This document shows positions 1-41,761 of a stretch of 41,761 bases of DNA, piece by piece. A program made the position numbers and the translations under genes. Position 1 is the first letter of the stretch; each line of letters opens with the position of its first letter. The notes beneath the pieces are model-generated. The model made no database searches, had not been told where the DNA came from, and saw nothing but the letters and a program-made list of their open reading frames with translations. The DNA comes from a virus, in IMG/VR virus record IMGVR_UViG_3300019886_000012, positions 1-41,761 of that record; one strand, 5' to 3'.

Positions 1-796
1 AGGCGTTTTGTTTAATAAAAATGCTTGCATCTTGACTGGGAAGTACGGCAGTTCCATTTTCAACAATGGAAATTCCGGCGGCTGATGAATCAGTTATGCT
101 CGCGCCACCGGCACTGATGGCGGAAAATGGACCTACGCCGCCACCTCCCCCCCCGGTAGCATCCGCAACAATTCCAGTTGTATCGTTGATACTTAATGTG
201 GAAAGATTGGTACCGAAAAGAATACTACTTGCGCCCAATTCATTAAATCCAATACTGTTTTCTGAGGTGTCTGTAAAGCTAATGCCTCCTTTACTTGTAC
301 CTGTTATTGGACCTGTCCCGGAGTTCCCAAAATTAAAAGCGGTAGCATCAAGCAGTATTCCTAACGGACCATCGTTAGCTAGTTGGACTAGGCCGAAGAG
401 GGAATAGGAATACGTCCCCGCCCCTGACTCAGAGTTGTCCTTAAAAAGCAGTGGAGTACTTGAACTGGTCGGATTGATAACTTGTAACGCCGCCCCCAGC
501 GTCACATCCCCTGTGGAAGGTTCAACTATACTATTCAGAACTCCACCAAATACTCCATTATTATTATATTGAAGATTAAAAGAATCTCCGACAGGAATTC
601 CTCCACCACTTCCACCAGCATTTATCCAACTCCCCGGCCCATAACCTTCACTATCTGGCTCAGTAGTAACAAATACAAATAAATTACTGGAATCTTGTGA
701 GAATACTAATTTACCATTTAAATCAACCGTAGTTGAAGGGTCATCAACCCATACAAGGGCTTTACCAAACTTAAATATTGTATTATCAATATTCAT
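1..796 (-). CDS. tail fibre-like protein, N-terminal part (runs off left edge)
   Basis: The reading frame starts at an ATG ending at base 796, with AGGAG just upstream, and continues without a stop to the left edge, so 265 codons are visible and the C-terminus is missing. After an N-terminal segment (about residues 1-60) the protein becomes Gly-, Ser- and Thr-rich. It contains a module reading GVFGG followed by PSTGD, which is common in phage fibre proteins. A related module (GVFGA then PSTGD) occurs in the protein at 32365-33861, so the two are probably modular relatives. Unlike that protein, this one has no signal peptide. A virion fibre or appendage is the likely role, by inference from composition and position downstream of the portal gene. 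Confidence 0.65.
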   Translation of the reverse strand, partial: MNIDNTIFKFGKALVWVDDPSTTVDLNGKLVFSQDSSNLFVFVTTEPDSEGYGPGSWINAGGSGGGIPVGDSFNLQYNNNGVFGGVLNSIVEPSTGDVTLGAALQVINPTSSSTPLLFKDNSESGAGTYSYSLFGLVQLANDGPLGILLDATAFNFGNSGTGPITGTSKGGISFTDTSENSIGFNELGASSILFGTNLSTLSINDTTGIVADATGGGGGGVGPFSAISAGGASITDSSAAGISIVENGTAVLPSQDASIFIKQNA

Positions 797-804
797 TACA
801 TCTC

Positions 805-1152
805 CTAGACAGTTGCATCAAGATGAAAGCGTAAAGAATTTGCACTACCACGCACCCAAATCGTATTTGCAAAGATTCGCGTCGCGTTTGGTGAACGTCG
901 TTTAATATAAATTTGACTTACAGCCAAATCCCAAGCATAATTAGTTGACGCAACACCAGAATCACCAAAATAAATAAATGCCGCACCAAGTCCAGCATCA
1001 CCAGTAAAAATCATTTCACTATAGTCTGTCATCAAATCATTTACGTTCGTAAGTTTCTCAGCACCAGTCTTGGCCTGATTCGCGACTTGCAAAAGTGCTG
1101 CTAAGTTATGTACTGCCGTATCTGCTGGAAGTGTAATGTCGTAACTCTGCAT
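805..1152 (-). CDS. hypothetical virion-associated protein, 115 aa
   Basis: This is a 115-residue protein with an AAGGA ribosome site before its ATG. I do not recognise a family. It has no Cys, no signal peptide and no clear membrane segment. The first 40 residues look helical and the remainder looks like beta strands (AAFIYFGDSG, QIYIKRRSP, RIFANTIWVRG). It lies between the secreted FN3 gene and the truncated fibre gene, 8 bases from the latter, so it is probably co-transcribed. A small capsid- or tail-associated role is plausible but unproven. Confidence 0.55.
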   Translation of the reverse strand: MQSYDITLPADTAVHNLAALLQVANQAKTGAEKLTNVNDLMTDYSEMIFTGDAGLGAAFIYFGDSGVASTNYAWDLAVSQIYIKRRSPNATRIFANTIWVRGSANSLRFHLDATV

Positions 1153-1164
1153 AATTTAATCCTT

Positions 1165-1539
1165 TTAACTAATAGTAATCTTCAAATTTGTAGGAGGATT
1201 AGGTAACGTAATTACAATCGGAATCATTCCACTTGCTTCATTGGATGGAGTAGATTGTGCATTACTTATCATATTAATAGTTCTAACAAAGTAATAATAT
1301 GTAGTACCAGCAACAAGATTCGCCGTATCGGTATATGTGCAAGTCGCACCGGAACAATTCACGCCTGTAGGACTCGCAGTTTGTGATATATTAGATTCTT
1401 GGCCTGCCGCTGTGCCACGATAAATATTATATCCTACACCTGACGTAGTGGATGCCGTCCATGTTAGAATTATATTATGTGACTGGGCAAACGCGCTTGC
1501 AGTAAAGAATAAAAGTACTAATAAAAGTTTCTTAATCAT
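1165..1539 (-). CDS. secreted fibronectin type III domain protein
   Basis: The 124-residue product begins with a textbook Sec signal peptide: MIKK, a hydrophobic core LLLVLLFFTASAF, then AQS as a likely signal peptidase I site near residue 19. The rest is one fibronectin type III domain, seen from LTWTAS at the first strand, YNIYRG in the middle and AGTTYYYFVR near the end. An AGGAG site precedes the ATG. A paralogue lies at 32024-32368. FN3 domains are common on phage particles, but a cleavable signal peptide suggests export from the infected cell. FN3 domains with this wording are frequent in Acidobacteriota. The function is unknown; surface display, adhesion or superinfection interference are possibilities. 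Confidence 0.75.
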   Translation of the reverse strand: MIKKLLLVLLFFTASAFAQSHNIILTWTASTTSGVGYNIYRGTAAGQESNISQTASPTGVNCSGATCTYTDTANLVAGTTYYYFVRTINMISNAQSTPSNEASGMIPIVITLPNPPTNLKITIS

Positions 1540-1548
1540 TATAATCTC

Positions 1549-3828
1549 CTATTGTTGTACTGATGCCAAATCTGTTGCTGGTGGAACTCCTGCCGGTGTT
1601 GCATTTGCCTGCTGAGTTTGCGCCGCAACCATTCCTTCAAGAGCTTTCTTATATGCTTTTACGTTAGCATATCCAGCAGGATTATTAAATCTTTCAGTCA
1701 TACCACGTTCATCATTCAACCAGACATTAATTACTTCAGCCTGCAATGGCCCATCATCAATTCCTTCTTCTGGTTCGATAGTTGGAATCTCGACCATACT
1801 TTGTCCGGTTAAATCTGAAGGATCAGGAACTTCTTGAGGTTCAGATTTCAACAAAATATTAACTGCCCAAAGTGCCTTAAATCTCTGCGCTTCACCGGGA
1901 ATATAAAGTTCAGGAAATGCAAGAGCTTGTGTAATAACTTTAGAATTCTCAGGATGTGCCAAAACTGCCATAATTTCTGGTGTAGGAACTTGAAGTAACT
2001 GCATTAACAATGCCATCTTTTGATCAGAACTTACAGGAAAATTCTCAGAACATTCGGCGTAAGATGAACCAGAATTTAAATCTTTAAACATAGCCTTAAT
2101 AGTTTTAAATCCTTGACCATCTTTCTGCGTCATTTTTTCATCATACTGAAAAGTTCTCATTTCATCTGCGTGCTCGTTAACTGATAAAGTATTTAAGTCG
2201 TTCCATAATTCTCTTAGATGTTCAAATGTTATTGAGAGTCTTGCAAGTGCTCTTTTTCCACTTTGGACGTATTCTCCAAGTGTTCTTGATTTACCCTCTG
2301 AAGGGCCACCATATATGGAAGGATAATCTCCTGAGACAAATTGTGCATCATCGTCAAGTCTGTTACGAAAAATTTCAATTTCTTTACTGGGTGTTGCAAG
2401 TTTCTGCTCAAAAAATCCCTCCGGTAAATTATGTCCTGCCGGTGCTTTTGCAGGTGTTACCATTCCCGGAGAAGATTGTTGTTGACCAAAAGTATCAAAA
2501 TCTAAATATGCACTATCAGCAAATAAAGCTGGAATACCGTATTCAATAGTTTCAATAGTAAGATTTGCAAGTTGGTTAACCATTTCTTGAATTGCAACAA
2601 GTGGCTGACCGACTGGCAAAGCATGAATATAACTCGACAAACTACTTTTACGGATAATTAAATCTTTATCCATAGTAGTGTCGTAAACTTCTACAACATT
2701 CTTACAAATTACTTTTACATAAAGGCCAGTCTTATATTTCTTCTTCAACCATTCAACGATGACCATTTTATCGTCATCATCTTTATTACCCGCAATTAAT
2801 TCAAGTTGCCAAGGACGGAACCAGCAACATTTAATGTTACATAGATTAGTATCTTCACCAGTGCCCATCCATGACGTAATATAAGATGATGGCGTGCGTG
2901 ACCAACGTTCTTTAGAATTAGCCGCGTCTGCCGTAATTACATCACGAAAATCAGGATAATCATTCCAAGTCTTTGCTACATTCTCATCATAATATTTAAT
3001 TGCATAGCCGCACTCCTTCTGATTACGTGCGTAATATGGAATTTTAAAATTAAGTGGTCCATAAATATCCCAGGTTTCTTTTGCCTTAGGTAAATCTACT
3101 TTACCAACTTCTTGAGTTTGTGTAGTTTCTTCTTTTTCTCCAAGAACTGCATCTTTATTACACTTCTCGCATCTTGGATTTGAAACTAATTCTTCACCGT
3201 CAAGCGCATCATATACTGACGCGCCGCAGTCAGGGCAATCATAAGATTGTTTTGTTACTTTTACTTTATCAAACTTAGGTACTTTCACAGTACCATACTT
3301 CTCGTCACGGTCACGATAACGGTGAATTATGCAAAGTCCTTGATTGAAAAATTTGAAAAGGATTTCCATAATTCGGAGTTTTGCTTTATTGTGACGTTGA
3401 ATAATCAGCGCCAACTTGGTGCGCGACTTGGCAGTAGAAATATCATTTGGATTATCTGTGTCATCTGGAAATGCTTCCCAATATGGTACGCTTTGTGAAA
3501 GTGCCGCAACTATTGATTCACCGTGCGAACGATAAATATTAATTACATAATCATATAATGGCCCTGAATCATCAGCAGTATCTTCTCCGCCACCTTGTCC
3601 AGTTGATACTCCATTTTCACCAATAGAAATCCAGTCAGATAAATTCTCTGACCAAAAAATATTCTGTACACCTTCCCAATAATTCTCATTACGCTTCCAC
3701 AATGCAATTTGATAACTACGTGTGGACTGATCCTCAAGCTCACACTTATCCATCAAATCAATAATAGCTGCTGATGTGCCTTCTGGCGCACCTTTAAATA
3801 AATCAGAATGATTGGAATTTTCAGGCAT
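1549..3828 (-). CDS. portal protein (podovirus-like)
   Basis: This 759-residue protein has the length and composition of podovirus-type portals, which form the dodecameric DNA gate at one capsid vertex. N-terminal helices contain W/Y-rich stretches (NENYWEGVQN, about residues 47-56). The middle carries a long helical region (around VAIQEMVNQLANLTIETIEYGIP), and the C-terminus is Gln/Pro/Ala-rich. A Cys4 zinc ribbon (Cys198, Cys201, Cys220, Cys223) is inserted in the N-terminal third, which is not a standard portal feature. The gene lies downstream of the large terminase and lysis genes. Its start overlaps the stop of the Lys-rich gene by one base (TAATG). Identification rests on context and fold-like features, not on an alignment. 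Confidence 0.75.
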   Translation of the reverse strand: MPENSNHSDLFKGAPEGTSAAIIDLMDKCELEDQSTRSYQIALWKRNENYWEGVQNIFWSENLSDWISIGENGVSTGQGGGEDTADDSGPLYDYVINIYRSHGESIVAALSQSVPYWEAFPDDTDNPNDISTAKSRTKLALIIQRHNKAKLRIMEILFKFFNQGLCIIHRYRDRDEKYGTVKVPKFDKVKVTKQSYDCPDCGASVYDALDGEELVSNPRCEKCNKDAVLGEKEETTQTQEVGKVDLPKAKETWDIYGPLNFKIPYYARNQKECGYAIKYYDENVAKTWNDYPDFRDVITADAANSKERWSRTPSSYITSWMGTGEDTNLCNIKCCWFRPWQLELIAGNKDDDDKMVIVEWLKKKYKTGLYVKVICKNVVEVYDTTMDKDLIIRKSSLSSYIHALPVGQPLVAIQEMVNQLANLTIETIEYGIPALFADSAYLDFDTFGQQQSSPGMVTPAKAPAGHNLPEGFFEQKLATPSKEIEIFRNRLDDDAQFVSGDYPSIYGGPSEGKSRTLGEYVQSGKRALARLSITFEHLRELWNDLNTLSVNEHADEMRTFQYDEKMTQKDGQGFKTIKAMFKDLNSGSSYAECSENFPVSSDQKMALLMQLLQVPTPEIMAVLAHPENSKVITQALAFPELYIPGEAQRFKALWAVNILLKSEPQEVPDPSDLTGQSMVEIPTIEPEEGIDDGPLQAEVINVWLNDERGMTERFNNPAGYANVKAYKKALEGMVAAQTQQANATPAGVPPATDLASVQQ

Positions 3829-3959
3829 TAATATTTCTTATCCATTCCTTTTTTCATTCCCATAAGAAAATTAGACTTACGTTTCTTCTTACCAAACTTC
3901 TTTTCTTTAGCCTTATCTGCCATTTCTTTCATTGGCATTGCGCCAAGTCCTTGCATCAT
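3828..3959 (-). CDS. small Lys-rich basic protein, 43 aa
   Basis: A 43-codon frame starts with two consecutive ATGs, preceded by GGAG seven bases away. It ends in a TAA that overlaps the portal start by one base. The product is strongly basic, with a KKFGKKKRKS patch at about residues 21-30 and Met-rich ends. Tight coupling on both sides (4 bases from the lysin gene) supports a real gene. Its role is unknown. A nucleic-acid-binding or portal-associated peptide is possible. Confidence 0.6.
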   Translation of the reverse strand: MMQGLGAMPMKEMADKAKEKKFGKKKRKSNFLMGMKKGMDKKY

Positions 3960-3963
3960 AATT

Positions 3964-4332
3964 TCACTCCACAAGTAAAGATAAATCTTTAGATTTATAT
4001 ACTATGACACGCACATCGTAAGGCATTATGATACAACCTTCGGATGCGTAACCAGGATTATCTAATGAATCTCCGTGCATTTTAAATCCACTACGACCAA
4101 AAGTATTAGTATTTCCTTCTGATTCAATATCTAGTGTATAATTCCCTGTATGTATACTATTATACGGCGCACTTACGAATTTCCAATTACCTTTAGGAAT
4201 TGGTCCAATATTATGTTTATCTTGTAATATTGAATTGTTATAACCATTTTGATTTTTAGAACCGGAATAACCACTACCAATTAACTTATCATTATGGTAT
4301 AGCTGTCCAGCAGATTGTTTGTAAATCCACAT
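3964..4332 (-). CDS. L,D-transpeptidase-like (DUF2778/Tlde1-type) putative lysin
   Basis: The 122-residue protein matches the YkuD-like fold of DUF2778/Tlde1 proteins. It has an early NIGPIPKGNW segment (residues 41-50), then His86 in KMHGD and Cys100 in ASEGCIIM. These form the expected His...Ser-x-Gly-Cys catalytic signature. Such enzymes act on peptidoglycan peptide stems by exchange or carboxypeptidase reactions. No signal peptide is visible, so a holin or other membrane protein would be needed for access to the wall. The next three upstream genes encode membrane proteins, which supports a lysis role. No lysozyme, amidase or transglycosylase is recognisable in the window, so this is the best endolysin candidate. 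An alternative is modification of the wall during infection. Confidence 0.7.
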   Translation of the reverse strand: MWIYKQSAGQLYHNDKLIGSGYSGSKNQNGYNNSILQDKHNIGPIPKGNWKFVSAPYNSIHTGNYTLDIESEGNTNTFGRSGFKMHGDSLDNPGYASEGCIIMPYDVRVIVYKSKDLSLLVE

Positions 4333-4334
4333 AG

Positions 4335-4508
4335 TTATCCTTGAATGATGTGACCAAATACTTTAAAACCTAGAATTCCCATTAGTACGAATAGAAGTAC
4401 ATTACCACCAATTCCTTGATAATTAGTTGGAGCAACTCTATACAATGACCAAGAATCAAACAACAACCAAAATAACATTAGAATCCAGAATAAAAGTTCA
4501 AGTGTCAT
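4335..4508 (-). CDS. small two-segment membrane protein, 57 aa (holin candidate)
   Basis: A 57-codon frame sits between the lysin gene and the next membrane protein. It has two hydrophobic segments, roughly residues 3-20 (Leu/Trp/Phe-rich) and 35-52 (Gly/Leu/Val-rich), joined by a short polar loop with one Arg. The start has a GGAG-type site (TAAGGAGTAATT then ATG). Size, topology and position next to the lysin gene fit a class II holin. Only the pattern supports this, since holins share little sequence. It ends three bases before the lysin ATG. Confidence 0.6.
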   Translation of the reverse strand: MTLELLFWILMLFWLLFDSWSLYRVAPTNYQGIGGNVLLFVLMGILGFKVFGHIIQG

Positions 4509-4510
4509 AA

Positions 4511-4804
4511 TTACTCCTTAGATTTAACAACTACACCTTGCACATTTGAATCCATTTCCTGCGCGGCGTTTTTGGCGTCAATACCTGCAATAGTAATAGG
4601 ATTAGATTGCAATCCCATCATAGCACGTAACTGCGGGATGCGTGCAAAGTTTGCTACAAGTGCATGAATGAATGCAAATAGAAATTTATACCCTTTACCA
4701 TCTGTAGGGTCTGGTGTAGGTAATGCGCTGGCGATTGAACTAAATATATAGCAAATAATTAATGTTACAATTACTTGATGGTGGGCAATCCAAATCATAA
4801 TCAC
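4511..4804 (-). CDS. phage membrane protein, lysis cluster, 97 aa
   Basis: This 97-residue protein has an N-terminal hydrophobic segment (about residues 8-28), then a SALPTPDPTDGKGYKFLFAF stretch and ANFARIP. This pattern recurs in short phage membrane proteins near lysis genes. The C-terminal third is polar. It overlaps the upstream membrane protein gene by four bases and is followed after two bases by the 57-residue membrane protein. It could be a holin, antiholin or spanin-like component; sequence alone cannot separate these. Confidence 0.6.
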   Translation of the reverse strand: MIMIWIAHHQVIVTLIICYIFSSIASALPTPDPTDGKGYKFLFAFIHALVANFARIPQLRAMMGLQSNPITIAGIDAKNAAQEMDSNVQGVVVKSKE

Positions 4805-5262
4805 CTATAGTTTTTAATCATGTAAGATAAATGTACAGATGTAGCAAATAAAATTGTAATGGCCGTATTAATTATCTTACTTAGTGCAGTTTCATTCTCA
4901 ATTAATACTACATCCATAATGGCGATTAAAGCCTTCGCCTTTTTACTTTCCAACTCCGTAACTGCTGGATCGACTACACGTTCTGACAATAATTCTTTAA
5001 GTCTAGTACGTTCAGGAAAGGTAATGGTAAGATTCTGTAATTTATCAATTAAATCATCGGGCTCTTTAAATTTAGGGTCATCATGATGAACATCTGCCGA
5101 TAATACCTTTTGAACGTGTGCCCACAAAGGAATTAATTGAAATTTCGCTACGTCTGAATCTTTTTCAAGTTGATTAAGTCTTTTATTTATACTCACAAAG
5201 AACGCAATTCCCCCAGTGACGAAAGTACCAAATAAGATTTGCCATACCCAAGTAGGAGCCAT
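4801..5262 (-). CDS. membrane protein with two terminal hydrophobic segments, 153 aa
   Basis: The protein has an N-terminal membrane segment (about residues 5-25, WVWQILFGTFVTGGIAFFV) followed by a heptad-like stretch NKRLNQLEKD. A charged helical middle follows, and a second hydrophobic segment lies near the C-terminus (about residues 130-148). Its start overlaps the previous stop by one base and its end overlaps the next gene by four. No family is recognised. Position in the lysis cluster suggests a role in membrane disruption or anchoring. Confidence 0.6.
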   Translation of the reverse strand: MAPTWVWQILFGTFVTGGIAFFVSINKRLNQLEKDSDVAKFQLIPLWAHVQKVLSADVHHDDPKFKEPDDLIDKLQNLTITFPERTRLKELLSERVVDPAVTELESKKAKALIAIMDVVLIENETALSKIINTAITILFATSVHLSYMIKNYR

Positions 5263-5741
5263 TAAGAGACTTTCTCTACTGATTTATTCTTACCTGCTTC
5301 TTCTTGAGCTTTCAACTTCTCATCCCAATGTCTCTTTTGTGATTCAAAATGCGCGTCATACTTTTGCTGAAATCTAGGACGCGCGTCACGGAATGTTTGG
5401 CCGCGCTGTACTGGTTGAAGGTTTGATGTATCAACTTTCACACCTTCAGGAATAATCAAACCTAATCTCTTTTGATAAATTTCTTCTTGCTTTGTACTAC
5501 GTTCACGTTCAAACTTTAATGAATCTTCCGTAACTCGACGCGCCTCAAGTAGAGCAAAATTTTCTTTTTCTAAGGAAGAAACTTTTTCTTCTAAAAATTC
5601 AATTCGATTCTCTAGTTTATCATTCTCTTTACAAACTTCAATAAAACGAACTCCGTCCTCCACCATCTTATCATGGAGTTTATTAATAACTGATTGACTA
5701 GTTAGAATGTTGTGAATATACTGACGTACTTTTACGAGCAT
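5262..5741 (-). CDS. coiled-coil protein, 159 aa
   Basis: Residues about 36-90 are rich in Glu, Lys and Leu with heptad spacing (ENDKLENRIEFLEEKVSSLE), giving a confident coiled coil. The C-terminal half is polar, with RPRFQQKYDAHFESQKRHW. The start lies inside the 3' end of the large terminase gene, an overlap of 44 bases, so the two are translationally linked. I do not recognise a family. A scaffold-like, spanin-like or terminase-associated role cannot be told apart here. Confidence 0.6.
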   Translation of the reverse strand: MLVKVRQYIHNILTSQSVINKLHDKMVEDGVRFIEVCKENDKLENRIEFLEEKVSSLEKENFALLEARRVTEDSLKFERERSTKQEEIYQKRLGLIIPEGVKVDTSNLQPVQRGQTFRDARPRFQQKYDAHFESQKRHWDEKLKAQEEAGKNKSVEKVS

Positions 5742-7347
5742 GATACCTTCTCATTGGAATAACTTTCACGTTTCGCATCTCAAGACGTTCCATATTCCTT
5801 GCAAGTTCATTATAATCTTTAGTTTGCTCAAACTTTTCAAGCACAACAGATTCCGCCGCAACTTGATTATCGGCGCGTATTGAATCAACTTTCCATCGCG
5901 CAACTGCCTTCAAGAAATAACGAAGATCATCATAAGGGTCATCACCAGAAAATTCCTTAACATCTTCCTTTTTACCTTCTGCCTGATTATAAATGCAACG
6001 CGGAATAGCTTTAATTAATACTTGACAAGTATCAAAAATTTGCAATTTAGGAAGGTTAGTTTCCGGTTCTGGTGGTACAAATGATGCTACATAATCATTA
6101 TATACTTCAATTCCATTCCAACGCAACAAGTATTGCGCGTATTCATAATCAAACTCACCACTATTTGATTCTTCCAGTGTAGGAAGTGGTCGCCATCGAA
6201 TATATTCTTGAACTAAAGTCTTGCCGCCAACACGGTCATTGTCGGCGGTGCGCAAGAGGTTATCTAAATTCTCAGAATGTAAGGCGTTCTGGATTTGTTC
6301 GAATTTATTTAATTCCTCGCCTGACTTTTGTTTCGTAGCCGGATCAATTACTACGTCAACAATATTAAAGCCACGTGACATTCTACAAACATCTGCACCA
6401 GCTTCTGTGGTTAATTTACCTTTTTCGGCGTATTCTTGAAATATAAAAACTTTTCCACTCGGCGCAACCGCGCCCCACATTGCATAAAAGTATGCAGAGA
6501 ATCCCCAATCCATCGACAGGATTATTGGCCAATGTTTAGGTACTGGAAAAGTAGTGACTACATGAAGTGCATTTTCTGGTTCATTTGGTAATCGAGTTGG
6601 TCGGAACTCTCCAAATACTTGTCCTTCAAATGAACTCCATGAACCATATTTCTTTGCCTGCTTTTCATGTTCAGGTAGGATTTCAAGACTATTTAGATAC
6701 GCTTGAAGTTTGTCGGGCGGAACTTGTGAATTGTCTTTCGGTAGTGCCTTAATAAAGATGCGGAGATTACCGGATAACCTATCTTTAATTAATGTACCAG
6801 CAGGAACATCTTCTACTTTAAATCTCGTTTTGAAGAAGTCATGTGATATATTTCCAGGATTTGTCGCAGCACGCGTGAATGCGGGGAGCCCATCAATAGA
6901 ACTTCTGCATCTGCTACCAATGATATATAAATATTGTGATTCAGTAAACGAAGTAACCTCATCCCACCCGATATAATTAAACTCTGAGGTATCGTATTTT
7001 CGTTTATCCTCTTCATGTTCAAGATGACCAGCAAATATAATCGCACCAGAAGGAAACTTCCAAGATTTCTTTGTATCATTCCACGTCGCGCCAACGGATT
7101 TATAATACTCCATCATACGCGGAATGATTTCACGATCTAGCTCAGGGTAAGTCCTACGTAGCAATAGTCCTTTAAATCTTGGGTGTTCATAAAACTTTCT
7201 AACAATTGGTAGAAGTCCTAATACTTCTGACTTGCCTCCATACGCCGCACCGCCATACATTCCTTCAAATATACAATCTGGCAGGGCAAGAAATTCTGCC
7301 TGTTTTACTGACGGCTGCCATACGCGAGATTGTGTAATATCAGACAT
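5698..7347 (-). CDS. terL: terminase large subunit
   Basis: This 549-residue packaging motor has an N-terminal ATPase and a C-terminal RNase H-like nuclease. The Walker A-like loop is GGAAYGGKS (residues 32-40) and Walker B is YIGWDE (125-130), followed by a TSF coupling motif. Nuclease acidic residues are visible at Asp280 (ILSMDWGFS), Asp335 (VVIDPA) and Asp473/474 (DPYDDLRYF). The length is typical of the family. It works with the portal to cut and translocate concatemeric DNA into proheads. The putative small subunit lies upstream, separated by two small genes. The ribosome site before its ATG is weak. Confidence 0.93.
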   Translation of the reverse strand: MSDITQSRVWQPSVKQAEFLALPDCIFEGMYGGAAYGGKSEVLGLLPIVRKFYEHPRFKGLLLRRTYPELDREIIPRMMEYYKSVGATWNDTKKSWKFPSGAIIFAGHLEHEEDKRKYDTSEFNYIGWDEVTSFTESQYLYIIGSRCRSSIDGLPAFTRAATNPGNISHDFFKTRFKVEDVPAGTLIKDRLSGNLRIFIKALPKDNSQVPPDKLQAYLNSLEILPEHEKQAKKYGSWSSFEGQVFGEFRPTRLPNEPENALHVVTTFPVPKHWPIILSMDWGFSAYFYAMWGAVAPSGKVFIFQEYAEKGKLTTEAGADVCRMSRGFNIVDVVIDPATKQKSGEELNKFEQIQNALHSENLDNLLRTADNDRVGGKTLVQEYIRWRPLPTLEESNSGEFDYEYAQYLLRWNGIEVYNDYVASFVPPEPETNLPKLQIFDTCQVLIKAIPRCIYNQAEGKKEDVKEFSGDDPYDDLRYFLKAVARWKVDSIRADNQVAAESVVLEKFEQTKDYNELARNMERLEMRNVKVIPMRRYHARKSTSVYSQHSN

Positions 7348-7479
7348 TCTAAGGCTTTCATTAATCTGAATTACACAATAGGCTATACTGGTCTATTGGT
7401 CAGTTATGATATTAACTTACCCCATTCCTAAATCTTGGAGGATATTAGGTCCGAAGTTAAAATAATCTCCCAAACTTAA

Positions 7480-7773
7480 TTAACTTGCAAAATCATTCGA
7501 CGCGAGTGAACCTGCATACTTCGGCGCGTCATTAGGATATGTGGCATTAGGTAAATTATAAGACGCGCCAGCAGTTCCAATTGCGGCCGTAATTGCCGCA
7601 ATCAAAGCAATCCAATCCGCCGCTGCAACATCAATCTGCCAATCAAATTGTGCATTAGTTCCGCCGGGGGGATTTACTGTATTACCTACCCCACCAAATC
7701 TGATACGCACGTTATATGGAGTTGCTGCGCCAACATAAAACTGCAAGCCTTTACCTGGAATAAATTGTGACAT
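7480..7773 (-). CDS. hypothetical small beta-rich protein, 97 aa
   Basis: The 97-residue product starts after a good TAAGGAG site. It has beta-type N-terminal segments (LQFYVGAATPYNVRIRFGG) and an Ala-rich helical centre (IALIAAITAAIGTAGA). There is no Cys or signal peptide. I do not recognise the family; its position between terminase genes suggests a virion or packaging accessory. The frame stays open for 20 sense codons beyond the TAA stop, to a second stop at 7417-7419. Confidence 0.5.
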   Translation of the reverse strand: MSQFIPGKGLQFYVGAATPYNVRIRFGGVGNTVNPPGGTNAQFDWQIDVAAADWIALIAAITAAIGTAGASYNLPNATYPNDAPKYAGSLASNDFAS

Positions 7774-7789
7774 TAATTACTCCTTATTA

Positions 7790-8023
7790 TTATTTTATTA
7801 CTAATTCTGAATGGATAGAACCATCACGGTTTATAGTTACTTCATATTCTTCATTAGAATCTAAAATATCTTGTAAATCTTTAATCGTTCTAGGTCTACG
7901 ATTTATAATTTCCTTAAAACCGCACCATTTACACCAAAGTTTCGTATCTCCATCAGGATAAACTGGTGGAGCATAATGCCAATTAAATTTATGTGAAAGT
8001 TTCATTATCAATCTATAAAACAT
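7790..8023 (-). CDS. small protein with CxxC knuckle, 77 aa
   Basis: The 77-residue protein contains a KLWCKWCGFKE segment, so one CxxC pair. The N-terminus is basic and aromatic and the C-terminus acidic. A GAGGC site precedes the chosen ATG. A later in-frame ATG at residue 7 has no better site. With a single CxxC it could bind zinc as a dimer or with nearby His residues. It lies between the putative small and large terminase genes; function unknown. Confidence 0.5.
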   Translation of the reverse strand: MFYRLIMKLSHKFNWHYAPPVYPDGDTKLWCKWCGFKEIINRRPRTIKDLQDILDSNEEYEVTINRDGSIHSELVIK

Positions 8024-8025
8024 AA

Positions 8026-8685
8026 TTAAGCCTCAACCACATTATACTCAGCAATGTTCATTTGCTGAGGGCTGTACATAATAATCTGCGTGCGATTCAT
8101 ACTTGCTTCATCTTTAGGCAAGGCCCGCTCCACAACTTTACTTACATTACTTGCCACGATTGATAAATCTTTCGCGCCAAGCGTTTCAAGTTTATCATCA
8201 TCAATTAATCCTAATGTGATTAGTAACTTTTCCATTGCTACATCACGAATCTTACCAAGCTGCTGCTTGGTCTTATCAACTAATTCTGGTCTTACTTGTC
8301 CACCATGCGTAGTTTTACCAGTTTTCCATTTTGCAATTGTTGGAACTGACGCGCCAAGAACTCTTGCAACATTTGCTTCAGTATCAACTTTTCCTAAAGC
8401 AGCTCCAAGTGCACGTTCTGCCGTAGTGAATTCTCTATCTTTACCAATTTCGCGTCGGCCATCTTCTAATATTACATGAATATTTTCACGATCTGATACG
8501 GCACCGAAACGATTACTATTATCATATTCTTTCTTAATAGTTTTAACCGGCGTATCAAGAGATTCAAGTGCAGATAAATCATCATTTGATTCAACTGCCG
8601 CGACGCGCACCACGGACTGAAACATATTCATCAGATTATCTGGTGACGTGATGCGTGACGTGGCGAGATTTGAATCAAATAACAT
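8026..8685 (-). CDS. putative terminase small subunit
   Basis: This 219-residue protein lies upstream of the large terminase. It contains a helix-turn-helix at about residues 103-122 (TEANVARVLGASVPTIAKWK), as expected for DNA recognition by small terminase subunits. A helical, likely oligomerising region follows (about 135-185). The N-terminus (1-60) is polar and may be disordered. The assignment rests on the DNA-binding motif, size and gene order. It could instead be a regulator, but its place inside the late operon argues for terminase. No strong ribosome site is visible, only an A-rich stretch. Confidence 0.65.
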   Translation of the reverse strand: MLFDSNLATSRITSPDNLMNMFQSVVRVAAVESNDDLSALESLDTPVKTIKKEYDNSNRFGAVSDRENIHVILEDGRREIGKDREFTTAERALGAALGKVDTEANVARVLGASVPTIAKWKTGKTTHGGQVRPELVDKTKQQLGKIRDVAMEKLLITLGLIDDDKLETLGAKDLSIVASNVSKVVERALPKDEASMNRTQIIMYSPQQMNIAEYNVVEA

Positions 8686-8694
8686 TTTAATTAA

Positions 8695-9096
8695 TTAAAC
8701 TTTCTTCAATTGAGCCGATACGGGCTGTTCAAATAGGATTCCAACAGTTTCAGTAATTGCAGGATTCGTAGTCACTTCGACAGTATCACTAATAGTTGCT
8801 GCAAGACTACCATCAGTGTTAAAAATATTTGCAACAACTGTCAAAGGTACGTTAGGCTGCGATGGTGGATTTTTTGGTGTGACTAGAAAACTTGCAGCAA
8901 CAATAGTTCCGTCCGGGTCTACAACTGTAACTGCATCTTGAACAATAGTAAAATCTGTATCATCAGGCCCGACTAGCTGCAAAGTTTGTGGTTTTCCATC
9001 AGGTCCATTTGGCAATGCACTAACAAGTGCTCCATTAACTGTAAGTGTAATAAATCCCTGGTCCGGCGGATTGGTTGCTGGAATAATCAATGGCAT
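8695..9096 (-). CDS. beta-rich Ig-like structural protein, 133 aa (longer 190-aa form possible)
   Basis: The chosen ATG is preceded by GGAGGAAG at ideal spacing. The same frame is open to an ATG at 9267, giving 57 extra residues that form a Leu/Glu-rich amphipathic helix. The 133-residue part is beta-rich, with Pro/Asn/Asp turns (GFITLTVNGALVS, FTIVQDAVTVVDPDG, PLTVVANIFNTDGS). This fits an Ig-like capsid decoration or accessory protein. Two products from one frame, with and without the helical extension, are possible. No family is recognised with certainty. Confidence 0.55.
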   Translation of the reverse strand: MPLIIPATNPPDQGFITLTVNGALVSALPNGPDGKPQTLQLVGPDDTDFTIVQDAVTVVDPDGTIVAASFLVTPKNPPSQPNVPLTVVANIFNTDGSLAATISDTVEVTTNPAITETVGILFEQPVSAQLKKV

Positions 9097-9259
9097 ATAT
9101 TTACTTCCTCCAAATTTTATTTTTAAAAACTCCTCATGCTCTAACTTAAATACTTTACGTTCCAAAATAACGAGTTCTTCTACAACTTCCTCTAAAAGTA
9201 TAATAACCTCAATTAGAGTGCCGTAATCTTTACAATGCTTCAATCTTTGATGAAAATGT

Positions 9260-9448
9260 TTATGCATTTTTTCGTTTCGGCAAAAGTTTGTGTAGAAATG
9301 TCAAAATGTCACCAATTGTTACACTACCCTTTTTCTGCATATTTTCAAGTTCGTGGTGTAGATGGGTAAGTGGGTGTGGCTTCGTTCCACTAATATTAAG
9401 TTTTGGCGCTTTATAAGGCTTGGTCCCAGCAATCTTAATAGCTGCCAT
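9260..9448 (-). CDS. first gene of the leftward late operon, 62 aa
   Basis: The ATG ending at 9448 has GGAGG five bases upstream, which decides the start; a TTG 12 bases further upstream is not needed. The 62-residue protein is basic, with two GTKP repeats in its N-terminal half, a His-rich centre (HPLTHLHHELE) and a basic C-terminus (LLPKRKNA). It is the first gene after the late promoter. Its stop overlaps the upstream start of the long form of the next gene (ATGCATAA). Function unknown. Confidence 0.55.
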   Translation of the reverse strand: MAAIKIAGTKPYKAPKLNISGTKPHPLTHLHHELENMQKKGSVTIGDILTFLHKLLPKRKNA

Positions 9449-9496
9449 CAATTCCTCCAAGGTTAATAAATATTACACTTATGTCCACTCTCGCGT

Positions 9497-9525
9497 ATGG
9501 TACCCCATCCGACGCGGCGTGTCAA
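9497..9525 (-). promoter_or_regulatory. leftward late promoter
   Basis: On the minus strand a TTGACA -35 box is followed after exactly 17 bases by TACCAT, a four-of-six match to the sigma70 -10. It faces the leftward late operon starting at 9448 and is the strongest promoter candidate for terminase, lysis and virion genes. A start near base 9490 would leave about 40 bases of leader before the GGAGG of the first gene. Confidence 0.75.
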
Positions 9526-9564
9526 GGACTTTATCTCGCATCTTATCATAAGGTTATAGGGTAT

Positions 9565-9572
9565 AGGTACCT
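9565..9572. promoter_or_regulatory. AGGTACCT palindrome near the late promoter (candidate operator)
   Basis: A perfect 8-base palindrome lies about 40 bases upstream of the late -35 box. The same 8-mer is the core of the 14-base palindrome at 12052-12065 in the early control region. Two copies in the two control regions suggest a shared regulator, but chance cannot be ruled out for an 8-mer. Confidence 0.3.
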
Positions 9573-9675
9573 TCTACGCGCTAGATGGGACCCTATTTAT
9601 TATTAAATTTATAAGATATAAAATGGATTTTTTCAAAAAAACACTTGCTTCTAATGGCGAATTGGAGGAGTAAAT

Positions 9676-9747
9676 ATGGGACCCGTCCATGGCCGCATAC
9701 CCCCACCACGTAATTATTATTTATTAGTTAATTATTATTTAGTTTGA
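9676..9747 (+). CDS. possible leader peptide, 23 aa
   Basis: A 23-codon frame begins with ATG placed five bases after a perfect GGAGGAG site and ends in TGA. The peptide has a basic Pro-rich start (GPVHGRIPPPR) and then Tyr/Leu/Val residues, with two NYYL repeats. It lies in the otherwise gene-free stretch between the divergent late promoter and the rightward three-gene unit. The first bases (ATGGGACCC) repeat at 9585-9593. The strong ribosome site is the main support; it may be a leader peptide or simply fortuitous. Confidence 0.35.
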   Translation: MGPVHGRIPPPRNYYLLVNYYLV

Positions 9748-9781
9748 TATTATCTATTTGTTTGTTGTGTAAGGCATGACT

Positions 9782-9858
9782 TGGTGGCGCTCCACTGCGT
9801 ACGTTGCAACTGACGCACCATCGTACTATGATAATTGTTAAATTTATTTTACAATTAT
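9782..9858. repeat. inverted repeats upstream of the rightward promoter
   Basis: Two elements are visible. A GTTGCAAC palindrome (9803-9810) lies between TGGTGGCG (9782-9789) and CGCACCA (9814-9820), which nearly pair. A perfect 8-base inverted repeat, ATAATTGT (9831-9838) and ACAATTAT (9851-9858), has a 12-base spacer and ends five bases before the TTGACA of the next promoter. The second is well placed for an operator. The rest of the 9449-9908 gap holds only the late promoter, the AGGTACCT site and the possible leader peptide. Confidence 0.45.
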
Positions 9859-9862
9859 TTTC

Positions 9863-9891
9863 TTGACAATGATTTGATGATGTGGGATTAT
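9863..9891 (+). promoter_or_regulatory. rightward promoter of the three-gene unit
   Basis: A consensus TTGACA is followed after 17 bases by GATTAT, a four-of-six -10 match. A start near 9898 would place the GGGAGGA ribosome site at the very 5' end of the message, so the leader would be only about 10 bases. The unit it serves ends at the hairpin at 10429-10460. Confidence 0.65.
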
Positions 9892-9908
9892 TTTGTTGGG
9901 AGGATTCT

Positions 9909-10103
9909 ATGCCAAAAATTCCTAAAAAGAACTACTTTGAACTCGCCGTATTCTTGATGGATTATCATTCTGGCCAATGGTCACGAGGTTACAGATTAAT
10001 GTGCAAGTTAAACCCTTCAGGGTTTTCTTCTGACTTCTGCGCTGAGATGCGCGAACAACCTATGTACGAATATCTTGTATCACAATATGCAAATAAGGTT
10101 TAA
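9909..10103 (+). CDS. hypothetical protein, 64 aa
   Basis: The ATG has GGGAGGA eight bases upstream; an in-frame GTG at 9882 lies inside the promoter and is rejected as a start. The protein is mixed alpha/beta with many aromatic residues (NYFELAVFLMDYHSG, PMYEYLVSQYANKV) and two isolated Cys. No family is recognised. As first gene of a small rightward unit with its own promoter, it may be an early host-directed or regulatory protein; this is inference from position only. Confidence 0.55.
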   Translation: MPKIPKKNYFELAVFLMDYHSGQWSRGYRLMCKLNPSGFSSDFCAEMREQPMYEYLVSQYANKV

Positions 10104-10104
10104 C

Positions 10105-10212
10105 ATGATTCACCTTGACACACTCAACAAGATTCTGTTAGGATGTGCAGCGATACCCTGCGCGTATATTCTGCGTGAAGGATTCAGACCCTACAAAATT
10201 TTGAAAGGATAA
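10105..10212 (+). CDS. small hydrophobic protein, 35 aa
   Basis: A 35-codon frame starts one base after the preceding TAA and ends two bases before the next ATG, so it fills the space exactly. Residues 10-23 (ILLGCAAIPCAYIL) form a hydrophobic segment, followed by a basic tail. It could be a small membrane peptide. An AAGG lies a few bases before the start, inside the previous stop region. Function unknown. Confidence 0.45.
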   Translation: MIHLDTLNKILLGCAAIPCAYILREGFRPYKILKG

Positions 10213-10214
10213 AT

Positions 10215-10415
10215 ATGAAATATCCTTGTTTACACTGTGGTGATAGCCTTACCAAGATTACTGGGTATACTTTAAAGTGGGGTGGCGTTCAATCTGAGGA
10301 CCATGAATTATACTTATGTGAATCTTGTGGTTCAGAGTATAGTATTCTCACGCGTATTAGACAGTCAAAATTTTGTAATGAACAACACTGCACGCGCAGA
10401 ATAACCTGCCGATAA
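10215..10415 (+). CDS. zinc-ribbon protein, 66 aa
   Basis: The 66-residue protein has two CxxC knuckles, CLHCG near residue 5 and CESCG near residue 35, the spacing of a compact zinc ribbon. Two further Cys lie near the C-terminus (FCNEQHC). An AAGGAT ribosome site precedes the ATG. It ends the three-gene rightward unit and is followed by a terminator. Zinc ribbons often bind nucleic acid or protein partners; the partner is unknown. Confidence 0.6.
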   Translation: MKYPCLHCGDSLTKITGYTLKWGGVQSEDHELYLCESCGSEYSILTRIRQSKFCNEQHCTRRITCR

Positions 10416-10428
10416 TTCCCGCCCCACA

Positions 10429-10470
10429 AATGGCGCATTGCTTATCGGTGATGCGCCATTCCTCTTTATT
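10429..10470 (+). terminator. rightward terminator of the three-gene unit
   Basis: A perfect 10-base stem, AATGGCGCAT (10429-10438) and ATGCGCCATT (10451-10460), with a 12-base loop is followed by CCTCTTTATT. It sits 14 bases after the zinc-ribbon gene. The T-run is interrupted, so it may be a moderate terminator. Confidence 0.6.
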
Positions 10471-10708
10471 AAATCATCCTACCAACAATTATAGGTGCCT
10501 TCCGACCATCTCCGGCGCGTGCCCTGACGTTGCCCTAAGACGCTTCGACACGATCCAACCCTTACCGTCCTATTGCTTTGAATCAAGCTCAAGTCTAGTG
10601 ACAGCCTCACCTTACCATACCCTATATAATGATACATCTCACATCCCTGCCTCAAGGCTTGACATCTACCCAAAATTGTTGGCAAACTAATCCAATAATT
10701 TCAAATTT
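10471..10708. other. gene-free stretch with an isolated TATAAT box
   Basis: No convincing gene lies between the two terminators in the 382-base gap from 10416 to 10797. Short frames on both strands lack ribosome sites. A perfect TATAAT at 10625-10630 has no good -35 (CAGCCT at 17 bases). A TTGACA at 10658-10663 has no good -10. If the TATAAT is used, a rightward transcript of about 110 bases would reach the hairpin at 10720-10745. Confidence 0.3.
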
Positions 10709-10745
10709 CAAAAACAAAAACGGCTCTCAATATTCCGAGAGCCGT
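10709..10745 (-). terminator. leftward intrinsic terminator
   Basis: On the minus strand a perfect 9-base stem ACGGCTCTC/GAGAGCCGT (arms 10720-10728 and 10737-10745, 8-base loop) is followed by TTTTTGTTTTTG. This is a classical rho-independent terminator. It lies 52 bases beyond the stop of the leftward gene at 10798-11268. Confidence 0.85.
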
Positions 10746-10797
10746 CATGTTATAAATTTTATGAAAGGTTGTACAAATAAACTTACCAGAAAATCAA

Positions 10798-11268
10798 TTA
10801 TTCAACGTAAGCTGCCCTCGCAATTTGCAACGCCGCGTCCATCGAGATAACTTTTCCAACAGCTTTCCGACGTTCAACGATGTCCTCCGCAAACTTTTCA
10901 ATCGCTTTCTCTGTTTTCTTTTCGGGATACAATTCATCGGCAATCTTTTGACGAAGTGGATTTGCGACGTCCAACTTTTGCTGACTTCTAACTGAACTCA
11001 CAATGTAATCACTTGCAAGTTGCTGCGCCGTTGCATCGTAGCTTTCATCCTTACCATTTTCATTCTGCTTTACAAGCTGCAAACTTGCCGGTCGAGCCTT
11101 GCCACTTTCAATGCTATCAATCAAACCCTGAAAATGCGCCGTCAAACTCTCAGCTGCATCCTTAACACTTTCAACCTGTGGTGCACTATATGTAACTGTC
11201 TTAGTGCGCGGCTTATCTTCGCCGCGTACCGGAACCTTCACCGTCATTTCAAATTGAACCGTATTCAT
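10798..11268 (-). CDS. hypothetical protein with own promoter and terminator, 156 aa
   Basis: The 156-residue protein begins with a beta-rich, Lys/Arg/Thr-rich segment (VQFEMTVKVPVRGEDKPRTK). Helical, charged sequence follows to the C-terminus (EKAIEKFAEDIVERRKAVGK). It has no Cys and no hydrophobic segment. The family is not recognised. It has a strong promoter at 11364-11392 and a strong terminator, which suggests a high and separate level of expression. The leader of about 90 bases contains a GAGCGAGCGAAGCGAG stretch. Candidate roles are a regulator or host-takeover protein, by position only. Confidence 0.6.
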   Translation of the reverse strand: MNTVQFEMTVKVPVRGEDKPRTKTVTYSAPQVESVKDAAESLTAHFQGLIDSIESGKARPASLQLVKQNENGKDESYDATAQQLASDYIVSSVRSQQKLDVANPLRQKIADELYPEKKTEKAIEKFAEDIVERRKAVGKVISMDAALQIARAAYVE

Positions 11269-11363
11269 TGTCTCTCTCGCTTCGCTCGCTCGACACCTTA
11301 TTAAAGGATACTAGCTCGCGTCTCCGTTCGCGTTACATTCTGCGAACTAAATCTTATGAACCT

Positions 11364-11392
11364 AATCTACCCCTGTTTTGATTGATTGTCAA
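11364..11392 (-). promoter_or_regulatory. leftward promoter for the 156-aa gene
   Basis: TTGACA on the minus strand is followed after 17 bases by TAGATT (four of six). It overlaps the 3' end of the 47-residue gene and gives a start near 11357, about 90 bases before the 156-residue gene. Confidence 0.65.
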
Positions 11393-11510
11393 GTGAAATC
11401 TTGCGCTTTTGATTCTCATCACGTCGAATACAAGCACGTACTTGCTTACTAACGATTCTAACATACTGTTCTTCCGTCAATGGATTTCCGTACCTGCTTC
11501 CATATTTCAT
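11367..11510 (-). CDS. small basic protein, 47 aa
   Basis: The ATG ending at 11510 follows GGGGGTAACAAAC; a TTG 48 bases upstream overlaps a promoter box and is not preferred. The protein is basic (CIRRDENQKRKISLDNQSK) with one Cys and a Tyr/Gly-rich N-terminus. Function unknown. Its stop lies inside the next promoter, so the small leftward genes are packed as gene, promoter, gene, promoter. Confidence 0.5.
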   Translation of the reverse strand: MKYGSRYGNPLTEEQYVRIVSKQVRACIRRDENQKRKISLDNQSKQG

Positions 11511-11529
11511 GTTTGTTACCCCCAAAAAT

Positions 11530-11558
11530 AAGCTAATCTTGATTTGGTTCAATGTCAA
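11530..11558 (-). promoter_or_regulatory. leftward promoter for the 47-aa gene
   Basis: TTGACA is followed after 17 bases by TAGCTT (three of six), inside the 3' end of the 69-residue gene. It is weaker than its two neighbours but has identical -35 and spacing. Confidence 0.45.
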
Positions 11559-11742
11559 GTAAATTCGCTAGATCATCCAAAATATTTACATCTTCCAAAT
11601 CACTCACTAGTTCGACACCTTCATAATCCTCGTTTATCGTTTCATCAACTAGATTTAATTCTTCTTGTTTCGCTCGAATCACAGATTGAATCAAACTAAG
11701 CAATGCCGCCAACTGGTCTAACGTCATATCCTTTACGTTCAC
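11533..11742 (-). CDS. small acidic protein, 69 aa
   Basis: The likely start is a GTG ending at 11742, with GAGG eight bases before it. The open frame begins further upstream at a TTG that is itself the first base group of the TTGACA promoter box, so that start would lie outside the transcript. The product has a Leu-rich helix (LDQLAALLSLIQSVIRAKQE) and a long acidic tail (ELVSDLEDVNILDDLANLLD). No family is recognised. An acidic, helical protein of this kind could be a DNA mimic or an inhibitor, but this is only a suggestion. Confidence 0.5.
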   Translation of the reverse strand: MNVKDMTLDQLAALLSLIQSVIRAKQEELNLVDETINEDYEGVELVSDLEDVNILDDLANLLDIEPNQD

Positions 11743-11761
11743 GTTGATTACCTCGATTTGA

Positions 11762-11790
11762 AGTTTAAACCCTGTTATTACGGATGTCAA
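11762..11790 (-). promoter_or_regulatory. leftward promoter for the 69-aa gene
   Basis: TTGACA is followed after 17 bases by TAAACT (four of six). A start near 11755 gives a leader of about 13 bases before the GTG, containing the GAGG site. Confidence 0.65.
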
Positions 11791-11848
11791 ACCAAATTGT
11801 TAGCCTCGCAACCTATGATTAATCACATAATTGCAACATTTGAAGTGG

Positions 11849-11929
11849 GATTCTGAGGTTATTAGGAAGCGATTCCGACCTTATTGAGAGGCGATTCTGG
11901 TCCACAGGGTATGATTTTGACCTCACCAC
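11849..11929 (+). repeat. four iteron-like direct repeats (GATTCTGA-type)
   Basis: Repeats begin at 11849, 11871, 11893 and 11913 with GATTCTGA, GATTCCGA, GATTCTGG and GATTTTGA. The periods are 22, 22 and 20 bases. The first two match at 16 of 22 positions. Related words occur at 12001 (GATTCGAGG) and, inverted, at 12510-12517 (AGAATCGG). Two-turn spacing on one face of the helix is typical of replication iterons or cooperative operators. Confidence 0.5.
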
Positions 11930-12051
11930 TAACATAACATAAGACTTATACAACAAGTAGTCACCCTCCCTCAATACCCGACCTATTGCACGTAGGATGT
12001 GATTCGAGGTATCATTTTGAGCCTAACCTATTCAAGCTGAATGAGATGCAA

Positions 12052-12065
12052 ACAAGGTACCTTGT
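12052..12065. promoter_or_regulatory. 14-base palindrome, candidate operator
   Basis: ACAAGGTACCTTGT is a perfect palindrome. It overlaps the TTGTAT box (12062-12067) of a weak rightward promoter (17-base spacer, TTATAT at 12085-12090) that would start just at the candidate small RNA. Its AGGTACCT core recurs near the late promoter. Confidence 0.45.
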
Positions 12066-12093
12066 ATATGGAATAATGTAGAGATTATATGAT

Positions 12094-12176
12094 AAATGTC
12101 GAGCGATATGAGAAAGTGGATAGGGCTACATGAGAGTCGGTATCCCAATGATTCCATATCGCTCTACATTTTTATT
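12094..12176 (+). ncRNA. candidate structured small RNA with terminator-like end
   Basis: Bases 12094-12110 and 12155-12171 form a 17-base inverted repeat with one mismatch (12100 against 12165), closing a 44-base interior. Inside, GGATA (12118-12122) pairs with TATCC (12141-12145). Within that, GGCT (12124-12127) can pair with AGTC (12135-12138), leaving a 7-base loop. The 3' arm runs into TTTTT (12169-12173), as in an intrinsic terminator. A weak promoter with an overlapping palindrome lies at the right distance upstream. A transcript with paired ends of about 80 bases is therefore plausible. Alternatives are a DNA cruciform at an origin or a plain terminator. Confidence 0.45.
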
Positions 12177-12193
12177 AAAAAAAAAAAAAAAAA
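12177..12193 (+). repeat. 17-base A tract
   Basis: An uninterrupted run of 17 A follows the candidate RNA directly and is continued by TAAAAAG. It is the longest homopolymer in the window. It could be an unwinding or bending element; its exact length is vulnerable to sequencing error. Confidence 0.7.
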
Positions 12194-12336
12194 TAAAAAG
12201 AATAGCCCAGTTAACTAGCCCATTTTAACACTACCTAGGGCTACCTAACTATACTTTTTCCCTATGATTTATAATATATAGGGGTAGGTCAACCTAACAT
12301 CATCCTAACTCATTCATTCTAAGCCAAATTCAGTTC

Positions 12337-12364
12337 TTGACGTCCTTCCAGACTAGGGTATACT
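12337..12364 (+). promoter_or_regulatory. rightward early promoter of the replication operon
   Basis: TTGACG is followed after 16 bases by TATACT, each five of six to consensus. A start near 12371 gives a leader of about 200 bases before the first gene. No other comparable promoter was noticed upstream of the long rightward operon. Confidence 0.7.
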
Positions 12365-12393
12365 GCCTATGTCATGCACTAAGGGTGCCTGTA

Positions 12394-12479
12394 GGGAGAG
12401 GGTGAGTACCTAACCTGTAAGTCACTTATTCATAATAGGTTAGAGGCAATTCGTACTCCCATGACCAGAATACTCTCCC
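12394..12479 (+). promoter_or_regulatory. nested hairpin leader of the replication operon
   Basis: Three nested helices are visible in the predicted 5' leader. GGGAGAG (12394-12400) pairs with CTCTCCC (12473-12479). GAGTAC (12404-12409) pairs with GTACTC (12453-12458). CTAACCT (12410-12416) pairs with AGGTTAG (12437-12443). The last two are contiguous on the 5' side (13 pairs), with a 9-base bulge on the 3' side and a 20-base loop. A small TCTGC/GCAGA hairpin follows near 12495-12514. It matches no riboswitch class I know. A tiny MKKES frame (12549-12566) ends just before the first gene. Confidence 0.45.
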
Positions 12480-12568
12480 ATATACCCTAGAATCCTCTGC
12501 CCCATAGAGCAGAATCGGACTTCAAATGTTATTAGAGGGTTAAAAAACATGAAAAAGGAAAGCTAATA

Positions 12569-13087
12569 ATGATAAATTGCATAATTTGTGATACCTCAGA
12601 ACTGCACCCACATTGCGAATTATGCAATAAACATCACGTCGCGGATATTCCATGTAATAATCAAGTCACGCCAAGTAATTCAGTACTCACCGCAAGTAAT
12701 GTCATAGACCACATTGCACGTTTTGAGCACACAATCGACGAAATGAGATGCGAAGATGGCACGCCGGATTTATCACAAATTGAATCCCATATAAACATGT
12801 TAAAACGTCGAATGGAATTGATCCGGCTAGAATTAATGACCACCCAATCGCGGCGTAACAAGTGTATTCAATTAAAGGATTCAGATACTGTCGAGCAGTT
12901 ACGACAGGACAATCCATCAAGGGCACAAGTAAGAGAAGTTAGAGCAGAAAAGCGTATATTAAACATGTATGAGAAAGCAGTTATGCAATGGAAGAAAATG
13001 AACTTTAAACCTGAAAAGATTAAAAAATTAATGATGGATGTTTATGAAAAGGATGTAACTTTAGAATTTATTCAAGGGGTGGAATAA
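12569..13087 (+). CDS. zinc-finger and coiled-coil protein, first gene of replication operon
   Basis: The 172-residue protein has an N-terminal Cys4-type zinc site (Cys4, Cys7, Cys16, Cys19, with His-rich flanks and Cys29). A helical middle follows (residues 70-135, with many Arg, Glu and Leu). The C-terminus carries a short basic module (MQWKKMNFKPEKIKKLMMDV). The start has AGGAA upstream. As first gene of the replication operon it may bind the origin or another replication protein, but no family is recognised. Its stop overlaps the next start by one base. Confidence 0.6.
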   Translation: MINCIICDTSELHPHCELCNKHHVADIPCNNQVTPSNSVLTASNVIDHIARFEHTIDEMRCEDGTPDLSQIESHINMLKRRMELIRLELMTTQSRRNKCIQLKDSDTVEQLRQDNPSRAQVREVRAEKRILNMYEKAVMQWKKMNFKPEKIKKLMMDVYEKDVTLEFIQGVE

Positions 13088-13209
13088 TGTATTTACCAGA
13101 CTTAATAAAAGAAGAATTAGAAAACTTGTTATTTAAAGCAACTAACACAAGAAATGAAAAATTAGTTGAAATTGATAAACTAAACCTAAGACATAAAGAA
13201 GCAAAATAA
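13087..13209 (+). CDS. small charged helical protein, 40 aa
   Basis: A 40-codon frame is joined to both neighbours by TAATG overlaps of one base, strong evidence for translation. The protein is Lys/Glu/Leu-rich and probably a single long helix. Function unknown; an accessory to the zinc-finger protein or the helicase is possible. Confidence 0.6.
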   Translation: MYLPDLIKEELENLLFKATNTRNEKLVEIDKLNLRHKEAK

Positions 13210-14870
13210 TGCCCTACATAGCAATTCAATGCAATACGTGTAATAAGCGCGTCACGGTCAACTCTGAGGTCACGTTGGGTGACCTCCGCATCATAGAGCT
13301 GAGTTGCGGCCATGAACAATACGAGAAGACTATTGAAGTTAATAAATCAGTCATAAATGAATACAAATCCGTGAACGGCAAAACACCACGTCAATACCAG
13401 AAAGACGGAATTAAATTCAGCGAGAAATCAGGTCTAAGATGTTTAATTGCCGACGAAATGCGATTAGGCAAAACACCGCAAGCATTAATCGCGGTCAAAC
13501 TAAACAAAGAAATGACATATCCATGCGCCATAGTATGTAAATCAAGTCTTAAGGAACAGTGGGCACGGGAATGCTATGAATGGACGGGAAGTGATTTAGT
13601 AGCAGTAATTCAGAGCGCTGCCGATGCAATACCAGCAGGATGCGAGTTTTATATCTTTAGTTTTGACATTTTTAGAAGATTCAAAAAGGGTAAAACTAAG
13701 GATGTAATTGCAGATTCTTTAATCGACGGTCAATTATATGAAAGTGACGTGAAAGACGCCAAGGATGATGAAATAGTTAATATTTTCAAGAAATTAAAGA
13801 TTAAATGTATTATCATTGATGAATGCCAGCAAATCAAATCGCGCACGTCACAACGTACAATTGAGATTCGTAATTTAATCCAAGACATAAAAATAAAACA
13901 CATCATTGCATTAAGTGGCACGCCAATTAAGAATAGCGCGGCGGAATACTTCACTGTGTTAAATCTAATCAGGCCAGAGTATTTCCCAGTCTATAAAAGC
14001 TATTTACGTAGATGGGTAGATTCATATATGCAAGGGAATACAGTTAAATGGGGCGGATTGTGCGATCCTGAAGGATTTAAGCAATTTACGAAGGATTTTG
14101 TAATACGGCGCGAACGTAATGAGGTTATGCCAGATTTGCCTAAGGTTGATAGGAATTTTAAGTTTAGCTACCTAGGAGATGAAGTTAAAGACGCATACGC
14201 CGCAACATTAAAGGAATTTCAAGAATACGCGGAAGGCTCCGACAATAAAGGTACGGAGAAAATGGTTCACCTGCTCGCATACATGAATAAGATGCGCCAC
14301 TTGACTGGAATTGCAAAGGTTGAGAGCGCGTTAGACTTTGCAACTGAATATTTGACCTCATGCAACAGGAAGTTAGTATTCTTTGTGCATCATAAGGATG
14401 TAGGATTAATGCTATGTAATAAATTGGATGAACTATGTAAGATGGGCGGATTGGCCGCACCGATTATGTTAAGCGCCGACATTGCACCACAAAATAGACA
14501 GCCAATCATTGATAAATTCTTACAATCTGATTGCAGATTCGCCATTGCGTCAACGCTTGCATACGGCGAAGGAGTAACAATGAAAGAATGCGCAGATTGT
14601 GTAATTGTAGAACGTCAATGGAATCCAGCAAATGAAGAACAGGCTGAATCTCGTTTCATTCATATGGAACAGAAAGAAAGTAAAATCAACGCAACGTACT
14701 TGGTTGCAGTGAGTACGATTGATGAATTCTTTTCAGAGTTAGTCGAACGGAAACGCGCAATCTTTTCAAACACAATGTCAGGTAAAGAAATTGAATGGGA
14801 CGAGAGTAGTATTATGAAAGAATTAACTGATATTCTTGCCAATAGTGGCAAAACAAGGTGGAGAATATGA
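13209..14870 (+). CDS. SNF2/DEAD-like superfamily 2 helicase
   Basis: The 553-residue protein carries SF2 helicase motifs in order. Motif I is ADEMRLGKTP (81-90), motif II IIDECQ (202-207), motif III SGTP (236-239) and motif VI QAESRFIHMEQ (478-488). An N-terminal Cys site (Cys8, Cys11, Cys33 and nearby His35) forms a likely zinc ribbon. Residue 85 of motif I is Arg where classical SNF2 proteins have Gly, and motif VI keeps only its first Arg. SNF2-type phage helicases remodel DNA or DNA-protein complexes during replication and recombination. The gene is joined by 1- and 4-base overlaps to its neighbours. Confidence 0.88.
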   Translation: MPYIAIQCNTCNKRVTVNSEVTLGDLRIIELSCGHEQYEKTIEVNKSVINEYKSVNGKTPRQYQKDGIKFSEKSGLRCLIADEMRLGKTPQALIAVKLNKEMTYPCAIVCKSSLKEQWARECYEWTGSDLVAVIQSAADAIPAGCEFYIFSFDIFRRFKKGKTKDVIADSLIDGQLYESDVKDAKDDEIVNIFKKLKIKCIIIDECQQIKSRTSQRTIEIRNLIQDIKIKHIIALSGTPIKNSAAEYFTVLNLIRPEYFPVYKSYLRRWVDSYMQGNTVKWGGLCDPEGFKQFTKDFVIRRERNEVMPDLPKVDRNFKFSYLGDEVKDAYAATLKEFQEYAEGSDNKGTEKMVHLLAYMNKMRHLTGIAKVESALDFATEYLTSCNRKLVFFVHHKDVGLMLCNKLDELCKMGGLAAPIMLSADIAPQNRQPIIDKFLQSDCRFAIASTLAYGEGVTMKECADCVIVERQWNPANEEQAESRFIHMEQKESKINATYLVAVSTIDEFFSELVERKRAIFSNTMSGKEIEWDESSIMKELTDILANSGKTRWRI

Positions 14871-15013
14871 AATTATTTCTAGTTACTTTTACATTTACAG
14901 AACATGAATATAAGGCACAACTGGAAGTATATGCACCCAGCACGGAAGTAGCTATCAGATTAGTGAAAGTTATAATGAATGAAAAATGTATCATAACAAA
15001 GGTAGAAGAATAA
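14867..15013 (+). CDS. small hypothetical protein, 48 aa
   Basis: A 48-codon frame overlaps the helicase stop by ATGA and the next start by TAATG. The product looks like an alternating beta/alpha fold (MKLFLVTFTFTEHEYKAQLE, then a helix and CIITKVEE). A related layout occurs in the 58-residue gene at 24163. Function unknown. Confidence 0.55.
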   Translation: MKLFLVTFTFTEHEYKAQLEVYAPSTEVAIRLVKVIMNEKCIITKVEE

Positions 15014-15198
15014 TGACCACTTATACATTTGAACAAGTCAGACAATTTGAAGCTAAGTCAGAACGTAAGTTAAGTACATTTAAAGAGCATGATGATTGGA
15101 TGATTTACTCTGAATCTTTTTATCAAGAGATTCAGAGTAAGTTATTAATCTTGAGTAGAATTGATAATCTATTAAAAGACTTGGAGATATTGTTATGA
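15013..15198 (+). CDS. hypothetical helical protein, 61 aa
   Basis: The ATG at 15013, overlapping the previous TAA, is preferred over an in-frame ATG 27 bases earlier inside the preceding gene. The 61 residues are charged and helical, ending in a Leu/Ile-rich amphipathic helix (SKLLILSRIDNLLKDLEILL). No family is recognised. It overlaps the next gene by four bases. Confidence 0.55.
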   Translation: MTTYTFEQVRQFEAKSERKLSTFKEHDDWMIYSESFYQEIQSKLLILSRIDNLLKDLEILL

Positions 15199-15353
15199 AA
15201 ACTTATTTAGGTGATGGAGTATATATTAAATTCAAAGACGGACAAATGAAATTAACAACAGAAGATGGAATTAGAACAACAAATGAAATATTTATTAAAA
15301 TTGAAGTATTTGACGCTATGATTAAATTCTTTAAAGAACAGGAATTGCTATGA
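15195..15353 (+). CDS. conserved phage small protein (YLGDGVY type), 52 aa
   Basis: The 52-residue protein matches a short family seen widely in phage early regions: TYLGDGVYIKF at the start, then LTTEDG, an EIFIKIEVFDAMIKFF segment and a short tail. Its biochemical role is not known. Four-base ATGA overlaps on both sides couple it to its neighbours. Confidence 0.65.
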   Translation: MKTYLGDGVYIKFKDGQMKLTTEDGIRTTNEIFIKIEVFDAMIKFFKEQELL

Positions 15354-15532
15354 AATATCAATTCTTATTCATGGCACTTCTAGGCACATTAATCACTTCA
15401 GCATCAATAATGATGTACTGTAATTTGTGGATTGATGTTTTGACAACGTGTTTATGTAATTTAGCAGGGACAATTCTAATAGTTATTCCAGCAATTAAGG
15501 CAGACCTTTACAGCAAGTATATTAATCGTTAA
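15350..15532 (+). CDS. small two-segment membrane protein, 60 aa
   Basis: Two hydrophobic segments (about residues 4-22 and 30-47) are separated by a short polar loop with Trp and Asp, and the C-terminus is basic. The start overlaps the previous stop. It is predicted to be an inner-membrane protein. It lies in the early operon, so lysis is unlikely; host-membrane modification or superinfection exclusion are possible. Confidence 0.55.
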   Translation: MKYQFLFMALLGTLITSASIMMYCNLWIDVLTTCLCNLAGTILIVIPAIKADLYSKYINR

Positions 15533-15543
15533 GGAAATTTTAA

Positions 15544-15603
15544 ATGCCAAATGATAAAGAGGAGTTAGATATATTAATTAAAGCTATTGGAGCAAAGAAA
15601 TGA
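15544..15603 (+). CDS. tiny protein, 19 aa
   Basis: A 19-codon frame follows AAGGAA at ten bases and ends with a TGA overlapping the next ATG (ATGA). The peptide is charged and probably helical (DKEELDILIKAIGAKK). Its place in the chain of overlapping genes suggests it is translated, if only to couple ribosomes to the next gene. Confidence 0.4.
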   Translation: MPNDKEELDILIKAIGAKK

Positions 15604-15800
15604 ATACTGATAATCTAAGCACTACGGCAAAGCAGTTACTTCAAACTGCAATATTAAGTCAAGAAAATGATTTTGAATCTAAGTCTGAATATTTGTTTAG
15701 CTATTTAACAACTTATAAACTTACATATGCAGAGTTTTCAGAATCAATATGTGAACTTGCAAATTTACGATTTGAATTAGAAAGAGGATTAATAAAATGA
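15600..15800 (+). CDS. hypothetical helical protein, 66 aa
   Basis: The 66 residues form an all-helical pattern without Cys motif (TAKQLLQTAILSQEN, ICELANLRFELERGL). Overlaps of four bases on both sides mark it as part of the early operon. No family is recognised. Confidence 0.5.
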   Translation: MNTDNLSTTAKQLLQTAILSQENDFESKSEYLFSYLTTYKLTYAEFSESICELANLRFELERGLIK

Positions 15801-16006
15801 CCAACACAGAATTCGTAAATCAAATCAGAGCAATATCAGGTCTATTATTTCAAGGCAAACTAAGCAGAATAACTGCCTTAGAGCGCATCCTAATGGCACT
15901 AATGCAGGTCAATGAGCCACGTAAGGCCAAGCAAAATAAGATTCTAATGATAGGAAATGAAACTTTAATTAATAACTTAAATCTATCAAAACCAAAAGGA
16001 TATTAA
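15797..16006 (+). CDS. hypothetical protein, 69 aa
   Basis: A basic 69-residue protein with a helical N-terminal half (FVNQIRAISGLLFQGKLSR) and a polar C-terminus. It starts inside the previous stop and ends one base before the next gene. Nothing further can be assigned. Confidence 0.5.
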   Translation: MTNTEFVNQIRAISGLLFQGKLSRITALERILMALMQVNEPRKAKQNKILMIGNETLINNLNLSKPKGY

Positions 16007-16007
16007 A

Positions 16008-16199
16008 ATGAATAATGAACCATTAAGCGCATTCACGGCAGTCATAGCAAGTATCTTATTCCTAATAGGTATTGCACCTTCAGTATTTGAGTTAACTAAG
16101 CGAAGTTTAATTGCTTGGCACAAAATGAAGTCACAAGTGCGAATATATAAAATGAAATCAGAACGTGAAGTAGAACTTGAGAAGATTGAAGTAAAATGA
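16008..16199 (+). CDS. single-pass membrane protein with charged tail, 63 aa
   Basis: Residues about 9-28 (FTAVIASILFLIGIAPSVFE) form one membrane segment. A basic helix and an acidic end reading VELEKIEVK follow. The DNA encoding that end belongs to the repeated junction element also found after the next two genes. A good AAAAGGA ribosome site precedes the ATG. Function unknown. Confidence 0.55.
   Translation: MNNEPLSAFTAVIASILFLIGIAPSVFELTKRSLIAWHKMKSQVRIYKMKSEREVELEKIEVK
16171..16199 (+). repeat. gene-junction repeat, copy 1
   Basis: This 29-base element matches copy 3 at 25 positions. It encodes the last residues of the membrane protein (ELEKIEVK) and overlaps the start of the LuxR-type gene. 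Confidence 0.7.
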
Positions 16200-16453
16200 A
16201 AAATATTTATGACCTATATTCAACATCAAAGTTAACAAATATTGATATGAGAGTTATACAACTCATATCAAAAGGTTATGACAATAAGTTTATTGCAAAG
16301 TTAACTCATAGGTCATTAAGTACGATTAAAAATAGAACTAAGAGAATACTTGAAATACTTGGAATGAATAATAGGGTACAAATTGCAATATATTATCTTG
16401 AAAATTATAAGTATAAAGATTTTGTTAAGTCTAAAAATATTGAGGTGAAATGA
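16196..16453 (+). CDS. LuxR/GerE-type helix-turn-helix regulator, 85 aa
   Basis: Residues about 13-67 match the GerE domain in order: LTNIDMRVIQLISKGYDNKF, IAKLTHRS, STIKNRTKRILEILG and NNRVQIAIYYL. There is no receiver or sensor domain, so it is a stand-alone DNA-binding protein. It ends in NIEVK, encoded by the repeated junction. A second stand-alone GerE-like protein lies in the late region (38344-38550). A role in timing early or late transcription is plausible but untested. Confidence 0.8.
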   Translation: MKNIYDLYSTSKLTNIDMRVIQLISKGYDNKFIAKLTHRSLSTIKNRTKRILEILGMNNRVQIAIYYLENYKYKDFVKSKNIEVK

Positions 16454-16455
16454 TG
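16433..16455 (+). repeat. gene-junction repeat, copy 2
   Basis: Bases 16434-16455 are identical to 16631-16652 over 22 positions. The element encodes NIEVK and the stop of the LuxR-type gene, the GAGGTGA ribosome site and the ATGATG start of the next gene. Confidence 0.85.
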
Positions 16456-16650
16456 GAATTTAAAGTTGGAGATAAAGTTAAATATATCGGAGATCATTAT
16501 AATCAAGTATTACGTGAATCAAAGTTATATATAACTAGAATTGACATAGGTGATGTATGGCCAGTTGAAATTTGTATAGAAGGATATAAATTAGAATCTT
16601 ATCCTTGCTTAGAAAGTGAACTAGAACTTGAAAATATTGAGGTGAAATGA
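16450..16650 (+). CDS. small SH3-like protein, 66 aa
   Basis: The N-terminus FKVGDKVKYIGDHYN resembles small SH3-like barrel proteins that begin with a VGDxV strand. More beta-like segments follow (KLYITRIDIGDVWPVEICIE). The end, ELENIEVK, is encoded by the third junction repeat. Either of two adjacent ATGs could be used after the GAGGTGA site. Molecular role unknown. Confidence 0.5.
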   Translation: MMEFKVGDKVKYIGDHYNQVLRESKLYITRIDIGDVWPVEICIEGYKLESYPCLESELELENIEVK

Positions 16651-16652
16651 TG
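16622..16652 (+). repeat. gene-junction repeat, copy 3
   Basis: This copy carries both the TAGAACTTGA shared with copy 1 and the 22-base block identical to copy 2, so it links the other two. Confidence 0.85.
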
Positions 16653-17063
16653 AATGAATGTCCTTCGATAATAATAGATAAAGTTATTCCAATTATTCGA
16701 GAAGAAACTAAAAGACCAAATACTTTACCAATAAGAACTTTTAATAATAATAATAAATTTACAAGTTTACGATGGGAAGGAATTAATACCGGTATTAATC
16801 CTTTAAAATTTAGAGTATGTCCTTTAGGTCTTATCCCTGCTGCGATTTGGGGCGAACCAGAAAGTTTAAGTGATTTTAGTGATAACCGGATAAAAGATTT
16901 AACACAAGAAGAGTTAGAAATATTTTATGATTGGTGGGATTCTATTAAACAAGAAGATGCGAAAGAGGCAATGGATTTAATTTGGGGTAAGGAATCTATT
17001 GAAGAAAGTCAAGTCAAGGCAGTAAATAAGGCACTTGATATAATTCATGGAGAATCAAAATGA
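16647..17063 (+). CDS. hypothetical protein, 138 aa
   Basis: The gene starts at the ATGATG of the third junction repeat. The first 60 residues are basic and Asn-rich, and a middle segment has FRVCPLGLIPAAIWGEPES. The C-terminal half is acidic and helical with aromatic residues (EIFYDWWDSIKQEDA). No family is recognised. It overlaps the next start by four bases. Confidence 0.5.
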   Translation: MMNECPSIIIDKVIPIIREETKRPNTLPIRTFNNNNKFTSLRWEGINTGINPLKFRVCPLGLIPAAIWGEPESLSDFSDNRIKDLTQEELEIFYDWWDSIKQEDAKEAMDLIWGKESIEESQVKAVNKALDIIHGESK

Positions 17064-17206
17064 CAGTTAAAGAATTAATTAATAAATTAAAAGAATTCCC
17101 TGAAGAAATCAATGTGTATGTATTTGATTATGAACATCAATCACCTGTTGAATTACAACTAAGTCTTACTGGAAATGGTGAAGAAGTATATTTGAAAATC
17201 CTATGA
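17060..17206 (+). CDS. conserved phage small protein, 48 aa
   Basis: The start MTVKELINKLKEFPEEINVY is a pattern found in many short phage proteins: a helix ending in P-E-E, then a V-Y strand, a D-Y turn and a C-terminal strand EEVYLKI. No activity is known. It is coupled by ATGA overlaps on both sides. Confidence 0.6.
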   Translation: MTVKELINKLKEFPEEINVYVFDYEHQSPVELQLSLTGNGEEVYLKIL

Positions 17207-18156
17207 AAACACTAATCATCGACTCTCAAATCCTAACATCGTACCAAGAATGTGCTTGCAAATGTCACTACACATTCAATAAGAACATCAAACCACCCAT
17301 TAAGGAAGAGTCATTTGATAAAGGTGGATTGTTACATGATATGTTGGAAATGCACTACGGACTATTAAAAGATTGGTACAAAAAGGAATCAAATCTACCC
17401 CGCGAAGTATATGATACATTTGTTGAGAAAACATTAATTTTAGGACAGCAGAGCGCGTCACAACGGGACTTAGATACGGAAGATTGCTTGCGCGTCATAG
17501 GAGCATATCGTCAGTACGCTGATTTTAGGTTTGGCGAATCATGGATACCAAAGTTTATTGAACAGGTTGGGGCTAAAGAATTATGGAAAGGTATTATTTC
17601 AAGTAAAGATGTTTATGATGGAACCCATGATGGAATAGTCCATTATAAAAAAGAAGAAGAAGAACTTCAAATACTTTATGCGGGCAAAGTTGATTTAGTC
17701 GCACAAATTGAATGGGACGATGAAAAGCCTGCAATTATTGACCATAAGACAGAGGAACGTGCATCAGACCCAATTCAATTAAATAATCAAATGATGGGCT
17801 ATGCGTGGATGTTTGATGTGCGAAATATTATCGTTAATAAAGTGGGATTTCAAAATACTCTACCTCCGGCGGCGAAATTCCGCCGGTATACATTACATTA
17901 TCCAGAAAGTGTATTAAATGAATGGAAAGAAAATACAATTAGATGGGCAATTAAACTATATCACTCTTTGCAAGACTTGAAAGCGATGGAGAATGATAGA
18001 AATTATCACAGTTGTGCAGGTAAGTACGGTAAACCATGCGGATTACTTCCAATATGTATAACCGAACCTGCTGCACGTGATTGGAAGATTAATTCAAGTT
18101 TCTTGATTGGTGAAGAATGGGATGTGACGCGAAGGCTGGCAAAGGAAAGGAATTAA
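17203..18156 (+). CDS. PD-(D/E)xK nuclease, Cas4/RecB-like
   Basis: The 317-residue protein has the RecB-nuclease core. His45 lies in GGLLHDML, Asp164 in AGKVDLVAQ, and Asp180 and Lys182 in IIDHKTEE, followed by QLNNQMMGYAW at 192-202. Cys17/19/21 near the N-terminus and Cys271, Cys279 and Cys285 near the C-terminus match the Cys layout that holds a 4Fe-4S cluster in Cas4 and AddB. Such phage enzymes resect DNA ends for recombination. Sak4-like and SSB-like genes follow 1 to 2 kb downstream, forming a recombination set. Confidence 0.85.
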   Translation: MKTLIIDSQILTSYQECACKCHYTFNKNIKPPIKEESFDKGGLLHDMLEMHYGLLKDWYKKESNLPREVYDTFVEKTLILGQQSASQRDLDTEDCLRVIGAYRQYADFRFGESWIPKFIEQVGAKELWKGIISSKDVYDGTHDGIVHYKKEEEELQILYAGKVDLVAQIEWDDEKPAIIDHKTEERASDPIQLNNQMMGYAWMFDVRNIIVNKVGFQNTLPPAAKFRRYTLHYPESVLNEWKENTIRWAIKLYHSLQDLKAMENDRNYHSCAGKYGKPCGLLPICITEPAARDWKINSSFLIGEEWDVTRRLAKERN

Positions 18157-18158
18157 TT

Positions 18159-18371
18159 ATGACTTTATTTCAAGTCCACTTAGCTCATGAAGAAAGAAGT
18201 AAAGAGGCAATTAAATTACTTGATATTATACGACCTAATATAAGTAAGTTAGGTGAGACTGAACGTAATTTTGTTGTAGGTAAAATAGCATTTAGTAAAT
18301 TGACAAGAAATTTGTATGTAAGTAGTAAGGAATTATATTGGCTAAGGGATATTGCAAGTAAATTAGATTAA
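18159..18371 (+). CDS. hypothetical helical protein, 70 aa
   Basis: The start is chosen at the ATG after AAAGGAAAGG; an in-frame ATG 42 bases earlier lies inside the nuclease gene without a site. The 70 residues are helical and basic, including SKEAIKLLDIIRPNISKLGE and SSKELYWLRDIASKLD. Similar short proteins are common in phage early operons. Function unknown. Confidence 0.5.
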   Translation: MTLFQVHLAHEERSKEAIKLLDIIRPNISKLGETERNFVVGKIAFSKLTRNLYVSSKELYWLRDIASKLD

Positions 18372-18383
18372 AGGAGAACTAAA

Positions 18384-18599
18384 TTGATTGAATATCTTGA
18401 AGTAGTTGAAGAACCTGTTGAGATGATTCACGTTCATAAATGCGATGAATGTGAGAAAATTATAACTGATCTATGTAGTGAAGATTGTGACAATGATACG
18501 TATGAAACTTGTGATGAATGTAGTGCGGAAGTTCACGGTGAAGAAATTCCTGAAATTGAAGAAATTATTAAAGACGAATTGAAGGATGTAAAACTTTAA
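18384..18599 (+). CDS. acidic Cys-rich zinc-binding protein, 71 aa (TTG start)
   Basis: The likely start is TTG, preceded by AAAGGAGAACTAA. The same 13 bases precede the TTG start of the SSB-like gene at 20138. The protein has CDEC, CSEDC and CDEC motifs within residues 20-50, enough for one or two zinc sites. Both ends are strongly acidic. It may act as an adaptor or DNA mimic; no family is recognised. Confidence 0.5.
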   Translation: MIEYLEVVEEPVEMIHVHKCDECEKIITDLCSEDCDNDTYETCDECSAEVHGEEIPEIEEIIKDELKDVKL

Positions 18600-18602
18600 A
18601 TT

Positions 18603-18621
18603 GGGGAGGAAATCTCTCCCC
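18603..18621 (+). other. intergenic hairpin inside the early operon
   Basis: GGGGAG (18603-18608) pairs with CTCCCC (18616-18621) around a 7-base loop. No T-run follows, so it is probably not a terminator. It may protect or process the message. Confidence 0.35.
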
Positions 18622-18643
18622 TTGGACTAATAAGGAGTTTAAT

Positions 18644-18787
18644 ATGCAATGTGAATTCTGTCATAGAATATCTAATAGCTTATGTGATTTATATAAAGTT
18701 CCTTTATGTATGAAACACGCAAATTACTCAGAAAATGGAAATCTTTGTATAGATTGTGAATCAGATATGTGTATGGGTGAAGAATAA
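18644..18787 (+). CDS. Cys-rich zinc-binding protein, 47 aa
   Basis: The 47-residue protein starts after TAAGGAG. It has CEFC near the start, Cys14, then LCMKH, and CIDC plus a further Cys near the end. At least one treble-clef or ribbon-type zinc site is likely. Its TAA overlaps the next ATG by one base. Partner and function unknown. Confidence 0.5.
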   Translation: MQCEFCHRISNSLCDLYKVPLCMKHANYSENGNLCIDCESDMCMGEE

Positions 18788-19071
18788 TGCCTAAAGAAAA
18801 GCACGTTCATAAGTACGTCAGAGTAGCTATGGGAAGTAGGGGATGGACAGTTTATAAATGTTCAATTCCTGATTGTACACATTTTATTCAAGAGAAACTT
18901 GTTATTGGTAGGTCAACAATATGTTGGCGTTGTGGCAGTACATTTATTATGACAAGGCATACTGCAACTTTAAAAGAACCTCATTGCAGAAGTTGTACTG
19001 GTAGGAATCCACTTGAAAGAAGTAATAATCTTGTGGATGATTTATCAGATTTGATTGATATTAAAATTTAA
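18787..19071 (+). CDS. zinc-ribbon protein, 94 aa
   Basis: Residues 25-80 contain Cys pairs KCSIPDC, CWRCG and HCRSC, matching tandem zinc ribbons of a kind frequent in phage early proteins. The N-terminus is basic with His-Lys repeats and the C-terminus acidic. Overlap with the previous stop (TAATG) supports the start. Nucleic-acid binding is likely but unproven. Confidence 0.6.
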   Translation: MPKEKHVHKYVRVAMGSRGWTVYKCSIPDCTHFIQEKLVIGRSTICWRCGSTFIMTRHTATLKEPHCRSCTGRNPLERSNNLVDDLSDLIDIKI

Positions 19072-19078
19072 GAATATT

Positions 19079-19276
19079 ATGACTATATTAAAATATAAAG
19101 TCAAAGTTATTCTAGTTAAAGTTGGAATAGCTAAAAAGAAAAAGAAGTTTGATATATTATTAAAGTCATCAAAGATTTTATTGCCTGACTTTAAACAAGC
19201 TGATGAAGCATATAATGATATTGTTAAAACACTGAGAGCAAATTATGGATTAGGAGACTTAAATGCCAAAGATTAG
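19079..19276 (+). CDS. small basic protein, 65 aa
   Basis: The ATG at 19079 is preferred over an in-frame start inside the previous gene. The N-terminal half is very Lys-rich (KVGIAKKKKKFDILLKSSK) and the C-terminal half is helical with mixed charge. The gene overlaps the Sak4-like gene by 14 bases. It may bind DNA or assist that ATPase; no family is recognised. Confidence 0.5.
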   Translation: MTILKYKVKVILVKVGIAKKKKKFDILLKSSKILLPDFKQADEAYNDIVKTLRANYGLGDLNAKD

Positions 19277-20090
19277 CGAACTCACCCCGGAGAGGGGCCG
19301 TATGTTCATGTTTAAAGGTGAATTTAAGACGGGTAAAACTGTTGCATACGGCAGTTTTCCTGAACCAATTTACATATTTGATTGTGACGGCAGAATGGCA
19401 CCGCTCGCATCTTGTCCGTGGCTCAAAGGCAAGGATATTGAATATGACACGTACACCGATTGGAATAAAATCACAAAGAAACTTGAAGAATTTGAGCATA
19501 GATGTGACTTTGCAACTGTAGTTATGGGAAGTTTGACAAGTCTCGCACGTTGTACGATTAACTCTTTATTTAGAAATCGTGGTACTGGAAGTTCGGGAAG
19601 AAAAGGAGATAAGGCAGAGCCATTGAGTATCGGCGGAATTCCGATCATGGGTATTGCAGAATACAACGGTGAGAGTTCAGGATTGAATATTATTATGACA
19701 CAGATGCGCGTCATACATAATATACATAAATGTAATATGATATTGGAATGTCACGTAGTAACAGGTGAAATACCACAATTAGGCGGTGGCGCGACCACAT
19801 TTCGTCGAATAGTTACTGGCGGCAATAAAGTCGCGGCGGAAATTCCAGGTTATTTTGATGAAGTGTATCACTTCTATTGTGACTCTGATATTAATTCAGA
19901 GAAACGTGAATTCGTGGCGCGTATCAGAAGTAATTCAATCGACTTTGCCGGTAGTGCAATTCCGGAACTTCCCGATAAGATTAACCATACTAACGAGGAT
20001 TTCTACAAGATTTGGAGTGGTTATTTGCCAAAAGATTCGGCAAAGACTACTTTAAATACTGAAAATGAATTCAATTCATTTCAGGGTTGA
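19263..20090 (+). CDS. Sak4-like RecA-fold ATPase
   Basis: The 275-residue protein has a P-loop GEFKTGKT (19-26), followed by YIFDCDGR (37-44), typical of the AAA_24/Sak4 group of phage recombinases related to RecA. A VVMGSLTSL segment (86-94) sits where Walker B is expected, with Gly89 replacing the usual Asp. A polar segment (EIPQLGGGATTFRR) precedes the C-terminal beta region. Sak4 proteins promote single-strand annealing or strand exchange and often occur next to an SSB, as here. The start follows TAGGAG. Confidence 0.78.
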   Translation: MPKISELTPERGRMFMFKGEFKTGKTVAYGSFPEPIYIFDCDGRMAPLASCPWLKGKDIEYDTYTDWNKITKKLEEFEHRCDFATVVMGSLTSLARCTINSLFRNRGTGSSGRKGDKAEPLSIGGIPIMGIAEYNGESSGLNIIMTQMRVIHNIHKCNMILECHVVTGEIPQLGGGATTFRRIVTGGNKVAAEIPGYFDEVYHFYCDSDINSEKREFVARIRSNSIDFAGSAIPELPDKINHTNEDFYKIWSGYLPKDSAKTTLNTENEFNSFQG

Positions 20091-20137
20091 AAAATAATCA
20101 ATCAACCAAACAACCAAACAAACAAAGGAGAACTAAC

Positions 20138-20521
20138 TTGGCCTTACTCAAATATGGTACAGAAGATGTACTCCGTGGTAAGATGGTCGAAGTTGGCTGG
20201 CATGAAGCAGTTGTTAAAGAAATTGTTGAAAGTGCTGCGGCAACTGATGGTAGTACGAACTGGAAACTCACAGTTGTAATTCGTGAAGGTGGAAAGTTTG
20301 ATGGTGTACCACTAGACCGCTACTTTAATGAAAAGGCTCCAGGTTTTGCTTTGAATTATTTCAAGGCACACGGGGCTAATATCGATGAAAAGAATGGCGG
20401 AGACTTAGATTTTCAAAAGACGATTGGACGACCTATTGGTATTTTTGTAGAAATTGAAGAATACCAAAAGCGTCCTAAGAATGTAATTAAGGACTTTAGG
20501 CCGCCTAAGAATAAGGCGTAA
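20138..20521 (+). CDS. SSB-like DUF669-type protein, 127 aa (TTG start)
   Basis: The likely start is TTG after AAAGGAGAACTAA. The frame opens 51 bases earlier at another TTG, but that stretch is simple CAAA repeat and non-protein-like. The protein shows an OB-like pattern with VEVGWHEAVVKEIVESAA, NWKLTVVIREGGKFDG, a PLDRYFNEK strand and a KDFRPPKNK tail. This resembles the DUF669 family of phage single-strand-binding partners of Sak4 recombinases. It follows the Sak4-like gene directly. Confidence 0.65.
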   Translation: MALLKYGTEDVLRGKMVEVGWHEAVVKEIVESAAATDGSTNWKLTVVIREGGKFDGVPLDRYFNEKAPGFALNYFKAHGANIDEKNGGDLDFQKTIGRPIGIFVEIEEYQKRPKNVIKDFRPPKNKA

Positions 20522-20532
20522 GTAATTTCTGC

Positions 20533-20564
20533 GTTCCGCATCACAACTTATCGTGGTGCGGACC
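20533..20564 (+). other. stable hairpin next to a ribosome site
   Basis: Arms 20533-20544 and 20553-20564 pair at 11 of 12 positions (one G-U, one mismatch) around an 8-base loop. The ribosome site GGAGGA starts immediately after the 3' arm. No T-run follows, so control of translation or message processing is more likely than termination. Confidence 0.5.
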
Positions 20565-20573
20565 GGAGGAATT

Positions 20574-20828
20574 ATGGCAAAATATGTTGACTTTGAATTA
20601 TTTTCAGAATCAAAAAGTGGAAAAACTAAAATTTGGAATGTCGTAACTCAGATAGGAAGTAAGATATTAGGTACTATCAGTTGGTATGGAGCTTGGAGAC
20701 GATATTGTTTCTATCCTTTATTTGGAGATATTACAATATTTGAAGAAACTTGTTTAAGAGATATTGCAGATTTTATTGAACAACAAACAAGGGAACATAT
20801 TTATATGATTGTCATTAACAATGAGTGA
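20574..20828 (+). CDS. conserved phage hypothetical protein, 84 aa
   Basis: The ATG follows GGAGGA at ideal spacing. The 84 residues have a KTKIWNVV strand, LGTISWYGAWRRYCFYPLFG, and a helix with CLRDIADFIEQQ. This order is seen in a short family widespread in phages and mobile elements, of unknown function. The aromatic-rich core suggests a compact alpha/beta fold. It overlaps the next gene by eight bases. Confidence 0.6.
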   Translation: MAKYVDFELFSESKSGKTKIWNVVTQIGSKILGTISWYGAWRRYCFYPLFGDITIFEETCLRDIADFIEQQTREHIYMIVINNE

Positions 20829-20982
20829 TACATTAGAGAATGCACAAGTCACAACCAAAGTATGTATGTATTGTGATGTGGAAGAAAGTGAAGATAATCA
20901 ATTCACATACTGTCATCTATGTCAAGATTATTATTGTGATGATTGTAGTTTTATTCACATTGCTGCATATGAAAGTAAATAA
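20821..20982 (+). CDS. Cys-rich zinc-binding protein, 53 aa
   Basis: A 53-codon frame overlaps the previous gene. The protein has CMYC, CHLC and CDDC motifs plus a final His, which fits a B-box or RING-like pair of zinc sites. The N-terminus is acidic. It lies directly before the polymerase gene, so it may be an accessory factor; this is inference from position. Confidence 0.5.
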   Translation: MSDTLENAQVTTKVCMYCDVEESEDNQFTYCHLCQDYYCDDCSFIHIAAYESK

Positions 20983-20985
20983 ATC

Positions 20986-22470
20986 ATGCCTAATTGGGTC
21001 AATGGTGTTGGGTCAGGTTCAGCAAAGTTAATAGTTATTGGTGAATGTCCGAATAAGTATGAAGATGAATCAGGTATACCATTTGCTGGATCATCAGGTG
21101 ATTTAGTTGATGAAATGTTGAAGGAAGCTGGTACTGAACGTGATAAATGCTATATCACAAATGTATATAAAGTAAGGCCACCAGATAATGATATAGAGCG
21201 CATCGTGGAAACAGGATATACGCATGAATACTTCGTGAACATTCTTAATAAAGAGATTTCTACTATTAGTCCTAATTGCATTCTTGCTCTTGGTAATTTG
21301 GCTCTTAAAACTCTTACACCATTTTCTGGGATTAACCATTATAGAGGTAGTATCCTACGCAGTATACACGGCGGAAAACTCGTAAGCACAGTACATCCAG
21401 CAAACCTATTGGAACATCGCGGCGAAGGAATTTATACTTGGAAAAGTAAAGCATTTATTCAATTAGATTTTAATCGTGCAGTAGAAGAAAGTCGTTATCC
21501 AGAGATAGAATTGCCATCACGCGCACTTTGGATTTGTAAAGATTCACTTAATTTAGCAAATTATTTAGAAAGGAATAAGGACAATGAGAAATTGGCCGTT
21601 GACGTTGAGACTTATCATACAATACCTATTTGTATTGGTCTTGCTTTTAGTTCTAGTGAAGCTATATCTATTCCCCTTCTTAACGTTTTGTCTAGTGAAA
21701 ATCCTGAAGGTATTAACAGCACTGAATTAGCAACATTATGGAGTATGATTTCGGAGGTACTTGCAAATGAAAAAGTTAAAAAAGTGGGACAGAATTTTAA
21801 ATTTGATGAGCGTATATTACGGGGAGTTGGATTTAAAATTAACGGATTCTATTCAGACATTATGCTCAAATTTCATAGTTGCTTTGCTGAATTCCCAAAA
21901 AAGCTTGAATTTCAAACCTCCATACTTACAAGAGAACCTTATTATAAGAATGAAGGGTCGGAGTATAACCCAAAAAAAGATAATTTTAGTAGACTTTTAC
22001 TTTACAACGCAAGAGACGCCGTTGTCACGTATGAAGTCGATGAAAAGCTTGAAAAGGAAATCGAAGAATACGGAGTAAAATCTGTATACTACGATTTTAC
22101 CATGAAGTTACATAGATTTTATTACGATATGGAAGATAATGGAATTCTACTTAATAAAGTTAGACATAAGGAAGTTGTAAATAAATATGAAACCAAACAA
22201 CGAACAGAACAAATTACCCTTGAATTTCTCGTGGGACATCCAGTTAATGTTCAGTCTCCCAAACAATGTGCAGAACTCCTTTATGATGAGCTTAAACTTC
22301 CCAAAAGGGTTAAGCGAAGAAAGGGTGGAAAATCTTCGATCAGCACTGATGAAAATGTTCTATGTCGCTTCTCGCAAATGTTGTTAAAGATGAAAAGAGA
22401 AGGACTATTATTGGACATATATTACAAATCAGAGGATATTATAAAACCCTTGGAACATATCTTGGAGTAA
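20986..22470 (+). CDS. SPO1-type DNA polymerase, N-terminal part: UDG-like domain, 3'-5' exonuclease, start of polymerase domain
   Basis: The 494 codons begin with a uracil-DNA glycosylase-like domain: VIGECPNKYEDESGIPFAGS at 17-36, then STVHPANLLEHRGE at 134-147. A proofreading domain follows with Exo I VDVET (Asp206, Glu208), Exo II GQNFKFDE (Asp274) and Exo III YNARDAVVTYE (Tyr340, Asp344). The start of the family A polymerase domain runs to STDENVL (to residue 459). After that this frame stops resembling a polymerase, and homology continues in the -1 frame. A UDG-like N-terminal domain fused to PolA is known from phage SPO1. Real product, frameshift or sequence error is discussed in the findings. 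Confidence 0.85.
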   Translation: MPNWVNGVGSGSAKLIVIGECPNKYEDESGIPFAGSSGDLVDEMLKEAGTERDKCYITNVYKVRPPDNDIERIVETGYTHEYFVNILNKEISTISPNCILALGNLALKTLTPFSGINHYRGSILRSIHGGKLVSTVHPANLLEHRGEGIYTWKSKAFIQLDFNRAVEESRYPEIELPSRALWICKDSLNLANYLERNKDNEKLAVDVETYHTIPICIGLAFSSSEAISIPLLNVLSSENPEGINSTELATLWSMISEVLANEKVKKVGQNFKFDERILRGVGFKINGFYSDIMLKFHSCFAEFPKKLEFQTSILTREPYYKNEGSEYNPKKDNFSRLLLYNARDAVVTYEVDEKLEKEIEEYGVKSVYYDFTMKLHRFYYDMEDNGILLNKVRHKEVVNKYETKQRTEQITLEFLVGHPVNVQSPKQCAELLYDELKLPKRVKRRKGGKSSISTDENVLCRFSQMLLKMKREGLLLDIYYKSEDIIKPLEHILE

Positions 22471-23444
22471 CTAAATATGATGAAAAGAAAAAAAGAAGAA
22501 ATGTTGGTTATGAAGATTCTGATGGAAGAATTAGAACGTCTTATCTAATTTGTGGAACCGAAACCGGGCGCACCTCTACTAATAAACTTGAACCTCCAGT
22601 CCGCGACGGTATATTTGGACTTGCTTTTCAAACTATTACAAAGCATTCCGAAGAAGGGTGTGATATTAGAAGCTGTTTTATCCCAAGTTTAGGATATACT
22701 TTAATCGAAGCGGACCAATCCCAAGCAGAATCTCGCATCGCGTTACATCTAGCAAATGAATTTGAACAACTTGCAATGATGGACGTATTTGATTTGCACG
22801 TCATACGCGCCGCGTGGATAACAGGAAAATCTTATGAGGAAGAATATTCAATATTTAAATCTGGCCGTGATGAGAGTAGACAGATTGGAAAGCACTCTGG
22901 CCACGCCAATGATAATGGTGTGGGTAAAAAGCGGTTGGTGGAATTGGTTTATCATCATTCTGGCGGAAAGATTATTATCTCTGAGTGGCGTGCAGGTGAA
23001 ATTCTTAAAATTATCAACAAAAACATCCCAGGAATACAAGGAATATTTCATCAAGGAATAATTGATCAGTTATCAAAAGATAGAACTCTAGTTGACCCTT
23101 GGGGGAGGAAAAGAACTTTCTTTAATAAATGGGGTGAGGAACTTTGGAAAGAGGCTTTTGCACATATTAAACAAACGATTGTGGCGTATAAGACTCAAAG
23201 TTCTGGATTAAAGATTCGTGAAGGAATCCCTTTAATTAGAATGCTTTATGAAGGCCATGATGCACTCTTGATGGAATGTCCAAATGCAATTGTTAGTGAA
23301 AGCATTCCAATAATTAAGAGAATATTTGAAGAACCTATTGACTTCAAAGAGTGTAGTCTAAGTCGTGGAGTATTAAAAATACCTTGTGATATTAAGTTGA
23401 GTACAACTAATTGGAATGAAATGAAAAACTTTAAAGGAGATTAG
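22362..23444 (+). CDS. SPO1-type DNA polymerase, C-terminal polymerase domain (-1 frame)
   Basis: The frame continues the polymerase domain from MSLLANVVKD. Motifs of family A are visible: GTETGRTST (65-73), motif A EADQSQAESR with Asp118, motif B Arg173-Lys177-His181, and motif C EGHDALL with Asp300. In motif B the residue aligned with the conserved Tyr of the O-helix is Asn185. The ATG at 22362 has no ribosome site, and the same frame has a stop at 22350-22352. This part is thus either made by -1 frameshifting from the upstream frame or separated from it by a one-base sequencing or true mutation. Without the upstream half it would lack part of the thumb. Confidence 0.82.
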   Translation: MSLLANVVKDEKRRTIIGHILQIRGYYKTLGTYLGVTKYDEKKKRRNVGYEDSDGRIRTSYLICGTETGRTSTNKLEPPVRDGIFGLAFQTITKHSEEGCDIRSCFIPSLGYTLIEADQSQAESRIALHLANEFEQLAMMDVFDLHVIRAAWITGKSYEEEYSIFKSGRDESRQIGKHSGHANDNGVGKKRLVELVYHHSGGKIIISEWRAGEILKIINKNIPGIQGIFHQGIIDQLSKDRTLVDPWGRKRTFFNKWGEELWKEAFAHIKQTIVAYKTQSSGLKIREGIPLIRMLYEGHDALLMECPNAIVSESIPIIKRIFEEPIDFKECSLSRGVLKIPCDIKLSTTNWNEMKNFKGD

Positions 23445-23445
23445 T

Positions 23446-23796
23446 ATGAATCTAAATAATTATGCAAAAGAAGTACATAAAGCAAATTTAAAGTGGTGGA
23501 TAGATATTAATACACAAGAACCTATTAAACGTAATTTTGGTGAACTTATTGCATTATGTCACTCAGAATTATCAGAGGCTCTTGAAGGACATAGAAAAGA
23601 TTTAATGGATGATAAACTTCCACACCGTAAAATGGTTGAAGTTGAGCTAGCAGACTGTTTGATTCGCATCTTTGATATTGCAGAAGGATTAGGTTATGAC
23701 CTTGAAGGTGCGTATCTAGAAAAGATGTATTTTAATGCTCATCGTGAGGACCATAAATTAGAACATCGTCGCGCTGAAGGAGGTAAAAAATACTAA
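23446..23796 (+). CDS. MazG-like nucleotide pyrophosphohydrolase
   Basis: The 116-residue protein has the all-alpha MazG pattern: GELIALCHSELSEALEGHRK (about 32-51) supplies the ExxE metal-binding helix and VEVELADCLIRIFDIAEGLG (64-83) the ExxD helix. Such enzymes hydrolyse NTPs or dNTPs to monophosphates. In phages they may tune nucleotide pools or alarmones. An AAAGGAG site precedes the ATG, one base after the polymerase stop. Confidence 0.85.
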   Translation: MNLNNYAKEVHKANLKWWIDINTQEPIKRNFGELIALCHSELSEALEGHRKDLMDDKLPHRKMVEVELADCLIRIFDIAEGLGYDLEGAYLEKMYFNAHREDHKLEHRRAEGGKKY

Positions 23797-23797
23797 T

Positions 23798-24166
23798 ATG
23801 ACAATCATTCAGAGACAAGATATAATTTCGGGAATATTTAGTCAAGTAAAAGATATGGCTATATCAAAAGGTAAGGATTATTCAAGTAAAGAAGATTCAC
23901 TTGCCAATTTCAAACGTAATGCAGAAAGACTTGGCCTGACAAAGTATCAGGTCTGGTTAGTATACTTTAATAAGCATATTGATGCAATTAACAACTCAAT
24001 TCGATATAATCCAGACGCGCCGGAAGTATCAAGTGAACCATTAGAAGAGCGCATCATAGATGCGATTACTTATTTGACTTTATTTAAATGTTTACTTGAG
24101 GAGGATAAAACGTCTACAGGAGTTTTGATTCTTAATATTGAAGGTAATGAAGGGAGTAAAGATTGA
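23798..24166 (+). CDS. DUF1599-like protein (nucleotide-modification associated)
   Basis: The 122-residue protein contains SKGKDYSSKEDSLANFKRNA (about 23-42) and LEERIIDAITYLTLFKCLL (about 82-100), the two helical signatures of DUF1599. That family is linked to nucleotide modification and is structurally like MazG proteins. Together with the preceding gene it suggests altered nucleotide metabolism. An AGGAGG site lies 14 bases upstream. Confidence 0.7.
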   Translation: MTIIQRQDIISGIFSQVKDMAISKGKDYSSKEDSLANFKRNAERLGLTKYQVWLVYFNKHIDAINNSIRYNPDAPEVSSEPLEERIIDAITYLTLFKCLLEEDKTSTGVLILNIEGNEGSKD

Positions 24167-24339
24167 AACATATAATTCTAGTTCAAATTGAAGCAGAATG
24201 TGAAAGTCATGCACATTTAATTGAATTAACCAGAGAAATGTTTGTTCTTAATAATCTTCCATCAGGAAAAAAACCTAAACTCTATTACATAATTAAACCA
24301 ATTCAAAATAGTTGTAAACTTCCCAAAATCGGAGACTAG
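24163..24339 (+). CDS. small hypothetical protein, 58 aa (TTG start)
   Basis: A 58-codon frame opens with TTG, nine bases after GGGAG, overlapping the previous stop. It ends with a TAG directly abutting the next ATG. The product begins with a beta strand (KHIILVQIEAECE) followed by a helix, resembling the layout of the 48-residue protein at 14867. Function unknown. Confidence 0.5.
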   Translation: MKHIILVQIEAECESHAHLIELTREMFVLNNLPSGKKPKLYYIIKPIQNSCKLPKIGD

Positions 24340-25527
24340 ATGAATTGGATTCAACAGATTATTGATGAAACAGAAGAATTTGAATCCCCTTCCAGATACA
24401 TTTATTGGGCAGCATTATCAGCAATTTCAGCAGTTTGTAGAAAGAATCTTTATTTAGAAAGATATACACATCAGTTATATCCTAATATCTTTGTATTACT
24501 TATTGGTGAATCCGGACTAAAGAAAGGTTATCCAATATCACTATCCAGACGATTAGTTGAGTATGTACATTGTACTAGAGTAATCGCAGGTAGATATAGC
24601 ATTCCAGCAGCGATTAGAGAGTTAGGAAAAGTCTATACATTAAGTAAGGATGAATTTCTTAAGGAGGCGTATGGATTCTTTTGCAACTCAGAATTAGATT
24701 CTGCATTAGTTAAAGATGATGATTCATTTTCAGTCTTAACAGACTTATATGATTGTCATTGGAATCCAAAGTGGAATAACTGGTTAAAATCGGGTGATTC
24801 AGAATTAACAGATCCTTATTTAGTTATGTTAGGTGGTTCAAATGAGGATAACTTAAAAGGTGCAATTCCAGGTAAGGCAGTTCATGGCGGATTTATTGCT
24901 CGCACCTTTGTTATATTGGAAGAAGAAGCGCGCACAGTAAATCCTTTAACCAAACCACCTAAAATAACCGTAAATGTTGCACAACTTTCAAAACACTTAA
25001 TGCAAATATCAAATCTAAAAGGTGAATTTACCTATGGAGAAGGTGCGGCGCAATACTTTGAAGATTGGTATCGTGAATTTAGGACTAATCGGCCTAGAGA
25101 CCCTACTGGAACATTGAGTAGAATCGATGATTCAGTTCTTAAAATTGCGATGTTGATTTCATTAGGTAAGAGATTAGATTTAATTCTCACAATTGAAGAT
25201 ATTGCAGAGTCAATAGAAAGAGTATTTGAATGTCTACCTGGGATGCGTAAAGTATTTATGGGAACAGGTAAGGCAGAATTGGCGGAGAAAACTGCAATCA
25301 TTATTAAGGCAATAATGAAGCAACCTGAATTGAAAATAAAACGCAGTAAACTAATCGGTGATGGATGGAAATGGGGAGATTATGACGCGCACGATGTTGA
25401 TAAGATTGTAGATACTTTAACACAGGCTAATGCGATACTTGTGCATAGAAATGGTACCGATACTACTTATGAATTAAAGAAGGATATTGCTGAGGCTTAT
25501 CGAAAATTCAAATCGGAGGTTCAATGA
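24340..25527 (+). CDS. DUF3987-like primase/replicative helicase
   Basis: The 395-residue protein starts with a helix and SPSRYIYWAALSAISAVC, then a P-loop-like GESGLKKG (56-63) and a Walker B-like YGFFCNSELDSALV. This order is typical of DUF3987-type phage replication proteins, which act as helicases or primase-helicases. The residue after the P-loop Lys is Gly, not Ser or Thr, a variant I believe occurs in this group. A winged-helix-like C-terminus follows (IKRSKLIGDGWKWGDYDAHD). It is the only replicative helicase candidate besides the SNF2 protein. Confidence 0.72.
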   Translation: MNWIQQIIDETEEFESPSRYIYWAALSAISAVCRKNLYLERYTHQLYPNIFVLLIGESGLKKGYPISLSRRLVEYVHCTRVIAGRYSIPAAIRELGKVYTLSKDEFLKEAYGFFCNSELDSALVKDDDSFSVLTDLYDCHWNPKWNNWLKSGDSELTDPYLVMLGGSNEDNLKGAIPGKAVHGGFIARTFVILEEEARTVNPLTKPPKITVNVAQLSKHLMQISNLKGEFTYGEGAAQYFEDWYREFRTNRPRDPTGTLSRIDDSVLKIAMLISLGKRLDLILTIEDIAESIERVFECLPGMRKVFMGTGKAELAEKTAIIIKAIMKQPELKIKRSKLIGDGWKWGDYDAHDVDKIVDTLTQANAILVHRNGTDTTYELKKDIAEAYRKFKSEVQ

Positions 25528-25745
25528 AAACTTGTCTTGAGATAGCAACAAATATTAATCAATGGCCTAACTGTGTAATAACAGATTGTCCTAATAAATC
25601 ATGTTTACATTTACATTCTAATAAATGCTGGCCACATACTGTTAAAGTATCATTAAACTGGTATAGAGGACTCCATACAAAAGAACGTGAAAGACGTTCT
25701 AGAATTATTGAAAAAGAATACATTGATAGATTAATCACTTCTTAG
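25524..25745 (+). CDS. small Cys-rich protein, last gene of early operon, 73 aa
   Basis: The 73-residue protein starts after CGGAGG, overlapping the primase stop. It has Cys4, Cys17, Cys22, Cys27 and Cys35 with nearby His, then a basic helix (RGLHTKERERRSRIIEKEY). A zinc-binding N-terminus is likely. Its 3' end overlaps the convergent late gene by 11 bases, so neither operon has an intergenic terminator here. Confidence 0.55.
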   Translation: MKTCLEIATNINQWPNCVITDCPNKSCLHLHSNKCWPHTVKVSLNWYRGLHTKERERRSRIIEKEYIDRLITS

Positions 25746-27840
25746 AGTCATCAAATCGTTTTCTTGATTTGTCAATATTATCTTTCAACTTTTGTTCATT
25801 AAATTCATCAACTTTAATTGCACCAGTAGAACCTGTTTTAGGGTCAGTATACCAAATATGGTCAGATTGAATACCATCAAATTTAAGTCCAGAACTTTCA
25901 ACAATTTGTTTAGGCCCAGAAGTGGACGGTGGAGCAACTGAAGGAGACGTTTCAGTTTGCCCACTCTGGGCAGCTTGCGGTGATGCAACTTGTGGCAAAG
26001 TATTATCACGTACTGCCAATGATTGAGGCAAAGAACTTGGTGGAACTTGAATAGAACCTTGTGGCGGTAACATTCTTTCATGCTGCATATATGATGGAAC
26101 TTGAATTGGTGATGGAATTGCCGTACTTCTTCCAGCAAACCTAAAGTCAGGTTGCGCGTCGCTAGTAAAGCCTCTGGCACCGCCTGTAGGGGTCGATTCA
26201 CTCCCGTAAGCTTGTTCTAAGGGCGAAGGGGGGACAATTATTGGGCCGATGGGCGGAGTTGGGGGAGTTCCCACGGCATTGGTCGGAGCGCCTTGTTGAG
26301 TCATTTGAGCGGGTGGATTTACGCCGCTAGGTAATAGACCTTTTGGATTAAATGGTGATGGCGGAATAGGTGCAGGCGTAGAACTAATGGCAGCCTTTGG
26401 CATTCCTTTAAGGATATTTACAGCTTTATTAAGATTATATTCTGGACTCTGTAACTTACCTAATCCTAGTCTCATACCAGATTCAGCCGTACCAAGTCCT
26501 AATGCCCCCATACCAACTTCAGGATGACCAGTAAGTAATGCGCCTAAACCAAGTAATACTTTTCCTCCCATATATGGAGTAATTGCTCTAGCAAATCCAG
26601 GGTTCTTTTTAGTTTCAGAAGTAATCTGAGCGCGTAGCGCATCTTCTTCATGCTGTCTCAGATTACTATATCTTTTCTTAAAATCTCCAATTCCTTGTCC
26701 AGTAGCCTTTTCAACTGCTTCATCAATTTGCGAGTTTAAAGATGCGCGTTCAGCAAGTTTATTAGCAATCTTCGGCGCAGTAGCTTCAACTTCACTGGCA
26801 GATACAGGAGCTTTAAAGAATGCGTTAAGTTGTTTATTTAAATCTTGAACTCGTTCTTGTGCATCATCTATTTTAAGTGGGGTATTATTGCTATAAAATG
26901 TTTCTGACTCGCTAGGTTTATAACTATTAGGTTCAATCTTTGCAGATATGCCACTACGAGTTGATTGAAGGTCGGCCAAGGTGCGAGACTTGTCAATTAA
27001 ATCATTTCCTGCAAGTTTAAGTTTAGGTTTAATCTCATCCCATAAGGCATTCTTACGTTGTGTAATAGCTTCTTTATAATCTGTATGGTCTTGAATATTT
27101 AAAGGTTCAGTGCCGGGTTTACCATTTGCATCAGGAATTTTAGCATCTTGAATTGCCGAGGCTAAGTCACCACTATTCAAAGAACCTTTTAATGCAGGTA
27201 AATACTTTGCATTAGACTTTACTGGATTAAGTGCATTAGTAAGATGTTTTGTAACTTTCTCATTTAATATTTCAGGTGTCGGATGTATAATATTTCCTAC
27301 TTTAGATTTAATAACATCAGAAGCAACACCACTTAATTTTCCTAAACCTAAAGTTCCTAATACATTTCCAGTAGCCCCGCCAATATCTCCTTTACCTGAC
27401 TGTTCACCAAGATTAGCTGCCCACGGTCCTACAAGAGGAACAACTGATGCTAAAGAATGTCCATAAGCCTGAATAGGATGTCCGGTATTTAATTTTTCAC
27501 CTGCACGTATAACCTCATTTTCGGATGGTTTATCAATAAATTTTGATAATGTAGAATCTTTACCTGTAAACCAGTTAGGATTCTCTACTACGTCTTTTCC
27601 AAATTGAAATGTTCCACTAGCTAAATCTTTAGCACCTTGCCAAGCATTTTTTGCAACATTTTCTGGAGTAAACCCCATCCATTTAGGAAACTCAGGGTTA
27701 TCTTGTTGAATCTTATCAATTACTTCATTTTGCTTTGATAAGTTAGGCGTGTCAGATGATACACCAAGAAATGAATCAGGAGTAATCTCAGTCTTAGGAG
27801 ATTTTTTCAAGAAAGAATCTGGAGTAATTGAATTTCCCAT
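25735..27840 (-). CDS. candidate internal virion/ejection protein, 701 aa
   Basis: The N-terminus carries two copies of ITPDSFL (about residues 5-11 and 19-25). A helical middle follows (about 195-400). A Gly-rich hydrophobic stretch (GGKVLLGLGALLTGHPEVGM, about 424-443) could insert in membranes. A long Pro/Ser/Gln-rich segment (about 480-640) precedes the charged C-terminus. Large helical and low-complexity proteins at the end of podovirus late operons are usually ejected with the DNA. It shares style but not clear sequence with the two upstream genes. A stretch near 26220-26300 is richer in G and C than its surroundings. Confidence 0.55.
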   Translation of the reverse strand: MGNSITPDSFLKKSPKTEITPDSFLGVSSDTPNLSKQNEVIDKIQQDNPEFPKWMGFTPENVAKNAWQGAKDLASGTFQFGKDVVENPNWFTGKDSTLSKFIDKPSENEVIRAGEKLNTGHPIQAYGHSLASVVPLVGPWAANLGEQSGKGDIGGATGNVLGTLGLGKLSGVASDVIKSKVGNIIHPTPEILNEKVTKHLTNALNPVKSNAKYLPALKGSLNSGDLASAIQDAKIPDANGKPGTEPLNIQDHTDYKEAITQRKNALWDEIKPKLKLAGNDLIDKSRTLADLQSTRSGISAKIEPNSYKPSESETFYSNNTPLKIDDAQERVQDLNKQLNAFFKAPVSASEVEATAPKIANKLAERASLNSQIDEAVEKATGQGIGDFKKRYSNLRQHEEDALRAQITSETKKNPGFARAITPYMGGKVLLGLGALLTGHPEVGMGALGLGTAESGMRLGLGKLQSPEYNLNKAVNILKGMPKAAISSTPAPIPPSPFNPKGLLPSGVNPPAQMTQQGAPTNAVGTPPTPPIGPIIVPPSPLEQAYGSESTPTGGARGFTSDAQPDFRFAGRSTAIPSPIQVPSYMQHERMLPPQGSIQVPPSSLPQSLAVRDNTLPQVASPQAAQSGQTETSPSVAPPSTSGPKQIVESSGLKFDGIQSDHIWYTDPKTGSTGAIKVDEFNEQKLKDNIDKSRKRFDDSKK

Positions 27841-29456
27841 TATTTTATTGTATACCCCGCATCCTTGATTTCTTTACGTGCTTTGATAGTTGAAATACCC
27901 TTTTGTTTTGCGTACTCAGAAACTCTTGCAGAAGGAAATACTTTCTCATCTTGATTAGGAATTGACAAATTAGATTCATCATCCTCAGGTTTCAAATTAG
28001 GTTGTTTACCTGAACCACTATACTTATATTCCTTACTCCAATCTTGAATTGCTTTCAGTCCTTCGCGAATATTATCTGGTGTCATCTTACCGGGGTTTAA
28101 CATTTCAAAGAATGGAGCAAGACCTTTTTCAGTATTCAAATGTAGTCTTGAGAATGCTGACGCAGTAGTTTCAAGATTATCTTTAAGTGCCAAGAATTCT
28201 GGGTCATTCGCGCCAGTAGATGCGCGAATATCTGTATATCTTCCTTCAAGTGGACCTAAACGAGATTCTACGGCTTTAAGTTTAGTTTCAATATCAGGAA
28301 TTCTATTAAGTACGTCACCTGCCATTTGTCCGCGAGTTCGCACCGCAGTTGTGGGCGCCTCAGGCATTTTCAAACCGATTTGTTCACCTGCATCATTTTG
28401 TGGCTGTCCAGGTATTCCTTGACCAAAATCTACACCTTCAGGTGGTGTTAATCCAGCACGTTTAACAATTTGAGGAATCATTGGACCAAGTTGAGGATAA
28501 TAATTAGCAATTTCTCCCATTAATCTTACCATTGCATAAGTCTGCGTAGCACTTCCAGCATGAGCTTTTTCATTAGCTTTAACCCAATCTTTATATTTAT
28601 CTGGGTCAGATAACCAAGTTTTAAATGGTGTCATACTACCAGATGTTTTAAAGTCTTGATGATTCTGTTTAATCAAATCAATTTGTCCTTGAATTGATGC
28701 TTTTGCTTCATCAGGTAAACTTGGGTCACTTAATTGCTTTGATAACATATCAATTTGTTGTTCAGCACTGAGTCTATTTTCATCATATCCCGGATGATTA
28801 ATATGAGCGAGTAAATATTTATTAGTATTAGCTGAGTTTTGATAATTCGCAGCCATTGCCTCATCTTTATCAGCTTCAGCCTTAGTCTTTTGCTGTGTCG
28901 CCTGTTGAGTAAATTGAGTCTGTAATCCACCAACTTTAGCTTTATAATCTTCCATTGCATCTTGATAAGGTTGTTGATTATCAATTCCTTTTCCTTCAAG
29001 TACGTCAGTAAAATGATGAAAAGGAGATTCATGAAAATCAGAATGTTGTGGAGGATTAACAAGTAAATCTTTATACTTATCTTGCAAATGTGAATCTATT
29101 GGAAGTAGGTTATTAGGAGGCGCTTGACTAATAGGGGTAATTTGATTTCCTACAACAGTTGAATTAATCTGGTCAGGAGTAGATGCAATATTTTCTCTCC
29201 GTCGCAAGACTGGACCATTTGAATCATAGAAACTGTCTTGACTATTAGGTAATTTAGGAGTCAATAAATCCATCTGTTTTTGCCCTTGAATATAATCAGG
29301 ACTAGAATCATCAAACGTAATATGATGTGCAAGAGCCGCCGCGCCCATTGGCGTAACTTGTCCAGAGTTACCAAATACTTTATCCCAAGTAATACCACTT
29401 TTAAGTTTTGGCAAATCTTCAACATTAATATCAGGCATTAAATCATTTTCAGCCAT
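27840..29456 (-). CDS. candidate internal virion/ejection protein, 538 aa
   Basis: The 538-residue protein is Gln/Asn/Asp/Pro-rich with helical segments (TQFTQQATQQKTKAEADKDE, about 185-204, and around 370-440). The C-terminus forms a small basic helix pair (VSEYAKQKGISTIKARKEIK). It has no Cys, signal peptide or clear membrane segment. Its start follows AGGAG and its stop overlaps the next gene by one base. Position between two similar proteins suggests an ejection or internal core role, by context. Confidence 0.5.
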   Translation of the reverse strand: MAENDLMPDINVEDLPKLKSGITWDKVFGNSGQVTPMGAAALAHHITFDDSSPDYIQGQKQMDLLTPKLPNSQDSFYDSNGPVLRRRENIASTPDQINSTVVGNQITPISQAPPNNLLPIDSHLQDKYKDLLVNPPQHSDFHESPFHHFTDVLEGKGIDNQQPYQDAMEDYKAKVGGLQTQFTQQATQQKTKAEADKDEAMAANYQNSANTNKYLLAHINHPGYDENRLSAEQQIDMLSKQLSDPSLPDEAKASIQGQIDLIKQNHQDFKTSGSMTPFKTWLSDPDKYKDWVKANEKAHAGSATQTYAMVRLMGEIANYYPQLGPMIPQIVKRAGLTPPEGVDFGQGIPGQPQNDAGEQIGLKMPEAPTTAVRTRGQMAGDVLNRIPDIETKLKAVESRLGPLEGRYTDIRASTGANDPEFLALKDNLETTASAFSRLHLNTEKGLAPFFEMLNPGKMTPDNIREGLKAIQDWSKEYKYSGSGKQPNLKPEDDESNLSIPNQDEKVFPSARVSEYAKQKGISTIKARKEIKDAGYTIK

Positions 29457-29464
29457 TGTAACTC

Positions 29465-30007
29465 CTAATTAGTACCGTATCTCCCAGGGTTAAGAATCTT
29501 ACCAATTCCACCGACAATTCCTACACCTTGACCAATTTGTTGCAATAATCCGGGTTGTGCCGCCGCGGCGCGTTCTGCAATACTCAAATCACCAGTACCA
29601 GTTCCTAATTCAGTTGCAGAAAGTCCACTTAATCCTTGCAGGGCTGAAAGTCTATTACTAGATTGCAATCCAGCAAGTCCTAAATTTGCACCATTTACTG
29701 CTTGTGAAGTTGACGCAGCCGTATCTCGTCCTAAAGCTCTAGCATCAGTCCCAGCGCCGGGCGCATATCCGCCCTGAATCTTTTGACGACGCGCAAGATT
29801 TTGTTTCATTGCATCATATACTGACGAAACATTATTCGCGGCGGCTTGACCAGTAAGCGAAGTCATCTGTGGCGTTACACCACCATTTTGTGCAATGCCA
29901 GTCAAACCAGTTCCAGCAGTTCCTGCAAATTGTTGACCAGTTAGATTAGCTTTATTAGCTTGATCAGTTGAATTCTTTTGAACTCTCTGAGATGCACTTT
30001 TAGACAT
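29465..30007 (-). CDS. candidate internal virion protein, Ala/Gly-rich, 180 aa
   Basis: The 180-residue product is rich in Ala, Gly, Gln, Ser and Thr. It has a helical centre (YDAMKQNLARRQKIQGGYA) and a Gly-rich hydrophobic end (QQIGQGVGIVGGIGKIL). Short Ala/Gly-rich proteins of this type in podoviruses are often part of the ejection set. AGGAG precedes the ATG. No family can be named from sequence alone. Confidence 0.5.
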   Translation of the reverse strand: MSKSASQRVQKNSTDQANKANLTGQQFAGTAGTGLTGIAQNGGVTPQMTSLTGQAAANNVSSVYDAMKQNLARRQKIQGGYAPGAGTDARALGRDTAASTSQAVNGANLGLAGLQSSNRLSALQGLSGLSATELGTGTGDLSIAERAAAAQPGLLQQIGQGVGIVGGIGKILNPGRYGTN

Positions 30008-30018
30008 TATAACTCCTA

Positions 30019-30411
30019 TTATAACACCAAGAAAAAGGCGTTACCAGCTTTTTCAAACTTAAATCTATGTTCAAGAACTTTATCAAATTCCGGTGAATCA
30101 AATGTAAAGGCATGAATTCCATCAAGTCCTGCAAGTTGAACTTCCATTATTCCACGTTTAAATATTTTATCTAGTGCCTCTGCGCGAATACTTCTTTCGC
30201 ACCCAAGATCTAAAATTATAATTGCTTCGGCAATAATCTTTAAAAAAGCCGCTCCGATAACTTTTCCATCTTCAAGTACAATACACCGCGCAATATTAAG
30301 TGGACTTGCATAATTTTCTTTAGTAAAGTTATGATACTTTTCCGGCGTGAGTGATTGGATGCGCTCCAAGTCAGTATCATATTTTGGGTCATACTTTACT
30401 AGTTCTATCAT
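30019..30411 (-). CDS. GNAT-like acetyltransferase fold protein, 130 aa
   Basis: The 130-residue protein shows a GNAT-like order: an N-terminal strand-helix, then ARCIVLEDGKVIGAAFLKII (about 41-60), a strand ILDLGCE, a helix RAEALDKIFKRGI and a late strand HAFTFDSPEF. The Q/RxxGxG acetyl-CoA loop is not clear, so activity is uncertain. GNAT-like proteins are often found near the tail genes of podoviruses. The start overlaps the upstream stop, with no obvious ribosome site. Confidence 0.55.
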   Translation of the reverse strand: MIELVKYDPKYDTDLERIQSLTPEKYHNFTKENYASPLNIARCIVLEDGKVIGAAFLKIIAEAIIILDLGCERSIRAEALDKIFKRGIMEVQLAGLDGIHAFTFDSPEFDKVLEHRFKFEKAGNAFFLVL

Positions 30412-30412
30412 A

Positions 30413-31186
30413 TTAATTTACACTATCACAATGATAATATACCGTACCGCTAATTGCTGCAACAGCTACAGTTAAAATAGTTGTACTTAAAGAAGATATT
30501 GCTGGATTAATAGATGTGGTCGATGGTGATACTACACATATAGGTGCGACCTGAGCGGTAGCAAATGTAACTGTACATGACGTTGCACCAACCGATAAAG
30601 ATATTGCACCATCAATATCATTTATAGTTCCACTTGCTGCACATCCTGTACCGCCAACTGCCGGTGCAGTTGTATGTGTAAATACATGACCAGCTAATCT
30701 TGTAATACCTTGAATATCAAATAACGCAGGAGATACTGGACTACATGCTCCAGTATTTACGCACCAAGATTGAGCTGCCCTAAGTACACCAACATTAGGA
30801 CTAATAATACTTATATTTCCTAGCGACTGTAAAACAGTTACAGTTCCAGAAATTGTAGTACCATTAGCTGATATAGTTAAACCATTAAAATTAAGTAATC
30901 CTGTACCTTTTGAAAGTAATTTTAATGTAATATTAGTATCACTACCAGTTCCAGCAATCTGTACAGTTGCAGGATTAGCAGTCGCTGCATTAGTTACAGT
31001 AATACTATCAACTGCACTGGTAGTTCCAGATGAAAGAATAAATGGATTACCATTAGTATCTTTAATGGTATTAGTTTGTAACGTGTCTTTTACTTGCGTA
31101 GTTAAATTAACTTGAGTGACTGCATTAATTACAGTCATACAAGCTAACCAAGATACTATTAATATAATACTTTTCTTAATCATCAT
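30413..31186 (-). CDS. secreted fibre-like protein, 257 aa
   Basis: The N-terminus (MMIKKSIILIVSWLACMTVI, then NAVTQ) is a likely Sec signal peptide. After it, residues 22-37 (AVTQVNLTTQVKDTLQ) match the same region of the next protein upstream. The rest is Thr/Ala/Ser/Val-rich beta sequence with TNAATANPATVQIAG and a C-terminal SVGATSCTVTFATAQ region. This resembles the distal parts of phage fibres that end in conserved beta strands. It is the last of the secreted cassette. Confidence 0.6.
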   Translation of the reverse strand: MMIKKSIILIVSWLACMTVINAVTQVNLTTQVKDTLQTNTIKDTNGNPFILSSGTTSAVDSITVTNAATANPATVQIAGTGSDTNITLKLLSKGTGLLNFNGLTISANGTTISGTVTVLQSLGNISIISPNVGVLRAAQSWCVNTGACSPVSPALFDIQGITRLAGHVFTHTTAPAVGGTGCAASGTINDIDGAISLSVGATSCTVTFATAQVAPICVVSPSTTSINPAISSLSTTILTVAVAAISGTVYYHCDSVN

Positions 31187-31617
31187 TAATACCTATAGTT
31201 GCAAATTAAAGTCGTCCCAGTCGGAGGCGCAGTTCCGTATGTAATGGTAGCAGTTGATAAAGTATAATCAGCACTACCTGCAATTTGATTAAGTCCATTT
31301 TCAAAACAACTAGTACTTAATGCAGGACTTGGAGTATGTGCTAACGTAAATGTAACATTAGAACCATTAATAGTTCCAGATGGAACTTCTGCATCAGCAA
31401 ATTGATATCCTGCTGTAGTAGTTGTTACAATTACACCAGAACTAGGAAATGTAGCAGTAGAACTTATTCCAGTTCCGCCATTAGTTTTAGGGAGTAAACC
31501 TTTAACTTGAAAGGTTAGGTCAATTTGACTAACTGCGCCGATAACTAATGCAGCAGTTGACATTAGAAAGAATACTGCTACTGCACCACGATTAATCTTT
31601 CGCATAGTTTTCCTCAT
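31186..31617 (-). CDS. secreted fibre-like protein, 143 aa
   Basis: The N-terminal hydrophobic segment (AVAVFFLMSTAALVIGA) after basic residues is a probable signal peptide or membrane anchor. A second ATG at residue 5 (base 31605) has a better ribosome site (GAGGAAAACT) and may be the true start. After AVSQIDLTFQVKGLL comes the motif NGGTG, which is common in tail fibres. A short beta domain with SCFENGLNQIAGSADYTLST follows. Start and stop overlap both neighbours by one base. Confidence 0.6.
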   Translation of the reverse strand: MRKTMRKINRGAVAVFFLMSTAALVIGAVSQIDLTFQVKGLLPKTNGGTGISSTATFPSSGVIVTTTTAGYQFADAEVPSGTINGSNVTFTLAHTPSPALSTSCFENGLNQIAGSADYTLSTATITYGTAPPTGTTLICNYRY

Positions 31618-32027
31618 TAAGCAATTCTATACCAAGAGCACATATTAAATGACGAAGTTGGAATTGCATTAGTTAATGTAATAAGAGTCCCGACTAACGT
31701 AAAATCATAAATTGTAGCATCAACTGTTAACATTAATAATTGACCATTTACTTGTAAGATAATACTTTCAGGTGGATTAGGCGCATCCGGTAATACAAAG
31801 TTTTGATGATCGCCTGAATCAACTGGAATTATTCTATCTCTAAAACCAGGTAATACAGGTACAACTGGTTTAGGCGCACCTGATAATTGAATAATTGTAT
31901 TAGTATTCTTAATTACATTAGTATTTATTCCTTCTAAAGATTTCTTGACTTCTTCAAGTGCCCAATACGCTGGGTCATCTCTAGGCACTTTATTTATATT
32001 TGTTGCCAACCTAGAGGTATTATTCAT
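31617..32027 (-). CDS. fibre cassette protein without signal peptide, 136 aa
   Basis: The 136-residue protein has an N-terminal helix (DDPAYWALEEVKKSLEGINT), a Pro/Val linker (APKPVVPVLPGF) and a C-terminal beta domain (ESIILQVNGQLLMLTVDATI). Unlike its neighbours in the cassette, it has no signal peptide. It may be the virion-side adaptor of the cassette, by position only. It overlaps both neighbours. Confidence 0.5.
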   Translation of the reverse strand: MNNTSRLATNINKVPRDDPAYWALEEVKKSLEGINTNVIKNTNTIIQLSGAPKPVVPVLPGFRDRIIPVDSGDHQNFVLPDAPNPPESIILQVNGQLLMLTVDATIYDFTLVGTLITLTNAIPTSSFNMCSWYRIA

Positions 32028-32368
32028 ATCGCCGTAGCTGATGTTTCGTTACTTTGAATATTACAATTTGTTAATGCTATTTTACCGCATACAATGGCGA
32101 CGTAAAAATAATGTGTTCCACTTATAGCAGTTGTATCGTTATAAGTTGTTCCAATGATTCCAGATGAAATAATTACTTCTGTACCTGATGTAAGGCTACG
32201 TCCAACTGCATAAGTTACATTTGGCGTAGTTGATGCACTCCAACTTACAGTAATGAAATGTGGACCACTCATTGCTGTGGCAGCGAGCGCACCGCTATTA
32301 GTTATTCCTAAACCTTGCGCCAATACTAGCCTATTAACTAATAGTAATATAAGAAGTAGTTTTTTCAT
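32024..32368 (-). CDS. secreted fibronectin type III domain protein (paralogue)
   Basis: The 114-residue protein starts with a signal peptide (MKKLLLILLLVNRLVLAQ). One FN3 domain follows, seen from FITVSWSASTTPNVTYAVGR, then YNDTTAISGTHYFYVAIV and a Cys pair (CGKIALTNC). It is the paralogue of the protein at 1165-1539 in the other half of the late operon. Overlaps of four bases link it to its neighbours. Confidence 0.72.
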   Translation of the reverse strand: MKKLLLILLLVNRLVLAQGLGITNSGALAATAMSGPHFITVSWSASTTPNVTYAVGRSLTSGTEVIISSGIIGTTYNDTTAISGTHYFYVAIVCGKIALTNCNIQSNETSATAI

Positions 32369-33861
32369 TTTGCACTCAATACAACTGTAATTGCAGAATA
32401 TGTGATATTACCTGCCGTTGGATTACAAAGTACATAATCTGCGTTATTTGCACTTAACGCATACGCAGCAACATTCATTCCACCAGTTGAACCCCAGCCA
32501 GTCAATGCAGCAGGACTAGATGTATATCCAACATTAATAATAGTATGTACTGGAGTAATAATAATTCCTGTCATAGTTATTGGAGTTGCAGGTGAACTAC
32601 AAGTATTAGCATTTTGAGTACCGGATGCTATAGTAGTTTCAACATTTGCAATCTTTGCAATAGTATTAACTACAAATGCTTTATTAGCAATAGTAGTATC
32701 AGAAGTTCCTGCCGTACCAGTATTTGCAGTAGTCCCTGTAGGCAATAATGGCGTTCCAGATAAATTTGCAGCTGTACCAGAGGTATTTTGATTAAGTGTA
32801 GGAAAATTCAACATATTAGCTGCGCTGATAGTTGGCGCGTTTTGAAATGACCACGCGCCAGTTCCACCAGATGCAGGACCAGCTAATACTGTATTTTGTG
32901 GTACGGTAGCAGGAGTACAAACAATAGATGCAGTTGTACTAGGATTATTTACAATGCAACTAAACAATGTACCTAGTGTTGCACTCATAGCAACAGAAGT
33001 TACACCGCCACCACTTCCAGTAGGCCACACATTAATACAACTTGTCGCAATGCAAAATTGTGGTGCTGTGAATCCTGTATCTGAAACTACTGGCTTACCA
33101 ACAAAACTAAATCCACCAGAACCATTTTCAGTCCAAGAATATCCACCACTAGAGTTATCTACATAAGTAAATCCTCTAATAGTATTCAAGAATAGGCTTA
33201 TACCGCCAGTAAAGTCACCAGTTGAAGGATTGACCGAAAGATTAGGAACTGCACCAAAAACTCCAGCAAGATTCATTTGAATACTATTGGTAGGCGGCGC
33301 GGGATTGGTAGTTCCGCCTCCACTACCAGTAAATACTTGCCATGAATTAGTGACACCATTTGAACCGTAATAATAAGTTCCAACAGGACTTAATCCTAAA
33401 ATATTCTGCGACGCGCCTTGTGCCGTAGTCGCGCCAGTACCACCATTAGGAATATTTAATACTGGAAAACTAAAGAATGAACCATTACATATTACTGAAC
33501 TGCGTGTAACACTTCCACTTGCAGGCACGCACCAATCTTCCGTAAATCCACCAGTTCCACCAGGATTTGCATTTGAATAACTTACAATATAATATGTCGG
33601 ATTAGGATTAGAGCCTGCATTTGGAATAATGGGTATTGATAAAGTATTTCCAATTATAGAAAATTGTGCTCTCCATCCACCTAATACTGTATATCCATCA
33701 GCAGATATAAAAGTTTGTGGTGATGAAATTGTTGCAATCCAATTTCCAGTCAAACCTAATGGATTAATAAAATCATTATCAGTAATGGTAGTCTTATTCT
33801 GAGCAAATAGACTTGAGGTTATCAAAAATAATAGCAGGAATAACTTTTTAATTAAATTCAT
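32365..33861 (-). CDS. secreted tail fibre-like protein, 498 aa
   Basis: The start MNLIKKLFLLLFLITSSLFA followed by QN is a clear Sec signal peptide. The mature part is Gly/Thr/Asn/Ser-rich and beta-like. It contains the fibre motif NGGTGATTAQGA and the GVFGA/PSTGD module shared with the truncated fibre at the left edge. An ASGGTGAWSF segment is also typical of fibre repeats. Signal peptides are not expected on virion fibres assembled in the cytoplasm. It may therefore be displayed on, or released from, the host. An AAGGGT site precedes the ATG. Confidence 0.65.
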   Translation of the reverse strand: MNLIKKLFLLLFLITSSLFAQNKTTITDNDFINPLGLTGNWIATISSPQTFISADGYTVLGGWRAQFSIIGNTLSIPIIPNAGSNPNPTYYIVSYSNANPGGTGGFTEDWCVPASGSVTRSSVICNGSFFSFPVLNIPNGGTGATTAQGASQNILGLSPVGTYYYGSNGVTNSWQVFTGSGGGTTNPAPPTNSIQMNLAGVFGAVPNLSVNPSTGDFTGGISLFLNTIRGFTYVDNSSGGYSWTENGSGGFSFVGKPVVSDTGFTAPQFCIATSCINVWPTGSGGGVTSVAMSATLGTLFSCIVNNPSTTASIVCTPATVPQNTVLAGPASGGTGAWSFQNAPTISAANMLNFPTLNQNTSGTAANLSGTPLLPTGTTANTGTAGTSDTTIANKAFVVNTIAKIANVETTIASGTQNANTCSSPATPITMTGIIITPVHTIINVGYTSSPAALTGWGSTGGMNVAAYALSANNADYVLCNPTAGNITYSAITVVLSAK

Positions 33862-36227
33862 TGTACCCTTTCATCTGCAAAACTATCACCAAAAGTGATA
33901 AGTCTACTCATCTCAAAATAAGCATCAGCATCTCGACTATTTGCAAAGCATAAATATCCACGTTCATCAACAAAGTTTAATTTGATTTGTAGTTCTTGTC
34001 CAGGTTTTGTGATTAGTGGTTCAGGTAATGCTTTATAGAATGTAGTATCATCTTCACTAAATATAGTAGTTCTAATACTTCCTGAACCTGTAGCCTTTAA
34101 CTTAACACCAGTGAAAAGATTAACAACACCTTCAACTGGCTCATGACCGCCAAAATGCGCAAATTGTAATATTGGATTAGTTATAATTCCATCAATATAA
34201 TCATCAAGATTATTAGGATTAAATTTAATAATTGCTCCTGATGGAAGTAACGTACAAACTTCAACTTCAAATCCTGTAGGTGAATCTAATAGATGCGAGT
34301 TTGTGTGATAACTCCATAAATCCCATTTTAAAGATTCTTGACCAATTCCTTCATTATAATCTCCAACTAATGTAAATCCATGCATTGTAAGATTATAAGT
34401 GTTTGTGAATACTATAACAGTTTCTAATCCTGAAAGTACAATAACTGACATAGGATTTAATGAAGAACTAACGCCCCAATCAGGAAGTAGACTTTCTGTT
34501 ATAGTATAAATTCCCGGTGCGAGTTGAAATGTCTGCTGTTCTCCGTCAAGTAATGAAAATGGCAAACTAAAGTTAGTAACAAAATCAAATGCTTGAAATG
34601 ATGCCGGTGGATTAGTAATCTTTTTAATCGTTAAACTACCTATTGGCGGAGCAGGTGGTATTGATAAAATATCTGACGGAAGTAAAAACTCTGCCCATAA
34701 TCCTGCAACTGAGGCATCAAATCCATTCTCACAAGAAGTATTAATATATCCAGTTCCTAATCCAATATCATTCAACCAACTAGGACAAGTTAATGGTACA
34801 TTAGTTGGCGGAACTGATGCAGTATTACCTGCTGAATATCTTGAATTAAGACTTGCCGGATCTGCCAAAAAAGCATTAATATCAGTTGAAAATTGTAACG
34901 TATGAGATGAAATATTTCCATCAAATACTGGAGGGATTACTCCAGTAATAGTTACTGAGTTCGTATAAGCATTCGGAGCTTCGATTACACCACCAACAAG
35001 ATTTAAAGTAATGGTCATTGAACCCATTACTTTCCATACCGGAGTTCCTCCAGCGTTAAATGATGCATCAGGAATTAACTCACCGCGCATCATATTCATG
35101 CTATAAGGTTCAATAGTTGATGGATCAGTTGGTCCAGTAACTCCTGCAAGAAAACATTCAAAATATATAATTCCTGAATTACCAAGATATGCAGAATTAA
35201 AAGTAATTGATTTAATATCTCCAACACCTACTGCTTGATTAACTGCGTAAGGAATAACATCACTAATACAAGTAGGTAACACCATAGCTTCAAAGCCATG
35301 AGTTACTGATGAATTTGGCCTATTCCATAATGGACCAAATCCGGTTTGTTTTAACTTACTAGGATAAACTTGTCCTGTATTCTCCCATTGTAATCCTGTT
35401 ACTAATTCAGTTGTAACTAATCCTTTTGCAGCCCAATTAGCAGGTTCGTTATTTCCAGTAATTCCATTAATTAATGCGATTTGACCAAATCCGTTGGAAT
35501 CTAATCTCTGAGTTCCACGTGCCACGGCGGTATATTTCTGCCATCTCGGAAAATTAGGTGGTGCTGGTGGTAATCCAACTCCTTCACCGCCAAAATCACT
35601 TCCATTAGCCGCCGTGACTGGTGCGAAACATTTTACATTAGTTATTCCAAATGGAGAAACTAACATAAACATTGCAATAGCAGACGCAGTTGATGTACCG
35701 TCAGAAACTGTTATTTTATAATAAGGTGCGCCGACTGAAACTACATTTGCATATCCGCCACCGGGGACATTAAATATTAAATTCTGATTATAATCAAATG
35801 CTCCAGTGTAAAATTGTCCAACTCCAGGAATAACTGTCAATGAACCATTCGGAGCGACTGTACCAAGTCCATCAATAGTTGCTGAAATTACATCATTAGA
35901 TGAAGTCCAAGTAAGTTTAAATGATGCGCCTAGCTTAACTGATGCTAAAGAATATGCAAGTGCCGTATATCCATTTCCTTCAATGGGAATTACGCGGCGA
36001 AATGTAACTGTACCAACAACTGTAAAATCACCTACATTAGTACCCCAAGTAGGTGTTGGATTATTACCAGAATTACCAGCTACGTATATTGCTTGATAAT
36101 TACCATTACTGTCCACAATTAAATCAGGATAATGGATATCATTCAATCCCCAATAATCAGTATTTGGCTGATAGCGAGGAAGTCCATCATCTGAAATATT
36201 TGATATAACTAATGTACAAGTTGGCAT
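33858..36227 (-). CDS. large tail protein with prealbumin/SpaA-like domain, 789 aa
   Basis: The 789-residue protein is beta-rich throughout. The N-terminus (to about residue 200) looks like Ig-like modules (KLGASFKLTWTSSNDVISAT, YYKITVSDGTSTASA). Around residues 530-600 GSLTIKKITNPPASF, QTFQLAPGIYTITE and NPMSVIVLSG match a prealbumin-like/SpaA fold often used in adhesins. The C-terminus ends without a helical bundle. It is a candidate receptor-binding or tail appendage protein. It has no signal peptide, unlike the next genes. Confidence 0.6.
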   Translation of the reverse strand: MPTCTLVISNISDDGLPRYQPNTDYWGLNDIHYPDLIVDSNGNYQAIYVAGNSGNNPTPTWGTNVGDFTVVGTVTFRRVIPIEGNGYTALAYSLASVKLGASFKLTWTSSNDVISATIDGLGTVAPNGSLTVIPGVGQFYTGAFDYNQNLIFNVPGGGYANVVSVGAPYYKITVSDGTSTASAIAMFMLVSPFGITNVKCFAPVTAANGSDFGGEGVGLPPAPPNFPRWQKYTAVARGTQRLDSNGFGQIALINGITGNNEPANWAAKGLVTTELVTGLQWENTGQVYPSKLKQTGFGPLWNRPNSSVTHGFEAMVLPTCISDVIPYAVNQAVGVGDIKSITFNSAYLGNSGIIYFECFLAGVTGPTDPSTIEPYSMNMMRGELIPDASFNAGGTPVWKVMGSMTITLNLVGGVIEAPNAYTNSVTITGVIPPVFDGNISSHTLQFSTDINAFLADPASLNSRYSAGNTASVPPTNVPLTCPSWLNDIGLGTGYINTSCENGFDASVAGLWAEFLLPSDILSIPPAPPIGSLTIKKITNPPASFQAFDFVTNFSLPFSLLDGEQQTFQLAPGIYTITESLLPDWGVSSSLNPMSVIVLSGLETVIVFTNTYNLTMHGFTLVGDYNEGIGQESLKWDLWSYHTNSHLLDSPTGFEVEVCTLLPSGAIIKFNPNNLDDYIDGIITNPILQFAHFGGHEPVEGVVNLFTGVKLKATGSGSIRTTIFSEDDTTFYKALPEPLITKPGQELQIKLNFVDERGYLCFANSRDADAYFEMSRLITFGDSFADERVQ

Positions 36228-38344
36228 TAGAATCCAGTTACATGAAATCGTTTATTCTTAACATCAACTACGATTGCAATCGAGTTATAATTATTAATGC
36301 TATCCCACAAATCTTGAATCTTCCAAGTCAATGCTGGTAGTTGAATAGTGCCATTAAATAAATAAATTCCTGATGTGTCTGCAATCATTACACTATCAGA
36401 TTGTGAACTATTTTCAATAGAAGGACTTGCTGTAGAAATCCCCCTAAAACTCGGGGTTCCTACACTTTGGTCAATAGGATTAGCCGTATCCCAATTAATT
36501 GGGTCAAGTCCATTATCTAATGCAGAATATATTCCTTTAGACTTTGTAATGTATAAAACATCTCGAATAATACAAGTATTTGATACAAAATATCCATCAT
36601 CTTTATTAACAATGTATGTTTCAAGAGTTTTATCAAATGTCTCTGGCGTACCTGCATTTGAGAACCTAATGATTGAATTATCAGGTTGCTGCAATCCCCA
36701 AATTGCTAGTCGTGCCGCGTAGACATTAATACCTTGGCCAGAAGGAATGTTAGCTCGCACATTAAAAAGGTAATCGGCACTATCAACGAGGTCAGTAGCA
36801 AAAAAATCAAGAATAGTAGTGGTTGTGGTATTATCATTTATTACTCCCCCAGAAGTTCCAGGAACAAACCAATATGGCTCAGTTTGTCCTGCTTGTGTGA
36901 TAATAATATTTCTAGCAACTGTACCTGCTGGCCCTATTGGCAGCCCAGTGATATTTATCTGGTGCGCACCTGCCGCGTTAAAACTAATTGCAACGTGTGA
37001 ATCAACTGATGGATTAGTTAAGAATCCTGTATCAGTTTCATATACCACATTAATTTGATAAAGTCCTGCTGGAACATCACCAGTTTGTGAAGTCTGATAA
37101 AATACTTGAATTGTTACATAATCAATTCCAGCAGTTGCACCATTTCCAGGCGCACCGGTACATAACGTAGATATATTTATTCCAAATGAAGATGAATTAA
37201 TAATTGCTGGATTTAATCCAATTCCTAATCCCCAAGTATCTGTATCGCTTCCATAGGCTACATTTTGATTACCCGCCCAAGGATTAGCACCGAAATAATC
37301 ATTTGAACCGCCTACACCTGCTAATGTAATAGATTTATCATAAACTGCACTTGTACCTGAAATTTGCTGTCTATGAACCAATACACGTACCCCAACAACA
37401 GTAGCGGTAGCAGGAATTGAAAATCCAAAATTTGTCAATTCAAGAATATTTGAAGGGTTAGACGCGAAAGTATTAGGCATTGTAACAGTTGCATATAATC
37501 CATCATCTTTTGTCACATTACTAAGATTAGTCCACGCCGCGTCTGCACCAGATTGTGCCTGACTTTGTGAGGGTGCAGCAGCAGTATTTGCCGTGACAAT
37601 ATTCTGTGCTGAACCGTCAACCGCCGCCATTTGTGTTAATGAAGTCGGCGCGGCACCACCAGCTTGTTTAATTGTAGAATTGTTATTATTAGTTCCAGTT
37701 CCTACACCTAATTGTTGAAATTGTCCATCAACCCAAATTCCATCAGTCTCAACAACTGCTGAAGGATTAGCAATCGTAAATGTCCCTGCCCCTAAAGCCG
37801 TAATTGGCGCAATGATGTTATTACCTGCATTAGTCATCAATTCAATAGTCATTAATTGATTGACTTGTAATGCAGGACCGTAAACTAAGTTATAAGAATA
37901 TGTCGCGTTGGCTCCAGAAACTGCAACAGAACTGATTGCAACTGTTGACTGAGGATAATACAACATTATCAAATTGCCAACTGGACCAACTCCGTTACAA
38001 GGACAAATGAATAAACTTGAATAAAAGTTTACACAAAAGAAATCAGTCGCACCATCAACTGTGAAAAGTGGCGTATTGCTATTATTAAAATAAAAATTGC
38101 CTATCAAATCAATCGAAATGATAGGATTGGGTGTGCTATTAGTCACCCATTCAGCAAAATTATTTCGTGGAAAGTCTAAGTTATAACGGAGTGAACTTCC
38201 GGGGCGGATACCAAATTTACCCTTTTTAAAAGCATTATTACGTGAATCCCAAAAATGATCCGCAGGAACTTCTTCTTGAGTACCATTTTTATATAATCCC
38301 ATAAATGACTTAATTGGGATTTTTTGGCATTCAGTAAAGTTCAT
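36227..38344 (-). CDS. tail nozzle/tubular protein-like, 705 aa
   Basis: The first 60 residues (NGTQEEVPADHFWDSRNNAF, then KFGIRPGSSLRYN) look like the start of podovirus nozzle proteins. The C-terminal 200 residues carry repeated beta-propeller-like segments (NVYAARLAIWGLQQPDNSII, VSNTCIIRDVLYITKSKGIY). Between them lies an inserted Thr/Asn/Ala-rich module (about 190-420). The gene lies downstream of the adaptor gene, as in known podoviruses. The assignment is by context and pattern. Confidence 0.62.
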   Translation of the reverse strand: MNFTECQKIPIKSFMGLYKNGTQEEVPADHFWDSRNNAFKKGKFGIRPGSSLRYNLDFPRNNFAEWVTNSTPNPIISIDLIGNFYFNNSNTPLFTVDGATDFFCVNFYSSLFICPCNGVGPVGNLIMLYYPQSTVAISSVAVSGANATYSYNLVYGPALQVNQLMTIELMTNAGNNIIAPITALGAGTFTIANPSAVVETDGIWVDGQFQQLGVGTGTNNNNSTIKQAGGAAPTSLTQMAAVDGSAQNIVTANTAAAPSQSQAQSGADAAWTNLSNVTKDDGLYATVTMPNTFASNPSNILELTNFGFSIPATATVVGVRVLVHRQQISGTSAVYDKSITLAGVGGSNDYFGANPWAGNQNVAYGSDTDTWGLGIGLNPAIINSSSFGINISTLCTGAPGNGATAGIDYVTIQVFYQTSQTGDVPAGLYQINVVYETDTGFLTNPSVDSHVAISFNAAGAHQINITGLPIGPAGTVARNIIITQAGQTEPYWFVPGTSGGVINDNTTTTTILDFFATDLVDSADYLFNVRANIPSGQGINVYAARLAIWGLQQPDNSIIRFSNAGTPETFDKTLETYIVNKDDGYFVSNTCIIRDVLYITKSKGIYSALDNGLDPINWDTANPIDQSVGTPSFRGISTASPSIENSSQSDSVMIADTSGIYLFNGTIQLPALTWKIQDLWDSINNYNSIAIVVDVKNKRFHVTGF

Positions 38345-38550
38345 TAAATCAAACCTTTTAACTTACAGTAAGTATATATACTTTTAAGATTATTTACATC
38401 AAACTTTTTATATAGGGAAGATACGTTACTATTAAAGTTTCTACGAGAAATCTTTAATTTACTTCTCATATCTTCCCTACTAAAAGAACCACCAACTAAT
38501 TTAAGGATTTGCCTTTCACGACTTGTTAATCGTTGGAGCAAAATATTCAT
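38344..38550 (-). CDS. LuxR/GerE-type helix-turn-helix protein in the late operon, 68 aa
   Basis: The ATG ending at 38550 lies two bases after the upstream stop; earlier in-frame starts would overlap that gene heavily. Residues about 8-62 match a GerE domain: LTSRERQILKLVGGSFSRED, MRSKLKISRRNFNSN, VSSLYKKFDVNNLKS. There is no sensor domain. A regulator between tail genes is unusual. A related stand-alone domain lies in the early operon. It overlaps the nozzle gene start by one base. Confidence 0.72.
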   Translation of the reverse strand: MNILLQRLTSRERQILKLVGGSFSREDMRSKLKISRRNFNSNVSSLYKKFDVNNLKSIYTYCKLKGLI

Positions 38551-38551
38551 A

Positions 38552-38920
38552 TTAATCAGCCGCAGTTGAAGTAACTTTTTGCCAGTCGGTTGCGGCACCG
38601 GCATTTGCAACTTTAATATAATTCTTTCCTGCCGTAGATTGATAAACTGCACCGATAGGAAGTGTAGCAGGAACTTCTCCTAATACTCCGGCACGTGTAG
38701 TTTGTGCACCAACTGCAACACTACCAAGTGCAGTCCATACACCAGATGCAGAATATCCTGAAGGGTCATAAACAGCACCTTCAAAGACAAATAGTGTATT
38801 TGTTAGTGTTGAATAAGTCATTGTTCCTACATAACCTGACGTAGATGTAGGATCAACATTCTGATAAAGTGCTTTATAATGCCTCTGATAAGGCAGAGCT
38901 TCCTGTGGTAGTGGCGGCAT
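38552..38920 (-). CDS. hypothetical virion protein, 122 aa
   Basis: The start is set at the ATG after AGGAGGAATT; an in-frame ATG 24 bases upstream lies in the adaptor gene. The 122 residues are beta-rich and Ala/Gly/Thr-rich, with TLTNTLFVFEGAVYDPSGYS and YQSTAGKNYIKVANAGAATD. Such proteins resemble short fibre or capsid accessory domains. Its position between adaptor and nozzle suggests a tail or neck component. Confidence 0.55.
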   Translation of the reverse strand: MPPLPQEALPYQRHYKALYQNVDPTSTSGYVGTMTYSTLTNTLFVFEGAVYDPSGYSASGVWTALGSVAVGAQTTRAGVLGEVPATLPIGAVYQSTAGKNYIKVANAGAATDWQKVTSTAAD

Positions 38921-38933
38921 AATTCCTCCTGAA

Positions 38934-39608
38934 TTATCTTCCAATAATTAAATTATTTTGTCTGCGATAAGGTCTACGTCGAACTGGTATTGCTTGTTGA
39001 TTCTTCACATTTGCTGCAATAATCTTATCAAGTTTTACAAATGCTTCACCATCTTTAAGTTCTGCAAAGGCATTACGATTAATTGACTTCGCCGCGTATG
39101 CCGCAGTTTTCGGCGCGAGATAAATCTCACCATTAATAAATCCAATAGTATCAGATGTGGACTCTACCATTGGAAGGCTTGCTTCATAATCAAGTCGAAT
39201 ATCTTTATTAGCTGTAGCACCAACAAATACTAGGTTTTGACCTTGCCATAACCAATAATTTAAGTCTTGGTCTGGTTGATATGAAGGCTCCCACTTCTTT
39301 CGCAACATTTCAATGAAATCTTCAAACTGCGCACCTGCATCACGTTCCCATAATTTAACTGGAAGTACTATATCAGATGGAATAGCTGGTGTAGTGGCAG
39401 GTCCAATGATTGTTGAACCTGCCATGAAGTTTGGAAGAATAATAGTCTTGTCAGTTGTTGGTAATCCATTTAAATATAATTCAATGGACAAATCACGATA
39501 GGCTTCTTGAAGAAAAGTAATTAATACATCATCCTGCCAGAACTTTCTCTGAGAATCATTTAGATGTGTCGCAGCGGTTTGAAGAACTTGACCAACAGTG
39601 ACTATCAT
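38934..39608 (-). CDS. head-tail adaptor-like protein, 224 aa
   Basis: The first 60 residues give the typical adaptor pattern: an N-terminal helix (VGQVLQTAATHLND), then KFWQDDVLITFLQEAYRDLS and a loop. A beta region follows (about 75-165, with DIVLPVKLWER and QNLVFVGATANKDIRLDYEA). The Arg-rich C-terminal tail (PVRRRPYRRQNN) fits insertion between subunits. It should sit between portal and nozzle. A GTGGAT site precedes the ATG. Confidence 0.7.
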   Translation of the reverse strand: MIVTVGQVLQTAATHLNDSQRKFWQDDVLITFLQEAYRDLSIELYLNGLPTTDKTIILPNFMAGSTIIGPATTPAIPSDIVLPVKLWERDAGAQFEDFIEMLRKKWEPSYQPDQDLNYWLWQGQNLVFVGATANKDIRLDYEASLPMVESTSDTIGFINGEIYLAPKTAAYAAKSINRNAFAELKDGEAFVKLDKIIAANVKNQQAIPVRRRPYRRQNNLIIGR

Positions 39609-39611
39609 TTA

Positions 39612-39800
39612 TTATCCACCAGTGTATTCTTTATTTCCTATATGAGTCAGAACTGGACCTTTATAACTTGCTCCATGAATCCAGTTCATTTGCTCACAAG
39701 AATTCCACCATTTCATTATTTGTTCTGCATCAGCACCTTTAGCAAATGAAGATGAACCATCACTATATTTAATTTCTATAGATATAGTAGTTTTGTCCAT
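39612..39800 (-). CDS. small hypothetical protein, 62 aa
   Basis: The 62-residue product starts after GGAG. It has two beta strands (TTISIEIKYSDGSSSFA), a helix with Trp/Cys (EQIMKWWNSCEQMNW) and a Gly-rich end. No family is recognised. It lies between the adaptor gene and a zinc-ribbon protein, so a neck or capsid accessory role is possible. Confidence 0.5.
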   Translation of the reverse strand: MDKTTISIEIKYSDGSSSFAKGADAEQIMKWWNSCEQMNWIHGASYKGPVLTHIGNKEYTGG

Positions 39801-39802
39801 AA

Positions 39803-40465
39803 TTAAACTCCCAATGATGCAAGTTCATTAGCCAAAGTAAACTTTTCTTTATATTCTTTAGGTTTAAGAATAGTCTTGCAATTAGGACACAACATTGCAG
39901 CCTTATTAATCATAGTTGTGCAAGCAGGGCATGGAATATTTGTTAGCAAATCAGGATTAGTTTTAATTGCCTCATTCCATTCACGTTTAAATCCTAAAGA
40001 TTCACACGCGAATCGTTGAAGATTAGAAATTGCAGAATGTCTATGATTAGATTTCGTCCAATCATCATCTGCCAACTTAACCAATTCAAGGAACCAACGA
40101 TGTTGAATCTCTTTTGCAGCTTGAATCTTATCAAGAAACTTTTCAATTACTTCGTCAAGTTTAAATTCTCCAGGAACCCAGAAAATTCCAGGGCGCGCAT
40201 CTGCCGTTGTAGCAATCATACTTTGTACAAAATCTTCAACAATACTTTCTGCCGCCTCATAAGGAGAGACTTTTACGTGTATATACTTTGGGCGACGCTC
40301 CGCACCCATGTATACATCAAATCCAGATTCTCCAATAATAATGATTGATGGAGTTTTACCATCAGATTTTGGTATTGTAAAATCTCCAGGATGAAGTGTA
40401 GGCTTTTGTGCATTAACTTCAAAAGGTACTATAGAAACTACTGTTGCTTTAATCTCAATTGCCAT
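39803..40465 (-). CDS. hypothetical protein with C-terminal zinc ribbon, 220 aa
   Basis: The start after GGAGACGAATCAA (base 40465) is preferred over one 18 bases earlier. The N-terminal half is beta-rich (IIIIGESGFDVYMGAERRPK). The centre is helical with Trp/His/Asp (QHRWFLELVKLADDDWTKSN). The end carries a zinc ribbon, CPACTTMINKAAMLCPNCK. The family is not recognised. Zinc ribbons are unusual in this part of a late operon. It overlaps the upstream gene by 11 bases. Confidence 0.55.
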   Translation of the reverse strand: MAIEIKATVVSIVPFEVNAQKPTLHPGDFTIPKSDGKTPSIIIIGESGFDVYMGAERRPKYIHVKVSPYEAAESIVEDFVQSMIATTADARPGIFWVPGEFKLDEVIEKFLDKIQAAKEIQHRWFLELVKLADDDWTKSNHRHSAISNLQRFACESLGFKREWNEAIKTNPDLLTNIPCPACTTMINKAAMLCPNCKTILKPKEYKEKFTLANELASLGV

Positions 40466-41015
40466 TTGATTCGTCTCCAGCATTTAAAATAAGCCCACCT
40501 GATTTTAATCTATATGAAAAATCAGTTTGACCTTGTTCCTCAATCATTTCACGGTTTGAATCAATTTCTTGTGTTTCTTGTTCCTCAACCATATCGGATA
40601 GAATATTGCGTATTTCATTAGGATTTAATGGATTCATTGATATTTTAATTAGTCGTTCACATACATCAATACGCGGAGGAAGTGCATTAAATTGATTTTC
40701 AAATACATAAAGTGGTTCATAAGTACCTTGCCACCCGAATGGAAGTTCCTCATTCGGGTGATTTGTTGGGGGTACAAATCTTTCAAGTACCCATCGACGC
40801 GGAAGATAACCATACTTAGGAACACATTTAATTCCTATATAATTACGAATAAATATTTTACCTAAAAATTCCGCAAATGTACCTTTACGCATTTCACGTT
40901 CATCATCCGACCAAACTACTTGGAATAATGGACGTTCATTATCACTTCCATGATGACGTATTACTTTATTAATCTCTTGTACAGTATTAAATTCTTCTTG
41001 TGAATAAGTTTTCAT
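40455..41015 (-). CDS. hypothetical protein, 186 aa
   Basis: The frame is open further upstream through the hairpin, but the ATG ending at 41015 is the first sensible start after it. No ribosome site is clear there; the upstream bases read CTCCTTAATTATATT. The 186 residues contain KVIRHHGSDNERPLFQVVWS, a Tyr/Pro/Arg-rich middle (VPKYGYLPRRWVLERF) and an acidic Glu/Gln-rich stretch near the end (DMVEEQETQEIDSNREMIEE). No family is recognised. It follows the capsid gene, so it may be a capsid-associated protein at reduced expression. Confidence 0.5.
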   Translation of the reverse strand: MKTYSQEEFNTVQEINKVIRHHGSDNERPLFQVVWSDDEREMRKGTFAEFLGKIFIRNYIGIKCVPKYGYLPRRWVLERFVPPTNHPNEELPFGWQGTYEPLYVFENQFNALPPRIDVCERLIKISMNPLNPNEIRNILSDMVEEQETQEIDSNREMIEEQGQTDFSYRLKSGGLILNAGDESNGN

Positions 41016-41020
41016 AATAT

Positions 41021-41050
41021 AATTAAGGAGGGAGTTTTTAAACTCCCCCC
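41021..41050 (-). terminator. hairpin after the capsid gene (attenuator or terminator)
   Basis: On the minus strand GGGAGTT (41041-41047) pairs with AACTCCC (41030-41036) around a short loop, extended by G:C-rich flanks, then followed by TTAATTATATT. It is 10 bases after the capsid stop. The T-run is broken, so partial termination that lowers downstream expression is likely. Confidence 0.6.
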
Positions 41051-41059
41051 AACTCCAGA

Positions 41060-41761
41060 TTAATAACCAGACGGAATTGCCAAGTTCTTGATGTAAGAAC
41101 AAAGTCCAGGGTTCTTAACAAAAACATTGAAACTAGCAACGAGATAAAAGATTTGAGACGCGTTCAAACCACCAGAAGTTCCATAAAGGTTAAAGAATTT
41201 ATTACCATTCTTATCCTTATAGAATTCACACTTATGAAGTTCTGAACGACCCCATTGGTCCATATCAATAAAATCAATACGACTTCTATCCCAATTACGA
41301 GAAAGTTTTACTGGCGCACCAGCAAGTCGCATCGTATCATTAAAGTAAAGGTCAAGTGCTTCATCCTTTGCTTCTTTGATAATTTGAACTAAACCAAATC
41401 CCATTTCTTCATACGCAGATTGCTGTGCAACGTGCATCCACGCCTGAGTTTTCTTTCCGCGTTCCTCAATTCCCATTCTGTCACTAATTTTATTCAATGC
41501 CAAACGGGGTTGTGGATGTGCGAGAGGTTGACTTCCAGCATCAACACTATTAGCACGAACTTCAGGAGTTGCGGCGCGGTCAAATCCAAGCCAACTTCCC
41601 ACGGAAGAATCATTATCGTGATATATAGGACCAAAAAATGAAGTGGGCGGCGTACCTGATGCAGACGCGCCAGATACAACAACTTTATCACCACCAGTTA
41701 CCCCATTAATTTGTCCTGTTACCACACGAAAAATTCCGTTAGGAATATCAAGATAAACTAC
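41060..41761 (-). CDS. putative major capsid protein, C-terminal part (runs off right edge)
   Basis: The frame is open to the right edge, so the N-terminus is missing; 233 codons are visible. A beta-type start (GQINGVTGGDKVVVSGASAS) leads to a long helical region with KTQAWMHVAQQSAYEEMGFG and IKEAKDEALDLYFNDTM. The C-terminal part has SRNWDRSRIDFIDMDQWGRS and a final beta/alpha segment. Size, position before the adaptor genes and the following hairpin attenuator fit a major capsid protein. A different abundant structural protein cannot be excluded without the N-terminus. Confidence 0.6.
   Translation of the reverse strand, partial: VVYLDIPNGIFRVVTGQINGVTGGDKVVVSGASASGTPPTSFFGPIYHDNDSSVGSWLGFDRAATPEVRANSVDAGSQPLAHPQPRLALNKISDRMGIEERGKKTQAWMHVAQQSAYEEMGFGLVQIIKEAKDEALDLYFNDTMRLAGAPVKLSRNWDRSRIDFIDMDQWGRSELHKCEFYKDKNGNKFFNLYGTSGGLNASQIFYLVASFNVFVKNPGLCSYIKNLAIPSGY

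Follow-up and report, generated by a model that had tools for sequence, protein, structure and literature searches.

In the current view, both the folding and the attachment of tailed-phage fibres take place in the cytoplasm, and to our knowledge none of the known fibres is exported before assembly. Phage-encoded proteins that are exported by the Sec pathway include lipoproteins and periplasmic proteins that serve in superinfection exclusion or lysis. Exosortase processes PEP-CTERM proteins for the cell surface; these proteins, like FN3 proteins, are common in bacteria. Our literature search, whose coverage fell short of most subscription papers, retrieved no account of tailed-phage fibres exported by Sec.

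The locus described here lies in the virus record IMGVR_UViG_3300019886_000012, analysed over its whole length of 41 761 bases (hereafter the window). It contains a cassette of late genes that resembles podovirus or CBA120-type fibres and tailspikes (T7 gp17 N-terminal domain, TSP4) in the fold of a 143-aa protein, in its NGGTG and G-rich linkers and in its late tail-module position, and that differs from them by the presence of signal peptides and paired cysteines. As in the exclusion and lysis proteins just mentioned, the products are phage-encoded with predicted Sec export; unlike them, they show no lipobox in any of the five signal-peptide proteins, carry fibre-like domains, occur several per genome and are encoded with tail genes. 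Late genes of two relatives combine a signal peptide with a PEP-CTERM tail, as in PEP-CTERM/exosortase surface proteins, whereas no such sorting tail (PEP motif, transmembrane segment, basic tail) was found in the five proteins of the window. Finally, the protein encoded at 1165-1539 weakly matches FN3/Ig-like domains of phage structural proteins (lambda J type, PF24489, phrog_31), but it is stand-alone, predicted to be exported and equipped with a Cys pair. Our analysis suggests that the cassette probably encodes adhesins of the fibre type that are produced late in infection, exported by Sec and disulfide-bonded.

Organization of the locus

The record corresponds to a podovirus-type phage whose late genes lie on the minus strand, the plus strand carrying those for replication. 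Its ends do not join cleanly (a truncated capsid gene at one end, a cut fibre-like ORF at the other), so that a few kb seem to be absent. No near relative was present among 50,697 isolate phage records (best terminase identity about 30%), and terminase and capsid searches of bacterial genomes pointed to no host, yielding only two apparently mis-binned phage-like MAG contigs. These contigs of the phage family (L132 and L133), binned in a Pacearchaeota MAG and a Bacteroidetes MAG, are probably mis-binned phage DNA. The features discussed below are the following.

1..796, minus strand: fibre-like ORF cut by the contig end, without signal peptide; its motifs NNNGVFGG and EPSTGD resemble those of the 498-aa gene
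1165..1539, minus strand: 124-aa protein, signal peptide and putative FN3 domain, 2 Cys; between a portal-like gene (1549-3828) and 805-1152
30019..30411, minus strand: 130-aa protein resembling small acetyltransferases, whose gene forms the conserved downstream limit of the variable slot
30413..31186, minus strand: 257-aa protein, signal peptide, fibre-like body and C-terminal domain, 6 Cys in total
31186..31617, minus strand: 143-aa protein, signal peptide, NGGTG linker and C-terminal beta domain with one Cys pair
31617..32027, minus strand: 136-aa protein inside the cassette, without signal peptide (score -2.9)
32024..32368, minus strand: 114-aa protein, signal peptide and one FN3-like domain, 2 Cys
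32365..33861, minus strand: 498-aa fibre-like protein; signal peptide MNLIKKLFLLLFLITSSLFA, followed by Q, at about 33802-33861
33858..36227, minus strand: 789-aa upstream neighbour in the same operon, without signal peptide, fibre/adhesin-like, with a prealbumin-like stretch seen by eye
36227..38344, minus strand: 705-aa conserved tail protein in nozzle position, which marks the tail module

Between 33861 and 30413 each gene overlaps the next by 1-4 bases, and the cassette is therefore part of a single operon that also includes the upstream genes for the 789-aa protein and the tail protein. The tail protein has relatives with 33-40% identity in G004, G009, G011, G012 and G013, and the acetyltransferase-like gene was assigned by eye to the equivalent place in G004, G009 and G012. 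According to gene maps, the slot between these two genes is nearly empty or otherwise filled in relatives. A family search with the 789-aa protein gave no match. The 136-aa protein matches the profile of the family's conserved non-exported fibre/adaptor proteins when it is part of the seed and reaches only E=0.32 when left out, which is suggestive only of its possible membership.

The fibre motifs reported in the earlier note were found again: NGGTG in the 143- and 498-aa proteins, and GVFGA and NPSTGD in the latter, which also contains GFTAPQFC and has 8 Cys in its mature part. A fibre with a signal peptide in the unrelated locus L002 contains a motif relative. For the C-terminus of the 498-aa protein, homology to proteins of L060, L062 and L063 was considered and dropped after leave-one-out failure, and the AlphaFold model of this C-terminus was too poor for use (pLDDT 48).

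Two further observations concern other parts of the window. A uracil-glycosylase-like and DNA polymerase A fusion is apparently split into two overlapping ORFs (20986-22470 and 22362-23444); the equivalent in the relative G004 is a single 820-aa ORF, and the split corresponds to a frameshift or an assembly error. Near the terminase and portal genes, a 122-aa protein (3964-4332; phrog_24118, 3e-33) has an HG...SEGC pattern reminiscent of L,D-transpeptidase-type enzymes.

Signal peptides and paired cysteines

Signal peptides had been noticed earlier on four of five consecutive late genes and on the gene at 1165, and this reading was borne out by a home-made score of n-, h- and c-regions, in which textbook E. 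coli signal peptides reach 5.3-7.9 and the pass mark is 4.5. The proteins starting at 1165, 30413, 31186, 32024 and 32365 scored 7.8, 6.1, 6.6, 7.0 and 6.3, respectively, and shuffles of their first 40 residues matched the observed values in at most 1% of cases. By the same in-house scoring, all five fit the SPase I pattern, with a positive n-region, a hydrophobic h-region and small residues at -3/-1. Only three other ORFs of the window exceed 4.5 (4511, 15350 and 16008), all short and membrane-type. A strict signal rule selected only 47 of the 1337 late-strand proteins of the family with a mature part of at least 80 aa (gene starts across loci being predicted by a simple rule), so that four of five in a row cannot be put down to chance.

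In Gram-negative bacteria, even Cys numbers are preferred in exported proteins (PMC7678975). The idea that cysteines are paired in the present family arose from the first relatives and was then tested on new loci. Over 85 loci, the number of Cys in the mature part is even in 40 of 42 Cys-containing proteins with a signal peptide vs 327 of 763 without (p=2e-12); the difference persists after clustering at 40% identity (36/38 vs 117/264, p 7e-10) and in the loci that had not been used to form the idea (26/27 vs 287/663). The effect grows with the signal score, reaching 17/17 at scores of at least 7. Non-signal fibre-like proteins matched for composition have even numbers in only 18 of 51 cases, with a Cys content of 0.56% vs 1.71% in signal-peptide proteins. 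Lipoproteins show odd numbers in seven cases out of ten, as expected with one lipid-bearing Cys. The mature parts of the five window proteins contain 8, 2, 2, 6 and 2 Cys. These even numbers suggest that the mature parts are adapted to an oxidising compartment, in which disulfides would form.

Related proteins with and without signal peptide lead in the same direction. The domain of the 143-aa protein has a Cys pair in the exported window copy and none in its non-exported L127 homologues; likewise, comparisons of L119 with L112 and of L014 with L071/L060 showed the Cys pair only together with a signal peptide. The FN3 assignments of the earlier note are probable: a family FN3 profile from which the proteins at 1165 and 32024 had been left out recognises both (leave-one-out 4e-9 and 1e-3, respectively); against PF24489 and PF00041, the 1165 protein stays below the curated cut-offs (18.5 bits vs 25 for PF00041). 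FN3 proteins with a signal peptide have 2 or 4 Cys in nearly all cases (one has none), and those without have 0 (L143, L148 and L152). An apparent exception (L071 17157-17480) was rejected, since its signal peptide is out of frame with the rest across an A-run, which reflects either a frameshift or a homopolymer error. Exported fibres of L098 and L111 share with the 257-aa protein its C-terminal domain, including four conserved Cys (leave-one-out 1e-5). Six exported fibres have an N-terminal motif in common (N532), which was linked to the unrelated L002 by eye only. A 743-aa protein of L113 (13626-15857) combines a signal peptide with 20 cysteines and a beta-helix tailspike-like motif, GVYPEWWGA, recognised by eye.

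It could be argued that the N-termini are not functional signal peptides but hydrophobic tails of cytoplasmic virion proteins or products of misplaced starts; a home-made score taken alone does produce false positives, such as a portal-like protein in L134. We consider this very improbable, as neither the Cys parity nor the homologue pairs depend on the N-terminus and both fit export, and as the signals recur in many unrelated proteins.

Two relatives encode PEP-CTERM proteins among their late genes. One is present in L068 (identical to L045; 9308-9988), with 16.5 bits against TIGR02595 (cut-off 16), and the other in L082 (2764-3414), with 22.6 bits against the same model and 30.7 bits against PF07589 (cut-off 20.7); the latter has no match in isolate phages. 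Such late genes would represent phage use of host exosortase sorting. Because signal peptides, Cys parity, homologue pairs and PEP-CTERM relatives agree, true export of the cassette proteins, as adhesin- or fibre-type products, appears very likely from the sequences.

Distribution among relatives

Relatives were gathered by terminase and capsid searches. The capsid relatives form a large uncultured podovirus family of 434 members, of which 80 were examined over stretches of at most 21 kb; as these loci are partial, the lack of a gene carries less weight than its presence. Of 85 loci, 31 encode late proteins of the fibre-like or FN3 kind with signal peptides, at various places in the operon, including the terminase-portal and portal-capsid intervals and the vicinity of the tail protein. 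G012 harbours four in a row, with one signal-less gene among them. The search for the cassette in other phages suggested by the earlier note thus turned up signal-peptide fibre-like or FN3 genes among uncultured relatives; DNA and protein searches of isolate phages gave no counterpart of the cassette (one weak Salmonella phage match and gp359 of Bacillus phage G), and five isolate podoviruses with related terminases contain no exported fibres of this kind. In searches of viral contigs, the tail protein recovered no locus and the 498-aa protein a single one, which was also the only one aligned through the TAPQFC motif.

On the capsid tree, large exported fibres switch between present and absent at least six times, as a mobile accessory trait would. 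It extends beyond one family, since an unrelated siphovirus-like contig (L134 and L135) encodes three giant fibres of 1829, 1313 and 1556 aa, with 34, 26 and 34 cysteines, respectively, all with signal peptides. Their genes (L134 10924 to L135 9085; G001 10924-25585) occupy about 14 kb of 32.6 kb.

The high turnover and varying positions implied by these six or more changes would also fit host genes acquired by the phage as cargo, in place of true phage fibre proteins, and the frequency of FN3 and PEP-CTERM proteins in bacteria is compatible with such an origin. We nevertheless judge it unlikely in view of the late-operon placement with overlaps of 1-4 bases, the phage-typical fibre motifs and 143-aa fold, and the kinship with non-exported phage proteins.

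Fold of the 143-aa protein and possible roles

The model of the 143-aa domain (pLDDT 74) gave weak Foldseek matches in the PDB (E 0.045 and above, TM-score 0.5-0.6), nearly all of the top ones being phage fibre or tail parts, such as CBA120 TSP4, the PhiM1 nozzle-fibre and the T7 gp17 N-terminus (7rej, 7rfo, 8vbx, 7boz). A viral library returned many fibre, tailspike and pectate-lyase proteins (best E 1.6e-4). The predicted domain consistently resembles fibre/tailspike virion-anchor domains; within the window, such fold or sequence kinship was found for the 143-aa protein only.

From the signals, cysteine pairing, kinship and recurrence read in the sequences, we infer the following course. Signal peptides would direct the cassette proteins to the host periplasm via Sec and be cleaved; during their periplasmic stay, oxidation would pair the Cys of the small beta domains that follow the fibre linkers; the proteins would then be set free at lysis and, outside the cytoplasm, probably act as binding proteins.

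What they bind for is a matter of more tentative choice. The likeliest single role, which we hold at somewhat less than even chances, is that of virion-type fibres or spikes that complete their folding in the periplasm and become available to the progeny at lysis, perhaps docking onto the particles. It is favoured by the predicted anchor fold of the 143-aa protein, by the tail-operon position and by L113 and L057, in which no spikes or fibres are obvious apart from large exported proteins. None of the 15 loci with a long conventional fibre/adaptor contains a large exported fibre, against 14 of the 24 with a short one (p 1.4e-4); with one row per near-identical locus group, the counts are 0 of 12 vs 13 of 22 (p 6e-4). 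On the capsid tree, with one or two informative pairs, this exclusion is not significant. We know of no tailed phage in which secreted fibres attach to the particles once the cell has lysed, and no such case was found in the literature covered, which lacked most subscription papers. The earlier note started from the premise that export is unnecessary for virion fibres, but this leaves room for a virion role, given the anchor-like fold of the 143-aa protein and the absence of large exported fibres beside long conventional ones. The stronger proposal of a two-compartment assembly, in which the family would finish its receptor-binding fibres outside the cytoplasm by Sec export and periplasmic disulfide formation and join them to the virion only at lysis, is rather doubtful.

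Periplasm-matured virion-type fibres are put slightly ahead of receptor masking or surface display, in which exported binding domains would cover receptors on the infected cell and on debris, blocking superinfection or progeny re-adsorption. This alternative is a serious possibility. It shares the well-supported export (signal scores, Cys parity), and some of the cassette products consist of one FN3-type domain and lack fibre parts; exported and non-exported related domains also stand side by side (e.g. L062 1266 and 1754). An adaptor without signal peptide persists alongside in all 41 loci where it was recognised, so that export is not the sole fibre route. The surface display envisaged in the earlier note has direct backing only in L068 and L082, whose PEP-CTERM sorting signals show that proteins of this family can be sent to the cell surface; the window proteins carry no anchor and have no known route past the outer membrane. 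Masking also has no known receptor, and the 143-aa protein retains an anchor-type fibre fold.

The PEP-CTERM relatives raise a further possibility, namely that the proteins, like PEP-CTERM proteins, act on the host's biofilm or its extracellular polysaccharide. The L082 protein is weakly similar to the flocculation-associated PepA (31 bits, cut-off 80), and the exported beta-helix tailspike-like protein of L113, recognised by its motif, would suit such remodelling. This role is improbable for the window cassette, since PEP-CTERM proteins occur in only two of 85 loci and are not homologous to its products, and since no enzyme family was matched.

If this widespread family does export fibre-type proteins with disulfide bonds, and at times PEP-CTERM proteins, these phages would build part of their virion in the periplasm or shape the envelope of the infected cell. 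The combination of a signal peptide with even Cys numbers in late fibre-like genes provides a simple sequence test applicable across all viral genomes. Pelagibacter phage HTVC115P encodes a 199-aa late protein with a signal peptide and four cysteines in its tail region (L137 33755-34354), which offers a culturable place for testing late exported proteins.
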